Shown here: in pieces, positions 1 through 64,000 of the stretch
Numbering within the stretch: the first letter of the stretch is position 1
How the letters are laid out: the number at the start of each line of letters is the position of its first letter
NCBI RefSeq assembly: GCF_000504205.1
Contig: NZ_AZAJ01000001.1
Span: forward strand, 3,012,879-3,076,878
From: Methanolobus tindarius DSM 2278
Lineage (GTDB): Archaea > Halobacteriota > Methanosarcinia > Methanosarcinales > Methanosarcinaceae
Direction of reading: 5' to 3'
DNA length: 64,000 nucleotides
Position numbers and translations under genes: made by a program
Notes under the pieces: generated by a model
Told to the model about the DNA's origin: nothing
Seen by the model: the letters and a program-made list of their open reading frames with translations, nothing else
Databases searched by the model: none

Positions 1-543
1 ATCATTACAAATATTGCAGATCAGACTAACCTGCTTGCTCTTAATGCTGCAATTGAAGCTGCAAGGGCTGGAGAACACGGACGTGGATTTGCTGTCGTTG
101 CAGATGAGGTAAGAAAACTTGCTGAGAATTCAGGAACAGCAGCTTCACAGATTGCAGATCTGCTTACTGAAATCAAGGACGGTACACATGAAGCAGTAGC
201 TTCTATGGATGATGGTACCAGAACGGTTGCTGAAGGTGTGACAGCACTTACAGGTACAGTTGAAGCAGTTCAGAGAATTGTTGAGGAAAGCGACAGGATT
301 GCCCAGATGGCAGAAAGCATTGCTGCTGCAGCACAGGAGCAGTCTGCTTCTATTGAAGAGGTTACTGCAACGGTTGATGAGGTTGCATCAATTTCCCAGG
401 GTTCCGCTTCAGGTACTGAACAGACCTCAGCAGCAGTGGAACAGCAGAATGCCACCATGCTGGAGATTACCAGGAGTTCCCAGGAACTTGCCCAGATGGC
501 AACTGATATGCAGGAAATTGTTTCAAAATATGTTACAGAATAA
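1..543 (+). CDS. Methyl-accepting chemotaxis protein, C-terminal part (5' truncated by window)
   Basis: Frame 1 is open from the first base to the TAA at 541-543, so the gene begins outside the window. The visible 180 residues are the cytoplasmic signalling domain of a chemotaxis receptor. The strongly conserved hairpin tip is visible in the first 40 residues ([16 protein letters not shown], then [16 protein letters not shown]), followed by a heptad-rich returning helix ending near EIVSKYVTE. This tip binds CheW and CheA. Gln/Glu-rich stretches such as [13 protein letters not shown] are typical methylation regions. Sensor and membrane parts are not visible, so the ligand cannot be inferred. 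No che gene is in the window. Confidence 0.95.
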
Positions 544-560
544 GGAATTAATAGGAGTGT

Positions 561-590
561 CAGGAGTGTTTTTCACTCCTGCTTTTTTAT
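561..590 (+). terminator. Hairpin terminator after the chemotaxis receptor
   Basis: Perfect 8-bp stem CAGGAGTG / CACTCCTG with a TTTTT loop, followed by CTTTTTTATTTT. It starts 18 bases after the stop codon. An extra copy of AGGAGTG lies just before the stem. Confidence 0.75.
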
Positions 591-896
591 TTTCATAGTT
601 ACTTTTCCATATTTATTGGTACTTTTTTTCTCTTCATTCTTTCACTTATTCACTTTTTTCTATTTTCTTATTTTCTTATTTCTTATTTAACAGTCTGTTG
701 CCAATGATTTTATATTCTAGTTCCGTCTTTTCGTTACCTGTGCGTCAAATGCGTCAATTATAAGTATTTGAAATGTAAAAATATCTAATTGTCAGTATAT
801 AAATATAGGATCATTTTGGAAGATCCTCTTGGGTCTGACATTACTAAGCCGGAAAGATGAGAATAGACATGGAGAAGTTGATAATAAAGTGATAAT
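591..896 (+). other. Intergenic region with probable promoter of the DJ-1 family gene
   Basis: No gene is supported here. The first part (about 600-680) is very T-rich. A TATA-like box, TATATAAATA, lies at 796-805, about 90 bases before the start codon at 897. That would imply a leader of roughly 65 bases. This promoter is a motif-level guess only. Confidence 0.4.
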
Positions 897-1439
897 ATGC
901 CAGGATCAGATCTAGATAGTAAAAAAGTTTTAATGGTCGTTGCACAGGAAGGTTTCAGGGATGAGGAGTTCTTTGAGCCCAGGGAAGTTTTTGAGGATGC
1001 AGGTGTAACTATTACCATTGCAAGTAAAACCACCAATGAGGCTTCCGGTGTTCTTGGAAGGTCTGTAAAACCTGATGTTGCAATTGATAAAGTTATTATT
1101 GCAGAGTATGATGCAATTGTTATATCCGGCGGTCCGGGTTCAAGAAAGTACCTGTGGTCTGATAAGAACCTCAGGGAACTTGTCGCAGAGGCATTTGAGC
1201 AGGAAAAAGTTGTTGCCGCTATTTGTATTTCTCCTGTGGTTCTTGCAAGGGCAGGTGTCCTTGAGAGTAAGAAGGCTACTGTGTTTAAGGATCCTGAGTC
1301 TATAAAAGAGCTTGAGAAGGGTGGAGCTATCTATGAGGATGAGAGTGTGATCGTTGTGGATAATGTTGTTACCGGAAGGGATCCGGCAAGCGCTGAAGAG
1401 TTTGGCGAGGCAATTATTGAAGTTCTGGAGAACCTTTAA
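897..1439 (+). CDS. DJ-1/PfpI family protein
   Basis: 180 residues, the normal length of the DJ-1/PfpI (class I glutamine amidotransferase-like) superfamily. The elbow carrying the nucleophile is VAAICISP, with Cys110. The conserved acidic residue is in DEEFFEPRE (about residues 22-30), and SGGPG at 77-81 is the usual glycine-rich loop. PfpI proteases have His directly after the nucleophilic cysteine; here it is Ile111, so protease activity of the classic type is doubtful. A role in handling oxidised or glycated molecules is possible but not shown. GGAGAAG lies rather far (about 20 bases) upstream of the ATG. Transcribed alone, with its own hairpin behind it. Confidence 0.88.
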   Translation: MPGSDLDSKKVLMVVAQEGFRDEEFFEPREVFEDAGVTITIASKTTNEASGVLGRSVKPDVAIDKVIIAEYDAIVISGGPGSRKYLWSDKNLRELVAEAFEQEKVVAAICISPVVLARAGVLESKKATVFKDPESIKELEKGGAIYEDESVIVVDNVVTGRDPASAEEFGEAIIEVLENL

Positions 1440-1466
1440 GAATTGAATTCATTATTGAAAAGTATG

Positions 1467-1490
1467 AGCCGGATTCCCGGCTTAACTTTT
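1467..1490 (+). terminator. Hairpin terminator after the DJ-1 family gene
   Basis: Stem AGCCGG / CCGGCT with a 4-base loop (1467-1482), followed by TAACTTTTAAA. It is 27 bases after the stop codon. Confidence 0.55.
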
Positions 1491-1578
1491 AAACCTGATT
1501 TATCTGTGGATCAATCCTGCTTTTGCTGTAATCCTGTTTTGTTATTATCCAGTTTTTACGATTAAATCCTGTTAAGAT

Positions 1579-2355
1579 TCAATCGTCCTGAATTTCAACT
1601 ACCATGAGGTCTTTTGCGATTATGACCTCGCCTTTGTAGTACTTTCTAATATGGTCGGTTGCTTCCCTGTAACGTCCCTGCATTTGAGGATAGAGGTGTG
1701 TGAGATAGAGTTTTTTTGCTGTTAAGGGATATTCGTCCATCATGAGTGTTAGCAAGTCAGGTGTGGTGTGGTTTGTCATGGGGAATCCCAGCGGGAAGGA
1801 GCATTCATGTATGAGTACATCTGCATCCTCTGCCAGTTCCATGACCTCCTGGCAGGGCTCGGTGTCGCCTGTGTAAACCACGGTTTTGTGGCTGCTTTCT
1901 ATGCGATAGGCAAGGGAATTGTCGGTGTGTGCGGTCTTAGCAGACCTGATATTGCAGTTACAATTGCCTTCTGTACCTTGTGGTATAAATTCCTCTTCTG
2001 GCGATAGTTCTGTTATTTCTACTGTGAACCTGTCCCTGAGATAGTCATAAACGTCCAGTGTCTTCTCAAACCATTCCTTTGTGCCCTGAGGCCCGTATAT
2101 ACGCATGTCTGTCTTCCCTAAAAGCCAGTTGGCCTTGATGAGTGCCAGTATATCTCCTACGTGGTCCAGGTGCAGATGTGTGATTATTATGGCATCTATG
2201 TCCTTATGTTCGTACCCGCTCTCATGGATTCTTCCAAGAACCCCGCAGCCGCAATCAAAAAGCAGGAGATTTTTCCCTGTGTCAAGCAATACACCGGATT
2301 GTACCCTTCCGTCCTGAGGTATCCCGGTACCTGTGCCAAGAAACGTGATTTTCAT
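1579..2355 (-). CDS. MBL-fold metallo-hydrolase, RNase Z-like
   Basis: 258 residues with the metallo-beta-lactamase signature ITHLHLDH (His60, His62, Asp64, His65). Further likely metal ligands are the His in KTAHTD (near 142), the Asp in VYTGDTEP (near 165) and the His in LYLTHLYP (near 225). The N-terminus MKITFLGTGTGIP and the overall layout match the RNase Z/arylsulfatase-like branch, where the enzymes cleave tRNA 3' trailers or other phosphoesters and esters. The gene is divergent from tRNA-Leu, which starts 85 bases away. It lacks the long insertion of canonical tRNase Z, so substrate is uncertain. ATG start at 2355 is the only sensible start. Confidence 0.88.
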   Translation of the reverse strand: MKITFLGTGTGIPQDGRVQSGVLLDTGKNLLLFDCGCGVLGRIHESGYEHKDIDAIIITHLHLDHVGDILALIKANWLLGKTDMRIYGPQGTKEWFEKTLDVYDYLRDRFTVEITELSPEEEFIPQGTEGNCNCNIRSAKTAHTDNSLAYRIESSHKTVVYTGDTEPCQEVMELAEDADVLIHECSFPLGFPMTNHTTPDLLTLMMDEYPLTAKKLYLTHLYPQMQGRYREATDHIRKYYKGEVIIAKDLMVVEIQDD

Positions 2356-2440
2356 ATCAGCTATAATAAGACTTAAGTAACTTAATTGTTATTATCTGGT
2401 GTTCAAGACCACACGACCGGCATACACTACTATTCTAACT

Positions 2441-2524
2441 GCGAGGGTTGCCCAGCTGGTCAAAGGCGCCGGACTTAAGATCCGGTATCGAAGGATTTCG
2501 TGGGTTCAAATCCCACCCCTCGCA
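2441..2524 (+). tRNA. tRNA-Leu (anticodon UAA)
   Basis: 84 bases fold as a class II tRNA. The acceptor stem is GCGAGGG (2441-2447) pairing with CCCTCGC (2517-2523), discriminator A2524. The D arm is GCC/GGC, the anticodon stem is CCGGA/TCCGG, and the loop CTTAAGA places TAA at 2476-2478. The variable arm lies at about 2486-2498, and the T arm is GTGGG-TTCAAAT-CCCAC. CCA is not encoded. The 3' end is the target of the casposon: the duplicated GCATATTTTTAT begins at base 2522, inside the acceptor stem, and the tRNA remains intact. Confidence 0.95.
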
Positions 2525-2533
2525 TATTTTTAT
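2522..2533 (+). repeat. Target-site duplication, left copy
   Basis: GCATATTTTTAT, identical to 15731-15742. It overlaps the last three bases of tRNA-Leu. One further base (C) also matches on the 5' side, so the duplication is 12 or 13 bp. If one mismatch is allowed it extends to about 15 bp, the size usually given for casposons. Confidence 0.85.
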
Positions 2534-2571
2534 GGGGATATAGGTAACATCCAAAAATACCACTATTCTAA
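2534..2571 (+). repeat. Casposon left terminal inverted repeat
   Basis: Starts GGGGATATAGGTAA and matches the reverse complement of 15693-15730 at 32 of 38 positions, counted by eye. It begins immediately after the target duplication and ends 133 bases before the first element gene. Confidence 0.85.
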
Positions 2572-2704
2572 AAATTTGATTCAATCACTCCAAGTTTTAT
2601 TTCCGTATATTAAGATAAGATAACTATGCGTATTTTTGACTTATCGAAAAAATAAAAAGCATGGTTTTATAATTTGTACTTCCATACTTTAAGTTGGTGA
2701 TGGT

Positions 2705-3778
2705 TTGAAATCTACAGAACAAGCAGATTTAGAAATATTAGGTTTTTTTAGAGGTACAAATAATTTTTCAAGCCTTAAAATAAATCCAATTGATGAGTCA
2801 AAATATACCTTGCAGGATTTAGAATATAAAGAAGTAGAGCAATTGAGAAATATAATTATAAAGCTTGAACAAAATGAAAATATAGTCCTTTGCGCAAGAG
2901 GAGACTCGAAAGAAAGTATAAAAGAACATGATGAATTCATCAATAGTGGGTTAGTTAAATGCTTTGTTGTAGGTGAAAAAGCACAATTCTATTTTCAAAG
3001 TGCACTAGGTCTAGACCATATCTGTTCTACAAAAAATAAAAAGAACAAACTTGAAGAAATAGAAAGGTTAAGAGTCTCAGTTAATAAAGAAATACAAAAG
3101 TCAAGTTCCAGAGATATGGGGAAGGTTGATGGTCAGTTTTCATGTAAATTAATTGATTACCTACAAAATCAAGAAATGTCTGTTATAGAATCTTGGAATA
3201 TATTTCTTCATTCATTATTACATAATCAAGGAAACAATGTCTTCAAACCATATTCATATTTTATTTCTTTGACGCATGGAAATAAGAAATATAAAACTGC
3301 AAGGTATTTTGCGCTCAAAGATAAAGAAAATGAGACTAAAAAGGACATTGGGGTAGTTTTTGTCTACATTTTAGATAAAAATAAAAATAAATATATTTCG
3401 GCTAGTGAATTGCTAGAAAGAAGCAAAGAGCATAATGTAAAATGGTATCCAGACGTTGATAATGAAATTATGGTAATAGGTGCATTATGGCCCCATAATA
3501 TTATTGGATTTTTTGAAGTTGAAGATGAAAAGGTCAATAGATTCATTCTAAATTATTGGTTTTATAAGGAAATGAAGAGTAATCATAACCATGATTTTAG
3601 TCAAGGTGTTCATGTTGATCAAGGAGATAAGTTTGAAAAATTTCAAAGATATGCAAATGATCTAAAACTAACGCATATTAGCCAATATTATAGTGATAAT
3701 GGGGAACAATACATTCTAAAAATAGATAAATTAAATGTGATTAAAGTTCCTGATATAGATTTTGAGGATGAGTTCTGA
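2705..3778 (+). CDS. Casposon cargo protein, unknown function (357 aa)
   Basis: I do not recognise this family. The start is a TTG with GGTGA at 2696-2700 four bases upstream; an ATG at 2700 is out of frame. The protein is soluble, Lys/Glu/Asn-rich and strongly AT-biased in its codons, with no clear signal peptide or membrane segment. The region around residues 50-85 (coiled-coil-like, then LCARGDSKESIKEHDEF) and an aromatic-rich C-terminal half (YWFYKEMKS, QYYSDNGEQY) are the only notable stretches. It is the first gene inside the left end, a position where casposons usually carry cargo. It is followed by a 110-base gap and another rightward gene, so co-transcription with 3889-4839 is possible but not certain. 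Confidence 0.75.
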   Translation: MKSTEQADLEILGFFRGTNNFSSLKINPIDESKYTLQDLEYKEVEQLRNIIIKLEQNENIVLCARGDSKESIKEHDEFINSGLVKCFVVGEKAQFYFQSALGLDHICSTKNKKNKLEEIERLRVSVNKEIQKSSSRDMGKVDGQFSCKLIDYLQNQEMSVIESWNIFLHSLLHNQGNNVFKPYSYFISLTHGNKKYKTARYFALKDKENETKKDIGVVFVYILDKNKNKYISASELLERSKEHNVKWYPDVDNEIMVIGALWPHNIIGFFEVEDEKVNRFILNYWFYKEMKSNHNHDFSQGVHVDQGDKFEKFQRYANDLKLTHISQYYSDNGEQYILKIDKLNVIKVPDIDFEDEF

Positions 3779-3888
3779 GAAAGTTATATAATGAAATTTT
3801 TCTCATTTGTCATTTAAGAAATATTTAAAAATCTACTGCAACTCTAAAAGATTAAAATAGTATCAGAATAATTTTTAATAGGCTAATT

Positions 3889-4839
3889 ATGAATTTTAAA
3901 ATTTTCCTCAAGAAACCTGAAGTTCGAGATTTAATCGATAGTAACACAAAAATGCCGAAGTACAAAATTGAAAGTGAAATAAAAGCAACACCTTTGACAA
4001 CAAATTTTGCTTTAGTTGGTCTAGCATTTGATTATTTTACTCGTTTTCATATCAAAAGAGAAAATCCTGAAATCAAAGATTCTATTTGGAAAGCTGAAAT
4101 AGTTTGTAATACTATAGCGGGTGAAGATTTACAAATAACTCCAAACCACACTATTTTTTATGAACCTGAGAGATTCATGCACAAACGAGGGATTCCCACG
4201 AAAAATGAATACGAGATAAAATGTCTGATAAAACACCTTAGATCAGCTCAAGATTCATATAATGAATACCTAAATGGCGGAAATCTTTCTGAAAAAACAA
4301 TAAGAAGCTGTTTACTGTTAGCTAGAATTGAGACTGCAATGAACAGTAAAGTCTATTCTGATTTAGATGAAATAGAACCCGAAGATATTGAGGATTTAAG
4401 AAACCTGATTCGCGCTATGCCTCACGATACTTTTACATTTAAAGATAAGTGCAACATAAAACCTCAATTAAAAGCTACTTTTCTTCCAAAAATAACAGAA
4501 GGAGACCTTATACTTGATGATACACTAATTGACATTAAAGTAACTAAAACACCCACACTAACTAGAGAAATATTTCGTCAATTAGTGGCTTATTTCATCT
4601 TATACAATTATGACGGTGCTACTAAATTTACGATAAATAGAGATCTCAGTAATTTTTCTGTCAATAAAATGGGAGTTTACTTTGCCAGACATGGTATTAT
4701 GTACAAATTTAATGCTGAGGATGTTTTTCTTCCAGCAGCAGCAAAAAATATAGTTGTGCCAATGTTCAATCTAATTACAGAAGACTATCATAAAAGCGGA
4801 ACAAAAAAGTATGATTCTGATTTTCAGTGTTATAGATAA
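3889..4839 (+). CDS. PD-(D/E)XK-type nuclease-like protein (casposon cargo)
   Basis: 316 residues. The segment near residues 203-235 reads as a PD-(D/E)XK active site: EGDLIL (Asp about 205), then LIDIKVTK (Asp-x-Lys about 214-216), then FRQLVAYFIL, the helix with the Gln seen in RecB/Cas4-like enzymes. In this class, Asp, Asp/Glu and Lys bind metal and cut DNA. There is no visible four-cysteine Fe-S cluster as in Cas4, and no helicase domain. The gene is followed ten bases later by a small membrane protein gene and could form a two-gene cargo unit with it. The assignment rests on motif reading alone; substrate and role (defence, transposition or repair) are open. Confidence 0.6.
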   Translation: MNFKIFLKKPEVRDLIDSNTKMPKYKIESEIKATPLTTNFALVGLAFDYFTRFHIKRENPEIKDSIWKAEIVCNTIAGEDLQITPNHTIFYEPERFMHKRGIPTKNEYEIKCLIKHLRSAQDSYNEYLNGGNLSEKTIRSCLLLARIETAMNSKVYSDLDEIEPEDIEDLRNLIRAMPHDTFTFKDKCNIKPQLKATFLPKITEGDLILDDTLIDIKVTKTPTLTREIFRQLVAYFILYNYDGATKFTINRDLSNFSVNKMGVYFARHGIMYKFNAEDVFLPAAAKNIVVPMFNLITEDYHKSGTKKYDSDFQCYR

Positions 4840-4849
4840 AAGATAAAGC

Positions 4850-5155
4850 ATGTCAAAATATGACTTCTTCTCAGATTTAGTAGCAAGCATATTAGATGAC
4901 CCGATAGGTTTCTTGAAATCGTTCATCATGCTAGCGGTTCCATCAGGGGCATTGATGTGGGTTTTAATAGTTGGCACTTATGCTGAAAATACTGGGCATG
5001 GATTTATAGGTTGGTTGTTTTTATCCTTCTATGGTTTTATAGACAAAATCACTTTATTCATAGTTGAAACGTTTATTGAACTGGTTGTTTATGTTGTTGT
5101 TATGGTTACTATTGTTACATCTCTGTTAGCAGCATTTGGAATAAAAATAAAGTAG
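4850..5155 (+). CDS. Small membrane protein (casposon cargo)
   Basis: 101 residues with two or three hydrophobic segments: about 22-43 (SFIMLAVPSGALMWVLIVG), about 50-65 (GFIGWLFLSFYGF) and about 72-98 (a very hydrophobic Val/Ile-rich helix). No family is recognised. It starts 10 bases after the nuclease-like gene and ends 11 bases before the convergent polB gene. A small membrane protein next to a nuclease can be an effector or anchor in defence modules, but that is only a contextual guess. Confidence 0.65.
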   Translation: MSKYDFFSDLVASILDDPIGFLKSFIMLAVPSGALMWVLIVGTYAENTGHGFIGWLFLSFYGFIDKITLFIVETFIELVVYVVVMVTIVTSLLAAFGIKIK

Positions 5156-5166
5156 AGGAATACTTG

Positions 5167-7857
5167 TTACAGGCATAGCCTCTCAAGCAACCTCTTCCGT
5201 GCAGGAGTGAACAAATTAACCTTTTCACCCTTCCTTAGAGCCTCTCCAATGGCTTTCTTTGTCGTCTGGAAGGTCTTCCTATCAACTCCCCATTCCTCAG
5301 CTACCTTTTGAGGCAGGGTGAGTATCTGTTGAGCAATCCAATTCTCATTGATGAACACCTGAGCTAGCTTTACACCTAATTCCTGTTCATCAATATTATT
5401 GGCTTCTTTACCGATGTAAATGATAGAATCAGCCTGAATATGCTTCCTTTCCAATACACCTGCCTCTCCATCAAACTTGGCTTCAGGGTGATTGGCATAT
5501 TCTAGTATTGTCCTGCTCAATGGCTTGAAATAATGAGATCCTTGCTTTATCTCTCCTGTCTCATAGTCAATAAAAGGCTCATAGACAATGCTCTGAGGAT
5601 TTTTTGTGAGGGGTGTTAGCGGCTTTACTGCTTTACCGTTCTCTTCAATGGTCTGAAAGCCTACAAGATAGAAATTAAAAGGCTTTATTTGCTCTTTCCA
5701 AGGCTTCCCTTTATTTAGCCTATCAAATCTATGAAGCACATTAGGAGTACTAATCGTAAGCCTTGAGATCGCATAGAAATTAGAATACTTTTCTTCGATA
5801 TCAAGCCTTGAAATTGTTCCATAATGCAATTTCAAAAGGTCTTCCCATATCTCAGCCTGCCAATCCCCACCATCTTTTGAAAATGGATTCGTTAAATGAC
5901 CTAAACCATGTAGCTTAAAAGATCTCTCGCCCTCCATGAACTTGATTTCTTCATTCTCATAAGTATAAAGAGCATAACGCTTTGAGGATATGCCATAGAA
6001 CCACATATCTTCTTTTTCAGGCTTCAGTAGTGGGATATCAAGGCTATATGGGTTGAGAGGTTGGAAATAGTCTATGATTTCCTGTGCATGCTCTGGAGGA
6101 ACAAAGATTGAATCTGTATCCATATAAGCATGAACAGACCCTAAATCTCTTGTTTTTGCTTCTGCCATAGCCAAGAATAGCTTAGAGCCTGAAGTTATCA
6201 TTACAGCAAGCAGAGGATGGAAATAGTTTCCTGCTTTCTCAAGCTTGTTCTCTGAAGTATTGAAATCATCCAATCCATAAACCTGAATATCGCTTTTTTT
6301 GTCATCAGGATTTAGCTCAATAAAGATACCATAGCTTGTGGAATTGACAAGAATCTTGATAGCCTGTGCTCTGCTCTCTAACTGTTGGTATTCTGGATCA
6401 TCCTTGCTAATATCCTTCATCTTAAGTTTGATTTTCTGCCTTTCTTCAACAAGTACCTGAACGAAATTATCCTTTGCAGGATCAATATCTATCCCAAGTA
6501 TCTGAGATTTCCTCAAACCTTTCTGGATGCCTTTTGGAATGAATTTAACCGCTTCAATGATCTTTGGAACTTTGCCAGTAAGGATAACTGAGGCTATGAC
6601 ATCAGGTAGAGCATACCATAATTCAGAGTCAGAACTAAGATCATTGATACCTACATTATATCCTGTTCCAGAGCCTTTGTAATCCATCCTTACAGGCAGT
6701 ATATCATTATCAGGCTGAACCTTAACCATAACAACAAGATCTTTCCAGTTCTCTTTATTCTGAAGGTATGCAAGATCTACTTTTGAGAGCATTTCTTTGA
6801 TCTCATCGGTAATATCCTGCATCTCAAGAGATTCAGCAATCATGTATTTCCAGAGATCCATTAACAATACAATGGTTGGATACATGCTAGTAAAATCAAG
6901 AGTTGTTACTTTAACTGGCTCTTTTCTGATTTTGCACTCACATCTTCCTCCATAGTAAGATGTCATAATATTTCCAAGAATTTCAGGAGAAAAATCCGGA
7001 TTCCTGTCTAAAAAGGAAACGATTCCCAATTGCTTTAGAGCATGTTTTCCTATGGAAGCAGAGCTGTATATTTTGGTTGGTGGAATTTTTATCTGGTAGC
7101 TATCTAACTCCTCTATAAGTTTCTCATAAACTTCCCATGTAGCTACAACATCAGCAATCATATAATCAATATAATCATCATTGATTTCTTTTCCATGCTC
7201 ATCATTTCCAATCTTTTTTGTGTTGGTATTGAGCATTTCACATGCTTTTTCCAGTGAAACACGTTTTTTCTGAAGCAAAACTTCAGCTAATGTTTGCACA
7301 TCAAGGAAATAACCAGGAAAGAAATGGTTGCCTTTATTGATCTTAGTTGAAGTGAACTTGAAGTTATGTCCTTCACCCATTTTTTTAATGATGATAGGTG
7401 GATTAAAACGGTTATCAGAAAGAGTAAAGGTAAAACCACCTTTGTTCTTAGCTCTAGAGTCCCCCACTCGTTTTGCTATTCGGCTTATATCAAAGGGTAA
7501 ATTGAATCCCACACAGAGTGTTTTCCACCTGAATATCTCAATATAGAGAACATCATTAATAAACTCTTCAAGAGAGTAAAGAGCAATTTTCTTCTTATTT
7601 GCATAAGAAATAAAGGTCTTGTTTTCTTTCTTGGTTAGCATTAATTCATCGTAGAACAAACCTTGATGCTGAAACTTTCCATCCATGTATATTTGAAAGT
7701 ACCCAATCTTGAAATTTAGGTACTGATTAGTTGTTGTTTCAGTGTCAAAAACTAATACTCGTTCATGTTTTAGTGGAGAAACTCTTTGTCCTGAATAGGG
7801 GTTATTTGAAGGCTTTTTAGCCTTCAAAGTGTACCCTCTTAAAGCAATCTTAGACAT
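5167..7857 (-). CDS. polB: Family B DNA polymerase of the casposon
   Basis: 896 residues. The exonuclease motif ExoI is FDTETTT at 37-43. The polymerase motifs are A (DFTSMYP, about 319-325), B (KILVNSTSYG, ending about 506) and C (YMDTDS, about 575-580), all with catalytic residues intact, so both proofreading and synthesis should work. PolB is a standard casposon gene and is thought to copy the element or repair gaps after transfer. The C-terminal 55 residues are duplicated as a fragment at 13648-13818, and another piece lies at 25950-26011. The start overlaps the end of the HNH gene by 8 bases, giving a leftward operon RHH - 213-aa protein - HNH - polB. Whether it is protein-primed cannot be decided by eye. 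Confidence 0.93.
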   Translation of the reverse strand: MSKIALRGYTLKAKKPSNNPYSGQRVSPLKHERVLVFDTETTTNQYLNFKIGYFQIYMDGKFQHQGLFYDELMLTKKENKTFISYANKKKIALYSLEEFINDVLYIEIFRWKTLCVGFNLPFDISRIAKRVGDSRAKNKGGFTFTLSDNRFNPPIIIKKMGEGHNFKFTSTKINKGNHFFPGYFLDVQTLAEVLLQKKRVSLEKACEMLNTNTKKIGNDEHGKEINDDYIDYMIADVVATWEVYEKLIEELDSYQIKIPPTKIYSSASIGKHALKQLGIVSFLDRNPDFSPEILGNIMTSYYGGRCECKIRKEPVKVTTLDFTSMYPTIVLLMDLWKYMIAESLEMQDITDEIKEMLSKVDLAYLQNKENWKDLVVMVKVQPDNDILPVRMDYKGSGTGYNVGINDLSSDSELWYALPDVIASVILTGKVPKIIEAVKFIPKGIQKGLRKSQILGIDIDPAKDNFVQVLVEERQKIKLKMKDISKDDPEYQQLESRAQAIKILVNSTSYGIFIELNPDDKKSDIQVYGLDDFNTSENKLEKAGNYFHPLLAVMITSGSKLFLAMAEAKTRDLGSVHAYMDTDSIFVPPEHAQEIIDYFQPLNPYSLDIPLLKPEKEDMWFYGISSKRYALYTYENEEIKFMEGERSFKLHGLGHLTNPFSKDGGDWQAEIWEDLLKLHYGTISRLDIEEKYSNFYAISRLTISTPNVLHRFDRLNKGKPWKEQIKPFNFYLVGFQTIEENGKAVKPLTPLTKNPQSIVYEPFIDYETGEIKQGSHYFKPLSRTILEYANHPEAKFDGEAGVLERKHIQADSIIYIGKEANNIDEQELGVKLAQVFINENWIAQQILTLPQKVAEEWGVDRKTFQTTKKAIGEALRKGEKVNLFTPARKRLLERLCL

Positions 7858-8182
7858 TTACTGTCATCTCTTTGGCAAGGTTGACTATACGCTCTCCCAT
7901 CAGTTTCAATAACGCACCCATTGAAAGAAGAATGAAAGCTGTTTTGTTTTGCACGCAAGCATCACTTGCCCGTTCTCTAGGGCTGAATGTGTTCTGTTCT
8001 TCCGTTATGGGAGAATGGCAATTCTTACAGAGTGGTTCAGTCCAACCCGAATTACTTCTGCCTTCAACATGGTGGTCTTCAATAGCTGTGGGTTTATCTT
8101 CTCCACAAACACAACATGCCATCGGTGGCTTTTTCCCTTTTTTGTTCCTCTTAGTGTAGTTTGCATAAGCTTGTTTTTCCAT
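7850..8182 (-). CDS. HNH endonuclease
   Basis: 110 residues from the ATG at 8182, which has AAGGAG 9 bases upstream; a GTG at 8191 is in frame but too close to that site. The core has a zinc-binding CxxC (CCVCGED), then EDHHVEG with the catalytic His pair, then PLCKNCH: a classic HNH/beta-beta-alpha-metal nuclease. HNH proteins are common in casposons and may process ends or target DNA. It lies between the 213-aa gene (3-base gap) and polB (8-base overlap), so it is translated as part of the leftward operon. Confidence 0.88.
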   Translation of the reverse strand: MEKQAYANYTKRNKKGKKPPMACCVCGEDKPTAIEDHHVEGRSNSGWTEPLCKNCHSPITEEQNTFSPRERASDACVQNKTAFILLSMGALLKLMGERIVNLAKEMTVNV

Positions 8183-8194
8183 AGTGTTCACTCC

Positions 8195-8836
8195 TTAGTT
8201 CTGGTATATTTCAAGAAATTCAGGCTCTTCCTGAGCTTCCATTATTTCATAGAGCCTGTCAAGGTCTGTTTCAAAATGATGCACTTTTCCATCTGCATCA
8301 ACGATCTTGATGTCTTCGTACTTTGCTAAGCGTTCGGTTTCCCCATCTTTCAATGATTTTTCAACTGCATCTCTGTATTCAGCAAGTAAAAAACGGTCTT
8401 TTGAGCTTGTTGTAATTATTGTAATATGACCTTCATTTCTGTCATAGAACCCCATTTCAACTTGCAAACTGTCCGATTTAGTAGCTTTCCATCTTCCATT
8501 TTCTTTGTGCAAGTATTGTCCTAGGTGTTTGATAGCATCCTTGTTCTTCATATCGAACTTTTTTGTCATCTGGCTAAGGTTCGCACCTTTCCTCATTGCC
8601 CTCAAAATTTGAAGAGATTTATTTCTCTCTATCTTTTGCAGTGGTGTCAAACTTTCCCATCCTGCTTTAGAGAGATCATAATCACTTATCTTGAGCTTCA
8701 CCAATTGGCTTCTGCTTTTATCAGGAAATAGCAGATGTTTTCTGATAATCTCCTTTGCATATCTTGTATCTCTTGGTTTAGCTTTGAGCCATTCACCATA
8801 GGTACGATATTCTTTCGAGAATCGTGGTCTGCTCAT
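8195..8836 (-). CDS. Casposon conserved protein with helix-turn-helix-like middle
   Basis: 213 residues, basic N-terminal half and acidic C-terminal half. A helical stretch near residues 75-110 (ILRAMRKGANLSQMTKKF, then a helix with GQYLHKENGRWKA) looks like a DNA-binding helix-turn-helix followed by a wing, but the match is loose. No catalytic motif was seen. Its ATG overlaps the TGA of the ribbon-helix-helix gene (ATGA), and HNH follows 3 bases after its stop region, so translation is coupled. The role is likely linked to DNA handling by the casposon. Confidence 0.7.
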   Translation of the reverse strand: MSRPRFSKEYRTYGEWLKAKPRDTRYAKEIIRKHLLFPDKSRSQLVKLKISDYDLSKAGWESLTPLQKIERNKSLQILRAMRKGANLSQMTKKFDMKNKDAIKHLGQYLHKENGRWKATKSDSLQVEMGFYDRNEGHITIITTSSKDRFLLAEYRDAVEKSLKDGETERLAKYEDIKIVDADGKVHHFETDLDRLYEIMEAQEEPEFLEIYQN

Positions 8837-8973
8837 CCATCATCCTCCAAGAGCCTGATGAATGCAATTCTCAACACTTCAGCCTGAGAACAGCCATATT
8901 CTTTTGCTTTCTTTACGAGCTTCTCCCTGAGATAGGGAGCTAAAGTTATTGTCAGTCTGTTTGTTGGTGTCAT
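8833..8973 (-). CDS. Ribbon-helix-helix transcriptional regulator (46 aa)
   Basis: A short gene missed by length filters. It starts at ATG 8973 with GGTGA six bases upstream; an upstream in-frame ATG at 8988 would swallow that site and is less likely. The protein begins MTPTNRLTITLAPYLREKL and continues through a basic helix, a turn (GCSQAE) and a second helix (VLRIAFIRLLEDDG). This is the pattern of MetJ/Arc-type repressors: a beta strand with alternating residues, then two helices. It heads the leftward operon, its TGA overlaps the next ATG, and it faces an intergenic region with four AATT(T)GAC motifs, so autoregulation of both divergent casposon operons is a reasonable inference. Confidence 0.75.
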   Translation of the reverse strand: MTPTNRLTITLAPYLREKLVKKAKEYGCSQAEVLRIAFIRLLEDDG

Positions 8974-9014
8974 TTTGTTCACCAACATCTAATAGAAATA
9001 CTTATTACATATTC

Positions 9015-9099
9015 AAATTTGACATCGAATTTGACTACTTATTTAATGTATGCTGTCTATAATAAAAATGTAATTGACTTTAGTTAAAAGAGAATTGAC
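9015..9099. promoter_or_regulatory. Repeated AATT(T)GAC motifs in the divergent casposon promoter region
   Basis: Copies at 9015-9023 (AAATTTGAC), 9027-9035 (GAATTTGAC), 9071-9078 (TAATTGAC) and 9092-9099 (GAATTGAC). The first pair are 12 bases apart and the second pair 21 apart, all on the same strand. A near match, AAATTTGTC, follows at 9112-9120. They lie between the leftward RHH operon and the rightward wHTH-cas1 operon. They are good candidate operator sites for the ribbon-helix-helix protein, which typically binds short repeats in tandem. Confidence 0.5.
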
Positions 9100-9120
9100 T
9101 ATGATAATAGGAAATTTGTC

Positions 9121-10002
9121 ATGAATTCTACAAAAAATAGCATCGATTTCAAAACAGATATAATAAATTATCTGTCGGGTTACCGCGTTGTGAAGAAGGG
9201 AGAAATTATTAAGGAATTTCTGAGCAGATATCCACGTGGTTATAGTAAAAGAACAATTGAAAGAAGATTAAAAGACTTTGAAAAAGATGGTATTATAGAA
9301 ATAATAGATGCTAAGCAAGTCAAGAAATATGGTGTCAATGAGTCAGATCACCGTGTAAAATACATCATTCTGAAAGAACACGCTGAAATAAAAAAACATA
9401 TTGATTCAGTTTTTGAATTTTTTGATTGTGGTGATTCTGAAGATAAAATGGCTGCTTTAGCAGAAATGAAGACTTATAATGACTGTTATGTTTTAAACGC
9501 CTTACAGTTAGATATTCTTGCTAAAAATCTGACTGAAAACGACATTGAGTTATCATCTCAAATATTCTTGACGATTTTTAATCATATTTTTTATAAAAAG
9601 ATACAACCAAGCGACACCAATGCATTTATAAAAAAGTTGAGATTAATCTTGAAAAGCATACCATCTCAACCTCACACTGCTCTTAGAAAAAATATTATTC
9701 TTTTGCTTAGCATGTACAACGATAAAACTGTAGTTGAACAACTTATTAAAGATGCTACTTCAATGGATAATATCTCAGATGTAAAAGAAATATATGATAT
9801 AGTATACGCGGCAAGAATAATTGAAGAATCAAGGACTGAGCTTTTTAATCTTGAAAGAGAGTTAAAGAAAAAGGGAAAGGAAAAGAATGCCGAAATTATC
9901 TCTCAAATAAGACAGCAGGCAAAAAGAAATATTATCTCTTTAAACGTTAGTAAAGAAGTTCTGTTTAACTGGGTCGAACTTAAAAATGGTGATTTTAAAT
10001 GA
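9121..10002 (+). CDS. Winged-helix protein translationally coupled to cas1
   Basis: 293 residues. The N-terminal 75 residues fit a winged helix: a helix, then VVKKGEIIKEFLSRYPRGYSK, then a recognition helix (RTIERRLKDFEKDGII) and a wing with KKYGVNESDHRVKY. The rest is a run of helices resembling short repeat pairs (residues 95-270), with no enzyme motif. The last four bases ATGA contain the cas1 start codon at 9999, so translation is coupled and the product probably works with the casposase, for example in end recognition or regulation. The exact role is unknown. Confidence 0.72.
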   Translation: MNSTKNSIDFKTDIINYLSGYRVVKKGEIIKEFLSRYPRGYSKRTIERRLKDFEKDGIIEIIDAKQVKKYGVNESDHRVKYIILKEHAEIKKHIDSVFEFFDCGDSEDKMAALAEMKTYNDCYVLNALQLDILAKNLTENDIELSSQIFLTIFNHIFYKKIQPSDTNAFIKKLRLILKSIPSQPHTALRKNIILLLSMYNDKTVVEQLIKDATSMDNISDVKEIYDIVYAARIIEESRTELFNLERELKKKGKEKNAEIISQIRQQAKRNIISLNVSKEVLFNWVELKNGDFK

Positions 10003-11213
10003 AATTCTTGCTGCTAAACGGTCATGGCATAGATGTGCGTGTCAGTGGGGCTAAACTTCATGTTAAGGATGGAAGATATTCGACCACTGAAGACCCTGAA
10101 GAATATGTGTTCTCTCCAAAGAGAATGGACATTGATAGTGTTATTATCTATGGAAGAAAAGGAAACCTTACACTAGATGCTATAAGATGGTTGATAAAAC
10201 ACAATGTACAGATTTCAATACTCAACTGGGATGGGAAGTTACTAACTACAATGCTCCCTCCAGAGAGTACGAATGTCAAGACAAGATTTGCTCAGTATCA
10301 CGCTTTTGAAGATGAGAAAGCAAGGATAAAAATAGCAAAGAATTTCATCGAGGCTAAGTTCGATAAAACTCAAGTAGTACTTGATTATCTCAAACAACGA
10401 TATCCTGAAATTGAATATGATTTCTCACCAGATTTGAAGAAGTTAGATTCTGCTAAGAAGATTAATGATATTCTAGGCGTTGAGGGTGGTGTTGCTTACA
10501 AGTACTGGAATGAGTTCTCAAAGGTTATTCCTGAGAAATACGATTACGAATCAAGGGTTGACCAGAGCCGAAGGGCAACCGGGGCAGGGGACATGGTAAA
10601 CACCATGCTTAACTACGGCTACGCTTTGTTGGAGGCAGAATGCCTCCGCACCATCAATGCAGTTGGGCTAGATTCCCATGTGGGTTTTTTGCATGAAATG
10701 AACACTGGAAAGAATAGTCTGGCTTACGACCTGCAAGAACCTTTCAGGTTCTTAGTGGATTTTGCAGTTATCAGCCTGATAGAGTCAGAAAGGATGGAAA
10801 ACAAGGATTTCATCAGGACAGAGAATTACTCATTGAGGCTTAGACCCAGTGGAGCTAAGAAGCTGACTGAAGAAGTAAATCTGTGGTTTAACAAAAGAAT
10901 TAGCTACAAAGGAAACATGACGATGTGGAGTTATGTCATGTTCCTGAAGACTAGGGAATTAGCTCAATATTTAACTGACAAAAGAAAGGACATTGATTTC
11001 GTTGTCCCTCAGTATGAGACAAAGCGACAGGACACAAGCGACATACGAAAAAAGATTCTAAGCATTTCTTATTCTGATTGGAAAAAGCTAGGTTTCTCTA
11101 AGGGTACTTTGCATTATATGAAGAAAAATGCGAATGCAGACAAGCCTTTTACGCTTAATACTCATAACAAAGAACGCTTGGATAAGTGGGAGAAACTTGT
11201 TGCTAATGGTTGA
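9999..11213 (+). CDS. cas1: Casposase (Cas1-family integrase)
   Basis: 404 residues, longer than CRISPR Cas1 because of a C-terminal DNA-binding extension. The N-terminal beta domain includes VIIYGRKGNLTLDAIRWL (about 46-63). The catalytic helical domain has Glu in LLEAECLR (about 211), His in GFLHEMNTGK (about 231) and the acidic site in YDLQEPFR (about 246), the conserved Cas1 metal site. Residues from about 350 contain SYSDWKKLGFSKGTLHYMK, a helix-turn-helix typical of casposases. The enzyme joins the element's 3' ends to target DNA and makes a short duplication, which is visible here. No cas2 or CRISPR repeat is nearby. A broken, closely similar copy is at 25446-25949. Confidence 0.95.
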   Translation: MKFLLLNGHGIDVRVSGAKLHVKDGRYSTTEDPEEYVFSPKRMDIDSVIIYGRKGNLTLDAIRWLIKHNVQISILNWDGKLLTTMLPPESTNVKTRFAQYHAFEDEKARIKIAKNFIEAKFDKTQVVLDYLKQRYPEIEYDFSPDLKKLDSAKKINDILGVEGGVAYKYWNEFSKVIPEKYDYESRVDQSRRATGAGDMVNTMLNYGYALLEAECLRTINAVGLDSHVGFLHEMNTGKNSLAYDLQEPFRFLVDFAVISLIESERMENKDFIRTENYSLRLRPSGAKKLTEEVNLWFNKRISYKGNMTMWSYVMFLKTRELAQYLTDKRKDIDFVVPQYETKRQDTSDIRKKILSISYSDWKKLGFSKGTLHYMKKNANADKPFTLNTHNKERLDKWEKLVANG

Positions 11214-11235
11214 TTTTATTATCTTTTAGCTGTCC

Positions 11236-11313
11236 TTTTTGTCGTTTTCTACAGGAAATGAGGAGACAAATGTGAACGACAGACAAGAGATAACAACGGA
11301 CAAAACGACAGAC
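11236..11313. repeat. Short AAAACGAC / AACGACAGAC repeats behind cas1
   Basis: In the 228-base gap between cas1 and the KAP gene, AACGACAGAC occurs at 11275-11284 and 11304-11313, and the inverse GTCGTTTT lies at about 11241-11248. This patch is richer in G and C than the AT-rich flanks. The meaning is unknown; it could be a regulatory or terminal-protein site, or chance. After 11313 the gap is AT-rich, with TATA-like sequence before the gene at 11442. Confidence 0.35.
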
Positions 11314-11441
11314 TCCGAAAAGACACGTACATTTTATCTCTTTGTATAATTTAATATATGACTTTTACCATTATATTATTATAATTAAATTCATAAAGTT
11401 AATGTTTGATATAATATTTTTTATGGAAGCGGTGTTCGTAA

Positions 11442-13628
11442 ATGTATAAAATATACGGAGATTCCCCAAAAGAAAATGCTAGTCATTTCAATTTTGATAT
11501 TTATGCAGATTCGTTATTAAAAATCATTCTCAACAACGAAAATAAGACTCCTTTTACAATAGCGATTAATGGGAAGTGGGGGACTGGAAAAACAACTCTG
11601 ATGAAAACATTAAAAAAACAGTTGGATACTTCTACACCTACTGAACAAACAAGAAAAGTTAAAACCGTATGGTTCGATGCTTGGAAATATTCAGAATGTG
11701 ACTCAATGTTATCAGCCTTAATGCGCGAAGTTTTTGAGGAAATGAGGAGACAGGACAAGCTAAGTAAACTAAAATCTAAGTCTTGGTTTGGTCTACGGAA
11801 AGTAAATACTCCAAAGGTAATGACAGATATTACAAAAATGTTGAGTGCAGGCAAACTAGAACCAGAATTTGAAAAATGGGTTGGGAAAAAAGCATATGAA
11901 GAAAAACTTTCCTTTTATGATATTTTTCAGGATGGTATGAAGGAAATCCTTCAAAATTTTGTTCTCGAAAAGACTGATGATAAATACTCGGATGAAAAAG
12001 GAATTCTCGTAATTTTTATTGATGATTTAGACAGATGCTCTCCAAAAAATATTGCATCTATTTTAGAATCTATCAATTTATTTTTGGATCAAGAAGGATG
12101 TTTTTTCATAATAGGAACTGATATCTCCATAATCGCAAACGCAATTGAAGCGAAATATAAAAATATTGACGACTTTTCAGGCATTGAATATATAAAGAAA
12201 ATAATTCAGTTAAAATTTGATCTTCCACTTCTTAAAGAGAATGATATTGAGTATTTCATGCAAAATGAATTGAAAGTTGATTCTAAATTAGATGATTATT
12301 CAGACATAATTGTCAAAGGTCTAAAAAAGAATCAAAGAGAGATCATAAGATTTTTAAACACAATAAACTTAATGAGGATTCTTGGTGCATCTCTTGAAAG
12401 TAAAGACACGTCTCCTGAAGATAAATTTGCATATAATGATGAACTTTTAATAAAATGGAATATTCTAAATTTCTCTTCACCTGATTTTATAGATGATATC
12501 AAAATAAAAAATGACGTTCTTTTTGAAATTCAAGCCATTGCTAGAATAAATGATAAAAAAAGAGATGAACGGATTCAAAGTTTGAAAAAAGATGGTAAAG
12601 AAAAATATTATTCGTACTGTCAAAATGAGAAGATTATCGATGTTTTGTCAAGTGGAAAAGACGAATTTAATGCTAGTAACATTGAAACTTACTTGTTCCT
12701 AAGTAGTATTACTCCAAAAGACATAGACGAGGAACTTCACAAAAAAGCAGAGGCAAAGATCTCACTAGCCGAAAAGGTGAGTTCTATATATGCTGTAGCA
12801 CCAGGTACTGTTTACGAGGGAGACACAACATATACTGGTACAGACCTTCATGATATAATCGGTTTAGATGATGAAAAGTACATCGAAATAAACGCAACTA
12901 ACTTTACTGGTTTCATTTCACAGGAAAAACTCAAGATTTATGGTGGGTCTTTTGTCGATGATAGAACTATTAAGAAGGGAGGACTTGTATACGAAACCCA
13001 AATTGAACAGATGGATTTTCAATCTGATGCATGGAAGGACACCTATAGCATTATGGAATTATTTGGGTATGTGTATGTTCCATTAAAGAATAATACGCCA
13101 AACAAGTTAACAAAGCTACTCATTAACAGTGGTGACAAGTACACTCTGAGACTTGGTTCTGCACTCGAGCTCGCTGATGGGTATGAACTCACTGCAAAGC
13201 AGATTAATGTAACTGGTGACAGAGTGTGGATGGAATTATCAAAGAACGGTGAATTCATAGAAGATAAAGTAATCCATGTTGACGAGAAAACAGATGGAAC
13301 ATGGATATATGATACCGATATTGCAGATGAGGTTAATGTTGAAGTTTTCAGAGTGAATGTAACTAATTTATTCCAAGGACAGGAAGATAGCCTTGTTGTA
13401 GTCGAAGGCATCTGGCTAATTGATTACGAGAATGTCCTTGAGATTGACATCGGTGATGAATTTGGTGTCTTGAAAGTTGACCGTATTGCTGATAGTTCAA
13501 TCATTATGGTAAATGAAGAGTCAATACTTTTAATAAGAAATTCAATACAAGAAATCGCAGAAGGCATGAAATTCAAAGTTGCTGATTCAGATGATCTTAC
13601 GTTCAACCTGATTAGAGTGTATGAATAA
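11442..13628 (+). CDS. KAP-family P-loop NTPase (casposon cargo)
   Basis: 728 residues. The Walker A motif GKWGTGKTT lies near residues 44-52 and the Walker B VIFIDDLDRCSP near 186-197; the IDDLDRC form is the hallmark of the KAP branch of STAND-like NTPases. FDAWKYSE (about 75) is another KAP signature. The usual transmembrane insertion is not obvious. The C-terminal 270 residues are beta-rich and acidic and look like a separate sensing or binding domain. KAP NTPases are frequent in anti-phage defence loci and mobile elements. GGTG lies upstream of the ATG at 11442. Its own promoter is likely because 228 bases separate it from cas1. Confidence 0.85.
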   Translation: MYKIYGDSPKENASHFNFDIYADSLLKIILNNENKTPFTIAINGKWGTGKTTLMKTLKKQLDTSTPTEQTRKVKTVWFDAWKYSECDSMLSALMREVFEEMRRQDKLSKLKSKSWFGLRKVNTPKVMTDITKMLSAGKLEPEFEKWVGKKAYEEKLSFYDIFQDGMKEILQNFVLEKTDDKYSDEKGILVIFIDDLDRCSPKNIASILESINLFLDQEGCFFIIGTDISIIANAIEAKYKNIDDFSGIEYIKKIIQLKFDLPLLKENDIEYFMQNELKVDSKLDDYSDIIVKGLKKNQREIIRFLNTINLMRILGASLESKDTSPEDKFAYNDELLIKWNILNFSSPDFIDDIKIKNDVLFEIQAIARINDKKRDERIQSLKKDGKEKYYSYCQNEKIIDVLSSGKDEFNASNIETYLFLSSITPKDIDEELHKKAEAKISLAEKVSSIYAVAPGTVYEGDTTYTGTDLHDIIGLDDEKYIEINATNFTGFISQEKLKIYGGSFVDDRTIKKGGLVYETQIEQMDFQSDAWKDTYSIMELFGYVYVPLKNNTPNKLTKLLINSGDKYTLRLGSALELADGYELTAKQINVTGDRVWMELSKNGEFIEDKVIHVDEKTDGTWIYDTDIADEVNVEVFRVNVTNLFQGQEDSLVVVEGIWLIDYENVLEIDIGDEFGVLKVDRIADSSIIMVNEESILLIRNSIQEIAEGMKFKVADSDDLTFNLIRVYE

Positions 13629-13647
13629 TCTCTAAATTAATTGAAGC

Positions 13648-13818
13648 CGGATTGTTCAGCAGATACTCACATTGCCTCAAAAGGTAGCTGAGGAATTAGG
13701 AGTTGATAGGAAAACCTTCAAGACAACAAAGAAAGCCATAGGTGAGGCTTTAAGAAAGGGTGAAAAGGTTAATTTATTTACTCCTGTAAGAAAAAGGTTA
13801 GTAGAATATCTCATTTGA
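13648..13818 (+). pseudogene. polB: polB 3'-end fragment, inverted relative to polB
   Basis: The reading frame codes for about 56 residues that match the last 57 of the casposon PolB: IVQQILTLPQKVAEELGVDR, then a segment ending VRKRLVEYLI and TGA at 13816-13818. It has no start codon or upstream polymerase, so it is a remnant. Because it is on the + strand and polB is on the - strand, the two make a long imperfect inverted repeat (5170-5340 against 13648-13818). It starts 19 bases after the KAP gene and probably derives from an earlier casposon. Confidence 0.85.
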
Positions 13819-13836
13819 ATATTCTACATTTTAACT

Positions 13837-15531
13837 TCAAGTAAACCACAATTCATCAAAATATATTTCCTTACCTACAAGTATACTTTTTATTTCCTCA
13901 ATATTTATCCTTGAAATATCTTTTTTGATAACTAAAGCTAGTACGCTTTGAGAAAAATAATCCTCATTTTCATTTGCAGCAATTATACTCTTTTTTAATA
14001 ACGGGTAGATTTCTTCTATAAATTTATCATTTAATTCATTTGAGTACAATATTAAATTGTAGCATGCTGATAATGTCACTAAAGGATTTTTTTCATAATT
14101 CGAAACTAAACAGTCCAAATAAACCGGTGCATCCCCTATAGTTTGAGAATTTAATCCTCCATGATGGCTTATCTTTTCAATAAGGTTTGCAAGACCATGT
14201 CTAAATTCTTCATCTGATTTTTTATCTTCTGCAATTTTACTTAATTGCTCTTCGAATTCACTTAATAATTCAGGGACATATCCTAGGTATAGAAGCATGT
14301 CATCGAAAGTAGATGAATAGTTCTTCCCCGTTTCTAATTCGCGCAATGCATCATTAAACCAATCATCATAATATTCTTTGATTAATATTGAAGTGTTCAG
14401 TTCAAAAGGAATACGTTCAATGTCCCAGCAAACTTGAGATAAAAGCTTTTTAAACAAAATCGAATAATCTTCGTTTTCTTCTTCAAGACCCAAATCTTTG
14501 TTCATTTTTTGTATACTTTTGGGAGAATGGCCATGAGCTGCTGATGAATTTCTAAACTTATTTAATAATTTTAAGTTAGATGTTTTCTCAGTAATCTCAT
14601 TCATTTTTTTTTCGAAAAATTTCTGATTTTCAAAATCTTCCTCATTAGTATCCCATTTATATAAGTTCTCAAATTCTGTTTTTATTAGTTTGTGAAAATC
14701 ATCTCTACTATTGTTATAATTCTCAATATCCACAACTTTTTGTCCATAGTATTGTTCGTGAATATTATCAACTAATAGAAAACGCTTTAAAAGTTCTAAG
14801 CCTCTTAATGGGCGAATGAAAGAATCATAGTGTTTAGAAGCTTTATCGTTTAATCCGTCTGGTTTTACAGAAATTAATGTTAACGTAGAAGAAGGGTATT
14901 TTACATTTTCATCCAACCGATTAAGCAATTTACTCAACAATTTAGTATTTACTGAATCAATTACTAAACAGTTTAATGTAACAACTTTCATTTCAAATTC
15001 TTCAGCTGAAGTGGATTCGTTCATCACTTTTTTCAAAAAACGCAAATGGTAGTCTGCGTGTTCTAAATCAAAAAGATTATCATTAAATAAGTCTGTGTTA
15101 AAATGACTAGCTTCAGGATAGTAAAGTTTAATTTTGTTTTTCATCTGAGAATTGACCATTTCCATAGAACGAACTAAACGATTGATGGTAAATCTGAAAT
15201 CAGTATAGTGATCAGTTAAATCAACTTCACTTGGAAGAATATTATATAATTTCCAATGTTCTAATTCTTCATCAGGAAGCCCTTCACCTAAATCACCCAA
15301 ATTAACAACTATTATTCCATTAGCAACCCTATAGCAACCTCTAAAAGTTCCCCATTCATAACCAAATTGTACTGTGCCATTATCTCCTATTTGATAATTT
15401 CTATCCCCTTCGTATTTTTTTAAAACATCATCTCTAAAGTATACAGAAGCCATAAAACAATCATTTTCATGACTTGCTGCTTTTTTTGCGGATTTTAACC
15501 CTTCATCAGTCTCAAATAGAACGTCATCCAT
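13837..15531 (-). CDS. Large unknown protein with HEPN-like R-x5-H motif (casposon cargo)
   Basis: 564 residues, not recognised as a whole. The N-terminal 80 residues are beta-rich (VYFRDDVLKKYEGD, then GYEWGTFRGCYRVANGIIVVNLG). The rest is helical. Near residues 326-332 the sequence FRNSSAAHGH fits R-x5-H, within the R-x4-6-H pattern of HEPN ribonucleases, and lies in a helical context as expected. HEPN proteins often act in abortive infection or toxin modules, but a short motif is weak evidence. The gene lies alone between the polB fragment and the right end of the casposon, and is divergent from region 3. Codon use is strongly AT-biased, as in 2705-3778. Confidence 0.7.
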   Translation of the reverse strand: MDDVLFETDEGLKSAKKAASHENDCFMASVYFRDDVLKKYEGDRNYQIGDNGTVQFGYEWGTFRGCYRVANGIIVVNLGDLGEGLPDEELEHWKLYNILPSEVDLTDHYTDFRFTINRLVRSMEMVNSQMKNKIKLYYPEASHFNTDLFNDNLFDLEHADYHLRFLKKVMNESTSAEEFEMKVVTLNCLVIDSVNTKLLSKLLNRLDENVKYPSSTLTLISVKPDGLNDKASKHYDSFIRPLRGLELLKRFLLVDNIHEQYYGQKVVDIENYNNSRDDFHKLIKTEFENLYKWDTNEEDFENQKFFEKKMNEITEKTSNLKLLNKFRNSSAAHGHSPKSIQKMNKDLGLEEENEDYSILFKKLLSQVCWDIERIPFELNTSILIKEYYDDWFNDALRELETGKNYSSTFDDMLLYLGYVPELLSEFEEQLSKIAEDKKSDEEFRHGLANLIEKISHHGGLNSQTIGDAPVYLDCLVSNYEKNPLVTLSACYNLILYSNELNDKFIEEIYPLLKKSIIAANENEDYFSQSVLALVIKKDISRINIEEIKSILVGKEIYFDELWFT

Positions 15532-15692
15532 AAAAATACACCTAATATAAATGTAAATAGTGCTTTATTAAGAATTAGATACTTATAATATTTATTATTA
15601 ATACGACTGACATTATAAACATAAGTCAAGATGAAATTGTTTTTTAAAAATGGATTTTTAAGGTTTCAATAATCAAAAATAAATGCATAAAA

Positions 15693-15730
15693 TTAAAAGA
15701 GTGGCATTTTTGGATATTACCTATTACCCC
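15693..15730 (-). repeat. Casposon right terminal inverted repeat
   Basis: Reverse complement begins GGGGTAATAGGTAA and matches the left repeat at 32 of 38 positions. It ends in CCCC at 15727-15730, directly against the right target duplication. The rest of the 15532-15853 gap holds this repeat, the duplication, a second left-end repeat and AT-rich sequence; no gene is seen there. Confidence 0.85.
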
Positions 15731-15742
15731 GCATATTTTTAT
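15731..15742 (+). repeat. Target-site duplication, right copy
   Basis: GCATATTTTTAT, identical to 2522-2533 at the 3' end of tRNA-Leu. Confidence 0.85.
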
Positions 15743-15766
15743 GGGGATATATATAACGTCTAAAAA
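15743..15766 (+). repeat. Second left-end casposon repeat, degenerate
   Basis: Begins GGGGATATATATAACG and, in its first 19 bases, differs from the intact left repeat (2534 on) at only four positions; similarity then fades in A-rich sequence. It sits directly behind GCATATTTTTAT, so this place has the same order (target, then left end) as 2522-2571. It is best read as the left end of an older element that occupied the same site. No matching right end was found near 25.2-26.1 kb. Confidence 0.7.
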
Positions 15767-15853
15767 AGTGTACGCTTTTGTCTAACACTTTTAATTTTAA
15801 GTACTTGTTTAATTGACAACGTTTATTATATGTGAAGTGTTAAAATATTTGTA

Positions 15854-16333
15854 ATGAGCCAGAGAAACAAAGGTTTAGAACCAATAATTAATGACAACAC
15901 AGAAATATTGATTCTCGGAACTTTTCCTGGTGAAAAATCAAGGGATAAAAATCAATATTATTATGATTCTCGAAATCAATTCTGGAATATAATGTGTGAT
16001 GTGCTTAATACCAGCTTTTTGAATTTAGAATATAGTAACAGAATTCATATTCTACAGGAATGCAAAATAGGATTATGGGATATTATAGAATCTTGTGAAA
16101 TAGAAGGTAGTTTAGACAAAAACATCAAAAACCCAGAGTATAATGATTTTTCTCATTTAACTCAGATAAAGAAAATAATCTGTAATGGAAAAGCAACAGA
16201 AAATAAATACAAAGAACATTGCAAAATCCTATATAATGTAGAGGTTTTAAGGGTTCCATCTTCAAGTTCTGCAAATAATGGTTCAATTGGTCGTTCTGAA
16301 CAATGGAAAAATTCAATAAATAGTCAAGTTTAA
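15854..16333 (+). CDS. Uracil/hypoxanthine-DNA glycosylase-like protein (UDG superfamily)
   Basis: 159 residues. The N-terminal active-site motif is ILILGTFPGEKS (about residues 18-29), followed by YYYDSRNQFWNIM. The C-terminal motif is VPSSSSANNGSIG, the counterpart of LPSTSPAN in the family-6 (hypoxanthine) and related glycosylases. Family-6 members remove hypoxanthine (deaminated adenine) from DNA; this role is inferred from motif spacing. It is transcribed towards and convergent with hsdR, with 31 bases between them. It lies just inside the older element left end and shares its low GC content. Confidence 0.8.
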   Translation: MSQRNKGLEPIINDNTEILILGTFPGEKSRDKNQYYYDSRNQFWNIMCDVLNTSFLNLEYSNRIHILQECKIGLWDIIESCEIEGSLDKNIKNPEYNDFSHLTQIKKIICNGKATENKYKEHCKILYNVEVLRVPSSSSANNGSIGRSEQWKNSINSQV

Positions 16334-16364
16334 AAATTCAGGTGACTTTTATTTTAAAAGTCAC

Positions 16365-19262
16365 TTAATAGTGCTCTCTGATATATTCATAAGCCTTATC
16401 AAACAATTCTCGTTCTTTATGCAACTTGTATTTCAACAAAGTCTTACTTAACGCCTTTTGAACATCCCTCTCCCCTGATGATGTCCATTGCCAGCCATCA
16501 AATCGAGTATATTTAACAACCTCATCAATATCATTAACAATTCTTTCTATGATTGCTGGTGTCGTTTCAATCTTGCATTCAAGGAATAATTTTGTTAATG
16601 CTTGTTTTGTATCATCAACTGGCTCTGCTTCAGTTTCTCTTTCCAGTTTGACTGTGTCACGGGCTATCTCCAGGAGTTTCTTGAGAAAATCAATACTGCT
16701 GATGGCATTTCTGTAATGCATCTCCTTTACTTTCTCCAATCTTTCTCCGAGCTCCTGGAATCTTGGGTCATCCACATGAACGTGTAATCTCCATTCAATC
16801 TTTAAGACAAGCTTCTTTCCTTTTACATCGGCATCTTTATCCGTAAGATGATCAAGGATATTGGCATCCATTATCAGGGTTTCAAGGTCATCCCTGATTG
16901 TTTGCACGGTGACATTTTCATGGATTAGTTTCAGTGTTTTGGCACCAAGGGCATGCCAGATCAGTTTTCCATTACCGCTTGGTGGTCTTATGGACTCATA
17001 GACCTGTGTAAGCCATTTGTAATCCTGTTCATATTCGTTCAAAAATGAATCTGGAGATATAGCTTCCCAGTGACGGGATAAATAAGAGTAATCAGCTGCA
17101 AAGAAATCTCTGCTTTCATCTGTTCTCAGACAATCCTGAGCTGCAAGCAGCCCTTCGTATCCATCCAGAGCTCTGTCAACACCTTCAAAGTGTGAAAGGC
17201 AAGTTTCCAAAGCACGTGGGAACTCTGCTTTTAGCATTTCAATGTTGGAAATTACTGTTTTCATTTCCTCTACATCAAAATCCAAAGCTGATGCTACATT
17301 ATCGAATATCCCAAGGTAGTCAATTATTAGCCCATGGTCCTTGTCTGGGTAAGGTCTGTTAACACGGCAGATTGCCTGCAGAAGGTTATGGTCCTTCATT
17401 GGCTTGTCAAGGTACATTGCCTGGTTGATTGGTGCATCAAATCCAGTAAGCAGTTTTGATGTTACGATAAGAAGTTTCAGTGGGTCATTGGGATCTCTGA
17501 ACCTATCCAGTAGTTTTTCCTGTTCATCATCTGTCAGAGAATAGTTTTGCTTCCAGTAGTCAGAGTCTTTCTGCCTCAGTGTCATAACAACAGCAGACTC
17601 TTCAGGTGGCATGTGTTTGTCTATTTCTTGCTTGTACAGATGGCAAGCTTCTCTGTCCCATACGACAACCTGTCCCTTGAAATCATTGGGATCCACATGT
17701 TTCTTGTAATGCTGGACAATATCCTTACAGACTCTACTGATTCTGGCAGGTGTTTTGGCCAGGACTCCATATTTTCCTGCACGGTCAGAAAGTTCAGATT
17801 TGTCACCGTAGCTGAGGTTATTTTCCTTTGCCATCCAGTCAAATTCTTCATCGATGGCTTTTTTATTAATGTGTAATTCAACGGGACGTGGTTCAAAATA
17901 GATTGGCAGGGTTGCTTTATCTATGATAGACTGTTCGAAAGAGTAACGACTGAGATATCCGTTCTCGTCTTCTTCTGCTCCGAAGGTCCAGAATGTGTTT
18001 CTGTCTCTGGTGTTGATTGGTGTACCTGTGAGACCAAAGAGGAATGCATTTGGAAGAGCTTGTCGCATTTTCGTACCAAGGTCTCCTTCCTGGGTTCTGT
18101 GAGCTTCATCAACAAGGACTATGATGTTTTCCCTGTCGTTGAGGACTCCTTCAGCCTCTCCGAATTTGTGAATAGTTGTGATTATGATTTTCCTTGTGTC
18201 CTGTTTCAGTAGCTGTTCCAGTTCTTCCCTTGAATCAGTCATGACGACATTCGGAACGTTGGAAGCGTTAAAGGTTGCACTTATCTGAGAATTGAGGTCT
18301 ATTCTGTCTACGACCACAAGAACCGTAGGACTCCTGAGTTCAGGGTTACGTCGCAGTTGCATGGCTGCGTATACCATGAGCAAGGATTTACCTGAACCCT
18401 GGAAATGCCATATCAGACCTTTCCTGATCCTTCCATCAATAACTCTCTGAACAATCTGTTTTGCAGCTTCATACTGCTGATAGCGGCAGAGAATCTTAAT
18501 CTTCTGACCACCTTTTGTGGTGCTGTATAAGGTGAAATCTTTCAGTAATTCAAGAACAACTTCAGGTTTTAGCATCCTATTAACGGAGCTTTTGACTTCA
18601 TCCAGCAGATCGAATGCATCTTCCTCAGTCTCTCTCCATGGTTGCCATTTCTCTATTGGTAACTTTATGGAACCTACACGATAGACCTTGCCTTCTGTAG
18701 CAAAACAGAATACATTAGGTACAAAGATCTCAGTAACTGAATTCTGGTACTCTTCAAGTTGGGCAGCTCCATCTACCCATGAAACCGCAGGCCTTACAGG
18801 ACTCTTTGCCTCCCCGATTACTAGTGGAATACCATTAACCAGCAGAACAATATCGGGCCTTCTTTCCTGACCACTCTTAAAGGTGTACTGGGTTGTTACA
18901 ATGAAATCATTGTTTTTGAGATTATCATAATCTATGAGCCTGACAGAAACATGTTCTCCATTCTCCCCGAAAGGCATGGTTTTTTCATTACGAATCCACT
19001 CGGAAAACTCCTCATTTGCTCTCACAAGCCCCATTCCCTTTGCACTCTGAATGATTGCCCGAAGCTTGTAAAGAACTTCATCAGCACGACCTGGCTCTTC
19101 AGCAATGGAAGGATTCAGTCTTATAAGAGAATCGATGAGATGCATCTCAATCAGCACATCAGCTTCTCTCCTTGGAAGCTGCTCTCTTGGTACAAATTTC
19201 CATCCCATATTTGTCAGAAGATCTCTGACAAAATTCTCGACTGCGTTTTCCTCATTGAACAT
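16365..19262 (-). CDS. hsdR: Type I restriction enzyme, R subunit
   Basis: 965 residues. The N-terminal nuclease motif is RRPDIVLLVNG followed by LVIGEAKSP (Asp...Glu-x-Lys, about residues 134-153), a PD-(D/E)XK site. The helicase part has Walker A QGSGKSLL (about 289-296), the DEAH box VDEAHRTQ (about 385), TGTP (near 413) and a later VNRPYPDKDHG motif. HsdR cuts DNA at a distance after ATP-driven translocation when the site is unmethylated. It is the last gene of the operon; its start overlaps the end of the 583-aa gene by 11 bases. All motifs appear intact. Confidence 0.95.
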   Translation of the reverse strand: MFNEENAVENFVRDLLTNMGWKFVPREQLPRREADVLIEMHLIDSLIRLNPSIAEEPGRADEVLYKLRAIIQSAKGMGLVRANEEFSEWIRNEKTMPFGENGEHVSVRLIDYDNLKNNDFIVTTQYTFKSGQERRPDIVLLVNGIPLVIGEAKSPVRPAVSWVDGAAQLEEYQNSVTEIFVPNVFCFATEGKVYRVGSIKLPIEKWQPWRETEEDAFDLLDEVKSSVNRMLKPEVVLELLKDFTLYSTTKGGQKIKILCRYQQYEAAKQIVQRVIDGRIRKGLIWHFQGSGKSLLMVYAAMQLRRNPELRSPTVLVVVDRIDLNSQISATFNASNVPNVVMTDSREELEQLLKQDTRKIIITTIHKFGEAEGVLNDRENIIVLVDEAHRTQEGDLGTKMRQALPNAFLFGLTGTPINTRDRNTFWTFGAEEDENGYLSRYSFEQSIIDKATLPIYFEPRPVELHINKKAIDEEFDWMAKENNLSYGDKSELSDRAGKYGVLAKTPARISRVCKDIVQHYKKHVDPNDFKGQVVVWDREACHLYKQEIDKHMPPEESAVVMTLRQKDSDYWKQNYSLTDDEQEKLLDRFRDPNDPLKLLIVTSKLLTGFDAPINQAMYLDKPMKDHNLLQAICRVNRPYPDKDHGLIIDYLGIFDNVASALDFDVEEMKTVISNIEMLKAEFPRALETCLSHFEGVDRALDGYEGLLAAQDCLRTDESRDFFAADYSYLSRHWEAISPDSFLNEYEQDYKWLTQVYESIRPPSGNGKLIWHALGAKTLKLIHENVTVQTIRDDLETLIMDANILDHLTDKDADVKGKKLVLKIEWRLHVHVDDPRFQELGERLEKVKEMHYRNAISSIDFLKKLLEIARDTVKLERETEAEPVDDTKQALTKLFLECKIETTPAIIERIVNDIDEVVKYTRFDGWQWTSSGERDVQKALSKTLLKYKLHKERELFDKAYEYIREHY

Positions 19263-21003
19263 TTTCTGTATTCTCCTCTGAGAAAGAATCTAGAAAATCT
19301 CTAAACTGATCTCTAAACTCATCATAATAAATACCTCTATCCCAAACAGTTCTATCATCATAATGTTCTACAGGATATTTGAGGAAATCTATGAATGATT
19401 GATTTACTACTGAATACCCAGTTACCTTATCTTCAATACACTTATTATATTTTTCTATAAATAATGAAGTTTTCTCTTGATCATGGTATGCTGCAAGTTC
19501 AAAATAATTTTCAATCATTATTTCACGGAGATAATTTTTGAAATAATCTCTCAATACCTGAGAAGAAGATACTTTTTCCATTAAATCAACAATAGTTTTG
19601 ATAGAATATTCTATAATAAGATTATTTTCGGGTGTATACTCATCTTCTTTAACATATCGTATCCAATCTCGAAGGCAATCAGTAATAAGATACAAACAAT
19701 ATTCATACATGTTTGAAAATTCAGCATCTTCGTGATCATTATAACTAATATTGTGTAATATGTGCTCTGACCAATATTTAAAGTATATTAACCACATGTG
19801 ATTATGAATGTTCTGCATTAATGCTTGTTTTACCATAGTGTCAAAGAACTTAATTCCAGAATACAGCGGTGTATTATTTCTCTTTTCGTCATAATATTCT
19901 TCGTAATAATTATATTCATCAATATCTTTACGACTTTGTTCTCGTAAGTGTTGTATTACGTATTCTCCAATTGGCCTCCATACAAGCCATTGGTCATACT
20001 TGTCGCTATCACCATTAGTAAATAAGAAATCAAGAATTTTTGTTTGTCTGGATTTTTCATTGTTGAGTTCTTTGTGAAGCTTGCTTTTTTCATTAGAGAT
20101 TAATTGAGTTCCAATTACAAACCAAGCTTCCTTTTTATTGTATGGTATCTTATTATCAAGAAGCATGAACATTAAATCAGTATTATTCATAGAAACAAAT
20201 TCGAGAAACTCACTATTCCCTACAAGTTCATAGTAGTAATTATTTATAAGCAGGCAATAAGACTCTCTTCTGTTTCGTATAAATCGTAAACGATGAAAAA
20301 AAATTTTAATTAAACTCTTTTCTTTCTTTTTGGTAAGAATAGAAGAAAGTATCCTGCCGAAGCCTTCTGATACTTCTTTCTGCTTTATTTTGTAATCTTT
20401 ATATGAAATAAGCTCTCCTTGCAAGCGTTTAATTGCTGCTTTTGGAGATCGTATATTTTGAAAGTTAATGCTTTTTTGTAGAATTTTTGCTATGTATGTT
20501 ATGTAAGTAAATATGGAATATGGCTTTGTTTTTGGTGGATTATACGATTTGAGAAGGTCATAATGGAATAATTCAAGGTCAGCAGCCACTTCTGCATATT
20601 GTTGTCTTCCAAGTTTATCAAGAGAATTAGAGACAAAATCTTTTTTTTGTTTCAATTTCGTCGAATTCAATTTTCCTTTTGCAAATAAAATCAGAATAAT
20701 AGAAACCAAAAAAGCAAGAACAGAAGCCAAAAAAGAATAAGTTATTTTGTACCCCTCGGATGTTCCTATATCATAAACAAATGGATTTGTTGATAATGAA
20801 ATATTGATGTAATTCCCTGATACTTGTTCCGACCAAAAATTCGCTGCAAAAATAGCAAATATGAGAAGCACTGCAAAATAACCTAAAAATATTTTATCAA
20901 AAAAACCAATTTTGAATACGAAATTTCTCTTCTTAGATTCTTCGCTAATTTGATATATAGAGATAATAAAACCTATAATAGTAAGAGGTAGCATAAAGTC
21001 CAT
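19252..21003 (-). CDS. Membrane protein of unknown function inside the type I RM operon
   Basis: 583 residues. Three membrane segments near the N-terminus are visible: about 3-19 (LPLTIIGFIISIYQIS), 33-53 (FFDKIFLGYFAVLLIFAIFA) and 89-107 (SFLASVLAFLVSIILILFA). The remaining 470 residues are a soluble, mostly helical cytoplasmic region rich in Tyr, Asn and Lys, with no recognised domain. It starts directly after the hsdS stop codon and overlaps the hsdR start, so it is translated with the restriction system. Such an insertion between hsdS and hsdR is not part of the standard operon and may be an added defence or control protein. Confidence 0.8.
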   Translation of the reverse strand: MDFMLPLTIIGFIISIYQISEESKKRNFVFKIGFFDKIFLGYFAVLLIFAIFAANFWSEQVSGNYINISLSTNPFVYDIGTSEGYKITYSFLASVLAFLVSIILILFAKGKLNSTKLKQKKDFVSNSLDKLGRQQYAEVAADLELFHYDLLKSYNPPKTKPYSIFTYITYIAKILQKSINFQNIRSPKAAIKRLQGELISYKDYKIKQKEVSEGFGRILSSILTKKKEKSLIKIFFHRLRFIRNRRESYCLLINNYYYELVGNSEFLEFVSMNNTDLMFMLLDNKIPYNKKEAWFVIGTQLISNEKSKLHKELNNEKSRQTKILDFLFTNGDSDKYDQWLVWRPIGEYVIQHLREQSRKDIDEYNYYEEYYDEKRNNTPLYSGIKFFDTMVKQALMQNIHNHMWLIYFKYWSEHILHNISYNDHEDAEFSNMYEYCLYLITDCLRDWIRYVKEDEYTPENNLIIEYSIKTIVDLMEKVSSSQVLRDYFKNYLREIMIENYFELAAYHDQEKTSLFIEKYNKCIEDKVTGYSVVNQSFIDFLKYPVEHYDDRTVWDRGIYYDEFRDQFRDFLDSFSEENTENVQ

Positions 21004-22206
21004 TTAAACTCGCACCTCTCCTTTCAAACATTCATCCGTTAGTTTCTTCTTTAAATCATACAAATAATCAATATTCTCCAGTGCCTTTTTCTGCAGAACA
21101 TAAAATTGATCAAGTTTTTCAGATATTTGGCATTGCTCTTCAATTGGAGGAACAGCCACGTTGAATAAATCAAAATTCTTTTTGGTTATCGATTTAAATG
21201 TTGAACCATATGATGAATGCTTTATACTTTCAACCAGAATCATTAGTAGATAGTATGCATAGTTTGAAGTAACTTTATCAGTACTGCTAATACCATAACA
21301 AGATTGATTAAAAGCCATCGGTTTTGCAATTTTAGCAACGAGTCCAACAGTTCCTCGAGCAGATATAATTAAGTCATCTTGTTGAAGGAGTTTTGTGGAA
21401 CTTTCATTTAAACCTTTTTCAGTTATCCTTTTAACCGTACTCTCTATATACATTCCATCTTTTGGAAAATCTTCTACAGATATCCATGGAATACTACCGT
21501 TCCAGTATTCTGGGTTTGTAGTTTTGGGAGTGCCACCACCAATGATGGTTATTACATCAGATAAAGGATAAATATTCCACTTTTCAGGTATACTTCCTAT
21601 TTCAGTTTTCTTGAATTTTTCATGTCCGATACCTTTAGTTAATAATTTGTTGAGAAGACCGCATTTTAGTTTTACAGCTACACTTATTACTTCATTGTTT
21701 TTTTCAATGTTATCTTGAATACTCCATATCGTTTCAACAATCTTTTTCTGCTCTTCGATAGAAGGAATTACAACTTCCTCTTCTGCAAGTTGATTCCATT
21801 TTATTCTCTTTGAAAATGCACCAGCTGAAAGTGCTATAATTTTATTCTCGAAAGGTTCAAATTGCATGAAGATAGGCAAAAATCCCTTTATTATGTGCTT
21901 CAGTATTGGCTCTAAAACAATTATATCACCAGAACATACTCCATCAAATGGAGCTACAGATACCCTTCTCAAGTAAGTGTTCCTTCTGGCAAAGAGAATG
22001 TCATCTTTTTCAAATCGTTTCATCGTAGATGTGACATCACTTGTACTGCCATATCGTTTTACAACTAATTCCCCTGAATCAAGATGTTCTAATCCAACGT
22101 ATTTTTCGTAGCCAGATTCACCAGGGTCATCTACTCTAACTGACTTTTGTTTTGCAAGTTCCTTAAACTTGACTTTTATCCAGTTCTCTGGAATTTCCTG
22201 GTTCAA
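21004..22206 (-). CDS. hsdS: Type I restriction-modification specificity subunit
   Basis: 400 residues with two target-recognition domains. The first covers about residues 5-150 and ends in a helical spacer (SIEEQKKIVETIWSIQDNIE...LLNKLLTKGIG). The second begins with the typical EIGSIPEKW at about 203 and ends with PPIEEQCQISEKLDQF and a second helix. Each domain binds one half of a split DNA site, and the helices set the gap. Its ATG overlaps the hsdM stop (ATGA). The site itself cannot be predicted by eye. Confidence 0.93.
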   Translation of the reverse strand: MNQEIPENWIKVKFKELAKQKSVRVDDPGESGYEKYVGLEHLDSGELVVKRYGSTSDVTSTMKRFEKDDILFARRNTYLRRVSVAPFDGVCSGDIIVLEPILKHIIKGFLPIFMQFEPFENKIIALSAGAFSKRIKWNQLAEEEVVIPSIEEQKKIVETIWSIQDNIEKNNEVISVAVKLKCGLLNKLLTKGIGHEKFKKTEIGSIPEKWNIYPLSDVITIIGGGTPKTTNPEYWNGSIPWISVEDFPKDGMYIESTVKRITEKGLNESSTKLLQQDDLIISARGTVGLVAKIAKPMAFNQSCYGISSTDKVTSNYAYYLLMILVESIKHSSYGSTFKSITKKNFDLFNVAVPPIEEQCQISEKLDQFYVLQKKALENIDYLYDLKKKLTDECLKGEVRV

Positions 22207-23696
22207 TTTATAACCTCCTTGAGAACATCTGATAAATTACAATAGGATTCTTTTAGCTGTTGCGAACTATTCTGCCACTCTGAAATAACCTCTTCAATCG
22301 TTATTTCTTCTTGCTGATTCTCTTCTGAAAATTCAGGACGGGCATACAATGCAACATTAATAACATGGTTATTATCTCTTATTTCATCCAATGTAGCAAT
22401 CTTTGTCCTCCCTGGCACTTCCTCAAACTCAGAATACCATTTGTATATACTGGAAATATGTTCTTCTGAAAGGAAACTCTGAGTTTTCTCCTTTACGATC
22501 TGGTCATAGGCTCGGATGAAAAATACTTTTCCTTTACGTTTTTCTGGTTTGTTTTTGTTGCAGACTACAATGCAGGAATCCATTGGTGAATTGTAGAATA
22601 AATTTGGTCCAAGCCCAATTACACAATCCACTAAATCATCTTCTATTAGCTTGCTACGCATATCCAATTCTGCATCTCTGAACAAAATCCCATGTGGCCA
22701 GAGTATTGCACACCTTCCAGTTCTTTTTTTCATGGATGCAATAATGTGCTGGAAGAAAGCATAATCTGCACATCCCTGTGGTGGTGTACCATAGATATTT
22801 CTGCCCCATGGATCATGTTGCCAAGCTTTCTGGTTCCACTTTTTTATAGAATATGGAGGATTGGCCAGAACCATGTCAAACTGTTTAACTCGATCATTTT
22901 CCACAAATGCAGGATTTGATAGTGTGTCTCCTCTTACGATGTGGAAATCCTCGAAACCATGGAGGAACATATTCATCCTTGCGATTGCTGAGGTTATAAT
23001 ATTGATTTCTTGTCCGTACAGACTGATGTTTCTGTATTCCTGGCCGTTTTCCTTGGCCAGAAGAGCGGCGTTGAGTAGCATACCACCTGAACCACAGGTA
23101 GGATCATAGATACTCTCGCCTGTTTTCGGGTCAACTATCATGCTCATCAGGCGTACAACTGTGCGGTTAGTATAGAATTCTGCAGCAGTATGACCGCTAT
23201 CGTCAGCAAACTTCTTGATCAGGTACTCATAGCCTGTACCAAACTCATCCTGTGGTACATTTTTGAGTGAGAGGTTGATAGTTGAGAAATGTTCAACAAG
23301 GTCAATGAGAATCTTATCGGTCAGACGGTTCTTGTTTGTCCAGTTAGTATCCCCGAAAATACCTGCAAGCCTGTCTGGATTGGCCTTCTCAATTTCACTC
23401 ATGGCAGTCTTAATTGCCTTGCCCACATCAGTGGAAACATTCCTGACATCCTCCCAGTGTGCACCCAATGGAACCTGGAATCTGTGGTTCTCTGCAAACT
23501 CCGCGTATTCCTTATCTCCATCAGACTCTTCAAGAGCTTCCTGGTATTCTTCATCATAGACATCAGATATACGCTTAAAGAACATTAACGGGAATATAAT
23601 ACTCTTATACTCTCCTGGATCAATAACGCCTCTGAGAAGCACAGCAGCTCCCCAAAGATACTGCTCAAGTTCCTGCTGAGATATTGTTTTGCTCAT
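22203..23696 (-). CDS. hsdM: Type I DNA methyltransferase subunit (second hsdM)
   Basis: 497 residues. An N-terminal helical domain (QYLWGAAVLLRGVIDPGEYK) precedes the methylase domain. The SAM-binding motif is DPTCGSGGMLL (about 200-210) and the catalytic motif is ANPPYSIKKW (about 280-289): N6-adenine methylation. It has Tyr in the NPPY position, where the upstream copy has Phe. Overlaps at both ends (ATGA with the first hsdM and with hsdS) show coupled translation. The two copies are clearly paralogous along their full length, but diverged. Confidence 0.94.
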   Translation of the reverse strand: MSKTISQQELEQYLWGAAVLLRGVIDPGEYKSIIFPLMFFKRISDVYDEEYQEALEESDGDKEYAEFAENHRFQVPLGAHWEDVRNVSTDVGKAIKTAMSEIEKANPDRLAGIFGDTNWTNKNRLTDKILIDLVEHFSTINLSLKNVPQDEFGTGYEYLIKKFADDSGHTAAEFYTNRTVVRLMSMIVDPKTGESIYDPTCGSGGMLLNAALLAKENGQEYRNISLYGQEINIITSAIARMNMFLHGFEDFHIVRGDTLSNPAFVENDRVKQFDMVLANPPYSIKKWNQKAWQHDPWGRNIYGTPPQGCADYAFFQHIIASMKKRTGRCAILWPHGILFRDAELDMRSKLIEDDLVDCVIGLGPNLFYNSPMDSCIVVCNKNKPEKRKGKVFFIRAYDQIVKEKTQSFLSEEHISSIYKWYSEFEEVPGRTKIATLDEIRDNNHVINVALYARPEFSEENQQEEITIEEVISEWQNSSQQLKESYCNLSDVLKEVIN

Positions 23697-25177
23697 AATA
23701 CACCCACCTCTTTCAGTAAAGCTTTCATTTTCTCCTCGGATTCAAGGAACTCATCGTATGCCTTATTCAATTCCTGGAACGTCTCTTTAAGGTCAATCTC
23801 TTCAACAACAAGTTGCTTTCTGACATATCTAGTAATATTGAGATTGAACTCGTTCTCCTTGATCTCATCAATATCTACTACTTTACTGATGTCTTCAATA
23901 TCCTCAAACTTCTCATACCATTCAAGAACCTGCTCAGCATGTTCCTCTAAAAAGAAATTCTGATTCCTTCCCTTCTGATACTGCTCAGAAGCATCAATAA
24001 ACAGAACTTTATTCTTATTTGCTTCATCCTTCTGATTTCTGTACACAAGGATGCATGCACTGATGCCAGTACCATAAAACAGGTTAGGTCCAAGACCAAT
24101 CACAGCTTCCAGCAGATCATTCTCGATCAGCTTCTTCCTGATTTTACCTTCAGCTCCACCCCTGAACAGTGCACCATGAGGCAACACAATTGCCATCCTG
24201 CCTGTCATTGGAGCCATGGATGATATCATATGCTGAACCCACGCATAATCTCCATTACTCTTTGGTGGTGTTCCTGCAATATTCCTCCCGAAAGGATCAT
24301 GAGGCCAGTGTTCATGTCCCCAGTTCTTCAAAGAAAATGGAGGATTGGCTATCACCGCATCAAACTGAGAAAGCATATCTCCTTCATGGAAAGAAGGATT
24401 TCTCAGTGTATCGCCTCTGATAATCTCAAAGTCCTGGACACCGTGTAAAAACAGATTAATTCTGGCAATCGATGAGGTTGTCAAGTTCTTCTCCTGACCA
24501 TAGAGTTTCAGTGTCCTCTCATCTCCACCTTTATTCTTAACATAATGATAAGCTTCCAGCAGCATACCACCAGAACCACATGCTGGATCATATATGGATT
24601 CCTTCTCCTGTGGCTTGAGGATACTACCCATCAAATGAACGACAGTTCTCGGAGTATAGAACTCTCCTGCCTTCCTGTTGGTCAGATCTGCAAACTTCTT
24701 AATCAAATATTCATAAGCCTGCCCCAGCATATCAGGTTCAACATACTTCTTGGAAAGGTTTTTACTTGAAAAATGGTCAATCAAATCTATCAGAAGCGCA
24801 TCAGATAATCTGTCCTTGTTACTCCAGTTAACATCACCAAATATCTCGTATAACTTGTCCTGATTTTTCTTCTCAATCTCACGGAAAGCATGCTGAAGTG
24901 CCTGACCAACATTGGTAGTTTTCTCTTTCACATCATCCCAATGAGCACCTTCAGGAATTATGTAATCATGCAGTTCTGGAAAAGATGCATATTCCTCGTC
25001 ACCATCAGACTCATCCAATGCTTGCTTATATTCTTCATCGTAGACATCTGATATTCTCTTGAAGAATAAAAGTGGGAATATGTATGCCTTGAAATCCGAT
25101 GCATCTACAGGTCCTCGCAGGATGTTTGCTGCATCCCATAGATATTGTTCAAGTTCTGAAAGAGTGATCTTTTCCAT
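23693..25177 (-). CDS. hsdM: Type I DNA methyltransferase subunit (first hsdM)
   Basis: 494 residues from ATG 25177, preceded by GGAG about 11 bases upstream. The frame stays open to 25249, but that extension lacks similarity to HsdM and has no ribosome site. SAM motif DPACGSGGMLLEA and catalytic ANPPFSLKNW are present, as is the N-terminal helical domain (ELEQYLWDAANILRGPVDASDFK). Type I enzymes normally have one hsdM gene whose product is used twice. Two different M genes suggest a mixed M1-M2-S enzyme or two activities. It is the first gene of the leftward operon. Confidence 0.94.
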   Translation of the reverse strand: MEKITLSELEQYLWDAANILRGPVDASDFKAYIFPLLFFKRISDVYDEEYKQALDESDGDEEYASFPELHDYIIPEGAHWDDVKEKTTNVGQALQHAFREIEKKNQDKLYEIFGDVNWSNKDRLSDALLIDLIDHFSSKNLSKKYVEPDMLGQAYEYLIKKFADLTNRKAGEFYTPRTVVHLMGSILKPQEKESIYDPACGSGGMLLEAYHYVKNKGGDERTLKLYGQEKNLTTSSIARINLFLHGVQDFEIIRGDTLRNPSFHEGDMLSQFDAVIANPPFSLKNWGHEHWPHDPFGRNIAGTPPKSNGDYAWVQHMISSMAPMTGRMAIVLPHGALFRGGAEGKIRKKLIENDLLEAVIGLGPNLFYGTGISACILVYRNQKDEANKNKVLFIDASEQYQKGRNQNFFLEEHAEQVLEWYEKFEDIEDISKVVDIDEIKENEFNLNITRYVRKQLVVEEIDLKETFQELNKAYDEFLESEEKMKALLKEVGVL

Positions 25178-25445
25178 TATTGAAATGTCTCCATATTCTG
25201 TTTTGATGGCATCTAAGAAGCCCCTGAATAAATAATAAGTATGTATCAATAAAATGGTTTGAATGCTGTATGTCAGACAACTTCATAACTTTAACTTAAT
25301 AAATTTAAATTTATGTTAATCGTACCTTTTCAAGGTACTTTTCAGTGTTTAATTTATCTTCTAGAAAGGTCTCCTAAGAGTGTATCTAATGTCTCTTGGA
25401 ATTGTATCTCAAATATAGCATGAGAAGATAAAAGAGACAATAAAA

Positions 25446-25949
25446 TCAACTACTTGCAACAAGCTTTTCCCATTGTTCCATGCGTTCTTTATTATGAGCA
25501 TTAAGCGTAAAAGGAGTATCTGCCTTCGCATTTATCTTCATGTAATGCAACGTTCCCTTTGAAAATCCTAGCTTTTTCCAGTCTGAATAAGAAATACTCA
25601 ATATCTTCTGTCGTATGTCGCTTGAGTCTTGTCGCTTTGTCTCATACTGAGGGACAATAAAATCAATGTCCTTTCTTTTGTCTGTTAAATATTGAGCTAA
25701 TTCCCTAGTCTTCAGGAACATGACATAACTCCACATCGTCATATTTCCTTTGTAGCTAACTCTCTTGTTAAACCACAAATTGACCTCTTCAGTTAGCTTC
25801 TTAGCTCCACTTGGTCTGAGTCTGAGTGAGTAATTATCAGTCCTGATGAAGTCCTTCTTTTCCATCCTGTCAGTCTCAATGAGGCTGATTACTGCCATAT
25901 CTACAAGGAATCTAAAAGGCTCTTGAAGGTCATAGGCTAAACTGTTCTT
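25446..25949 (-). pseudogene. cas1: Truncated cas1 (casposase) remnant
   Basis: Codes for the last 167 or so residues of a casposase, starting at KNSLAYDLQEPFRFLVD and ending LVASS. It aligns without gaps to residues from about 237 of the intact cas1 at 9999-11213 and differs at only about a dozen positions. The catalytic Glu and His are lost. Read upstream, the frame meets a TAA and changes into polB-like sequence. Similarity also continues a little past the stop codon (GTTGATTTTATT). This is a dead relative of the intact casposon, on the opposite strand. Confidence 0.92.
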
Positions 25950-26011
25950 TTATCCAGTATTCCAGTTTCCCCACCAAACTTAGCTTCAGGATGATCTACA
26001 TAATCGGTTAA
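25950..26011 (-). pseudogene. polB: polB internal fragment fused to the cas1 remnant
   Basis: Translates as LTDYVDHPEAKFGGETGILDK, close to LEYANHPEAKFDGEAGVLER of the intact PolB (near residue 795-810). It is on the same strand as, and directly upstream of, the cas1 remnant. The joint lies in a CTGGA/A-rich stretch present in both genes, which suggests a deletion through microhomology. Confidence 0.75.
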
Positions 26012-26143
26012 TTATGGCAAAGCTGTTGCAAGTGAACAATAGAATTATCTTGATTAAAATAAATATATATTTTCAAATGAAGATACATTTATTAAGTCGC
26101 ACAACTTCATAAATAACCGGGAATATAAAAGGTGTTGTTGAAT

Positions 26144-27073
26144 ATGAATAAAACATCAGGATGTGCTATCTGTCTAATTCTAATCATATTATGCACAGGA
26201 TGTATTGAAAACAAACAAGTGCAATTGATTGATGGGGATGAATACGTGGATACACGTAATTCCCTAACGGAAGAAAAGATATCTTTAATTGATAATTTTG
26301 CTGAAGATCTAAATAATGCAGAAGAAATAGCATCCTATGTGCAGCAGATGGAAGTAATAGATTTTTATAGTCGACCTAAAGCAGGCTACATATTTGGTGA
26401 AGTCGCATTTTACAGGGATGAAGATGAATTAGAGAATTTAGAATATACGGAGTCTCTTATCCACTTTAACAGAACACCGATTCATTTTGTAGGTCTCAAC
26501 AACATCGAAGAGTTTGGTGATGTAGAATACGGCAGGTCACATTTGAATGCAATCATATCTTCCGCATTCACTCCGATGTATGGTGCTGAGGATGAGCAAC
26601 TTAATTGCATAATTTTTTCCAGGAATATCCTCTTAAATCATTGTTTGTCAGAGGAACACAAAGAAAGATTAGTAAGCGTCTTAAAGATAGTTGATACATG
26701 GGGACAATTCAGAGAGAGCATGATACATACTAATGTCCCAATAAACGGTTCTGACGCAAATAGGACATTTGCAATCGATAATGTTGGAGATGCAAATATA
26801 ATAATGAATACTGAATGGGATCAGGATGATCTTAAACAGTATTTCGAATTTTTAGATTCATCCGGTTTTAACTCCTCTGAAGAGTTATTGTCTTTTGCAC
26901 GTCAATTTACAGTTGCAAAAAAGAGCATTAATGACGATATGTCAGAAAGTACACATGTTAAGATAAACAATGCAAGAGTGTATGTAGTTGCCAATTTCCC
27001 GCAATATAGTGATGAAGGCATTCAAAAAGATGATATGCGTGCATATCTTACTCTGGATGATTACAAAGAATGA
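26144..27073 (+). CDS. Lipoprotein, unknown function
   Basis: 309 residues from ATG 26144, with GGTG at 26131-26134; the frame is open from a GTG at 26132 but that would overlap the ribosome site. A signal peptide ends in a lipobox LCTGC (Cys near residue 20), so the protein should be anchored outside the cell membrane. The mature part is acidic, with no recognised domain; notable pieces are RTPIHFVGLNNIEEFGDVEYG and VYVVANFPQYSDEG. It is the first intact gene after the decayed element region and appears to be chromosomal. Confidence 0.75.
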   Translation: MNKTSGCAICLILIILCTGCIENKQVQLIDGDEYVDTRNSLTEEKISLIDNFAEDLNNAEEIASYVQQMEVIDFYSRPKAGYIFGEVAFYRDEDELENLEYTESLIHFNRTPIHFVGLNNIEEFGDVEYGRSHLNAIISSAFTPMYGAEDEQLNCIIFSRNILLNHCLSEEHKERLVSVLKIVDTWGQFRESMIHTNVPINGSDANRTFAIDNVGDANIIMNTEWDQDDLKQYFEFLDSSGFNSSEELLSFARQFTVAKKSINDDMSESTHVKINNARVYVVANFPQYSDEGIQKDDMRAYLTLDDYKE

Positions 27074-27238
27074 AATCTTTTGTTAGTACTCTTTCCAGAA
27101 TTCTGACGTATGCACCAATTATTAACTTTCTTTTTTTTACATGAACAGAATCATTTTATCCGTTTCCAACAACATCGACAAAATTAATAACCAATATTTA
27201 CATATGCTTATAAAGTTGCTATAGTGTGAGGTAATGAG

Positions 27239-28120
27239 ATGGATCATAAAAGATCAATTGTTTTTGTAGCTCTGGTTTCAATTTGTCTTTTGGTATCTGG
27301 GTGTTCTGGGCCGGAAATGACAACTGAAATTACAGCAAATAATACTTTAAGCTACAAGGATGCAAACCTTACATTGACTTTAACGCCTGAAACGGTAAAT
27401 ACAAGTGAACTTTCAAACCTGCAGCTCAGTTTAACAAATGAAGGAAAATACCCGATTAATGTTGATAAATTCCGTCACCAATGTAATTATAAAATTATTT
27501 ATGCTGATGGATGGGACGTTGAATATGAGTCGATGCCGATGTGTGTAGAGATAGGAGACGATTCACTTATTGAGATTATGCCCGGGGAATCGTATACAGT
27601 AAACGTAGATGATGCAGGTCATTGGCAGGGACAGTTAAGAAAAGGCAATGATTCAATATCTGTTGTGTATTATCCTACAGGTAGTAGCTATACCACTCAT
27701 AAATTCTGGACTGGAAAGCTTAGATCAAACAACATAACTTACATTTCTGAAAGTGTCAAAAATGAGTCACAGGAAAACATAGAAGGCAACAAAATATTTA
27801 ATGGTACGATCCAGATGGGAGACGGATATCTGGCAAATGATATTTTATTCAATATTAACTATATATCAGTTGGAACAAAATATGCAACCATCGCAGTATA
27901 TCAGGGTGAAGAGAGAACTGAATATATTAAAATATACGAAGGTGAAACCCGCATAGTTAATTATGAAAACAGCCCTCGTATTGCATTGAAATTAATTGAT
28001 ACCTTCGAGAGAGAAAATGTCGCAGGAAATTTTTCAATAACTGTTGAAAATAGCAATCTTTCGGTTAATGACGGCGGCATAGTTGAAGGTGGATTTTATG
28101 AGATGTATCTAAATGATTAA
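27239..28120 (+). CDS. Lipoprotein with immunoglobulin-like regions
   Basis: 293 residues. The signal peptide ends in LLVSGC (Cys22), giving lipid attachment. The mature protein is beta-rich: residues about 40-150 read as an intracellular-protease-inhibitor/Ig-like fold (LSNLQLSLTNEGKYPINVDKF, then MPGESYTVNV), and a second beta domain covers about 180-290. Many Asn-x-Ser/Thr sites suit a surface glycoprotein. The start has GAGGTAATGAG just upstream. No partner is evident; it is monocistronic between AT-rich gaps. Confidence 0.72.
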   Translation: MDHKRSIVFVALVSICLLVSGCSGPEMTTEITANNTLSYKDANLTLTLTPETVNTSELSNLQLSLTNEGKYPINVDKFRHQCNYKIIYADGWDVEYESMPMCVEIGDDSLIEIMPGESYTVNVDDAGHWQGQLRKGNDSISVVYYPTGSSYTTHKFWTGKLRSNNITYISESVKNESQENIEGNKIFNGTIQMGDGYLANDILFNINYISVGTKYATIAVYQGEERTEYIKIYEGETRIVNYENSPRIALKLIDTFERENVAGNFSITVENSNLSVNDGGIVEGGFYEMYLND

Positions 28121-28270
28121 CTAAAAAAGGTTGCAACTTTGTTTTTTTACACATTTCCTTCTTTTTTAGAATTTCATTGTCATTCCTATTGTCTTTCTTT
28201 TATTCCTTCAGTTACTTCTTTAATTAATAAAAAAATTCAAATATGAATATCTGAATATGTTGGTGAAGTA

Positions 28271-28921
28271 ATGACTGATGAATTAGCCGGGATTGTGGTT
28301 TTATTTTTAGTAATGTGGTTAATGCCACTGACAGGTCTGATTCTCCTGAATTATGCAACAATTGAGACCAGAAAAAATGATAGTCATTACTATAGTCTTG
28401 CTATCAAATATCCTTTAATCCTTTTGTCATTAGGTTTATTATGTTTAGCAGCTGGTTTTTTTTTGCAGGAGCTATTTGAAAATGCTTACAGTTTTTACAA
28501 AATAGGTTTTTTTGTACTCATTCTTTTCACATTACTATACATTACTTCCGAGTCATATTACAATTTTAAAAGCAAAAACAGGGATGAATTATCATATAAT
28601 GCTACAAAAAGTAGCACACAGGATAAATCAACATCAAACCGGGAATCAGTAAAATTTGTGGCAAAATTTATAGTCAGTAAAACCAAGGAAACTTATGATT
28701 ATATTTATATGTGCTTTGCGTTAATGGCTATTGTTTCTATCTATTCAATACTCGCAAATGATGTTTTATATTTTACCGCTGTACAATCCTTTGATGACTT
28801 GCTTAATCTTGACCATGCAATGATTTTTGAATTTCTGGGAAAAGTATTCCAGTTAATTATTTCTGTGGTAATCTTATTTGTATGTTTTAAGAAACGCATG
28901 AAGGAGAACACCGACAACTGA
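28271..28921 (+). CDS. Multi-pass membrane protein, unknown
   Basis: 216 residues with about five membrane helices: near 6-27, 44-66, 76-93, 145-163 and 184-205. The loop at about 105-130 is polar and Ser/Lys-rich. No family is recognised. GGTGA at 28262-28266 lies just upstream of the ATG. Confidence 0.65.
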   Translation: MTDELAGIVVLFLVMWLMPLTGLILLNYATIETRKNDSHYYSLAIKYPLILLSLGLLCLAAGFFLQELFENAYSFYKIGFFVLILFTLLYITSESYYNFKSKNRDELSYNATKSSTQDKSTSNRESVKFVAKFIVSKTKETYDYIYMCFALMAIVSIYSILANDVLYFTAVQSFDDLLNLDHAMIFEFLGKVFQLIISVVILFVCFKKRMKENTDN

Positions 28922-29031
28922 CATTAAGATTTAAACGTAGTGTCCTTCTGTATAATATAAAATTATACTATTCACTATTCTTAAATACATTGAAGTTCCA
29001 CATTTTTATCAATATAAGGATGTGTGGTCAT

Positions 29032-29565
29032 ATGAAGAAAATCTTATTCATAATATTGATTTGTTCATTGCTTATCAGTGGGTGTACTGAGTCTGAAAAT
29101 AGCCAAAAAGTAGAGACAGGAGATCATGTTTCTGTAAATTATACAGGAACACTGGATGATGGAACTGTATTTGACACTTCCCGGGAAGAGGTTGCAATAA
29201 AAGAAGGCATTTACCAATCCGGCAGGGACTATGAACCTCTTTCTTTTACAGCAGGGGCTGGACAGGTTATTGATGGTTTTGATGATGCAGTTATAGGAAT
29301 GGAACCCGGTGAGGTTAAAACCGTTACCATCCCGCCGGAAAATGCATATGGTGCTTATTGTCCGGAACTTCTGGTATCTGTGCCTGTGGAGCAATTCCAT
29401 TCAGCTAATATAACTCCGATAGTTGGCCAGAAAGTGACAACTCAGAATCAGGTTGGTGTAATTGTTAATATCACTGACAGCAATGTTACCGTTGACTGTA
29501 ATACCAAACTTGCAGGCGAGACCCTGACATTTACAATAGAAATGGTATCAATAGATAAAACCTGA
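29032..29565 (+). CDS. FKBP-type peptidyl-prolyl isomerase, SlyD-like lipoprotein
   Basis: 177 residues from ATG 29032; the frame is open to 28990 but the signal peptide (KKILFIILICSLLISGC) begins here. Lipobox ISGC predicts a surface-anchored lipoprotein. The FKBP fold shows in VSVNYTGTLDDGTVFDTS, then AGQVIDGFDDAVIGMEPGE and PPENAYG. After it comes an inserted flap-like domain (about residues 120-160) and a closing strand (LAGETLTFTIEMVSI). This is the arrangement of SlyD and archaeal short FKBPs. The enzyme speeds proline isomerisation in proteins; here it should act outside the membrane. Confidence 0.9.
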   Translation: MKKILFIILICSLLISGCTESENSQKVETGDHVSVNYTGTLDDGTVFDTSREEVAIKEGIYQSGRDYEPLSFTAGAGQVIDGFDDAVIGMEPGEVKTVTIPPENAYGAYCPELLVSVPVEQFHSANITPIVGQKVTTQNQVGVIVNITDSNVTVDCNTKLAGETLTFTIEMVSIDKT

Positions 29566-29601
29566 TGTTTAGGTTTTAGGATTGTAAAAAAGGAAAAGAA
29601 T

Positions 29602-29623
29602 GAAGATCCGAAACCGGGTCTTC
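29602..29623. terminator. Hairpin between convergent genes
   Basis: Stem GAAGATCC / GGGTCTTC (8 pairs with one G-T) around GAAACC. On the - strand it is followed by T-rich sequence (complement of 29580-29600), so it fits the end of the TRAM gene. A second small stem, AAAACCT / AGGTTTT (29557-29577), overlaps the end of the FKBP gene. Confidence 0.55.
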
Positions 29624-29657
29624 AAAAATATGTTTTATTGAGTTATTAACAGTAAAT

Positions 29658-29870
29658 TTAAGCTAATTCGCCAAATGCGAACTTGCTGAGTACTTTAGTA
29701 ACTTTAATTGTAACTTCGTCGCCTACCTTTGTTTCTGGTACAAAGATGACAAATCCGCTTACTCTTGCGATTCCGTCGCCTTCTCTTGCGATATCTTCAA
29801 TTGTTACATCATAAGTTTCTCCAGCTTCTACCGGAGCAGTTGACTGTGTGTTGTTAAACAAATTTTTCAC
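29658..29870 (-). CDS. Single TRAM-domain RNA-binding protein
   Basis: 70 residues, nearly all a TRAM domain: GETYDVTIEDIAREGDGIAR, then GFVIFVPETKVGDEVTIKV and KFAFGE. This beta-barrel binds RNA and is otherwise found in tRNA-modifying enzymes. Stand-alone TRAM proteins are abundant in methanogens and have been described as RNA chaperones and antiterminators in cold adaptation. The start has ACGGAAGTG just upstream. The 240-base gap on its 5' side is AT-rich and may hold a long leader, as expected for such genes. Confidence 0.92.
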   Translation of the reverse strand: MKNLFNNTQSTAPVEAGETYDVTIEDIAREGDGIARVSGFVIFVPETKVGDEVTIKVTKVLSKFAFGELA

Positions 29871-30110
29871 TTCCGTTAAATATTAGCTTAAAAAGAATAC
29901 AACCATTTAGTTAAACATACGAAAAAACAGTAAATACGATTAATGTAATACCATCTAAACTTATAATTATCAAATTAGTTTAAGCCTCTATAAGCACCCT
30001 TACTTAGGGCGGATAGTATATATGCCTATTCATAGTCACAGAAATTTAAGTTCCGAATTGTCCATACTCTCATAAAATTCCCGCATTGTTGTATCCTTCA
30101 ATTCTTCAAA

Positions 30111-30548
30111 TCATGACCACAAAAACCACCATGCAAGCAATGCGATGATAGGATAAGTGATATACATTACCGGTAGGTTAAACTTTCCAATCTTCACCCA
30201 TGGATAATAATTAACAAATTCCGGGTTCCATTCTGAAAAACTGACAACAGGGTTCACCAGAAACCAGGTGAAATCCTCTATAACAATACCTGTGAAGTAT
30301 GCACTCACAAGTATCCCGAAAAGCCGGGTATCCCATCCATTAATGACCAGTGGCAGGGTCAGAAGCAGGGGCCACATGACAAAGAAAAGATAGAAATGAT
30401 ATGCTGTAAGGCTGACATGTTCACCAAACCGGATAGTCCAGCCAATCTTCCCGCGGTTGCCTGCATTTCTGCCTTCAACATACGCTTCCCAGAAAGATGT
30501 GGCTATCATAGCAGCCCATATCCATGCAAATATCAGGTAAACATTCAC
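30111..30548 (-). CDS. Small multi-pass membrane protein, unknown
   Basis: 145 residues with four likely membrane segments (about 2-18, 46-68, 78-98 and 123-144), rich in Trp and aromatic residues. Between the first two is a conserved-looking polar stretch (EGRNAGNRGKIGW). No family is recognised. It is convergent with the region before it and divergent from the winged-helix gene at 30664. Confidence 0.65.
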   Translation of the reverse strand: MNVYLIFAWIWAAMIATSFWEAYVEGRNAGNRGKIGWTIRFGEHVSLTAYHFYLFFVMWPLLLTLPLVINGWDTRLFGILVSAYFTGIVIEDFTWFLVNPVVSFSEWNPEFVNYYPWVKIGKFNLPVMYITYPIIALLAWWFLWS

Positions 30549-30663
30549 AATAGTATTCGCTTTTTATGGCATATATTACATTTGACAGAGAAAATCAGAA
30601 TTAATTTATTCCGAGGATTAACAGGCTTGAGTAAAGGCTATCCCTTGATTTCAACAATTATTT

Positions 30664-30951
30664 ATGAGCATAAAATCAATTAGTTTTATGGTTAAATCCC
30701 CAGAACCAAGTATAGAACCAGGTATTCATTCATCTAAAGTCACTGAGCGTATAAATGCAACAGCTCTTGAATTACTAAAGAAACATGCTAATGGTCTTCG
30801 CTGGTCAGAACTGGTCTCAATGATCATGGATTCAGATCCTGCATTTCATCCAAAAACTGTTAATGGATGTGTCTGGAAACTTGTAGAAAAATACCCTGAC
30901 AGGGTTTACAAGCCATCTAAAGGGATTTTCAGATTACTGGAATATAAATAA
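30664..30951 (+). CDS. Small winged-helix-like protein
   Basis: 95 residues. After a flexible N-terminus, residues 30-93 read as a winged helix or HARE-like domain: ATALELLKKHANGLRWSEL, then FHPKTVNGCVWKLVEK and a wing ending GIFRLLEY. A later ATG at 30691 is possible; neither start has a clear ribosome site. DNA binding is likely from the fold alone; targets are unknown. Confidence 0.62.
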   Translation: MSIKSISFMVKSPEPSIEPGIHSSKVTERINATALELLKKHANGLRWSELVSMIMDSDPAFHPKTVNGCVWKLVEKYPDRVYKPSKGIFRLLEYK

Positions 30952-31103
30952 TGTTTAATACAATAGGAACAATAGCCACAAAATTTATCTAAAATCCGGA
31001 CAACTAAGAGCCATTATAAGAAGATGTCAATTTTTTTGATACATATAAACACTCCTTGTGTTAAACTTTCTTATTAATAAATTCACATGCACAAGGTGAA
31101 AAT

Positions 31104-31574
31104 TTGATACAAAACAAAAAAGAGAATCTAATCCATACTTTCATGTATGTTTGGTTTATGGCATTTGTAATGACAGGATACAACATAACAATTCATCAGG
31201 GACTATCTACGGACATACTAAAAGTAACCTGGCTGAGTTTTCCCGCTACTTTCATAGTGGCATTTACACTTGAATATTTTATTGTAGGAAAACATGGAAT
31301 GAAATTGGTGTTCAAACTACAAAAACAACATCATACACCTTTTCAAAAACGAGCCATAACTGCATTGGTTTTTGTTGCCGGAATGGCAACCTTAATGTCA
31401 TTATGTTTTTCAATATCAACTGTTGGTTTTTCAAAAGAACTACCTTTGACATGGGTTTACAATCTTATTATTAACGCAGTATTTGCGTATCCTTTAATAG
31501 TGTTTGTTGCAGGTCCACTTGTTGGTTTTATATTCCGGAAAATATTCCCGGAAGGTTCAATTGTTGATGTTTGA
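31104..31574 (+). CDS. DUF2798-like membrane protein
   Basis: 156 residues from a TTG start with GGTGA at 31095-31099, four bases before it. Four membrane helices (about 10-30, 36-58, 84-105 and 122-146). The two repeats, with FVMTGYNITIHQG and, in the second half, WVYNLIINAVFAYPLIVFVAGPLVGFI, resemble DUF2798 proteins, in which two similar helix pairs occur. Function unknown. Confidence 0.7.
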   Translation: MIQNKKENLIHTFMYVWFMAFVMTGYNITIHQGLSTDILKVTWLSFPATFIVAFTLEYFIVGKHGMKLVFKLQKQHHTPFQKRAITALVFVAGMATLMSLCFSISTVGFSKELPLTWVYNLIINAVFAYPLIVFVAGPLVGFIFRKIFPEGSIVDV

Positions 31575-31749
31575 AAAACTTCATAAGCAAACTTCTTCTC
31601 ATTTATTTTTTAAAAAATAATTATTTAATATGTATTATTATTAGTTTAATTGTTGAACAAGTATTATACCATAATAATATATTGTGCAAAATTTACTTTT
31701 TTGGAAAACTATAACTAATATTGATGATATAAGGATTTTGGGGATTATT

Positions 31750-32016
31750 ATGACAGCATCTAATTATATCCAATTGATAAAAGATGAAATGCTGAACGAA
31801 ATGTCAGTAAACATTAATCAATTGTGTGGCAAATCTTCTGTTATTAAAGGACAGGATGTACTTGTAGAAAATGTGAAAATAGAAACAAGTCGTGTTGTTG
31901 ATACGTACAAACATCCAATGTATAACATTTATATGAATCATCAATTGAAATACAAAGATGTTTCACTATTTGATGCAGTTTATCATGTGAGTGTACACTT
32001 TGAGAAAGAAAGATAA
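31750..32016 (+). CDS. Small conserved protein, unknown
   Basis: 88 residues from ATG 31750; the frame is open to 31684 but TTGGGGAT just before 31750 serves as a ribosome site. The protein is a soluble alpha/beta chain (YIQLIKDEMLNEM, then VENVKIETSRVVD). No family is recognised. A hairpin CCAGAA-GTC-TTCTGG lies shortly downstream (about 32033-32047). Confidence 0.5.
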   Translation: MTASNYIQLIKDEMLNEMSVNINQLCGKSSVIKGQDVLVENVKIETSRVVDTYKHPMYNIYMNHQLKYKDVSLFDAVYHVSVHFEKER

Positions 32017-32430
32017 CATAGCAGAAGGCATACCAGAAGTCTTCTGGCTTCGATGTGTTAACAAATCTATTTAATAGGTTAATTACCCACTTACAGTTAG
32101 TTTTAACTTCTTATTTCACTTTCATCTTTGTTTTCTGCATAAACAGCTATCGACTATTTGTTTTGTTTAAAAAGCAATCATATTACGTTTTTTCATCTGA
32201 AAATCTATTTTTATAGTTATTCTTTGCCATAAAAAGATATTTCAATACCTTATTTATTCAAACTAGATAAAGACAGATTTTTCATAAATATAACTGCTAA
32301 ATTCCTATTAATTTTGCTTAAATATTGTATATGCCTACTATTACCAGCAAAAACATTAAATTCATAGTATTTCTTTACATCATTAGTTTAAACTCGCCTA
32401 AATAGGCTTAAAGCTGGTGAAAAAAGGTTT
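32017..32430. other. Long AT-rich intergenic region
   Basis: 413 bases without a supported gene. It begins with a small CCAGAA/TTCTGG hairpin (about 32033-32047) and is otherwise AT-rich, with several homopolymer T runs. GGTGA at 32415-32419 serves the next gene. No repeat or RNA fold stood out. Confidence 0.5.
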
Positions 32431-33039
32431 ATGGAAATAAGCACGGCTGTAAAAAAGGCAATTCGATATAGCATAGTTCAGAATATTCTGAAGCATTATC
32501 AATGCCCTGAAACCTGCGGAGCACATTGTTGCAGCCAGGGGCAGATTCACTTTTTTGAGGATGAAGTCAAAATCCTGACTCTTATGGATAAGGAAAAAGC
32601 AAAAAATATCACAAACGAAAGTTTATCTGCAGGAATCTACCAGATGAACACACCCTGCTCTTTTCTCAGTAGCAGCGGCAGATGCGAAGTCTATAATAAC
32701 AGGCCTACGGTTTGCGGTATGTACCCTTTCAAGGTCAACACATCTGGCACTTCGCTGGGACTGCAGCCATGTCCGATTGGATTTATGATAATCCGGGATT
32801 TTGCAGAATGGATAATTGACACTTTTTCAAGATCTGCTGTCTCAGATGAAGAAAAAACAAGGATAAAAGAAGAATGGCAAAAGAACATAGAATTATATGA
32901 AGCAGAACTCGTAGACTTTCATTTCAAGCCGGTTTTAAAAGAGATGCAGATACCTTTTGATGAGCTTGAAATGCTTTCCATGTTCCTGTCTTCAAGAAAA
33001 ACTGTGCTGTCTTTGATAGAAGATAAAAATCCTGCATAA
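32431..33039 (+). CDS. YkgJ-family cysteine-cluster protein
   Basis: 202 residues. The first half holds the cysteine signature CPETCGAHCC (about residues 25-34) and later CSFLSSSGRCEVYNNRPTVC with GMYPF, the YkgJ pattern thought to bind zinc or an Fe-S cluster. The C-terminal part is helical. Members of this family occur widely in archaea, and their reaction is not settled. GGTGA lies 11 bases before the ATG, with AAAAGG between. Confidence 0.88.
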   Translation: MEISTAVKKAIRYSIVQNILKHYQCPETCGAHCCSQGQIHFFEDEVKILTLMDKEKAKNITNESLSAGIYQMNTPCSFLSSSGRCEVYNNRPTVCGMYPFKVNTSGTSLGLQPCPIGFMIIRDFAEWIIDTFSRSAVSDEEKTRIKEEWQKNIELYEAELVDFHFKPVLKEMQIPFDELEMLSMFLSSRKTVLSLIEDKNPA

Positions 33040-33233
33040 ATGTCAGAATCAATTATTGGTGAACCCTGATATGAGGTTCAAAAGTAACTTCAGCAGAGGT
33101 CATGTTTAAAAATAGGATCTCTGGTTTTAAGTTTATAATTTGTTATATAAAATTATTGATAGTAATATGATCGCCAACAATTTATACCAATAAGTGCATA
33201 TAATAAATTGGTTACAAGGAAGTAAGCTGTAAA

Positions 33234-33419
33234 ATGAAGTACCATTCAGGATGGAATAAATCTTCTGTCTCTACCTATAAACTTCATTAACGCATGACTT
33301 TATGAAGGAAAATTCATGACAGGATAAAACCTGATCTTGTAATAAACTTCACAAATGCGTAGCCAAGAATGAAGGTAAATTCTGGACGGAATAAAATCCG
33401 ATCCCGTATCAAACTTCAT
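33234..33419. repeat. Three-unit structured tandem repeat in a 489-base intergenic gap
   Basis: Units start with ATGAAG at 33234, 33302 and 33369 (period 67-68) and end with AAACTTCAT, AAACTTCAC and AAACTTCAT. Each unit is therefore closed by an inverted repeat (ATGAAG / CTTCAT). Inside the second unit CAGG/CCTG (33320-33323, 33330-33333) and in the third CGGA/TCCG (33387-33390, 33397-33400) flank ATAAAA; two of four pairs change on both sides. The first unit has a weaker version. The gap 33040-33528 holds no gene otherwise; it also has a small GAACC/GGTTC hairpin at 33061-33079. Confidence 0.7.
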
Positions 33420-33528
33420 TACCTTGTAACCACCTTAATCTGAAAATTGCCTGCCAATTCTTTTGTTTTCGAAACCACAGTTTCCTTGTCTTATTGGAAA
33501 GTTTGTAGCCTTAAAAGATAATCCGTGA

Positions 33529-33783
33529 TCAGGATTCAGATTTAAGGGAAACACGGAAATCCCAGTTCAACTTATTTTTATTCACCGGTGAAAAATCACA
33601 TCTGACCATTGCTTCCTTAAACTGCTTATTGGTGACAAAAAAGCCAACGGGTGATTCCTCAAACAGGGTTTTGAGTGCAAAGCTTGCGTATGTCTTTTTT
33701 GTTCCTTTTTGCGGGAGAATATTCTCCATTATCCAATCGTCAATGGTTTTAATCTCACTATCACTTAGTTTGTAATCACCCAT
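33529..33783 (-). CDS. Small conserved protein, unknown
   Basis: 84 residues with a good ribosome site (AAGGAGC) before the ATG at 33783. It is soluble and mixed helix/strand: SDSEIKTIDDWIMENIL, then YASFALKTLFEESPVGFFVTNKQFKEAM. The pattern resembles a small helical DNA- or protein-binding domain, but I do not recognise it. The repeat array lies downstream of its stop. Confidence 0.6.
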   Translation of the reverse strand: MGDYKLSDSEIKTIDDWIMENILPQKGTKKTYASFALKTLFEESPVGFFVTNKQFKEAMVRCDFSPVNKNKLNWDFRVSLKSES

Positions 33784-33994
33784 TTACTTGCTCCTTCCTT
33801 TTTAATTATAAAAGATGAAGACTTCATATAGGGTTCCTGGCTTTTTTAATGTTTGTTTATGATTTGTTGTTTTCAAGTACTGTTCTTATTAAACCTAGAT
33901 GTGGTGAAAAGTCTTAAATATAATTACCTCAGTAAATGCATTCCGTATATTAGCACTGTAGACATAGCTCAGAACTTAAAACAGGAGGATTTTC

Positions 33995-34303
33995 ATGCAA
34001 AAACCAGAAACTCATATATTCGTTTGTGCAAGCACAAGACTTAACGGAATGGTAAAGGGCGTATGCGAGAACAAGAAATCACATAACCTTGTAGGAATGT
34101 TTGCCGAAGAAGTAATGGACAGAGACCTGGAAGGTGAAGTGATGGTTACTGCAACCGGATGTGTAGGTCTTTGCGAGAAGGGACCAATTGTCATGATCTA
34201 CCCACAGCAGATCTGGTATGGTGAGGTTACAGCAGGTGACGTTGAGGAAATACTTGATGCAATAGAAGAAGGCGAAGTTGTAGACAGACTACTTATTTCA
34301 TAA
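33995..34303 (+). CDS. Thioredoxin-like [2Fe-2S] ferredoxin
   Basis: 102 residues. Cysteines lie at 11 (FVCAS), 24 (GVCEN), 56 and 60 (ATGCVGLCEKGP), matching the thioredoxin-like [2Fe-2S] ferredoxin/NuoE-type spacing. The segment VMIYPQQIWYGEVTAGDVEEIL is the usual following strand and helix. It should carry single electrons in the cytoplasm. The ribosome site AGGAGGA lies seven bases before the ATG, suggesting strong expression. It stands alone with a clear terminator after it. Confidence 0.93.
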   Translation: MQKPETHIFVCASTRLNGMVKGVCENKKSHNLVGMFAEEVMDRDLEGEVMVTATGCVGLCEKGPIVMIYPQQIWYGEVTAGDVEEILDAIEEGEVVDRLLIS

Positions 34304-34329
34304 AATTAAACACAAAAACGTAAAAAGGG

Positions 34330-34370
34330 AAAGCGATTTGTTCAATTAATATGAATAAGTCGCTTTTATA
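34330..34370 (+). terminator. Hairpin terminator after the ferredoxin gene
   Basis: Stem AAAGCGA (34330-34336) / TCGCTTT (34360-34366) with an inner TTCA/TGAA stem, followed by TATAT. The rest of the gap to 34648 is AT-rich and holds no gene or clear motif. Confidence 0.6.
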
Positions 34371-34648
34371 TATTCTGTAAAACTCATTCCTTTCTGGTGT
34401 CTGATTGAACAGCTTTGCGTCTATAAATAAATACAGTAACTTCTTTTATTTGGTAAAATGCATAATCATCATCTTAAATTCTATAGATTCCTGTTACCTA
34501 TATTTTAATCAATTAACACTCAAATCTAAGCAGTCTGAATATATATTTTGATGCTTGCCTTATTATTTATCCATAACTTTTGATTTACTCTGTTTAAACA
34601 AGCCTGAAAGACAAAAAGTTATATGTCAGAGATGCCTGTACCAAAGGT

Positions 34649-36097
34649 ATGAAACCAGAATTCTCAAATAAGGTTCTCATCATCGGGTATGGTTCAGTTT
34701 CCCAGTGCACCCTGCCGCTTTTACTGGATAAGCTCGATGTTCCGTTAGAAAACATTACGTTAATAGACTTTGAAGACAAATCAAAATCCCTGAGGAAATA
34801 TACCAATCAGGGATTAACATTTGTCCGTGAGAAGATCACCCCGGAAAACCTTAGTCAGGTTTTATCCAGGCATATGGATAATGATGGCCTGATAATAGAC
34901 CTTTCATGGAATATAGATGCTATTGACATCATCACCTGGTGTCATGAGCACAATGTGCTGTACGTAAACACATCAGTAGAAGTCTGGGATCCTACCGAGG
35001 ATTTCCTGAACAGAAGCCTGCTGGAAAAATCCCTGTATCTGCGCCAGATGAAATTGCTTGAGCTTTCCCGTGACTGGAAAGACGCACCTACTGCCGTTGT
35101 AGATCACGGTGCAAACCCGGGTCTTATCACTCACTTCGTAAAGCAGGGACTACTGGATATTGCAGAACGTACCTGTGCTGACAAAAAAGTCTCCCCCGAA
35201 GAAGCAGAAGAAATTAGACAACTTGCTGAGAAAAGAGACTTTGCTCACCTGGCTCACAAACTTGGTGTAAAAGTCATTCACTGCAGTGAACGCGACACCC
35301 AGGTTGCTAACCGGGCAAAGGAAGTCGATGAATTTGTTGGTACATGGAGCATAGAGGGACTCAGGGAAGAAGGAACAGCTCCTGTAGAAATCGCCTGGGG
35401 CACGCATGAAAATAAGATGCCACCAATGGCCCAAGTTCCTGACTTTGGTCCGCAGAATGTTATTTTCATGCCTCAGATGGGTATGAATACATGGGTAAGG
35501 TCATGGATACCTGATCAGGAGATTGTCGGTATGGTTATCCGACACGGGGAATCATACGGCCTTTCTAAATTACTGACTGTATGGGATCAGGAGAAAGCAG
35601 TATTCAGACCAACTATCCATTACGCTTACATGCCATGTCATGATACACTCTCATCTCTCTTTGAGTTGCGTGGACGTAATTATGAACTTCAGCCAAAGCT
35701 CAGGATAATGACAAATGAGATAGTATCCGGTGAAGATATACTGGGTGCCCTTCTGATGGGTCATTCTTACAATTCATGGTGGACCGGAAGTGCATTGAGT
35801 ATCGATGATACAAGGTCTCTTGCTCCAGGCCAGAATGCAACCACACTACAGGTAGCTGCCGGTGTAGTAGCTGCTGTACTCTGGATGCTTGAAAATCCAA
35901 AAGAAGGAATCAGGACACCTGAGGATCTTCCACATGATTTTGTCTTGAATATTGCCCTGCCATATCTTGGTAATTTTATATCAACGCCATCTGACTGGAC
36001 ACCACTTAAGAACCGCAAAGTGTTCTTTAAGGAAAATCCGGCAGTTGAACATGATCCAGACCCATGGCAATTTGAGAACTTCCAGTTTATTGGTTAG
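34649..36097 (+). CDS. hss: Homospermidine synthase (saccharopine dehydrogenase-like)
   Basis: 482 residues, the normal length. The N-terminal Rossmann motif VLIIGYGSVSQCTLPLL (about 9-25) binds NAD, and LIIDLSWNIDAIDI and NTSVEVWDP are typical of bacterial-type homospermidine synthase. The enzyme joins two putrescine units, or putrescine and spermidine, into homospermidine with NAD as a catalyst. Further family landmarks are DHGANPGLITHFVKQ and GHSYNSWWTGS. The ATG follows AAAGGT directly. The gene is single and followed by a hairpin. The product is well recognised; transfer from bacteria is plausible but not tested. Confidence 0.93.
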   Translation: MKPEFSNKVLIIGYGSVSQCTLPLLLDKLDVPLENITLIDFEDKSKSLRKYTNQGLTFVREKITPENLSQVLSRHMDNDGLIIDLSWNIDAIDIITWCHEHNVLYVNTSVEVWDPTEDFLNRSLLEKSLYLRQMKLLELSRDWKDAPTAVVDHGANPGLITHFVKQGLLDIAERTCADKKVSPEEAEEIRQLAEKRDFAHLAHKLGVKVIHCSERDTQVANRAKEVDEFVGTWSIEGLREEGTAPVEIAWGTHENKMPPMAQVPDFGPQNVIFMPQMGMNTWVRSWIPDQEIVGMVIRHGESYGLSKLLTVWDQEKAVFRPTIHYAYMPCHDTLSSLFELRGRNYELQPKLRIMTNEIVSGEDILGALLMGHSYNSWWTGSALSIDDTRSLAPGQNATTLQVAAGVVAAVLWMLENPKEGIRTPEDLPHDFVLNIALPYLGNFISTPSDWTPLKNRKVFFKENPAVEHDPDPWQFENFQFIG

Positions 36098-36146
36098 TTC
36101 ACAGGATAAAAGTAAAAAATATATTCAAAAACAACATGGCTAAAAT

Positions 36147-36171
36147 GGAACGGGAAATCCGTTCCAAAAAA
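36147..36171 (+). terminator. Hairpin terminator after hss
   Basis: Stem GGAACGG (36147-36153) / CCGTTCC (36159-36165) with loop GAAAT, followed by AAAAAAGC and then T-rich sequence to about 36190. Confidence 0.5.
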
Positions 36172-36236
36172 GCTTATTGTTATTTTTACATAAGTTGAGA
36201 TTATGGCAAAAAACCATTGGTGAAACTAGTGGTATC

Positions 36237-36282
36237 AAAAAAGTTAAAGGACAGGTTAGCGATCTTTAAATCTTGTCCTGTC
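36237..36282 (-). terminator. Hairpin terminator of the small secreted protein gene
   Basis: On the - strand GACAGG (36282-36277) pairs with CCTGTC (36255-36250), followed by CTTTAACTTTTTT. The stem overlaps the last codons of the gene at 36256-36450. Confidence 0.45.
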
Positions 36283-36450
36283 ACCTGTATCAGGAGCTTC
36301 TGACTGTCCGGGACCTGTATCGACTCCGACGCCGGGCTGTTCACCATCTTCTCCGTTGTAATTCTCATCTCCTGAACCTGCCATGGCTGTGCCACTAAAT
36401 GAGGCAACAACCATAAGCAGTACCAATATCAACGTTAGTATTTTTTTCAT
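36256..36450 (-). CDS. Small secreted protein
   Basis: 64 residues from ATG 36450, with GGTGA at about nine bases upstream; a GTG two codons earlier is less likely. A signal peptide (KKILTLILVLLMVVASF, cleavage after TAMA) is followed by about 40 acidic, Gly/Asp/Pro-rich residues without cysteine. No family is recognised. It could be a surface peptide or, given the low complexity, a marginal gene. Confidence 0.6.
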   Translation of the reverse strand: MKKILTLILVLLMVVASFSGTAMAGSGDENYNGEDGEQPGVGVDTGPGQSEAPDTGDRTRFKDR

Positions 36451-36700
36451 ATACACTCACCTTTTCAAATTTACAATTTATTATATTTTTGCTATGTAAA
36501 CAATAGATATTAGAATCTATGGACAAAACTGCATTTTGAATTTGTTCTTACTTTTAATTTTATGAAATTAATCAGAAATTGAATTTTACTCAGGCAAAAT
36601 CGGAAATTGATATCTATGGTGAAAATATAATTATTATATAGTTATCCAAAAAATGTGGGTAATAATTTGGGAAGGATTTAGTATTTAAAGAGGTTTGAAA

Positions 36701-37303
36701 ATGGATTTTGAAGAACTGACAACAGTAAGGTATTCCAGCAGAAAATATACTGATGAAAAGATAAGTGATGGCACTTTGGGGCGCATTAAGGAAATGATCA
36801 GAAATAGTCCTTCTGCCGTTAATGTTCAGCCATGGAAGATCAAAATCATAGACGATGCTGAGATTAAGGAAAAACTTGCTCCGCATATATTTGGTGGAAT
36901 GACGCAGGTTCCAAGCTGCTCGCATATGCTTATTTTATGCGCAAACACTGATTGGGACAGTCACATCCAGGCAAATATAGAAAGCATGAAAAAAGCTCAG
37001 GTTCCGGAACAGAACATCAAATATTACCAGATGGCAGTTGATGGAATGTTTGGCCGCGTATCGGCCGATGAAAAACTTGCAGAATCACAAAAAAATGTGT
37101 ATCTAACAGCAGCATGTGCTGTTTTTGGAGCGAAGTCACTTGGTGTGGACTCATGCATCATACAGGGATTTGACGCTGATGCCCTCAGCAAGGTTCTGGA
37201 TTTACAATCTAATCTTACACCTACACTTATTGTAACCTTAGGTTATGCAGCAGATAAGCCTGCACCAAAAAGCAGACTCCCTGATGATGAAATATTCTTC
37301 TAA
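36701..37303 (+). CDS. Nitroreductase-family protein
   Basis: 200 residues from ATG 36701, with GAGGT about 7 bases upstream; a TTG at 36695 is also in frame. The FMN-binding start is TVRYSSRKYTDEKI (about residues 7-20), followed by NSPSAVNVQPWKIKII, and the end has PTLIVTLGYAADKPAPKSR, all typical of the nitroreductase/flavin reductase fold. Such enzymes reduce nitro or quinone compounds with NAD(P)H. Substrate unknown. Single gene. Confidence 0.92.
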   Translation: MDFEELTTVRYSSRKYTDEKISDGTLGRIKEMIRNSPSAVNVQPWKIKIIDDAEIKEKLAPHIFGGMTQVPSCSHMLILCANTDWDSHIQANIESMKKAQVPEQNIKYYQMAVDGMFGRVSADEKLAESQKNVYLTAACAVFGAKSLGVDSCIIQGFDADALSKVLDLQSNLTPTLIVTLGYAADKPAPKSRLPDDEIFF

Positions 37304-37375
37304 ATAAACTGTGAATCGTCCTCATTTAGTTCTTTAAAAGTCAACAATAATGCTGATTAAACTGATGATAGTGAT

Positions 37376-38122
37376 TTGAATACGAAAAAGAACACGGATA
37401 GCAAAAACATGTGTGAGAAAGCTAAAGAGAAAGCACCGTCCATTTCCACAACAAATTCTGTTGGAATGGATTTCATGCTTATTCCTGCCGGAGAATTTTA
37501 TCTGGACCCATCTGAATTCAGCTATGATATTCCAGTTAAACTTACTATAAAGGAATCTTTCTACCTTGGAAAATATCAGGTAACTCAAAAGCAGTGGAAA
37601 ACTGTAATGGGAAATGAACCTTCCTGTTTTGAAGGTGATGACAGACCTGTTGAATGTATTACATGGAATGAAGTCCGGAATTTTATTAAAAGACTCAATG
37701 AGATGGAAAATACTGATAAATACCGTCTTCCATCTGAAATAGAATGGGAGTATGCATGCAGAGCAAAAACTGATTCTGAATATTTTTTTGGCAGCCAGGA
37801 CATGGAACTTGATGAGTATGCCTGGTATTATCTGAATTCCCAAGATGGGACTCATCCTGTCGGGCAGAAAAAACCAAATCCATGGGGTCTGCATGACATG
37901 TATGGTAATGTTTGGGAATGGTGCCAGAATAGATATCATAGGAATTATGAAGAAGCTCTTGCAGAAGGTACTGCATGGGAAACAGTTGGTAGTATAGGAA
38001 TAGTCCTGCGTGGTGGAGGATGGGTAAGTTATCCTGAAAAATGCCGCTCATCATGCCGAAGTAGTTTTGATTCGGATTATGGTTCTTACTCCGTAGGTTT
38101 CCGTCTTCTTATGGCATTGTGA
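37376..38122 (+). CDS. Formylglycine-generating-enzyme-like (SUMF1) domain protein
   Basis: 248 residues from a TTG start. The domain spans about 25-246: GMDFMLIPAGEFYLDP, KESFYLGKYQVTQKQWKTVMG, YRLPSEIEWEYACRA, GLHDMYGNVWEWCQNRY, and the ending RGGGWVSYPEKCRSSCRSSF with VGFRLL. FGE proper uses a copper-binding Cys pair near the C-terminus; here CRSSCRSS gives a possible pair, but family members also do other jobs. No sulfatase gene is in the window. The N-terminal 20 residues are polar and not needed for the fold, so the start is uncertain. Confidence 0.85.
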   Translation: MNTKKNTDSKNMCEKAKEKAPSISTTNSVGMDFMLIPAGEFYLDPSEFSYDIPVKLTIKESFYLGKYQVTQKQWKTVMGNEPSCFEGDDRPVECITWNEVRNFIKRLNEMENTDKYRLPSEIEWEYACRAKTDSEYFFGSQDMELDEYAWYYLNSQDGTHPVGQKKPNPWGLHDMYGNVWEWCQNRYHRNYEEALAEGTAWETVGSIGIVLRGGGWVSYPEKCRSSCRSSFDSDYGSYSVGFRLLMAL

Positions 38123-38540
38123 TATGCAGTTAAGTTTAAAATCTCTGGAATCTTCACTTTATTATGGAAAAAAGCACTTCAAATACAGAATTTCATAATA
38201 TTGATGAATACATTGCAATGTTCCCAAAAGAGGTGCAGGATAAACTAAGAGAGATGCGTGAGTTAATACAGGAAACTGCGCCGCAAGCCGAAGAAACTAT
38301 CAGTTACAAGATGCCAACATTCAGGTTAAATGGTATTCTGGTTCATTTTGCCGCCTACAAAAACCATATTGGATTTTACCCTACTCCTTCCGGAATTGAA
38401 GCTTTTAAGGATGAACTTTCAATCTATAAGCATTCTAAAGGTTCTGTCCAGTTTCCACTAGAAGAACCACTTCCATTTGATATTGAACCCATATCAAAAC
38501 TATAAATACTATCTCTCTGAATGTTATTATGGGGATATGA

Positions 38541-39355
38541 ATGGAATTCAGAGAAATCTCTGATGATCAATGGAAATTTATTAAGCCACATTTACCACCA
38601 CAACCAATAACCGGAAGAAAGAGGGCTGATGACCGTAAGGTCATCAATGGTATTCTCTTTGTTCTGATAACTGGTTGCAGATGGGGAGATATGCCAGCTA
38701 TTTATGGTTCCCAGGCAACTGCCTGGAGAAGGCTGAAAAGATGGTCAGAGGAAGGTATATGGAACAGGATAATGGAATCCCTTCGGGATTCCGCTTACCA
38801 GAATGGTAAGTTCTCTATGGATGTTGTATGTGTTGATAGCAGTTTCATTGAAACTAAAAAAGGGGAGAAGGCTCCACATACAACGGTCATAAAAAAAGGA
38901 AAGGCATAAAGATTCATGTTTGTGTAAGTTGTGACGGTTTTCCATTGACGATCCAAATTGCTTCTGGAAAGGAACATGATAGTCAACAATTTATCAAGAT
39001 CATGGAAAGTATCAAGGTTAAGACTGATAGAAAACCAAGAACAAGACCATTAGAAGTACTTGCAGATTCAGCTTATGATAATGTTGCTATACGGAAGTAT
39101 CTAAGATCCAGAGCTATAAAAAGTAACATTCCAGTCAACAGCAGGAATGAAAAACACAGAAAAAGAGGAAGACCTACAAGATTCGAGTATGAGTCATATC
39201 ATAAAAGAGGAACTATAGAACGATTCTTTGCATGGTTGAAGATGGGATTCAGGAAAATAGCAAGTAGGTATGAAAGACTGAATATTGTTTTCAAAGGGTT
39301 ATTAGATATTGCATGCTTCTTGTTATGCTGGAAAAAGATAGGGGAAAGGTTTTGA
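38541..39355 (+). CDS. IS5-family transposase made by -1 frameshift
   Basis: The first frame (38541-38909, 122 residues) has the DUF4096-like start FREISDDQWKFIKPHLPP and the first catalytic Asp in VVCVDSSFIE. The second frame, continuing from about 38891, reads HKKRKGIKIHVCVSCDGFPL, then LADSAYDN (second Asp) and KRGTIERFFAWLK (Glu), completing the DDE site. Frames meet at seven A (38891-38897), so ribosomes can slip back one base to make the full enzyme of about 270 residues. The second frame also has its own ATG at 38945. The stop at 39353-39355 lies inside the right inverted repeat. Confidence 0.9.
38891..38897 (+). promoter_or_regulatory. Slippery site for programmed -1 frameshifting
   Basis: A-AAA-AAA followed by GG, in the phase (ATA AAA AAA GGA) that allows paired slippage by one base into the frame coding for the rest of the transposase. 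The first frame stops 12 bases later at TAA 38907-38909. Confidence 0.7.
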
Positions 39356-39505
39356 AATAGGCTCATTATCAGAAAAATTGTGGTTTTCAGGATAAACGAA
39401 AACAATTCAAAAAAGAATCAGTGAAATAAAATAAGGGTCATCTGATGGTCTGGATAAATCTTATAAGATTTTTCATAAGCTTTATATCCAAAAAAGTTGA
39501 TTTGC

Positions 39506-40252
39506 ATGCAAAAATATATGGAAGTGAACGCAATAAAAAAAATACCTGTTTTGCTACTATTCTTGCTGTTATCTACAATCAATTCTGCCTGTGTTGATAA
39601 CGATGTTGATTACGATGCCTACAAAGAAAAGTGGGATCTGTTGTACGAAAATAAAAGCGATTGGTTATGTTTTGATTATTCAGTAGATTATGCAAGAAAC
39701 CATCCTGGATGGGGAATGGTAATCATGTCGCCATCACCTGCGTTCAGGTTTCAGCCCCACATGGCTAATTACATGATAGAAGGAAACACGCTTTATATTC
39801 ATGAACCTCAGGCCAATCGCACATATGAACTTGAAATAGTGAATGGATCCATGACTGTCCCTTTCTATGAAGATTTCCCCGATGATTTTTCCAGTCAGTG
39901 GACACGGCCAACATATTTCCATTTCATTCCCGATGAATCAGGTGTTCTCAGGACTTATTATTCACTTAACGACAATCGTGCCGAGTTCTTTGATTATGAA
40001 AATATGAACAAAACTGATGCGTCCGTAAATACGACAATTTTGAATTCTGTGGAAGATTCAGATGTTTATGTATGTGAAAATAGCACTATAAATCAGGAAC
40101 TAAAGGATAGTTCGGACATTGGAAACAAAACAGCAACTATAAACGAAGTAGACAAGAATGTTAGTGGCATTAGTAATATTGATGAAATTAGCAAATCCAG
40201 AAGTATCACTGAGAAAATTGCTTATTTTTTAAAATCCCTGTTTGGAACTTGA
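39506..40252 (+). CDS. Secreted or membrane-anchored protein, unknown
   Basis: 248 residues from ATG 39506; starts at TTG 39497 or ATG 39518 are also possible. A signal peptide (IPVLLLFLLLSTINSAC) ends with a Cys that could be a weak lipobox. The middle part is aromatic-rich (KWDLLYENKSDWLCFDYSVD; YFHFIPDESGVL), and the last 80 residues are a Ser/Asn/Thr linker ending in IAYFLKSLFGT. That tail resembles the end of the protein at 57035-57739 (FIRKLFGN). Function unknown. Confidence 0.65.
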   Translation: MQKYMEVNAIKKIPVLLLFLLLSTINSACVDNDVDYDAYKEKWDLLYENKSDWLCFDYSVDYARNHPGWGMVIMSPSPAFRFQPHMANYMIEGNTLYIHEPQANRTYELEIVNGSMTVPFYEDFPDDFSSQWTRPTYFHFIPDESGVLRTYYSLNDNRAEFFDYENMNKTDASVNTTILNSVEDSDVYVCENSTINQELKDSSDIGNKTATINEVDKNVSGISNIDEISKSRSITEKIAYFLKSLFGT

Positions 40253-40442
40253 AAGTTATTACTTATGATTTGACAATAGTTTTTGATTGTTTTTTGTATT
40301 ATTTTCTAATTATTTTCACGCAGTGGTATGCATATCAATGCTCATTAACTTTAAATAATATAAACTAAGTAAGAGACTTCCGTCTACAAACCCCTTCATC
40401 ATAAATTCGTTAAAGAAACTAAAATCATCCGGAGTAGCTATT

Positions 40443-41051
40443 ATGAAAATGCCTACACAAATTAAGCATGCTTTGATAGAAGCAATGATAACACAATATA
40501 CTGAGGATTTTTCTTCATGCAAGATAAGTCAGGAACCTCTTACATTCCAGATAGCTGTGGGCAAAATTCTTGAGGATACGGAAGTTTTCGGGATTACAGA
40601 GGCTGATATTCAAGAAACTATATCAGTAAATCCTGGTTCTCTTACACTAACAGAAGATTCAGAATCCATACAATTTATTCCTCCGTTTACCAGAGAATGC
40701 GATTCTTACAACAAACTTCTTGATTATATGCAGGAAAGCACAAAAACCAACAGGAAGTTCGCAGTTGAATACGATCCTGCAATAAAGGAATCCCTGATAT
40801 ACAATTTCTTCAGCGGTAAAATTGTGCTCATGGTCCCTGAGGAAATGACAGGTCTTTCACAGCTAAGATTTGCCCTTATGGCAGGAGGAAGCAAACTCCG
40901 TGCTATAATTGATGAAACTGGAGGGTGGATATATGTTTTCCCAAAGCATATAATGGAAGCCATGGAATGTGGAAAAATGCCTGCCAGGGATACAAATGTA
41001 AATATGGTGATAGCAAGTTACCTTGCTGACGTTTTCCCTGATGAACAATGA
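40443..41051 (+). CDS. Conserved protein, unknown
   Basis: 202 residues from ATG, with GGAG about 10 bases upstream. Soluble. The N-terminus is helical (QIKHALIEAMITQYTEDFSSC), and the C-terminal half is mixed (SLIYNFFSGKIVLMVPEEMTG; GGWIYVFPKHIMEAME). No domain recognised. Confidence 0.62.
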   Translation: MKMPTQIKHALIEAMITQYTEDFSSCKISQEPLTFQIAVGKILEDTEVFGITEADIQETISVNPGSLTLTEDSESIQFIPPFTRECDSYNKLLDYMQESTKTNRKFAVEYDPAIKESLIYNFFSGKIVLMVPEEMTGLSQLRFALMAGGSKLRAIIDETGGWIYVFPKHIMEAMECGKMPARDTNVNMVIASYLADVFPDEQ

Positions 41052-41142
41052 TAACGGTAATATGTTAACTATTTGTTAAATATTGTGATTCAGAATCAAA
41101 GTTATGAGACATGATTTATCATGTCCCGGTTCCTTTTTATTT

Positions 41143-41922
41143 CTATATATCAGGTTGTAAATATTCAAAAACAATATTGTTAAACCTGTCATATTGTTCA
41201 ATTGAACAGACATGACCACAGTTTTCAATGATTTTAATCCGGGCATTTCCCATTTTTTCAGTGTGCCTTTGTGTGTCTTTTAAGAACAGATGATCTTCAC
41301 TTCCGGATACAAAAAGAACCTGGATATTGTTGTCAAGTTCATCAAGCCATTCCAGACTTTGTTTAGTCTCAGGAATCAAATCAACCCATTTGCAAAATTC
41401 ATCATAACCGAGTTTTCTGGCTTCAGCTACAAAAATGCTCCTTGACCTGCGGTGATTCTTCCTTGGAAGTATAATGTACGCAAAGAACCTGTAGAGAATC
41501 ATATAGTTTATCCATTGTTTGAAGGTTATGGCCAGATAAAGCAGGAAGTTTGTTCTCAGGTTGAATTTTACAATTCCACCACCCATGATTAGAGTATCAA
41601 CCTTTTCAGGATAGAGAATAGCAAAACGCAGGCAAATCAGAGTACTAAAGGAGAAGCCCATAAAATGGGCTTTTTTCACTCCATGATATACCAATGTGCT
41701 ATTGATAAGCCTGCAAACTTTATCTATATCAAGTTCATTGAATTGCGGTTTCTTGTGCATCTCAAGAACAAGCAGGTTATAATGTCCTGAAAAAAACTCA
41801 ATCTGCTTTTTCCATGTCCTGGCACTGCCGCCGAATCCATGCACGAATACAAACCAATGGGCAGAGTCATTCTTAAAATGAACTTCTGCACTAAAACGTT
41901 CAGTATTTTCTTCGTCTGCCAT
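41143..41922 (-). CDS. Alpha/beta hydrolase
   Basis: 259 residues with a clear alpha/beta hydrolase order: oxyanion loop FVHGFGGSARTW (about 25-36), nucleophile elbow GFSFST (Ser near 92), acid in VSGSEDHLF (about 212) and His in ENCGHVCSIEQ (about 238). A mobile lid with Trp/Tyr-rich sequence lies between. The gene overlaps the end of the radical SAM gene by 23 bases, so the two are translated together. The substrate is unknown; an ester or thioester product linked to the radical SAM step is a possibility. Confidence 0.9.
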   Translation of the reverse strand: MADEENTERFSAEVHFKNDSAHWFVFVHGFGGSARTWKKQIEFFSGHYNLLVLEMHKKPQFNELDIDKVCRLINSTLVYHGVKKAHFMGFSFSTLICLRFAILYPEKVDTLIMGGGIVKFNLRTNFLLYLAITFKQWINYMILYRFFAYIILPRKNHRRSRSIFVAEARKLGYDEFCKWVDLIPETKQSLEWLDELDNNIQVLFVSGSEDHLFLKDTQRHTEKMGNARIKIIENCGHVCSIEQYDRFNNIVFEYLQPDI

Positions 41923-43195
41923 CGGTTATTCCTTTCTTAAAAGCAAAGTACCTCAAAAATTTAGGGAAATTCTTCCGGTTGTACTCCGGCATTTCCTGGA
42001 AAAGATCAGCTGCCATTTCTTCCCATTCCTTTGCCCGTTCAAAGCTCTTACCGGCAAGCTCCTCGGCAGATTCCGGGTTTGCCAGGTGAGTTGACTTAGC
42101 ACCACCAGCTTTAACCACATCGATAATTGCCTGCGGATTATCTATTAAAGGACATGGGCGGAGCGGATTATCAGAAAACGGCTGTGCCTCCCTGAATGTT
42201 GTAAAGAACTTTGACCGCAGTGCCTCCTTAAGTGAGACGTCGTATATATTAGAATCCGAATAATGGCAGAAAGCACACGGTTCCATATCACCTTTTGCGT
42301 TTATATGTGCAAAGCCAACACCAGCTCCTATGCATCCGAAGCAAAGATGACCGTTGTTCCAGAAATCAACAATCACATAATCCTGCTTTTCGCAATAATC
42401 CATGATTTTTTTGTGCACATAAGATCGTTCTTCTGCTGTGCACATAAGTGAAGTATCAGCAGTGCTTCCAACAGGAATATACTGGAAGAGCCAGCCAAAC
42501 CATGCTCCCTTTGCACGCATCAGGTCAAGGAACTCATCACTTGCTATGGTCTTATAGTTCTTTGAGTGATAACATGCTGAGAATGCAAAACCGATGTTTC
42601 TTTCTCTCAGAATATCCATAGCCTTTATGGCTTTAGTGTAAACACCTTCGCCTCTTCTGAAATCAGTCTGCTCCTGAGTCCCTTCAATACTTATAAAAAC
42701 ATTAAGATTTCCAAGTTCAGCCATTACATCGGCAAACTCCTCATCAATAAGAGTAGCATTGGTAAAAGCACCGAATGTCATCTTATTATGTTTTCTGCAA
42801 AGCTTGATTATGTCATCTTTTCTAAGAAGAGGTTCTCCACCTGTCATCAGGCAATCCATGATTCCAAGCTCTTCCGCCTGATTCAATATATCATCAAACT
42901 TTTCATAGGAAATGTTGTGACCACTTTCATAATCTTTAGACCAGCAACCTTTGCACCTCAGGTTACAGTCACTTGTAGGGTCAATAAGAAGAACTCTTGG
43001 GATTGAGCATTTGTGCCTGAAACCGTTGTATAATTCTTTTAGTGTGATGAAATCACCCATTGTCAGATGACTTGCAACACCTTTTGCCGTAAAAAACTGT
43101 TTACTTCTGTACACGTAAGCTTTGTGATGTGGGAAAGGAGGAATTTCTTCTCTTTTCCCATTGATCATCATGTATTTCAACAGAAAACCCCGCAA
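41900..43195 (-). CDS. Radical SAM protein with SPASM-like C-terminal cysteines
   Basis: 431 residues. The [4Fe-4S]-SAM motif is CNLRCKGC (CX3CX2C, about residues 74-81), followed by MTGGEPLLR and the usual barrel. After it come extra cysteines: CFGCIGAGVG, CAFCHYSD and RPCPLID, consistent with a SPASM or twitch auxiliary cluster. Such enzymes often modify peptides or proteins. The C-terminal 60 residues (helical, EWEEMAADLFQEMPEYNRKNF) are an unusual addition. The frame opens with a TTG at 43195; an ATG at 43171 (MMINGKRE) is an alternative. It sits between a membrane-anchored protein and the alpha/beta hydrolase. Confidence 0.9.
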   Translation of the reverse strand: MRGFLLKYMMINGKREEIPPFPHHKAYVYRSKQFFTAKGVASHLTMGDFITLKELYNGFRHKCSIPRVLLIDPTSDCNLRCKGCWSKDYESGHNISYEKFDDILNQAEELGIMDCLMTGGEPLLRKDDIIKLCRKHNKMTFGAFTNATLIDEEFADVMAELGNLNVFISIEGTQEQTDFRRGEGVYTKAIKAMDILRERNIGFAFSACYHSKNYKTIASDEFLDLMRAKGAWFGWLFQYIPVGSTADTSLMCTAEERSYVHKKIMDYCEKQDYVIVDFWNNGHLCFGCIGAGVGFAHINAKGDMEPCAFCHYSDSNIYDVSLKEALRSKFFTTFREAQPFSDNPLRPCPLIDNPQAIIDVVKAGGAKSTHLANPESAEELAGKSFERAKEWEEMAADLFQEMPEYNRKNFPKFLRYFAFKKGITDGRRRKY

Positions 43196-43197
43196 AC

Positions 43198-43911
43198 TTA
43201 TTTTTTAGTCACGGATACTTTCTGTGGAATTACACCATCAAACACAAACTCGCCTTCTGAGTTGGATGACAGGCTGTTTATTTCAAGTCCCGGAACAACA
43301 GTATAGATACGTGGGAAATATTCTTCCATTGTGTTTACACTGTCTTCTTCAAGGTATTTTTCTGAAAGAGGTACAGCTCCAAGATAGAAACTCTCAGGGT
43401 CACCACTGAGTTTGTTATCTGTAACACTGATTTTTCCCTTGCTGTAAATGTTAAGGGTGTCAGGTAATGGAATTGGCACATCACCGGCAACATCTGAATA
43501 AAGATCTGTCTTTAATCTGCCAATATCAGCAGTGCTTGACCCTTCCATTGTCCCGTCAGGCAGAACCTTTACCTGAAGGTTGTCGAACCACCAGAATCCG
43601 GGAGCAATTTCATTTAAAAGCGCTGTGGATTCTTCTGCAGTTAACGTGAATTGTTTTTCCTGGTAATCAGAAAATTCAAAGTTATAATCATTTATGGATT
43701 TTTTTTCTGCGTTCTGCTTGTACTCTTCAAGTTCTTCACCGGTCATGCCTTCAAATTCAATTTGCATTCCGGTTTTCTCAAGTGCACTTACATAATCTTC
43801 GTGGGTGTATCGCACACCAAGATCCTTGGGTCCGAATAATGAAAAGCTTCCATATACCCAGAAAATACTACCTAATACCACCAGACCAACTGCCAATATG
43901 ACAAATTTCAT
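43198..43911 (-). CDS. Membrane-anchored protein upstream of the radical SAM gene
   Basis: 237 residues from ATG 43911, preceded by AAGGAAAT; the open frame reaches a TTG at 43953, but that has a poor context. One N-terminal hydrophobic segment (FVILAVGLVVLGSIFWVYG) anchors it, with the rest outside or inside as a beta-rich domain (LQVKVLPDGTMEG; IPLPDTLNIYSKGKISVTDNKLSG). No family recognised. Its stop is 2 bases before the radical SAM start, so the three genes form one operon. Confidence 0.72.
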   Translation of the reverse strand: MKFVILAVGLVVLGSIFWVYGSFSLFGPKDLGVRYTHEDYVSALEKTGMQIEFEGMTGEELEEYKQNAEKKSINDYNFEFSDYQEKQFTLTAEESTALLNEIAPGFWWFDNLQVKVLPDGTMEGSSTADIGRLKTDLYSDVAGDVPIPLPDTLNIYSKGKISVTDNKLSGDPESFYLGAVPLSEKYLEEDSVNTMEEYFPRIYTVVPGLEINSLSSNSEGEFVFDGVIPQKVSVTKK

Positions 43912-44219
43912 ATTTCCTTTTTTATCGCTAATTGTATCACCAGCCACATACAAATATAATTAATCAATTATTATAATTGACAGCTCCATATATATAAACC
44001 ATTATCCTACCCTGATTTATAAACATAGGTTTGCATTGTCAATTATCCTGTATACTGTTCTTTCAAGCAAAGAGAAGATATTGAATAAAACAGCGACGTT
44101 TAAGCCATTGAACACAGGATAAATATAATCTTTGCTATCTGGTGTTATGCTATGAAAAAAATTTCATCACAAGTCCTAAATAGAACATTATTTCAATATC
44201 TAATTGGAGGTTGAATGAC

Positions 44220-44828
44220 TTGTTTGCATCTATTTTCATACTTGTTCTTTGTCTTGCAGGATTTGCATTTATTCATAGTTTGCTTGCCAGCCTTCCTGTA
44301 AAACGCTTCATAAGGCGGTCTTTAGGTTCAAAAGCAGACACCCTTTATATGCCGGTGTACAATCTAATTGCAGTTATAACCATAATTCCTCTGGTCTATG
44401 TGCTTTACAAATATCCCGGTGAATTTCTTTATGTGATACCATCTCCATGGCGCTGGTTAATGGTAGCCGGACAGGTAGTTGCTTTTATAGTTGGTCCGAG
44501 AGCTTTGAGGGATGCACCACACAGATTTAAGCTGCGTGCCCAGTTATCAGCACCAAATTCACCTGAAGCAGGTCACCTTGACATTCACGGAATCTATCGC
44601 TGGATAAGAGATCCTTTCCTGTTTTCAGGACTTGTTATAATGTGGTTGACACCTTTTATGACAACAAACCTTCTTGTAATTTACATCCTGACCACAGTTT
44701 ACCTTGTGATAGGTTCACTTCACTGGGAAAGCAGGCTTGTAGCACAATTTGGAGATCAGTACCGTGATTATCAGAAACATGTGCACAGGATAATTCCGAG
44801 GCTTAAGCCATATTATGAAAAAGAATAA
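44220..44828 (+). CDS. Isoprenylcysteine methyltransferase/NnrU-like membrane protein
   Basis: 202 residues from TTG 44220, nine bases after GGAGG (44206-44210); a TTG at 44211 is also in frame but touches that site. There are five or six membrane helices. The C-terminal part has HGIYRWIRDPFLFSG and HWESRLVAQFGDQYRDYQKHV, the signature of membrane methyltransferases of the ICMT/PEMT type and of NnrU-like proteins. If active, it would bind SAM through the C-terminal His/Arg/Glu set. The substrate is unknown. Confidence 0.8.
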   Translation: MFASIFILVLCLAGFAFIHSLLASLPVKRFIRRSLGSKADTLYMPVYNLIAVITIIPLVYVLYKYPGEFLYVIPSPWRWLMVAGQVVAFIVGPRALRDAPHRFKLRAQLSAPNSPEAGHLDIHGIYRWIRDPFLFSGLVIMWLTPFMTTNLLVIYILTTVYLVIGSLHWESRLVAQFGDQYRDYQKHVHRIIPRLKPYYEKE

Positions 44829-44966
44829 TTTTATTCATTTTTCTTTTTTGAAGAAAATAAGGATAAAATGCTAAAAATCTATTATATCTTTTTTCAAGGT
44901 ATTGTTACTGGAAGCTTTCTTCCATAAAATATATACAATTTCATTACCCTTATACAGGTGATATAC

Positions 44967-45251
44967 ATGATGCACGAAGACCGCAGCAAAATGTCCGAAA
45001 AGACTCTGAACATGAAAAGGGCTATTGATTCTTTAAGAGAGGAACTCGAAGCTATAGACTGGTATAACCAGAGAGTGGATGCATGCACCGATGAGAACCT
45101 CAAAAAGATACTCATCCACAATGCAGATGAAGAGAAAGAGCATGCAGCAATGATTCTTGAATGGATCAGACAGCACGATGATGCATTTGCACATGAGCTT
45201 AAGGATTACCTTTTTTCAGAAGAAGAAGACATAGCAAGCCTTGAAGAATAA
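44967..45251 (+). CDS. Encapsulated-ferritin-like protein (EncFtn family)
   Basis: 94 residues. ATG at 44967 or 44970, with AGGTGAT just upstream; a GTG at 44958 also opens the frame. The two-helix ferritin half is clear: SLREELEAIDWYNQRVDAC (with the iron-binding Glu) and NADEEKEHAAMILEWIRQ (Glu-x-x-His). Such proteins pair to form a ferroxidase site and usually sit inside encapsulin shells. The C-terminal end DYLFSEEEDIASLEE is short and acidic; a shell-targeting tail is not clear. No encapsulin gene is in the window. Confidence 0.9.
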   Translation: MMHEDRSKMSEKTLNMKRAIDSLREELEAIDWYNQRVDACTDENLKKILIHNADEEKEHAAMILEWIRQHDDAFAHELKDYLFSEEEDIASLEE

Positions 45252-45268
45252 GGCTTAATCTTTTTTTC
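45236..45268 (+). terminator. Hairpin terminator after the EncFtn gene
   Basis: Stem AAGCCTT (45236-45242) / AAGGCTT (45250-45256) with a 7-base loop containing the end of the gene and its stop, followed by AATCTTTTTTTC. Confidence 0.75.
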
Positions 45269-45283
45269 TTTATTTTTTATCCA

Positions 45284-45898
45284 TTACACAAGACTATATC
45301 CTAATTTTGAAAGTTCTACAAGAACAACTATTAAAGTAAAATTGCCTACCAGTAGTGGACCTATCATTTTCTTAAAAGGGAACTCCACTATTGCAAGTGC
45401 AATTGCAAGTATATCACTTGGAAGTGGTGTAAGTGAATAAAGAAATATTAAAAACATAACTATTGTATCGCCGGTTTTTTCCATATAGGATACAAAAGTG
45501 TTGACTTTGTTTTCATATCGTTTTTTAATGCATTGTTTGCTTTGTGATCCCAGGTAATAGAATAATAAATCCCCAATTGTAAGGCCTATACTTGCAAGTA
45601 ACGCAACTATTATTGTATTTACACCGCCAAAAGCTATTGTTATTAAAGCTGTGTAGAATGTGGTTGAAGTAAAAGTAGAAACTCCGCCAACAAGTGCTAT
45701 CAGGAAAATAAAAGCATAAATATTGTTAACCCCGATAAAATTTACAATATCTTCAGGTGAATAATAATGCAGAAGTACTGACCATGAAATTATGAATAGC
45801 ACAATTAATATGACTGGTCTCATACTTCCATTTTCATTGCTCAATGGGCAATTTTCAGCATCATCAGACGAAATACCATTTTTTAAGTTTTCCCGCAT
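45284..45898 (-). CDS. DedA/VTT-domain membrane protein
   Basis: 204 residues with about five membrane segments. The core GVSTFTSTTFYTALITIAFGGV, then IGDLLFYYLGSQS and SLTPLPSDILAIALAIVEFP is characteristic of the VTT (DedA/TMEM41/SNARE-associated) family, including the re-entrant Pro-rich segment. Members move or flip phospholipids or act in membrane homeostasis. The N-terminal 25 residues are polar. Convergent with the EncFtn gene across a shared terminator region. Confidence 0.85.
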   Translation of the reverse strand: MRENLKNGISSDDAENCPLSNENGSMRPVILIVLFIISWSVLLHYYSPEDIVNFIGVNNIYAFIFLIALVGGVSTFTSTTFYTALITIAFGGVNTIIVALLASIGLTIGDLLFYYLGSQSKQCIKKRYENKVNTFVSYMEKTGDTIVMFLIFLYSLTPLPSDILAIALAIVEFPFKKMIGPLLVGNFTLIVVLVELSKLGYSLV

Positions 45899-45992
45899 TT
45901 TTCCTCTTGTCTATGAATTAGCACCTAATTGAAATCTTTAAACTTTTAATTAGTAAATAAAAATAATATTACTTATGAAAAACGGTATGTTC

Positions 45993-46032
45993 AAAAAAAA
46001 GAAAACAGGAAATGGAAGCTGAAAGCCTCCAT
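45993..46032 (-). terminator. Hairpin terminator of lon
   Basis: On the - strand TGGAGGCT (46032-46025) pairs with AGCTTCCA (46021-46014), one G-T pair and a 3-base loop, followed by TTTCCTGTTTTCTTTTTTTT. Ideal form for a strong stop, 15 bases after the lon stop codon. Confidence 0.8.
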
Positions 46033-46047
46033 TAAATTAAATTCACA

Positions 46048-48444
46048 TTAAATTTCACTTATTCCATGATGGTGCAGATGTTGTCCTGAATAGCAGACCA
46101 TGGGTCTTTGCAGATCAATATCCAGAGCTTCCTTGAGGACATCTTCAATTGTTTCAACAGGTACGAATTCCAGCTCAGTTCTTACATCCTCAGGCACATC
46201 CTCAAGATCACGTTCATTCTCATGTGGAAGAATTACCTTCTTTATACCTGCCCTGTGTGCTGCAAGCACTTTCTCTTTGATTCCGCCAACTGGCAGGACC
46301 GCACCACTGAGAGTGACTTCACCTGTCATGGCAAGTTTGGAATCAACCGCTTTACCGGTTATAAGAGATGTCAGTGCAGTAAGCAGTGTAACACCTGCAG
46401 ATGGTCCGTCCTTGGGAGTAGCTCCAGATGGTACATGAATGTGAATATCACTTTCAGTAAAATCAAAGCTGTTTGCAGTGTTTGCAAGCCTTGACTTGAC
46501 AAGACTGTGTGAGATCTGTGCTGATTCCTTCATCACATCACCAAGCTGACCTGTAAGGGTGAGTTTACCCTTACCCGGCATGAAAGTACCCTCTATAAAC
46601 AGGATATCTCCTCCCACAGGGGTCCATGCGAGTCCGGTTACAACACCTGGTACATTCTCCTTACGTGCTTCATCCTGACGTATAAGTTCCTTACCAAGTA
46701 TCTCTTTTAGCATATCAACATGTACAACAAAGGGAAGTTCTGCTTTTCCTGACACAATCTTTTCAGATACGAATCTTGCAGTCCTTGCAAGCTGCTTTTT
46801 CAGGCCACGAACACCTGCTTCCCTTGTGTAACGATCAATGATACCATCTAGTGCTTTATCATCAATTTGAAGCATATTCTCATCAAGACCGTGTTCTTCC
46901 AGTATATCCAGAAGCAAATGGTCCTTTGCAATTGCAAGCTTCTCATTCTTTGTATAGCCTGATATCTCAATAATTTCCATCCTGTCAAGCAATGGGCCTG
47001 GGATAGTTGAAAGTGAGTTAGCTGTTGCTATGAACAAAACCTCGGACAGGTCGTATGGAACTTCCAGATAATGATCAGAAAAAGCATTGTTTTGCTCCGG
47101 GTCAAGGACTTCAAGCAATGCACTTGCAGGATCTCCTGAGTATGAAGATGAAAGTTTGTCTATTTCATCCAGTATGAACACAGGATTTCTGGTTCCTGCC
47201 TTCTTGATAGCCTGAAGGATTCTTCCTGGCATAGCTCCGATGTATGTCCTTCGATGTCCGCGTATCTCAGCTTCATCCTTTACACCTCCAAGACTTACAC
47301 GCACATATTCCCTGCCTAGAGCATCTGCTATACTCTTACCAAGGCTGGTCTTACCTGTTCCCGGAGGACCTGTAAACAAGATTATTGAGCCCTGCTTCTC
47401 ATGCTTTAGCTTCATTACAGCAAGGTGCTGGATGATTCGTTCCTTTACCTTTTCAAGGCCATTATGATTGTTCTCAAGAACCTTGCGTGCTTCGTTGATA
47501 TCGATGTCCTTTTTCTCTCCGCTTGTCCATGGGAGATCAAGCAAAAGGTCAAGATAATTCCTGATTATGTTAGCTTCAGGACTCTGGGGACCTGCAGATT
47601 CCAGTTTTCTAATTTCTGAAATAGCCTTCTTGTGAATCTCTTCCGGCATATCAGAATTGTCTATTCTTTCCTGATAGCCACCTTCACCTGAAATTGGGTC
47701 ATCGGTTTCATTGAGTTCTTCCTTTATCACCTTTATTTGTTCACGCAGCATGGCTTCTCGATGGGTTTTGTTCATCTTTTCGCCGACTTTCCTTGCTAGT
47801 TCCATCTGTAGCTGGATGTTCTCTTTCTGCTTTACCAGTATGTAGAAGAACTTCAAGTAGCGTTCACGAATTGAAAGTGTTTCAAGCAGTGCCTGCTTTT
47901 CTTCAATAGCTACAGGCAGATAAGGTGTGACATATCCCATTATCTGATCAATTGAATCCATATCATCAATGGGCTTGAGAAAATGTTCTGAGTGCTGGAA
48001 ATTTTCTCCGATATTTTTAATCGTTCGCTTTATGTCGCGAAGGACAAATTCCCGCATATTCTCATCGAGATCTGCTATGTCAGGAAGCTCTTCATATGTT
48101 GCGTAGAACATTTCCTCTTTCTGATACAGGGAAGCGACTTCGACTCTTCCGGCAGATTTTGCAGATATCAGGTAACCTTCACGGGCAGGAGTTACGGATT
48201 CAATTTCAAGTAAGTTTCCTATTCTGTAAAGATCATCTTCTCTCATTTCAGTAAGCTTTGCATCTTCTTTCAGGGTCAGTCCTACTGCGTATGTTGCTTC
48301 CTGTTCATTTTCCATCTTTGAGAGCAATATCTCGCCGGCATTTCTGTCAGCCAGGAATTTGGTGTTGCTTTCAGGATAGACTACTATCTCAGAGAGTCTG
48401 ATTATTATACTCTCGTTTTCTGTATTGTTTTCTTGTGTTGTCAT
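46048..48444 (-). CDS. lon: ATP-dependent protease Lon (bacterial LonA type)
   Basis: 798 residues. The N-terminal substrate domain is about 12-210. The AAA+ part has Walker A GPPGTGKT (about 360) and Walker B FILDEIDK (near 421). The protease part has the catalytic Ser in PKDGPSAGVTLL (about 680) and Lys in VGGIKEKVLAAHRAG (about 722). This is the soluble LonA; most archaea use membrane LonB, but several Methanosarcinaceae have LonA, probably acquired from bacteria. The C-terminus has a short His-rich tail (HLHHHGISEI) beyond the usual end. Its promoter carries a TTAGT-N5-CCTAA palindrome shared with the MarR gene. Confidence 0.96.
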   Translation of the reverse strand: MTTQENNTENESIIIRLSEIVVYPESNTKFLADRNAGEILLSKMENEQEATYAVGLTLKEDAKLTEMREDDLYRIGNLLEIESVTPAREGYLISAKSAGRVEVASLYQKEEMFYATYEELPDIADLDENMREFVLRDIKRTIKNIGENFQHSEHFLKPIDDMDSIDQIMGYVTPYLPVAIEEKQALLETLSIRERYLKFFYILVKQKENIQLQMELARKVGEKMNKTHREAMLREQIKVIKEELNETDDPISGEGGYQERIDNSDMPEEIHKKAISEIRKLESAGPQSPEANIIRNYLDLLLDLPWTSGEKKDIDINEARKVLENNHNGLEKVKERIIQHLAVMKLKHEKQGSIILFTGPPGTGKTSLGKSIADALGREYVRVSLGGVKDEAEIRGHRRTYIGAMPGRILQAIKKAGTRNPVFILDEIDKLSSSYSGDPASALLEVLDPEQNNAFSDHYLEVPYDLSEVLFIATANSLSTIPGPLLDRMEIIEISGYTKNEKLAIAKDHLLLDILEEHGLDENMLQIDDKALDGIIDRYTREAGVRGLKKQLARTARFVSEKIVSGKAELPFVVHVDMLKEILGKELIRQDEARKENVPGVVTGLAWTPVGGDILFIEGTFMPGKGKLTLTGQLGDVMKESAQISHSLVKSRLANTANSFDFTESDIHIHVPSGATPKDGPSAGVTLLTALTSLITGKAVDSKLAMTGEVTLSGAVLPVGGIKEKVLAAHRAGIKKVILPHENERDLEDVPEDVRTELEFVPVETIEDVLKEALDIDLQRPMVCYSGQHLHHHGISEI

Positions 48445-48491
48445 TATAATAGTCTCAATTTCCAGCTTTTTTGGCTGCGGATAATTGTTAG

Positions 48492-48506
48492 TTAGTCTTT
48501 ACCTAA
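48492..48506. promoter_or_regulatory. Palindromic operator in the lon promoter
   Basis: TTAGTCTTTACCTAA, 48-62 bases before the lon start. It differs at two positions from the site before the marR gene. Resembles DtxR/MarR-type boxes. Confidence 0.55.
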
Positions 48507-48526
48507 TCAATGATTTACAAAAAAAA

Positions 48527-48946
48527 TCATTTTACTTTTTCCAGAATGTTTATTAGCATTTTTAACTCCTCCTCAGTTAATGAGTATGCCATTTTTTGAG
48601 TCAGCCGGGACAAAGCATGTTGTTCGCAGCGACATATTGTCTGTCCTTTTTCAGTCAGGCAAATATGAAAGACCCTGCCATCTTCAGGAGATCTTTTTTT
48701 ATAAACACATTCCATTTGAATGAACTTATTGATCATCTCTGAAATTGTGGGCTTGGAGTTACTGGTAACTTCAGCCAGTTTACTGAATGTTATTTCTCCA
48801 TACCTGTCAATTATTTTCAGGTAGCCAATCTGTTTCAGGGTAATGTCCGGTATTCCGCATCCACAAAGGATGTCAGATGAACACTCACTTTTTATTTTGA
48901 AGAGATTTTCAAAAACCAAAAATAAATGTTTTTCATTCCCTGTCAT
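48527..48946 (-). CDS. MarR-family regulator with N-terminal cysteine cluster
   Basis: 139 residues. The winged helix is ITLKQIGYLKIIDRYGEITFSK, then SKPTISEMINKFIQMECVYKKRSPEDGR (recognition helix and wing). Before it lie Cys22, Cys28 and Cys30 (ECSSDILCGCGIPD), and further Cys occur in TICRCEQH, so metal or redox sensing is likely. A palindrome TTAGG-N5-CCTAA lies 21-35 bases upstream of the ATG, and a related one is before lon, the next gene on the same strand 83 bases downstream. It may control itself and lon. Confidence 0.9.
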   Translation of the reverse strand: MTGNEKHLFLVFENLFKIKSECSSDILCGCGIPDITLKQIGYLKIIDRYGEITFSKLAEVTSNSKPTISEMINKFIQMECVYKKRSPEDGRVFHICLTEKGQTICRCEQHALSRLTQKMAYSLTEEELKMLINILEKVK

Positions 48947-48966
48947 ATCTCGATCCGATTATTCAG

Positions 48967-48981
48967 TTAGGCTTTACCTAA
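48967..48981. promoter_or_regulatory. Palindromic operator in the marR promoter
   Basis: TTAGGCTTTACCTAA, a perfect 5+5 inverted repeat with a 5-base spacer, 21-35 bases before the marR ATG. TATA-like AAATATATAG lies next to it. See the matching lon site at 48492-48506. Confidence 0.6.
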
Positions 48982-49103
48982 ATATATAGTTTTGCTTTTC
49001 GATTACAATTAATTTAGAAATAAAATGCAAGGAAACATATATACACTAATAACTGAAAATAAAAATGTCGTAAACAAATGATCATAATTCAGGGGAGTAA
49101 AAA

Positions 49104-49331
49104 ATGCCTTACGATAAATTAAGTGAATTACCTGATGGTGTAAAGGATAATTTGCCAAAACATGCTCAGGAGATATACAAAGAAGCGTTTAACAATGCAT
49201 GGGATCAGTATAAAGATCCGAAAGACAGAAAAGGAGATGCATCTCGTGAGGAAGTTTCTCACCGTGTTGCGTGGTCTGCTGTGAAACAAAAGTATGAAAA
49301 GAACAGCAACGGAAATTGGATAGAAAAATAA
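49104..49331 (+). CDS. ChaB-family protein
   Basis: 75 residues. LSELPDGVKDNLPKHAQEIYKEAFNNAWDQY, then HRVAWSAVKQKYEKNSNGNW match the ChaB fold, a small conserved domain whose biochemical role is unclear. The start has AGGGGAG about nine bases upstream. Single gene; a T-rich run follows. Confidence 0.88.
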   Translation: MPYDKLSELPDGVKDNLPKHAQEIYKEAFNNAWDQYKDPKDRKGDASREEVSHRVAWSAVKQKYEKNSNGNWIEK

Positions 49332-49451
49332 ATCAAAACAAATAAGTATATTTATTTTTTGACACGATTTCAGAATACAGTTTATCTTATAAGAGAATAA
49401 GTAATCAGTGGTACAAACCATAAATTTACAAATTTATCGCCGGGAAATCAA

Positions 49452-50111
49452 ATGTCAGTCACTGAAAACATAACTTCTGTCCTGAATGAACTTGGAAACA
49501 CAAAACTCATCTGTGTTACAAAAACCGTTGGCACTGAAAGAATTAATGAGGCTATAAAAGCAGGTGCAACTATAATCGGAGAAAACAGGGTTCAGGAGTT
49601 TGAAGAAAAAGCCGACGGCCTACTTCCATGTGAAAAACACATGATAGGACATTTGCAGACTAATAAGGTCAAAAAGGCTGTGGAATATTTTGATGTAATC
49701 CAGTCTGTAGACTCTCTAAAAGTGGCTCAGGAAATAGATAAGAGAGCTGAAGCCATCGATAAAATTCAGGAAATATTTCTCCAGGTAAATATTGGCAACG
49801 AGCCGCAGAAACATGGCTTTAAACTTGAAGAACTAAGACCGGAAATTAATGAAATTGCATTACTCAAAAATGTCCGGGTCACAGGAATGATGTGTATTCC
49901 ACCTTATGTTTCGCCAGAGCAGGCACGCTCATATTTTAAAGAAATGAAAGCACTTTTTGATGAAATTAAAATAGAAACACAGGAAAAGTTCGATAACGTT
50001 GATTTAAAAGAACTTTCCATGGGAATGTCAGGTGACTACAGGGTTGCAATAGAAGAAGGAGCCACCATGGTTCGTATTGGGTCAGCTATTTTTGGTGACA
50101 GAAAATATTGA
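49452..50111 (+). CDS. Pyridoxal phosphate homeostasis protein (YggS/PLPBP)
   Basis: 219 residues. The PLP lysine is in LICVTKTVG (Lys24). Family landmarks follow: GENRVQEFEEK, MIGHLQTNKVKKAVEYFDVIQSVDS, VNIGNEPQKHGF and the end SMGMSGDYRVAIEEGATMVRIGSAIFG. It binds PLP and balances vitamin B6 and amino acids without acting as an enzyme. Normal length; single gene. Confidence 0.95.
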   Translation: MSVTENITSVLNELGNTKLICVTKTVGTERINEAIKAGATIIGENRVQEFEEKADGLLPCEKHMIGHLQTNKVKKAVEYFDVIQSVDSLKVAQEIDKRAEAIDKIQEIFLQVNIGNEPQKHGFKLEELRPEINEIALLKNVRVTGMMCIPPYVSPEQARSYFKEMKALFDEIKIETQEKFDNVDLKELSMGMSGDYRVAIEEGATMVRIGSAIFGDRKY

Positions 50112-50246
50112 ATTGTAAAAATATCATTATTTTTTCTTTTCTAATTATTTTAGCAATCTTTTTATAGAGCTACTTTATTAACCTTGTAAATAAAATTTTA
50201 ATAAAATTTGATTTAAGAGTTAGTTCTTTAAGGTTGGTTAAAACGT

Positions 50247-50933
50247 ATGCTGGAATTATTTAAAAATCCGAATGTATTTTTCAGGAATAAAATGAATGAG
50301 CCTGAAGACCTGAAAAAACCGTTTTATATAATGGTACTTGTCTGGTTTGCCAGATTGTTCATGGTTGCTGTAACACTTTTGATGGTGGCAAATATTATTT
50401 CGTCAAATTCATCCCTAGTTTTTCCTGATATTCCTTCTGAAATGATACTTTTCTTTTTATTCTTAACAGCAGCTGTATTGATAATCACTTTTATCAGCAT
50501 TCTTTTGATGTGGCTAGTAACTGCATGCGTGTTTTATTTGTTCTCTGCTGTGTTCCATGGTACTGGTAGTTTCAAAAGAGTTCTTGAATTCATTTCTTAT
50601 GGATTCATACCTTTTTTAATAGGAAGCATAATTGCTCCAATCTATTTCTGGTTGATCTATTCAAAAATAGATTTTATTGCTCTTTTTGAAAACATGGAAC
50701 AAGCAGGGGATCCAACGCTAATTATGAATGAATTATTGTTCTCTAATTTGCCTGCACATGTACTGAGTCTTATTATTGCTCTGATACTTTTTGCTTTGAC
50801 CCTATACATATGGATTTATGGAATTAAATATTCAAGAAATCTCTCATTTAAACAGGCAGTGTTGACCATTGGTATACCTGCAATAGCTTACATTATTTAT
50901 GAATTGATTATGTTTGTGTTTCTTTATTTTTAG
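50247..50933 (+). CDS. YIP1-family membrane protein
   Basis: 228 residues. A short N-terminal stretch (LELFKNPNVFFRNKMNEPEDLKKP) then five membrane helices at about 29-50, 66-95, 100-135, 165-190 and 200-226, with the FHGTGSFKRVLEFISYGFIP signature of YIP1-like proteins. Likely membrane-trafficking or stress related in bacteria and archaea, but the role is not known. Confidence 0.82.
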   Translation: MLELFKNPNVFFRNKMNEPEDLKKPFYIMVLVWFARLFMVAVTLLMVANIISSNSSLVFPDIPSEMILFFLFLTAAVLIITFISILLMWLVTACVFYLFSAVFHGTGSFKRVLEFISYGFIPFLIGSIIAPIYFWLIYSKIDFIALFENMEQAGDPTLIMNELLFSNLPAHVLSLIIALILFALTLYIWIYGIKYSRNLSFKQAVLTIGIPAIAYIIYELIMFVFLYF

Positions 50934-51038
50934 ATTGACAACATGAAAAACATAATATAATCGATAAATTTTTATGATACATCTACAATCTGTACTTATT
51001 CTTAAAGTTAGAATATTGATACAAAAAAGGTGGTTATT

Positions 51039-51935
51039 TTGAAAAAATGGATTATAATGGTAGTATTAGTGGTAATGTTATCAATTTCCGGATGTGTAGA
51101 AGAAGAAAAACAAAGTGCTGCTAGCAAAAATATTGAACTTGCAACTTCTCTTATGGCTTCAGGAGAGGAACTCATAGAGGATATGGACACAGATTCCACT
51201 ACGGATGCACGAAACAGGCTTTATGCGGCTAAAGTAAGCTATGAAGAATCCCTGGAACTCCTGGAAAATACAAACACTGAAGATCCGGAAGAACAGAAAC
51301 TTATCGATGTAAATACAATTATTTGCAATTATTATCTGGAAAGCATAGCAGCAGAGGAAGACCTTCTGGATTGTTATGATTATCTTTCTAAAGCACGTAC
51401 TTATATTTCCCTTGAAGAATATGATGAAGCAAAGAAAGAGATTTCAAAATTTGGTACATCTGTCGACAGTGCTATGCCAAATCTTGAAAATGCCAGGGAG
51501 CTTTCATCAGAAATAGAAATGGATGATGTTCCTCTTGAATTAAAACCCGTTTTAATTTATGACAGGGAATCGGTTTTTACTAATCTGGATATTTCATCGG
51601 AACTTTTAATCCTTGAAAAAAGTCTTTATTCACAGGTTGATGGATTAGAAAATCTGGACATGGCTCTTGAATATATGGATGAAGAAGAATGGGAAGATGC
51701 CCAGAATTATTTTGAATATACCGTGTCCAATTTCACGGAAACAAGGGATATACTGGCAGATCTTGAAGATTCTCAATATTCTGAACTTTCAATTTCATCC
51801 ATTGAGAGTGTCATTATTTACGATGCAAGTATAACTTTTGCGGAGCATTGTGGAAAAGCCTGCGAATATATGGCTAAAGACAATTATGATAAAGCAGATG
51901 AAGAATTTGAACTTGCTCTGGAAGCCTATGAATAA
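51039..51935 (+). CDS. Lipoprotein with helical repeats, unknown
   Basis: 298 residues from TTG 51039, with GGTGG at 51029-51033; the open frame begins with a GTG inside that site. Signal peptide with lipobox SISGC (Cys near 19). The mature part is acidic and helical, with TPR-like pieces (NRLYAAKVSYEESLELLENT, LSKARTYISLEEYDEAKKEI, DNYDKADEEFELALEAYE), so it may be a surface protein-binding scaffold. Single gene. Confidence 0.75.
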   Translation: MKKWIIMVVLVVMLSISGCVEEEKQSAASKNIELATSLMASGEELIEDMDTDSTTDARNRLYAAKVSYEESLELLENTNTEDPEEQKLIDVNTIICNYYLESIAAEEDLLDCYDYLSKARTYISLEEYDEAKKEISKFGTSVDSAMPNLENARELSSEIEMDDVPLELKPVLIYDRESVFTNLDISSELLILEKSLYSQVDGLENLDMALEYMDEEEWEDAQNYFEYTVSNFTETRDILADLEDSQYSELSISSIESVIIYDASITFAEHCGKACEYMAKDNYDKADEEFELALEAYE

Positions 51936-51979
51936 ATAATATTGAATGGTTCGGTATGAGCCATTTTTCTTTTCTTTTT

Positions 51980-52192
51980 TTATATCTCAGTTATCAATTC
52001 AGCGTCTCTCTCGTAATAGTCATAGAGATCCTTTCCCCACTTACGCCCTTCAGGACTCATACAGATAATTTGTTTATTGCTAAATTCATTATTGCTAAAA
52101 AGTAATCTAAGTAAAAATCCATTATCTGTTATTGTGAGGGAACATACACTTTTTAGTTGTGGAAGTAATGATGTTCTTTTTAAATTAAGCAT
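51980..52192 (-). pseudogene. Internally deleted DUF1724-type regulator
   Basis: 70 residues. The first 14 (LNLKRTSLLPQLK) resemble TRPALLPQMK of the neighbouring regulator (residues near 38-48); the rest (CSLTITDNGFLLRLLFSNNE, FSNKQIICMSPEGRKWGKDLYDYYERDAELITEI) resemble its last 60. About 150 residues in the middle are missing and no winged helix remains. It is best seen as a third copy shrunk by deletion, next to two full copies. Confidence 0.78.
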
Positions 52193-52215
52193 TAAAATAT
52201 CGGATATTAAAATTA

Positions 52216-53001
52216 TCAGATATGTGTGATAGGTTTTGAATCTTTTAAGTAATAGTCAAATAGCTCTTTACCCCATTGTCTTCCCTGTAGAGTCAGGGAA
52301 AGTACCTGTTTATTGCTGAATTCACCATTATTAAACAATAATCTCAAGAGAGTTGTTTCATCAGTAACTGTAAGAGAAGAGATTCCTACCTCTTTTTCAT
52401 ATGCATAAAATTTCACATTATCGTAAGCAATATAGTGCCTGAATTCATCCGGCCATCCTTCAATTAATTTAGCTACCAGATCTGTAGTAAAAATGATTTC
52501 CAGATGTATGTTATTATCTGCAAGTTGCTGCAATATCCAGGGACATGAAGGATGCATGAAAGTGAATACAAAATATATTGCTTTTGATGCCATTCCAATT
52601 TTAAAGTGGTCTGCATTAAGTTCATGGGCATTAGCTATGCTTGGTTCGACAATCTGGCATCCCTGTATGTCACTAATCCTTTTCTGGAACTCTTCAGGAA
52701 TACCACTAACTTTGTGTGTGGTCAGGTAACGACTGTTTACTTCAAGAGTGTCAATAGTATTCAGGAAAGGTTTCATCTCATCAACTACAATCTTACCGAT
52801 TTTAGTGAGTTCGTAACTGTCACCTGACTGGTAAATAAGATTACTTTCCTTCAGAATCTTCATTTGCGGCAGTAATGCCGGTCGGGTAGTGTCAAGAATG
52901 GAAAGTATAACTGGCATTTCTTTTGTTTCCTCATGTAAGATCAAAAGGACTTTTTTTCGTTTTTCTGAAGCAAAAATAATATCCACCAAATCTTTTTTCA
53001 T
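52216..53001 (-). CDS. Winged-helix regulator of the DUF1724 family
   Basis: 261 residues. The N-terminal winged helix (DIIFASEKRKKVLLILHEETKE, then RPALLPQMKILKESNLIYQSGDSYELTKIG) is followed by a DUF1724 sensor domain to the end. This family is expanded in Methanosarcinales, where relatives (Msr proteins) control methyltransferase genes. The effector here is unknown. It is a close paralogue of 53154-53942 and is followed by the decayed third copy. Confidence 0.9.
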   Translation of the reverse strand: MKKDLVDIIFASEKRKKVLLILHEETKEMPVILSILDTTRPALLPQMKILKESNLIYQSGDSYELTKIGKIVVDEMKPFLNTIDTLEVNSRYLTTHKVSGIPEEFQKRISDIQGCQIVEPSIANAHELNADHFKIGMASKAIYFVFTFMHPSCPWILQQLADNNIHLEIIFTTDLVAKLIEGWPDEFRHYIAYDNVKFYAYEKEVGISSLTVTDETTLLRLLFNNGEFSNKQVLSLTLQGRQWGKELFDYYLKDSKPITHI

Positions 53002-53153
53002 AAAAGCACGCTCTCTGGTAATTTTGAATCAGATAGTTTAAAATTATTTAGAAGTATCATTATAAAATCCCAACCAACCAAAATAATATTAGTCTAATAC
53101 CGTTCGTGTGTCCAGTGATTCATATAATGTACAGTTTAATATATATAATATTG

Positions 53154-53942
53154 TTATATGCTTGTGATTCTTACAGCATCTTTCATGAAATAGTCAAAAA
53201 AATCCCTGCTCCATTTGTAAGCTTCGGAATGACAGCAATATACCTGTTTACTGCTGAATTCATTGTTAGCAAAAAGAAGCCTCAGGACAAAACGATCATC
53301 ACTGATTGAAAGTGATGAAACTTTTATATCCTTATTGTAAACGTAAAATTTGACACCATTATTACTCAATGTGTTTTGTAACTCTTCGGGATATTCATTT
53401 TTAACTTTATTAAATAATTCCCGTGAGAGTATCATGGAAATATCTATTTCCCGGGCAAGATAGTATGAAAGCAATTCCAGGAAAGTAGGATGCATAAACG
53501 TGAAAACGAACATCATTGAGCTTGATTCCTTTGATTTATCAAAGAACTCCCTGTTAATTTCATATGTATTTACAAGGCTTGGTTCTATAATCTTACAGTT
53601 CCTTAATTCGCTTATCCGCTCAAAAAGATAATCTGGTATTGATTCTGTATTGTGTGTACTTAAATAATCACTGTGTTTATTAAGTGATTCAATTGTATCG
53701 AGGAATGGTTTCATTTCATCAACCACAATTTTGCCAATTGTGGTCAACCCGTAAGAATCACCTGATTGATAAACAAGGGAATGTTCTTCAAGTATCCTTA
53801 TCTGTGGAAGTAATGCCGGTCTGTTAGTGTCCAGTTCTTCCAGGATAACTGCCATTTCCTGAGGACCATCTTTTAACATGAGAAGTACATTCTTTCTTTT
53901 CTCAGAAGCAAAGATAACATCTATAAGTTGTTTTTTTTTCAA
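53154..53942 (-). CDS. Winged-helix regulator of the DUF1724 family (paralogue)
   Basis: 262 residues aligned along their full length with the gene downstream: MKKKQLIDVIFASEKRKNVL, RPALLPQIRILEEHSLVYQSGDSY, GKIVVDEMKPFLDTIESL, and a C-terminal sensor ending KWSRDFFDYFMKDAVRITSI. Differences concentrate in the middle sensor part, suggesting different signals. Both are on the same strand, but 152 bases apart with AT-rich sequence between, so each may have its own promoter. Confidence 0.9.
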   Translation of the reverse strand: MKKKQLIDVIFASEKRKNVLLMLKDGPQEMAVILEELDTNRPALLPQIRILEEHSLVYQSGDSYGLTTIGKIVVDEMKPFLDTIESLNKHSDYLSTHNTESIPDYLFERISELRNCKIIEPSLVNTYEINREFFDKSKESSSMMFVFTFMHPTFLELLSYYLAREIDISMILSRELFNKVKNEYPEELQNTLSNNGVKFYVYNKDIKVSSLSISDDRFVLRLLFANNEFSSKQVYCCHSEAYKWSRDFFDYFMKDAVRITSI

Positions 53943-54158
53943 AATTTAACCCCCGTGAGAAAGCATCAAATACCTATCCATTTGACTAAAATTAAATTTG
54001 ATTGCCAGTTAAATTTGTATTCCTTTTACTAAACATGTAGACATACTCATTCATAAGCTTTTATATTTGGACCTTATCTTCTTGCTGTTTTTTAACAGCA
54101 GAAGCTAACATATTTAGAAAATATCTTTCGGAATAAAGTTCTAAAAGCAAGGCAGCTA

Positions 54159-54566
54159 TTATTCAGAACAAATACTATGTTCTTTCATAGCAAATTCATT
54201 TTCTGAGATGGAAATATAAGGTTCATTCCATGGATTATAGTCTATTGTCAGAGATACAGAAGAATTGTCATCAAGAGTGCTTTTCACGTGACAGCCACAC
54301 TCCTCATCAAGGAAATAAGTCTTTGCAATAAGAACTGGAGGCTTTGGTTTTTTTATCGTTTCTTCAGGGCCGAGATAAAATTCATTTTTATGTATAGATT
54401 GGTTTTGCGGGTCAAAGATTTCAACTGTAATCTTATGACCTACAGTATCCGTGTTCTTTATCTGATAAAACGGAGTGGGAGTGCCAACAATCAAAAAAGG
54501 CAATATCACATACAAGAATAAAAATGAAATTATCAGACCACCTGCAATCTTGTATGCCGTTTTCAT
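54159..54566 (-). CDS. Membrane-anchored protein, unknown
   Basis: 135 residues from ATG 54566; a GTG at 54578 is also in frame. One hydrophobic N-terminal segment (IAGGLIISFLFLYVILPFLIVG) anchors it; the rest is a small beta-rich domain (TDTVGHKITVEIFDPQNQ, then DEECGCHVKSTLDDNSSVSLTIDYNP) with two close cysteines. No family recognised. Confidence 0.68.
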   Translation of the reverse strand: MKTAYKIAGGLIISFLFLYVILPFLIVGTPTPFYQIKNTDTVGHKITVEIFDPQNQSIHKNEFYLGPEETIKKPKPPVLIAKTYFLDEECGCHVKSTLDDNSSVSLTIDYNPWNEPYISISENEFAMKEHSICSE

Positions 54567-54710
54567 GTTATTACCCACTTTTCAATCTATTCCAACCCAT
54601 AAATTGAACTTTGTAGAAGAAATTGTCCATATACTATTTTATTCTATTTATTATACTAAAATAAATAATATAAAAAGAATCATTTTTTTGTAATTCTTTA
54701 TGCTTTGTAA

Positions 54711-55229
54711 TTATTCTATTTCAATATCATATACACTCAAAAGTGAGATTACTTCCGGAATAGAAAACTTTGTCTTTTTGAGGAAATTGTTGTTAGGGTC
54801 TATAGAATAGTTCTTTGCATTCCTGAAAGATGCATGACTCAGGTTTGCATTTCTGAAAAGACTGTTTGTGAGGTCGCAATCTTCAAAGTTTGCATTTTTA
54901 AGATTTGTGTTTACGAAATCACAATCATAAACCTGAGAGCCTTCAAACTCAGTGTTTTCCAGATCCATATCAGAAAACAAACAATACGAAAGATAGCAGT
55001 TCTCAAATCCTATACTGAATATAAAGTCATTGCATTTTGAAAAATCCAGACCTACGATTTTACAATTTGTAAATCGAACATCCTGAAGTCTGCTGTTATT
55101 CAAATCTACGTTAGATAGTTTGCAGTTATCAAAAACACAATCAATAAATTTAGTATTTTTGAATGATTCGTCTGCAAAATCAATATCCTTGAAAGTCTCT
55201 TCCTCAAATTCCTCGTTATGGTATTCCAT
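54711..55229 (-). CDS. Pentapeptide-repeat protein
   Basis: 172 residues. From about residue 15 to 140 every fifth position is Phe, Leu or similar (FKNTKFIDCVFDNCKLSNVD, and later NTNLKNANFEDCDLTNSLFR), which makes a right-handed beta helix. Such proteins often bind proteins or imitate DNA; the target is unknown. The last 25 residues leave the repeat (FLKKTKFSIPEVISLLSVY). Single gene. Confidence 0.9.
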   Translation of the reverse strand: MEYHNEEFEEETFKDIDFADESFKNTKFIDCVFDNCKLSNVDLNNSRLQDVRFTNCKIVGLDFSKCNDFIFSIGFENCYLSYCLFSDMDLENTEFEGSQVYDCDFVNTNLKNANFEDCDLTNSLFRNANLSHASFRNAKNYSIDPNNNFLKKTKFSIPEVISLLSVYDIEIE

Positions 55230-55327
55230 GATTATTAGAGGTGATAATAAGCTATAAACAATCTTCTAATTGGAAATATGAAAATATTAAAACAATCAAA
55301 AAAGAGAATAAAATAATTCTCTTTTCC

Positions 55328-56599
55328 TTAATATTCAGGATTCTCAACTTTTCCCATGAAGAGTATGCATCCTGTCCGCTTATCCTCAATGAAGAACATG
55401 AAAGGATGATCAGCTTTGAATTCAAGCACCGTTGGAATTGCACCATCAGTTGCTTCAATTGCCGTTGAAGCTGCAGCTTCCGTACCCTCTTCCTGTACAT
55501 CAATAAACGCCTGGTGGATTACATCATCTAGCCATAGATTATAATCCTCCGGAACTAACTGAACATTATACATACCTGAGAAATTAGCCAGGTTTCCATC
55601 AAATGCATCCACAACTCCCATGTTCCGCAATGTATCTGGCAATTCAGTTTTTACATCGATTTTGAATTTAGGTAAGTATGTATGCACAATGTACTGTGAT
55701 TCCATGGACGATTTAAGTTCATTATAATCAGAAATAGTAAAAGTATCTTCAAATTCTTCTATGTTGTTTTCTTCAGGGAGAACGATGTACATACATAAAT
55801 CATCACCTTTATAAGGCATTTCTAGGATTTTTGCATTTTCAGATTCACCATAACTGAAAAATTCCTGAGTATACATCATATCCACAGGATTTTCGTTTGA
55901 GGAGGAATTATAGAAAGCTCTTTTTGCCGTATTTGCCGTATCAAATTTATTCATCCATGCACCTTTAAAATAAACAGCATTTGTAATGATTATAGCTGTA
56001 TCTTCGGTAATCAGTTCTTCTGGAATCAAATCTTTGATTTTATCGTTTGTTTTCGAAGCAACCCAATTATTGATTATTACTCTGGATTCTTCCGGTTCAG
56101 ATCTGAAATCAAGATTTGTTACATTTCCACCATAGTATTCTTTTGAATTTGTTGAAAACTCTGAATTCAAAGGATACTCTTTGCGAACCCAGAGAGCATT
56201 TGCAGTACTTAAATCATAGTTATCAGTATCTGAATTGATTGTAGCCATCATATTTTTTGAAGCTTCCTCAAGAACAGGTTTACTCAATGGATAATTGAAC
56301 ACAGATGCAATTTGTTCCTGTGTCGTCCCTCCAGCACCACCATAACAGATCGCCATTGCAGTAAAAATGCTGTATGGGGAAAATACAAGATTCTCTTCTT
56401 TTACAATATTTGAATACATATCAAAGGCAAATGCATTGTTTGCAATTGCAATATCATATTCATCAGCCGAACTTGCATACATTGTTGAATCTTCATCTAC
56501 AGCATTTGTTTCAGAAACCGGGTCATTATTTTCTATGCAGCCAATACATAGGAAAAGAAGACTAAATATCACTGCACATGTAATTTTTGCATTAATCAT
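55328..56599 (-). CDS. Serpin (serine protease inhibitor) lipoprotein
   Basis: 423 residues. The lipobox CIGC (Cys21) anchors it outside the cell. A full serpin fold follows from about 48 (AFDMYSNIVKEENLVFSPYSIF) to the end (FMFFIEDKRTGCILFMGKVENP). The reactive-centre hinge EEGTEAAASTA is the inhibitory type with small residues, followed by IEATDGAIP; the cleaved bond cannot be named with certainty. Serpins trap proteases by cleavage and insertion of this loop. In a methanogen it likely protects against foreign or own surface proteases. Confidence 0.95.
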   Translation of the reverse strand: MINAKITCAVIFSLLFLCIGCIENNDPVSETNAVDEDSTMYASSADEYDIAIANNAFAFDMYSNIVKEENLVFSPYSIFTAMAICYGGAGGTTQEQIASVFNYPLSKPVLEEASKNMMATINSDTDNYDLSTANALWVRKEYPLNSEFSTNSKEYYGGNVTNLDFRSEPEESRVIINNWVASKTNDKIKDLIPEELITEDTAIIITNAVYFKGAWMNKFDTANTAKRAFYNSSSNENPVDMMYTQEFFSYGESENAKILEMPYKGDDLCMYIVLPEENNIEEFEDTFTISDYNELKSSMESQYIVHTYLPKFKIDVKTELPDTLRNMGVVDAFDGNLANFSGMYNVQLVPEDYNLWLDDVIHQAFIDVQEEGTEAAASTAIEATDGAIPTVLEFKADHPFMFFIEDKRTGCILFMGKVENPEY

Positions 56600-56654
56600 A
56601 AATTATGATAGATGTTGTTGCACATATAACTTACGAATGATAAAACCAGAGAAA

Positions 56655-57002
56655 TTAGAATACCATCAATCCGACAATAAATGATACCAGATTACATGTA
56701 AATGACAAAATCAAAGCTCTTTGAACTGTCACTTTCAGAACAAAATAATAAATCACGGCTTCTACCAAAAAGACTGAGATTTCACCGATTAAAGCCAGAT
56801 TCTGGTATGAATCTATGAATTGTGGCAACAGAAACCACAAATAAGGAATTGTTGAAAAGGAGGAAAAAATACCCGCAAACAAAAGAAGGGAATTGCTGAG
56901 ATCATCAATTTTGAAATAAAATCTGATTAGCAGGAAAAGAACAGATGTCTCTATAATTATTGTCAGAAAAAGTGAAAACAGAAACAAGTACTCGTAGATC
57001 AT
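56655..57002 (-). CDS. Small membrane protein, unknown
   Basis: 115 residues with four membrane helices (about 3-26, 35-57, 65-88 and 91-114) and little else. No family is recognised. It lies 32 bases after the gene at 57035 on the same strand, and 55 bases before the serpin start, so the three could be co-transcribed. Confidence 0.62.
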   Translation of the reverse strand: MIYEYLFLFSLFLTIIIETSVLFLLIRFYFKIDDLSNSLLLFAGIFSSFSTIPYLWFLLPQFIDSYQNLALIGEISVFLVEAVIYYFVLKVTVQRALILSFTCNLVSFIVGLMVF

Positions 57003-57034
57003 ATATATGAGACCGATAGTTGATCTTTATTAAT

Positions 57035-57739
57035 TCAGCAATCATTTCCAAATAGTTTTCTGATGAAGCACAATATTGAATCTTTAAGAGTAACTCTGGT
57101 TTCTGACGGAACAACAACTTCAGTCTCATTCACTTCGTTTTCTTCCTGCAATCCAGAACTATTATCATCTGAATTGGTTTTTTGAATTTTTGTTTTTGAT
57201 TCATTAATAACCAACCTCAATTCAGGTATTTCAGGCTTATCAAATGTTTCATTTTTATAAACAGTTGAACCATGGAAAGATACTCTTCTTTCTTCATAGA
57301 GTATAAGTGCTGTGTCATTAAACCCTGCTACAGAATAGTATCTTTCTTCTTTTGTAAGAGGATTGGTATCACTGGTGACATCAAAATTCATATTAAAATC
57401 AAAAGTATAAGGCAATATATTTGTGTCTGACTCAAAATCAATTTCATCTAATCCTATGCTGTCATAATATTCTTTCTCAATAGCATAAACCGTAAGTGTA
57501 TTAGCTTTATAGCATTCTGTCAGGCAGTCACTGGAATTGATTAGATATGGATTTTCACAATGAACTAATGGTCCGGTTACGTAACCAACAAAAACAACAT
57601 CTGGATAATCATTAAGATTAGTGATACTTACACATCTACTGTAACCTTTAGTTCCTGGAAACAGGACATCAGCATTCGAAGTTGGTATAAGATTTAATAA
57701 TAAAATTATTGATATCATTAAACAGTTTTGAAGCTTCAT
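57035..57739 (-). CDS. Secreted protein, unknown
   Basis: 234 residues. Signal peptide NCLMISIILLLNLIPTSNA. The mature part has four or five cysteines (SRCVSI, VHCENPY, SSDCLTECYKAN) and a beta-rich domain, with a Ser/Asn/Glu linker near the end (INESKTKIQKTNSDDNSSG). The end LKDSILCFIRKLFGNDC resembles that of the protein at 39506-40252, perhaps a shared amphipathic tail. Function unknown. Confidence 0.68.
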   Translation of the reverse strand: MKLQNCLMISIILLLNLIPTSNADVLFPGTKGYSRCVSITNLNDYPDVVFVGYVTGPLVHCENPYLINSSDCLTECYKANTLTVYAIEKEYYDSIGLDEIDFESDTNILPYTFDFNMNFDVTSDTNPLTKEERYYSVAGFNDTALILYEERRVSFHGSTVYKNETFDKPEIPELRLVINESKTKIQKTNSDDNSSGLQEENEVNETEVVVPSETRVTLKDSILCFIRKLFGNDC

Positions 57740-57913
57740 ATTCCCCTCACTTCCATCAATATAAGGTACCTGACATTTTATATATATTTTGATTAAATTT
57801 GATATTTTATATGGTGTTTATTTTATTTAAGCATAAAAACTACGTACTTTTATAAGAACGCCTAAATACCACTGTCTCGAAATAATACATATAGGGAAAT
57901 GTGGAGTGAAATT

Positions 57914-58468
57914 ATGAAAAGTAAATTAATTCTTGTACTTGTTTTTGTGTCCATTATTATAATTGGCGCACCTGTGACATCGGCTAAATCCAGTTATTTG
58001 TATTCTTTTAATCAGCGTTACGATACGACAGATACGGTGCTTGATACATGTGATGTGTGTCATTCCGGGCCTAATGGAGGTTCTCTTGACTCATATGGCA
58101 GGGCATATTCCCACACCAGAAATTATGGAGGAATTGAAGATCAGGATTCTGATGGTGACGGATTTACAGATCTTGAGGAAATTAATGCTTTAACGTTCCC
58201 TGGGGATTCCAATGATTATCCTCAGGTTGAACCTGTGATTGTGCAAAATTCAACTGAAGAAAGCACAGAACCTGTAGTTAATGAAACGACAACAATACCC
58301 ATAGAGGAAAGTTCAATAAACGAAACTCAGAAAAACGCAACATCTGATATCAAAAATGAAAATACTACAAAAACTTCCCAAACCACTGAAGGTGACCGGC
58401 AATCTCCAGGATTTGAAGTCGTAATTTCAGTTTTCACAATAATAGCAGCATTCTATTTTAGAAAATAA
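57914..58468 (+). CDS. Secreted CxxCH protein with PGF-CTERM-like tail (first copy)
   Basis: 184 residues from ATG 57914, with GGAGTGA upstream; the frame is open to 57899. Signal peptide (to about residue 24), then a conserved domain with CDVCH (46-50), a single heme-c-type motif, and DSYGRAY. DQDSDGDGFTDLEE (77-90) is a calcium-binding loop as in thrombospondin-3/EF-hand-like repeats. A Thr/Glu/Asn linker with several N-glycosylation sites leads to SPGF plus a hydrophobic segment and a basic end (YFRK), the PGF-CTERM form recognised by archaeosortase. So it should be a surface-anchored protein, possibly a cytochrome. Confidence 0.8.
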   Translation: MKSKLILVLVFVSIIIIGAPVTSAKSSYLYSFNQRYDTTDTVLDTCDVCHSGPNGGSLDSYGRAYSHTRNYGGIEDQDSDGDGFTDLEEINALTFPGDSNDYPQVEPVIVQNSTEESTEPVVNETTTIPIEESSINETQKNATSDIKNENTTKTSQTTEGDRQSPGFEVVISVFTIIAAFYFRK

Positions 58469-58536
58469 TACTTCGTCCTGGAAAATTATAAAACGAGTGC
58501 CTGAAATACTATATACAAAAATAATGGAGTTTATGT

Positions 58537-59070
58537 ATGAAATATAAATTAGTTCTGGGATTGATTTTACTGACAATTCTTCTGGGTTCTTTTACGACAT
58601 CTTCTTTAGCACGACCAAATTACATGGCATCATTTTTAGAGCAATATGATGTCCGTGATACACGACTTGCAACCTGCGATATGTGTCATATAAATCCTAA
58701 TGGAGGAGGTGCTCGTGATAGTTATGGCCTGGCTTATGCAGAAAATGGAAAAGATTTCCTTGCCATTGAAGAGCTAGATTCAGACGATGACGGTTTTACA
58801 AACATTGAAGAAATTAATGCACTCACATTTCCAGGTGACTCGGATGATTATCCCGAGATAATAGAAGTTACTGAAACAGAGGGAGCTGAAGCTGCTAACT
58901 CATCAGCTGATGAGGAAAGTGAAACAGATACAACTGCAAATACTGAAACTGCAACAGAAACAAGCAGCGAATCCGATGTTGAAGATTCAGCAACGGAAGT
59001 GCAATCACCGGGATTTGGAATAATACTTGTTGTTTTTGGAATGATGGCTGCTATCTACATAAAAAGGTAA
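58537..59070 (+). CDS. Secreted CxxCH protein with PGF-CTERM-like tail (second copy)
   Basis: 177 residues. Same layout as the gene before it: signal peptide ending near LARPNY, CDMCH (47-51), NPNGGGARDSYGLAY, calcium loop LDSDDDGFTNIEEINALTFP, an acidic Ser/Thr/Glu linker and SPGFGIILVVFGMMAAIYIKR-type tail. The two share clear identity in the first 100 residues, so they arose by tandem duplication and then their linkers diverged. GGAG lies upstream of the ATG. The next gene starts 4 bases after its stop. Confidence 0.8.
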   Translation: MKYKLVLGLILLTILLGSFTTSSLARPNYMASFLEQYDVRDTRLATCDMCHINPNGGGARDSYGLAYAENGKDFLAIEELDSDDDGFTNIEEINALTFPGDSDDYPEIIEVTETEGAEAANSSADEESETDTTANTETATETSSESDVEDSATEVQSPGFGIILVVFGMMAAIYIKR

Positions 59071-59074
59071 AAAC

Positions 59075-59713
59075 ATGGGTGAAGAAAAAAAACCTGTCAT
59101 CAAAGTATCAAAAGATGGGCCTTTTATTGTAAAAGATCTTAAAACCATTAGAAATTCAAAGGGCGTGTTCATAGAAACAAGTCCATTCATGGCGCTTTGC
59201 AGATGTGGAGATACTGAGAATAAACCATTTTGTGATGGAGCACATCTGCATAATGATTTTTCCGGGAAGAAAGAAACAGGTAAATATCCTGATAAAATCG
59301 AGTCTTTTGAAGGAAAAGAAATAATAATCCATGACAACAGGGCAGTTTGCTCCCACATAGGACATTGCATCCTGAAATTACCAGGAGTTTTCATGAAGGG
59401 TGAAAAACCATGGATTGATCCTGATGCTTCTGATCCGGAAGAGATTGCCAGAGTCATAAGGACTTGTCCTTCAGGAGCTTTAAGCTACACATTTAAAGGT
59501 CTGTTGCATAAGGATTATCCGCATGATCCGGAAATATTTATGGTAAAAAATGGTCCCTATCATGCAATTGGTGGAATAGAACTTGAAGACAAAGAAGGAG
59601 CCAGGCCGGAAACTTTAGATCATTATGCACTTTGCAGGTGTGGTAAATCTAAAAACAAACCTTTTTGCGATGGAAAGCACATTGAAACTGAGTTTAAGGA
59701 CAGGATAAATTAA
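59075..59713 (+). CDS. CDGSH-type iron-sulfur protein with two CDGSH units and a divergent 4Fe-4S unit
   Basis: 212 residues. Two CDGSH-like units, ALCRCGDTENKPFCDGAH (about 41-58) and ALCRCGKSKNKPFCDGKH (about 186-203), each with C-x-C...C-x3-H ligands for a [2Fe-2S] cluster. Between them, CSHIGHC... and RTCPSGAL form a divergent 4Fe-4S mono-cluster domain as known in such proteins. It should be a cytoplasmic redox or iron protein. It begins 4 bases after the second CxxCH gene and may be co-transcribed, which would link surface and cytoplasmic redox proteins. Confidence 0.92.
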   Translation: MGEEKKPVIKVSKDGPFIVKDLKTIRNSKGVFIETSPFMALCRCGDTENKPFCDGAHLHNDFSGKKETGKYPDKIESFEGKEIIIHDNRAVCSHIGHCILKLPGVFMKGEKPWIDPDASDPEEIARVIRTCPSGALSYTFKGLLHKDYPHDPEIFMVKNGPYHAIGGIELEDKEGARPETLDHYALCRCGKSKNKPFCDGKHIETEFKDRIN

Positions 59714-59721
59714 CTCCTGTC
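59699..59721 (+). terminator. Hairpin terminator after the CDGSH gene
   Basis: Stem GACAGGA (59699-59705) / TCCTGTC (59715-59721) spanning the stop codon, followed by TTATTCC and T-rich sequence to about 59760. Confidence 0.55.
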
Positions 59722-59792
59722 TTATTCCCGAATCCTCATTTTCTTTGAACTATTTTTTTCTTAGAACTGCTTTTAATTTGCAATACTAGAAA

Positions 59793-60269
59793 TCAGAATA
59801 TTGACTTGAATTTTGAGACCATATTATCAGAAATTATGTGAACCTCTATGGAAAGCACTATTCCTCCAATACTTGCTATCATCAGGCTTGAAGGTATAAG
59901 CTCATAATCAATTCCAATAAGCAGGAAAACTGCAGCAACTATAACAAGCAGGTTTAATACGATAGACAAAGGCCCGATAACAGGATGGTGAGAAAGACCC
60001 CTGTGCTTGAATAACTCCTTGTATGGCCACCAGAGTATCCTGAGGACGCCCCATCTTTTGTAGGGTTTACTGCTGATATCAAGATCAGGACTCAGAAATA
60101 AGGTGGCAAAAATATAGGCTATTGAAAAAGCGGCTATCGTATAGTTATCCAGATAGGTAACTACAGGATTTATTCCTTCCCTGAAAGCATAGTAGAATCC
60201 AATAAGTACTATGGTCAGAACTGCTGCATTTATAGCGTCATGTGTTTTTCCGTCCGGAATTTGTTTCAT
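59793..60269 (-). CDS. DUF2227-like metal-binding membrane protein
   Basis: 158 residues. H at GKTHDAIN (about 8-14), then SPDLDISSKPYKRWGVLRILWWPYKELFKHRGLSHHP carry the conserved Asp and His set of DUF2227 (YdjM-like) proteins, which probably bind metal. Three or four membrane helices at about 18-30, 43-60, 96-119 and 124-146. Reaction unknown. Confidence 0.85.
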   Translation of the reverse strand: MKQIPDGKTHDAINAAVLTIVLIGFYYAFREGINPVVTYLDNYTIAAFSIAYIFATLFLSPDLDISSKPYKRWGVLRILWWPYKELFKHRGLSHHPVIGPLSIVLNLLVIVAAVFLLIGIDYELIPSSLMIASIGGIVLSIEVHIISDNMVSKFKSIF

Positions 60270-60350
60270 CCCCTGAGTTTACGCTCACAAAAGGTATTGA
60301 CCGGATGATATATAATCTTCTTCCATTTATATTGAAATTCAGGAGGTTAT

Positions 60351-60833
60351 ATGTTGAGGTTTACAGACAAGGTAATAAAAGCATTAGTGGTTCTTGCCAT
60401 AATTTCAATGGCAATTTCAGTTTCTGCCTGCATGGACAAAGATCTGAGCCGGGAAAATGATGCGGATAAAATAGTAACTAATGCAGAAAGCATATCCAAT
60501 GTAACATGGGAATGGACAGGTACAATTGAAGAAGATGCAAAAACTCCCTTAGTTGTTCCTGACCCAAAGAGATACACTATCGAGTTCACGGAAGATGGTA
60601 TATATTATATTCTTGCTGACTGCAACACAGGAAGCGGAACCTATGTACTCGAGAATGGTCAGATCACATTAAACCCCGGGCCAATGACACTTATGGCATG
60701 CGGGGGAGATTCTATTGATAACAAATATCTTGCATATCTTGGAAATGTAGATTCTGTTGTGCTTGAGGGAGAACAATTAAAACTCTACCTGAAAGACAGT
60801 GATGACAGAATGCTCTTTTCATTACAGTATTGA
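60351..60833 (+). CDS. META-domain lipoprotein (HslJ-like)
   Basis: 160 residues. Signal peptide with a Cys at VSAC (about 27). The META domain covers about 45-158: NVTWEWTGTIEE, RYTIEFTEDGIYYILADCNTGSGTY, ITLNPGPMTLMACGGDSIDNKYLAYLG, EQLKLYLKD. Two conserved cysteines are present, perhaps forming a disulfide. GGAGG lies before the ATG. It is divergent from the DUF2227 gene. Members such as HslJ are stress proteins of the envelope. Confidence 0.9.
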   Translation: MLRFTDKVIKALVVLAIISMAISVSACMDKDLSRENDADKIVTNAESISNVTWEWTGTIEEDAKTPLVVPDPKRYTIEFTEDGIYYILADCNTGSGTYVLENGQITLNPGPMTLMACGGDSIDNKYLAYLGNVDSVVLEGEQLKLYLKDSDDRMLFSLQY

Positions 60834-60921
60834 ATATAGATTGAATTTATATTGAACATGGCTTGAACATTTGAAATCAGTGCATAAAATATAATGCTGT
60901 TAATGAACAATGTAGCATCAA

Positions 60922-61692
60922 ATGGATGAAGAGAAATTTAATGAACTGAAAACATGGTTTCATAATTATGTCGGTTCATTTTACACAGACGATAGTTTCA
61001 TTCAGCTGAATGTGATACTAAAAGAAGAGCACAGTATCAGGGTTTGTGAAAATGCATCCCTGATAGCTGCTTCTGAAAAACTTGACAATAATGACTATTT
61101 TCTTGCAAAAACAATAGCACTTCTCCACGATATTGGACGTTTTAAGCAGATAAGCAAATACAGGACTTTTAAAGATAGTGATTCTGAAAACCATGCTGTC
61201 TTAGGTGTTAAAGTTCTAAAAGCTGAAGGCATACTTTCAAACCTGCCAGCCACTGAGCAAAAAATAATCCTGCTTGCCGTTGTTAATCACAACAGGTTCC
61301 GGATAAAAGGCAATCTGGATGAACGGACTCTTCTTCATGCTAAACTCATAAGAGATGCAGACAAACTGGACATATTTAAAGTACTGCTGGAACACCATAA
61401 TCAAAAGGATGAAATACCAAATCCTGCTCTGGAACTGGGGTTGCCTGACAAAGCGGAGTATTCCACTGTAATTGTGAAAGAGCTTCTGCAAAACAAGGTA
61501 GCAAGCGTCAGTCACGTAAAAACCTGCAACGATATGAACCTTACACGGCTAGCCTGGCTGTTTGATCTTAATTTCAGGGAAACATTTAGTCTTGTGAAGA
61601 AACATGGGTTTATTGACAAACTAATATCCACATTGCCACAAAATGCTGAAATAGAAGCCTTACGAACTCACCTGAATGAATATATGGATTAA
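60922..61692 (+). CDS. HD-domain phosphohydrolase
   Basis: 256 residues. HD metal ligands: EEHSIRVCENAS (first His, about 35), LLHDIGRFKQ (His-Asp about 68-69), and AVVNHNRF and RDADKLDIF further on. The pattern is the HD superfamily, phosphohydrolases on nucleotides. No second domain. No ribosome site is visible, so it may be leaderless or start slightly differently. Single gene. Confidence 0.9.
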   Translation: MDEEKFNELKTWFHNYVGSFYTDDSFIQLNVILKEEHSIRVCENASLIAASEKLDNNDYFLAKTIALLHDIGRFKQISKYRTFKDSDSENHAVLGVKVLKAEGILSNLPATEQKIILLAVVNHNRFRIKGNLDERTLLHAKLIRDADKLDIFKVLLEHHNQKDEIPNPALELGLPDKAEYSTVIVKELLQNKVASVSHVKTCNDMNLTRLAWLFDLNFRETFSLVKKHGFIDKLISTLPQNAEIEALRTHLNEYMD

Positions 61693-61840
61693 ATGCTAAT
61701 AATCATAAATCAGGCAATCTAACTACTACTTATTCTACTACTGACTCCGTATTTTTATTATTTTGTCAATCAGGAAAACTTTATTTAATAATAAATAAAT
61801 CATAATTGATAATTATATAGATATATGGAATACCGAGGAC

Positions 61841-64000
61841 ATGTCCGATTTAAACAGATATAAAAAAATAATTTCTGATCTTCCAATTGGTATTATTTGT
61901 TCTGATCTCAAAGGGAATATCACATATATAAACAGATTTCTGAGAGAAAAACAATGGTTTCCATATGAGAATCTAAAAGTGCAAAATAACATATTCTCAT
62001 TATTGCCGGATTCCCTTGTTGAATCCGGACTTAAATCCATACTTGAAAAAATTCTCACTCACAATTCTGAAAACAATTCTGAAACTGACCAGATTATCAG
62101 GCATATCACAAATAACGGCAGTGATGTTACTCTCAGGATCAGAACAAAAACAGAGACAGATGACAATAAAAATGTCACAGGTTATGTTTTTCTTATTGAG
62201 GAGATTTTGACTGAAACTGAAATCAATAACCAGTTTCAACGGAAAATGGTTGAAGAGCTGATTGAAAAAACATATTTGAAATTTAAAGATATGTCTGTGG
62301 CAGAGATCGATGACAATATTCTGGAATCATTGCCACCCATCGGAAACATAACTGATTCAGACATAATATGCATCTTCCAGTTTGCACCCAGAGGACAATT
62401 ATTTTGTGAGCATAGCTGGCATAGAAATTCAACTGACATAGTAAAAGAAGAAAAGCTTAAACAGTTTGTAATGGCAAATCCGGGTTGCTTTTCTATTTCA
62501 GACAAAAAACTGTTTTTCCTTACTCATAATGACTTGAAAAAATTAAACTGTGACTCAAAACAAGCATCTGATTTTTTCAATGAAGATAACAAACGTTCAC
62601 TAATAATTGTGCCCATATACGGGCACAGAGCAAAGATAGGTTTCATCTGTCTGAGCTCTTCGTTTGAACCTGAGAATACTGAACCGGAACTTCTTCGTCT
62701 TTTTAACTATCTCGGGGAGATCTTTGTCAACGCTTTTGAACATCGCAATACCGATAAACTCCTGTTAAAAAGCGAAGAAAAGTATCACAGGATATTCAAC
62801 GAAATACATGATATTTATTATGAAGCGGATCTTGGAGGAATTGTACTTACAATCAGTCCTTCTGTCCAGCATTATCTTGGATATACGGACAAAGAGTTAC
62901 TGGGTCGTTCTATTCAAATTCTATACAAAAATCCTCATGACAGGAATAATTTTCTTCGTGAAATCGTAAAGAATGGTTTTGTATCCCATTATGAGATTAC
63001 GCTTGCAAATAAGAATGGCAATACAGTTTATGTTTCAGTAAATGCACATCTTGTTTATGAAAATGGTATTCCTTCAATGGTAGCAGGAATGATAAGAGAT
63101 GTTACTGAGCTTAAAAAAGCACACATGGAATTGAAAGAACAGAAAAAACTGCTTGCCAGTACATTTGAATCAATTCCTGATCTCCTTGCTGTAGTAGACA
63201 GGAATCATCAGATCGTCCTGAGTAATTGGAAAGGGCATGAATATTTCATAAATGAAGATATGAGTTCCGAAAGTATTTGTTACAAATCTTTCCTGAAAAA
63301 GGATAAACAATGTGATCCTTGTTTGCCATTTGATGTATTTGATTCAGGAGAAATACTTACATATCAGATTCATAATGAAATTGATAGTACGTTCCGTGAG
63401 ATACGTGTGATACCTATTTTTGACAATAAAGGAAAAGTATCAAAAATACTTGAACACGTAAGGGATATTACTGAACAGAAAAAAGCTGAAATTCAGCTCA
63501 TGGATGCAAAATTAATTGCAGAAACTGCCAGTAAGTCTAAAAGTGAGTTCATTGCAAACATGAGCCATGAACTACGTACACCTCTGAATTCAATAATAGG
63601 TTTTTCCGATTTTCTGCTTGAAGGTGCATTTGGAGAGCTTAACGATAAACAGGAAAAATACCTTTCAAATATATCCAATAGTGGCAAGCATCTTTTAATG
63701 ATAATAAATGATATTCTGGATCTTTCAAAAATAGAAGCCGGTGAAATGGAACTCAGGCCTGAGTGCTTTAATTTTAATGAAGCTGTAGATGAAGTTACTA
63801 CGATAATGGATTCCCAGGCACAGAGGAAAAATATCACGCTGACAAACAATGTAACCGGTGTCCTTTCTGTTAATGGTGACCGTGCAAAGATAAAACAGAT
63901 TCTTTATAACCTGCTGAGCAACGCTGTCAAATTTACACCTGTTGGTGGCCTTGTTGATATCAATGCAAGTATAAACAATGAAGCAAAAGATAAAATACTG
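61841..64000 (+). CDS. Multi-PAS sensor histidine kinase (3' truncated by window)
   Basis: 720 codons from ATG 61841, open to the last base, with GAGG just upstream. Domains in order: an N-terminal PAS-like part (about 1-130), a GAF-like region (about 140-305), two PAS domains (about 308-425, with LLGRSIQILY, and 435-550, with LLAVVDRNH), then the dimerisation/phosphorylation helix with FIANMSHELRTPLNS (His near residue 575) and the start of the ATPase with NLLSNAVKFTP (N box, near 690). No membrane segment was seen, so it is probably cytoplasmic. The remainder of the ATPase and any receiver lie outside the window. Confidence 0.93.
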   Translation, partial: MSDLNRYKKIISDLPIGIICSDLKGNITYINRFLREKQWFPYENLKVQNNIFSLLPDSLVESGLKSILEKILTHNSENNSETDQIIRHITNNGSDVTLRIRTKTETDDNKNVTGYVFLIEEILTETEINNQFQRKMVEELIEKTYLKFKDMSVAEIDDNILESLPPIGNITDSDIICIFQFAPRGQLFCEHSWHRNSTDIVKEEKLKQFVMANPGCFSISDKKLFFLTHNDLKKLNCDSKQASDFFNEDNKRSLIIVPIYGHRAKIGFICLSSSFEPENTEPELLRLFNYLGEIFVNAFEHRNTDKLLLKSEEKYHRIFNEIHDIYYEADLGGIVLTISPSVQHYLGYTDKELLGRSIQILYKNPHDRNNFLREIVKNGFVSHYEITLANKNGNTVYVSVNAHLVYENGIPSMVAGMIRDVTELKKAHMELKEQKKLLASTFESIPDLLAVVDRNHQIVLSNWKGHEYFINEDMSSESICYKSFLKKDKQCDPCLPFDVFDSGEILTYQIHNEIDSTFREIRVIPIFDNKGKVSKILEHVRDITEQKKAEIQLMDAKLIAETASKSKSEFIANMSHELRTPLNSIIGFSDFLLEGAFGELNDKQEKYLSNISNSGKHLLMIINDILDLSKIEAGEMELRPECFNFNEAVDEVTTIMDSQAQRKNITLTNNVTGVLSVNGDRAKIKQILYNLLSNAVKFTPVGGLVDINASINNEAKDKIL

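Follow-up and report, generated by a model that had tools for sequence, protein, structure and literature searches.

A predicted casposon and the remains of another stacked behind tRNA-Leu(TAA) in Methanolobus

Results

Casposons at the tRNA-Leu(TAA) locus

The window analyzed herein, a whole stretch of 64,000 nucleotides from a genome of the genus Methanolobus (G000:C1:3012879-3076878), contains a tRNA-Leu(TAA) gene followed by a predicted family 2 casposon (hereafter, the present casposon) and, behind it, by what we classify as the remains of an older one (Table 1). Specifically, the present casposon combines a Cas1-type integrase and a family B polymerase with matched terminal inverted repeats and a target duplication of about 14 bp; the HNH endonuclease gene also expected of family 2 is represented by ORF 7850-8191, which appears HNH-like by eye and has no Pfam match at E 0.01. 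The casposase, whose named relatives are those of M. bombayensis, M. vulcani, and M. profundi, carries the motifs ALLEAE, FLHEMN, and AYDLQE at residues 209, 230, and 242, which we read as its putative catalytic region.

Further, a second copy of the C-terminus of the element's own polB lies at 13636-13812 (85% identical, on the strand opposite to polB), with a weaker similarity to this C-terminus at 13416-13571, and additional polB tails occur near casposons in two other genomes (G006 and G025). An open frame at 11442-13628 encodes an unusual fusion, in which a KAP NTPase domain is followed by an S-layer protein domain at the C-terminus.

Table 1. Features of the casposon array behind tRNA-Leu(TAA), in window coordinates
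Feature	Position	Strand	Basis
tRNA-Leu(TAA), target gene, leader-like role	2440..2525	+	ARAGORN
Target site duplication, tRNA-side copy, CGCATATTTTTATG	2521..2534	+	Sequence; 14 bp, CGCA start as in M. mazei casposons
Present casposon (predicted)	2535..15729	.	Matched ends, 14-bp duplication, polB and cas1
Left terminal repeat, present casposon, GGGATATAGGTAACATCCAAAAATACCAC	2535..2563	+	Sequence
Family B DNA polymerase, present casposon	5167..7857	-	Pfam DNA_pol_B_2, E 1.2e-10
Casposase (Cas1), full length	9999..11213	+	Pfam Cas_Cas1, E 4.1e-67
Right terminal repeat, present casposon	15701..15729	-	Sequence
Target site duplication, second copy, identical to 2521-2534	15730..15743	+	
Remains of older casposon, right end lost	15744..26011	.	
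Left terminal repeat, older casposon, class '...AAAAAAGTGTACGC'	15744..15775	+	Class as in casposon ends of M. bombayensis and other Methanolobus
Uracil-DNA glycosylase superfamily gene, cargo	15854..16333	+	Pfam UDG, E 4.5e-07
Type I restriction-modification cluster (hsdR, unknown ORF, hsdS, hsdM, hsdM), cargo	16365..25249	-	Syntenic in G024
cas1 remnant, residues 235-404 only, one in-frame stop	25452..25961	-	Sequence comparison
polB scrap, about residues 784-813	25934..26011	-	blastx, best E 1.4e-05
FKBP lipoprotein gene	28990..29565	+	Conserved in two sister species

A second left end of another class

The register of the target was taken from M. mazei, in which it spans 14 bp, starts with CGCA, and has its first 4 bp inside the tRNA. 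Directly behind the second target copy, at 15744, another casposon left end begins (GGGATATATATAACGTCTAAAAAAGTGTACGC). A first-pass annotation of this DNA had reported that target and left end occur twice in the same order, which the sequence confirms, although the borders drawn there were off by one to two bases (the true ones are 15730, 15743, and 15744). Across the whole genome, the 14-bp target has two exact copies and one distant match with 1 mismatch, and no third copy was found in the window or the genome; the second left end is single-copy in the genome.

As drawn in that annotation (2534-2557 and 15743-15766), the two left ends agree at 20 of 24 positions, and every place in the window outside casposon ends has at least 8 mismatches to the first. 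The likeness claimed for them thus holds insofar as both are casposon ends, but the second is of another terminal-repeat class and is not a copy of the first. When the inner part of the repeat was sorted into several classes, a grouping made by eye, the closest matches to the end at 15744 were the first right end following tRNA-Leu in G004 and both ends of the intact first element at tRNA-Leu(TAA) in M. bombayensis (G001), the latter two being of its class. This class, also written '...GTGTACGC' for the older element's left end, has a AAAAAAGTGTACGC core that recurs in ends of G002, G012, G017, G020, and G023. Left and right ends share a class in most complete units, with exceptions in G004 and G012. 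Judging by their repeats, the two left ends of the window most likely derive from different casposon lineages. Since the classes differ, their divergence gives no age, and the dating by comparison of the two ends that had been proposed was dropped.

The second left end might instead be a duplicate of the present casposon's own left end, produced by local duplication or recombination. The agreement of the outer part accords with such an origin, and in 2014, segmental duplication remained possible for adjacent casposons (PMC4046053). However, the inner part belongs to another class, and what follows it shows no relation to the beginning of the present casposon, so that we consider a duplicated end very improbable.

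It could also be asked whether 15744-15775 is ordinary flank of tRNA-Leu that resembles a casposon end by chance, a concern that the first-pass annotation had itself raised. The 3' flank of tRNA-Leu(TAA) was readable in 24 Methanolobus genomes, and in all 24, GGG[AT][AT]ATA follows exactly after CGCA plus 10 bases, a constancy of offset that ordinary flank could share. Each of these genomes has a casposon-type end there, and no Methanolobus genome with an unoccupied tRNA-Leu(TAA) was found. Yet the class of the inner repeat changes from one genome to the next and usually agrees with that of the element's own right end. Further, the repeat is missing from unoccupied sites: outside Methanolobus, unrelated sequence lies behind many tRNA-Leu genes of this type (e.g., L091, L093, L098, L105-L113, and L133-L137), and tRNA-Leu(TAG), the second such gene in Methanolobus, is unoccupied and without the repeat in about 20 of 26 genomes. 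The repeat is thus not the native flank, and a chance resemblance is extremely unlikely. At tRNA-Leu(TAG), two complete casposons and three identical copies of CGCATCATTTACCT precede plain flank (TTCAAGTTCCCTGA) in M. bombayensis, and the sister species G024 has an empty site with nearly the same flank (TTCAAATTCCCTGA); the two genomes form a clean before-and-after pair for this gene.

Remains of an older casposon

The end of another class behind the right target copy, together with the cas1 remnant and polB scrap that lie some 10 kb beyond it, bears out the earlier suggestion that an older casposon occupied the site. The cas1 remnant comprises the last 170 residues, 89% identical to the present casposase, and is without the ALLEAE and FLHEMN regions, two of the three motifs of the catalytic region. 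The strand of the polB scrap is not the one expected for a single, simply truncated element, and the scrap may stem from a third element. Where an intact casposon would have complete cas1 and polB genes, the older element retains the C-terminal part of cas1 and the polB scrap; its left terminal repeat lies beside a target copy, and a right terminal repeat and right target copy are absent from the genome, for which reason we file it as a casposon remnant rather than an intact casposon. A right end matching the second left end, which the first-pass annotation had proposed to seek within 20-30 kb downstream, was found in neither the window nor the genome with up to 3 mismatches allowed and is lost. 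One further Cas1 of the genome, with weak similarity (31% identity), belongs to a CRISPR-Cas locus and not to a casposon.

Just past the older element, a lipoprotein-like gene (26132-27073) is 58% identical to a relative that, in a genome of another genus (G043), immediately follows a casposon left end. Judging by this relative, debris of the array may extend to the right beyond 26 kb. The FKBP lipoprotein gene probably belongs to the chromosomal backbone behind the array.

The older element in a sister species

In G024, the older element stands directly behind tRNA-Leu(TAA) without the present casposon, and its DNA is 91% identical to the window over 15727-19265 and 89% identical over 21571-25623. 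Given this arrangement, the most likely reading is the one already put forward in the first-pass annotation, namely that the present casposon inserted between the older element and the tRNA. The outermost 40-50 bases in G024 are of the class of the present casposon, not of the older element, and because of this left end, the locus represents a rearranged rather than a pristine pre-insertion state. A similar casposon may once have been there and have been deleted up to the older element, which would explain the class of the end.

The cargo of the older element is unevenly conserved in the two species, with 95-98% identity for hsdR and hsdM and only 54% for hsdS, and, in a comparison of 19252-22206, ORF 19252-21003 is without a match in G024. 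This pattern suggests that the specificity part of the restriction-modification system was exchanged between the window's species and G024.

Junctions and polarity across genomes

Casposon stacking is common in Methanolobus and its family, and the intact copy is usually the one nearest the tRNA. Searching for junctions as a right end, CGCA plus 10 bases, and a left end in succession, we found 51 in 31 of 112 family genomes, with none for the reversed pattern used as a control; among 393 sampled genomes of the phylum, 28 had junctions, and all but three of these belong to the family. Some arrays are longer, with three junctions in a row in G022, three consecutive elements in G023, and three exact copies of one target across about 69 kb in G006.

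Polarity was counted at the 33 junctions with enough flank. The longer cas1 was on the tRNA side at 21 and on the far side at 3 (sign test p 0.0003), or 14 versus 2 with one junction per genome (p 0.004), and the longer polB was on the tRNA side at 17 versus 6 (p 0.03), a bias of which part need not be age, given that deletions can enter an array from the far side and not across the tRNA gene. An age order based on mutations in the target copies was abandoned, as too few arrays have three or more copies; in G022, the copies alternate (...TTTG, ...TTCG, ...TTTG, ...TTCG), and no simple mutation order fits.

Two arrays contain reduced units. In G022, a 6.7-kb unit at 20345-27061 of the region behind tRNA-Leu(TAA) (L039, L063) has matched casposon ends and neither cas1 nor polB, making it a candidate non-autonomous element. 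In another genus, about a dozen right-end bases lie between two target copies behind tRNA-Leu (G070:C31, near 3800; L213 and L081), a relic that we take to be a casposon inside an array, shrunk to almost nothing.

Discussion

Directly observed are the casposon ends and target copies, the remnant genes, the comparison with the sister species, and the lack of the repeat where a site is unoccupied; from these, we infer the following order of insertion events. The 3' end of tRNA-Leu(TAA) would act as a re-usable casposon landing site, at which, very probably, the older casposon inserted first and the present one later, into the same 14 bp beside the tRNA. The second insertion would have copied the target to the far side and pushed the older element off the tRNA, after which that element would have decayed, keeping its cargo and losing the right end, the N-terminus of cas1, and almost the whole of polB. 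Against this scenario count the lack of a surviving right end and third target copy of the older element, the rearranged left end in G024, the lack of an empty tRNA-Leu(TAA) site among the Methanolobus genomes, and the poor fit of the polB scrap to a single truncated element.

The biochemistry of related enzymes suggests how such stacking could arise. For the A. boonei casposase, an upstream motif and the initial target bases are required and the rest of the target can be lost, and that of M. mazei needs the target and 30 bp of tRNA-Leu (PMC6614799, PMC6977970); in vivo, a mini-casposon has inserted into the left target copy of a resident casposon (PMC10359463). By analogy, the window's casposase would recognize its target as these do. 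Because the related casposases depend on the beginning of the target and on the 3' end of the tRNA as an upstream recognition element, each insertion would remake a usable target on the tRNA side, and elements would stack head to tail with the newest at the tRNA, a mode of growth in agreement with all of the present observations. The arrangement of target copies would be identical under the opposite order, in which the present casposon came first and its right target copy later received the other element. However, the upstream sequence that the studied casposases need (the tRNA in M. mazei) is absent at that copy, the decayed element is the distal one, here and in most arrays, and the distal element adjoins the tRNA in G024, all of which makes the reverse order distinctly unlikely.

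Stacking itself is already known, and the window, with the present casposon on the tRNA side of the older one, is a well-supported further case. Tandem family 2 casposons occur in Methanosarcina (Krupovic et al. 2016, as cited in PMC9939771 and PMC6563490), and adjacent casposons in Methanococcoides burtonii and a remnant beside a casposon in Methanolobus psychrophilus have also been reported (PMC4046053). Adjacent or tandem casposons had been described in 2014, in 2016, and in Thaumarchaeota. These cases share with the window the head-to-tail order on one target, the decayed second element in a Methanolobus, and CGCA-type tRNA targets. In contrast to them, the neighbors in the window differ in terminal-repeat class, a difference that favors independent insertion of distinct casposons over segmental duplication, and no readable Methanolobus genome has the site free. 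The tandem of the MetMaz-C1 mini-casposon obtained in vivo (PMC10359463), in which insertion at the resident's left target copy yields the same arrangement, is experimental, whereas that of the window is natural and its distal element then decayed. What is new is a clear natural case of two different lineages at one site, the finding that tRNA-Leu(TAA) is occupied in all readable Methanolobus genomes, and the counting of junctions and their polarity.

The array also resembles CRISPR arrays and Tn7 islands, in which new units enter beside a fixed leader or attachment site and older ones lie further off, and it shares with CRISPR the duplication of a short repeat at each entry; unlike CRISPR, its units are multi-kilobase transposons and not spacers. 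The Tn7 enzymes are unrelated to casposases, from which the CRISPR integrase has been proposed to descend. Natural re-use of the tRNA-adjacent target, with the intact casposon on the tRNA side, is a prediction of this ancestry model. More broadly, we lean, if only slightly, toward the view that, throughout Methanolobus, the 3' end of tRNA-Leu(TAA) serves as an accretion site, at which different casposon lineages would insert in succession and leave in each genome a time-ordered, decaying record, the counterpart at transposon scale of a CRISPR array with growth on the leader side. With one tRNA occupied in 24 of 24 readable genomes and lineages stacked there, many natural arrays are at hand for testing the order, rate, and decay of insertions.

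A CRISPR array lies closely downstream of tRNA-Leu(TAG), itself a casposon target, in the window's genome and three sister species (G000:C1 at about 793-808.5 kb, L074; L205 at 18535-20000; L228, L229, and L231). In M. bombayensis, the two casposons are located between tRNA-Leu(TAG) and the CRISPR array, and in the window's genome, a degenerate repeat-like stretch at tRNA-Leu(TAG) starts within about 10-20 bases of the target-like CGCATCATTTACTA.

What the first reader, a model, noticed from the sequence alone, without database searches (positions are those of the whole stretch)
25446..26011. Dead cas1 joined to a polB piece by apparent microhomology
A cas1 3' part close to the intact gene continues upstream into a PolB fragment (VDHPEAKFGG). 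The joint falls in a CTGGA/A-rich stretch present in both genes. In the intact casposon these genes point in opposite directions, so the ancestor was arranged differently or was inverted before the deletion. It marks the likely far end of the older element.
Basis: seen in the sequence. Interest (0 to 1): 0.6.

Follow-up and report, generated by a model that had tools for sequence, protein, structure and literature searches.

The report
Scar of a collapsed casposon array
Next to a complete-looking casposon (a mobile element that inserts itself with a Cas1 enzyme) this methane-making archaeon carries the scar of older neighbouring casposons, where a broken cas1 gene became fused to a scrap of DNA polymerase gene, probably from the next copy along; it is ordinary gene wreckage, but it hints at how rows of casposons at one tRNA gene shrink and mix.

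Summary
On the minus strand a 71-base polB piece (26013-25943) runs into the last ~165 codons of a casposon cas1 (to 25446); the joint lies in a short stretch resembling both genes. It is no fused gene: the halves are in different frames with stops at the joint, and one of three Cas1 catalytic residues remains. No match in the 26 other Methanolobus genomes held crosses this joint. In all 21 Methanolobus loci looked at (18 at length) the end of tRNA-Leu(TAA) abuts a casposon-like end; elements stack there in both orientations, separated by 14-base target copies. An inverted element followed by a direct one, seen in three relatives, puts cas1 and polB on one strand, so one deletion between such neighbours would give this joint. 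The complete casposon (2535-15729) is followed, after one target copy, by the end repeat of an inverted, truncated casposon carrying a type I restriction system (15744 to ~25950); then come the polB scrap and, at 26009, a sequence like the inner part of another casposon end. Microhomology is plausible, unproven. Known kind of element; modest interest.

The parts
2440..2525 (+). tRNA-Leu (TAA), the insertion hotspot
   Evidence: ARAGORN
2521..2534 (+). 14-base target site CGCATATTTTTATG, first copy, overlapping the tRNA 3' end
2535..15729 (.). complete casposon A, direct orientation (polB minus, cas1 plus), bounded by terminal inverted repeats
5167..7857 (-). polB of casposon A
   Evidence: Pfam DNA_pol_B_2
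9999..11213 (+). intact cas1 (casposase) of A
   Evidence: Pfam Cas_Cas1; best PDB chain 6opm, E 2e-196
13636..13815 (+). extra polB 3' tail inside A (one stop), opposite in strand to A's own polB
15730..15743 (+). second exact copy of the 14-base target site, between A and B
15744..15775 (+). terminal repeat of older casposon B; like both ends of the G010 casposon and the cas1-side end of the G004 casposon
15854..16333 (+). uracil-DNA-glycosylase-like gene, cargo of B
   Evidence: Pfam UDG
16365..25249 (-). cargo of B: type I restriction-modification genes (hsdR, unknown gene, hsdS, two hsdM)
   Evidence: Pfam; NCBIfam
25446..25950 (-). truncated cas1 of B (residues ~239-404); contains the 150-aa ORF 25446-25898; lacks catalytic E162 and H232
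   Evidence: residue numbers from PMC6977970
25943..25962 (-). joint 1: stretch resembling both cas1 and polB
25943..26013 (-). polB piece (residues ~784-807), probably from a third casposon C in direct orientation
26009..26030 (+). joint 2: 20 of 22 bases match the inner end repeat of a G005 casposon; the outer ~14 bases of that end are missing
26132..28120 (+). two genes read here by eye as lipoproteins (no Pfam match), possible cargo of a fourth, eroded element

Best explanation
The feature is the scar of a collapsed casposon array. Casposons inserted repeatedly at the 3' end of tRNA-Leu(TAA), in either orientation, each leaving a 14-base target copy. Right of the complete element A lay an inverted element B (cas1 on the minus strand) and then a direct element C (polB on the minus strand). 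A deletion running from inside B's cas1 to inside C's polB removed everything between, leaving cas1 and polB pieces on the same strand. A further loss cut C back to 71 bases, now abutting what looks like the inner part of another casposon end. The joint may have used the short similar stretch. Shown: the pieces, frames, target copies, end repeats, and inverted-then-direct neighbours in relatives. Inferred: that C existed, the deletion, and the part played by microhomology.
For: Exact 14-base target copies at 2521 and 15730 with casposon ends on both sides of the second. B's end repeat resembles casposon ends of G010 and G004, and its cas1 3' flank matches theirs (to 25390 and 25381). In 10 of the 18 loci read at length there are 11 neighbour pairs separated by a target copy (0-2 mismatches) with a cas1 or polB piece on both sides; taking the piece nearest the copy, 3 are direct-direct, 3 direct-inverted, 3 inverted-direct (G005, G016, G024) and 2 inverted-inverted. 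A second, different cas1-polB joint exists in G016 at about 19789. No match in the 26 other genus genomes spans the joint: cas1 matches stop at query base 71 or before (83 in two) and polB matches start at 64 or later.
Against: No end repeat or target copy of C was found, so C rests on 71 bases. The polB type of the piece is ambiguous: good matches include both polB types. Microhomology depends on the stand-in parents: a random-box test gives fractions from 0.0002 to 0.37 over 15 parent pairs, and 0.15 with the window's own intact genes. Orientation of the second element rests on fragments in 8 of the 11 pairs, some next to pieces on the other strand (G022, G016, G024); the G005 target copy has 2 mismatches.
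Confidence: 0.66

Rival explanations
1. One older casposon suffered an internal inversion that put polB on cas1's strand, and then a deletion joined them.
For: Would also give same-strand pieces. The polB tail on the plus strand inside A shows that reversed pieces do occur at this locus.
Against: Needs two events in one element. The 13 elements read with near-full copies of both genes keep cas1 and polB divergent, while opposite-orientation neighbours are common.
Confidence: 0.13
2. The polB scrap reflects a casposon inserted into another casposon's polB, followed by a small deletion: end repeat next to polB, then about 100 bases lost. This can be true together with the best explanation.
For: In G005 a complete casposon end (TATATCCC followed by AGCA) abuts a polB fragment at about 17065; the window has an inner end repeat next to polB at 26009.
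Against: Explains joint 2, not joint 1. The outer end is missing in the window.
Confidence: 0.25
3. The cas1 end is not dead: the 150-aa ORF still makes a Cas1 fragment without catalytic residues but with the HTH part, in a regulatory role.
For: Open frame over 165 codons; dN/dS against 12 of 14 other copies (those with a defined value) is 0.03-0.13.
Against: Low dN/dS between copies can be inherited from before the break; 3 of the 4 sites private to this copy lie in codons with a private residue, but n is 4. No start signal was tested.
Confidence: 0.05
4. A genuine lineage of casposons has polB upstream of cas1 on one strand.
For: None found.
Against: Not seen among the 13 elements with both genes in the 18 loci read, nor as this joint in 27 genus genomes.
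Confidence: 0.03

Closest known systems
Family 2 casposons (Methanosarcina mazei MetMaz elements)
   Same: Cas1 of element A aligns over 402 of 404 residues with the M. mazei casposase 6opm; PolB; 14-base target duplication starting CGCA at the 3' end of tRNA-Leu; element ends GGGATATA, the reverse complement of TATATCCC, as described in PMC6977970 (passages seen).
   Different: The feature itself is a broken remnant, joined to a scrap of polB from what seems to be another element.
Tandem casposon arrays (M. mazei; the two adjacent casposons of Methanolobus psychrophilus R15)
   Same: Repeated insertion at one site with target copies in between, reviewed in PMC9939771 (passages); insertion of a mini-casposon beside a resident one in vivo in PMC10359463 (passages).
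   Different: Here stacking is read in 10 of 18 Methanolobus loci, in both orientations, with decayed members. The review passage explains the R15 pair by chromosomal rearrangement rather than two insertions into one site.

Membership tests
Family 2 casposon (element A) | Cas1 casposase with C-terminal HTH extension | tested here: met
   6opm aligned over residues 1-402, E 2e-196; catalytic E162, H232, E247 present (residue numbers from PMC6977970)
Family 2 casposon (element A) | Family B DNA polymerase | tested here: met
   Pfam DNA_pol_B_2, E 1e-10
Family 2 casposon (element A) | HNH nuclease and two HTH proteins | tested here: inconclusive
   Homologues present in relatives' casposons, but no Pfam match for the three proteins and no NCBIfam match for the HNH-like one; names given by eye
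Family 2 casposon (element A) | Terminal inverted repeats and 14-base target duplication beginning CGCA at tRNA-Leu | tested here: met
Family 2 casposon (element B, holding the dead cas1) | Both terminal repeats and an intact cas1 | tested here: not met
   Only the 15744 end found; cas1 lacks residues before ~239
Fused PolB-Cas1 gene | One open reading frame across the joint | tested here: not met
   Different frames, stops at the joint

The most novel reading that the evidence does not exclude
Collapse of casposon arrays by deletion between oppositely oriented neighbours is a general route by which casposons trade ends and cargo: the same process that left this scar may also have made the still TIR-bounded casposon A a chimera, since it carries an extra polB tail on the wrong strand towards its right end, as one M. 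vulcani casposon also does.
Probability: 0.25. Interest if true: 0.5.

Novelty: new member of a known kind. Interest (0 to 1): 0.3.

Why it matters
Casposons are the proposed source of CRISPR adaptation. A genus in which one tRNA gene collects casposons in both orientations, with complete, truncated and fused copies side by side, is a natural record of repeated insertion at a regenerated site and of how such rows are lost. It offers material for testing whether casposons recombine into new combinations of cargo. The single joint is ordinary wreckage.

Tried and rejected
Fused-gene idea: rejected on frames and on the lack of any match across the joint in the other 26 genus genomes. Insertion-sequence end as explanation of joint 2: the motif TTNTGGCAACNCTNTTGCAAAGTACAAC gave 1 match in 4 genomes at up to 3 mismatches, so no multi-copy element was seen there. 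Third copy of the 14-base target near 26000: none in the window at up to 2 mismatches (only the two exact copies, and shuffles give about one such match). First microhomology ranking placed the joint wrongly in several stand-in parents and is superseded. The order of pieces in G016 was checked and is a different joint. Short isolated cas1 hits (about residues 229-253) in G002 and G016 probably reflect the most conserved block being the last detectable; not pursued. B's end repeat does not by itself tell B's orientation: it resembles both ends of the G010 element.

Rows dropped: of 27 genus genomes known here, 18 were read at length at the locus and 3 more (G015, G018, G023) only for the 656-758 bases up to the contig end; G003, G011, G014, G019, G040 and G041 were not read there. 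In 2 of the 18 (G009, G021) no cas1 or polB piece was found in the stretch read. The tree and dN/dS used 15 cas1 copies out of the 20 plus the remnant; G001b, G001c, G012, G022rem, G006rem and G002rem were left out, some frameshifted or cut, others simply not taken, and dN/dS against G001a and G008rem was undefined.

Full report
What was checked. The minus strand from 26013 to 25446 holds a polB piece followed by the 3' part of a casposon cas1. The cas1 part matches the intact cas1 of the window over 531 nt at 85.5%, and a search of the 3,151,883-base genome with 25200-26300 found only itself and that intact gene. The polB part is short: 24 residues with E 0.001 against the window's own polB, 26 residues with E 2e-4 against a relative's polB, and 71 bp at 80% identity (E 9e-12, in a 60-kb locus) to the third polB of relative G001. 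The two halves are in different frames and each frame has a stop at or just after the joint. The catalytic residues given for the M. mazei casposase are E162, H232 and E247 (PMC6977970, passage). The intact cas1 has all three; the remnant starts at about residue 239 and keeps only E247, and its 150-aa ORF (25446-25898) begins after that.

The setting. The genome is a Methanolobus by its kin: a scan with the intact cas1 returned 6 loci, all titled Methanolobus. Names of some unnamed relatives follow from equal contig lengths: G010 is M. bombayensis, G022 M. vulcani B1d, G017 M. profundi, G016 the MAG Soudan_28. The complete casposon A spans 2535-15729. Its ends are inverted repeats, and it is flanked by exact copies of CGCATATTTTTATG at 2521-2534 and 15730-15743, the first overlapping the 3' end of tRNA-Leu(TAA). 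This fits the 14-base duplication beginning CGCA at tRNA-Leu described for M. mazei (PMC6977970, passages). Directly after the second copy, at 15744, stands another casposon end, GGGATATATATAACGTCTAAAAAAGTGTACGC. It resembles both ends of the casposon in G010 (95% and 92% over 38 bases) and the cas1-side end of that in G004 (97% over 36). The remnant cas1 is on the minus strand to its right, and its 3' flank matches the cas1 3' flanks of G010 and G004, so this end and the cas1 are read as an inverted casposon B. Its cargo is a uracil-DNA-glycosylase-like gene and a type I restriction-modification cluster with hsdR, hsdS and two hsdM genes.

Relatives. At 18 of 18 Methanolobus loci read at length (own one included), and at 3 more seen only up to a nearby contig end, a casposon-like end begins right after the 14 bases at the tRNA end; in 16 of the 18 a cas1 or polB piece lies in the stretch. 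Six further genus genomes were not read there. In 10 of the 18 loci the 14-base site recurs between two elements with a cas1 or polB piece on both sides: 11 such pairs, of which, by the piece nearest the site, 3 are direct-direct, 3 direct-inverted (this window among them), 3 inverted-direct (G005, G016, G024) and 2 inverted-inverted. The site copies are exact in 7 pairs, with 2 mismatches in G005 and in both pairs of G001, and 1 in G007. In 8 of the 11 pairs the second element is known from fragments only. An inverted element followed by a direct one brings cas1 (minus) and polB (minus) next to each other in the order seen here. One deletion then gives the observed joint, without an inversion. 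G016 holds another cas1-polB joint, with the pieces in the other order.

The joint. In a search of 27 genus genomes with the 161 bases around the joint, 20 have some match (the own genome included); relatives' cas1 matches end at query base 71 or before (83 in two), their polB matches start at base 64 or later, and none crosses the joint. So both genes match the same few bases. The shared stretch looks like GAATACTGGAAAGAA in some cas1 copies, with close variants in polB copies. Against random 35 x 35 boxes of the same two genes, the best shared run at the joint was reached in fractions between 0.0002 and 0.37, depending on which of 15 pairs of stand-in parents was used; with the window's own intact genes it was 0.15. 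Microhomology is therefore plausible and not shown.

The right side. From about 26000-26023 rightwards, depending on the search, the window matches two relatives (of 39 others searched) at other chromosomal places, with different left neighbours, so a second break lies near 26010. The bases 26009-26030 match, at 20 of 22, the inner part of a casposon end in G005. None of 100 shuffles of the window gave a match at up to 3 mismatches, though the pattern was chosen after a BLAST hit. In G001 the two genes that follow are themselves followed by a piece of cas1. They may be cargo of a fourth, eroded element. In G005 a complete casposon end abuts a polB fragment at about 17065, which suggests that casposons sometimes land inside a neighbour's polB.

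Age. Over 165 codons dN/dS against the other copies is low: 0.03-0.13 for the 12 of 14 comparisons with a defined value. The remnant has 4 private nucleotides of 495, fewer than 11 of the 14 other copies, and 3 of these 4 lie in codons with a private residue; few private changes and an open frame suggest a recent break. Against this, the tree gives the remnant a tip branch of 0.07 substitutions per site, about as long as those of other copies, and the private count depends on which relatives were sampled. The age stays open.

Knowledge compared. Tandem casposons are in print for Methanosarcina, and two adjacent casposons for Methanolobus psychrophilus R15 (PMC9939771, passages); insertion of a mini-casposon beside a resident casposon has been seen in vivo (PMC10359463, passages). 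Searches of the paper library for casposon with 'inverted orientation' (0 papers) and with 'pseudogene' and 'array' (4 papers, listing only) showed no report of such fused remnants; the original 2014 and 2016 casposon papers were not in the listings seen and were not read. Verdict: a real remnant of a known kind of element, best explained by the collapse of an array; modest interest.

Noticed in passing
13636-13815 (+): Casposon A holds an extra polB 3' tail (with one stop) on the strand opposite to its own polB, 83% identical over 60 residues, downstream of cas1 and a KAP-NTPase/S-layer-domain gene; an M. vulcani casposon (G022 12670-12801) has a similar tail that is closer to the polB of relative G004 (76%) than to its own (55%).
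   Followed up: partly
2440-2545 and relatives: tRNA-Leu(TAA) abuts a casposon-like end in 21 of 21 Methanolobus loci looked at, with the first element direct in some and inverted in others.
   Followed up: partly
L018 with L023 (G001:C1:938-966 kb): Three casposons in a row in the same orientation; tblastn breaks the cas1 genes of the second and third into two pieces, as by a frameshift or stop.
   Followed up: no
L020 about 17040-17100 (G005): A casposon end followed by AGCA lies next to a polB fragment, suggesting an insertion of one casposon into another.
   Followed up: partly
11442-13628 (+): Casposon A carries a gene with an N-terminal KAP NTPase and a C-terminal S-layer domain, which looks an odd combination for cargo.
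   Followed up: no
26132-28120 (+): A pair of genes without Pfam match; both or the first also occur at other chromosomal places in two relatives, once followed by a cas1 scrap.
   Followed up: partly
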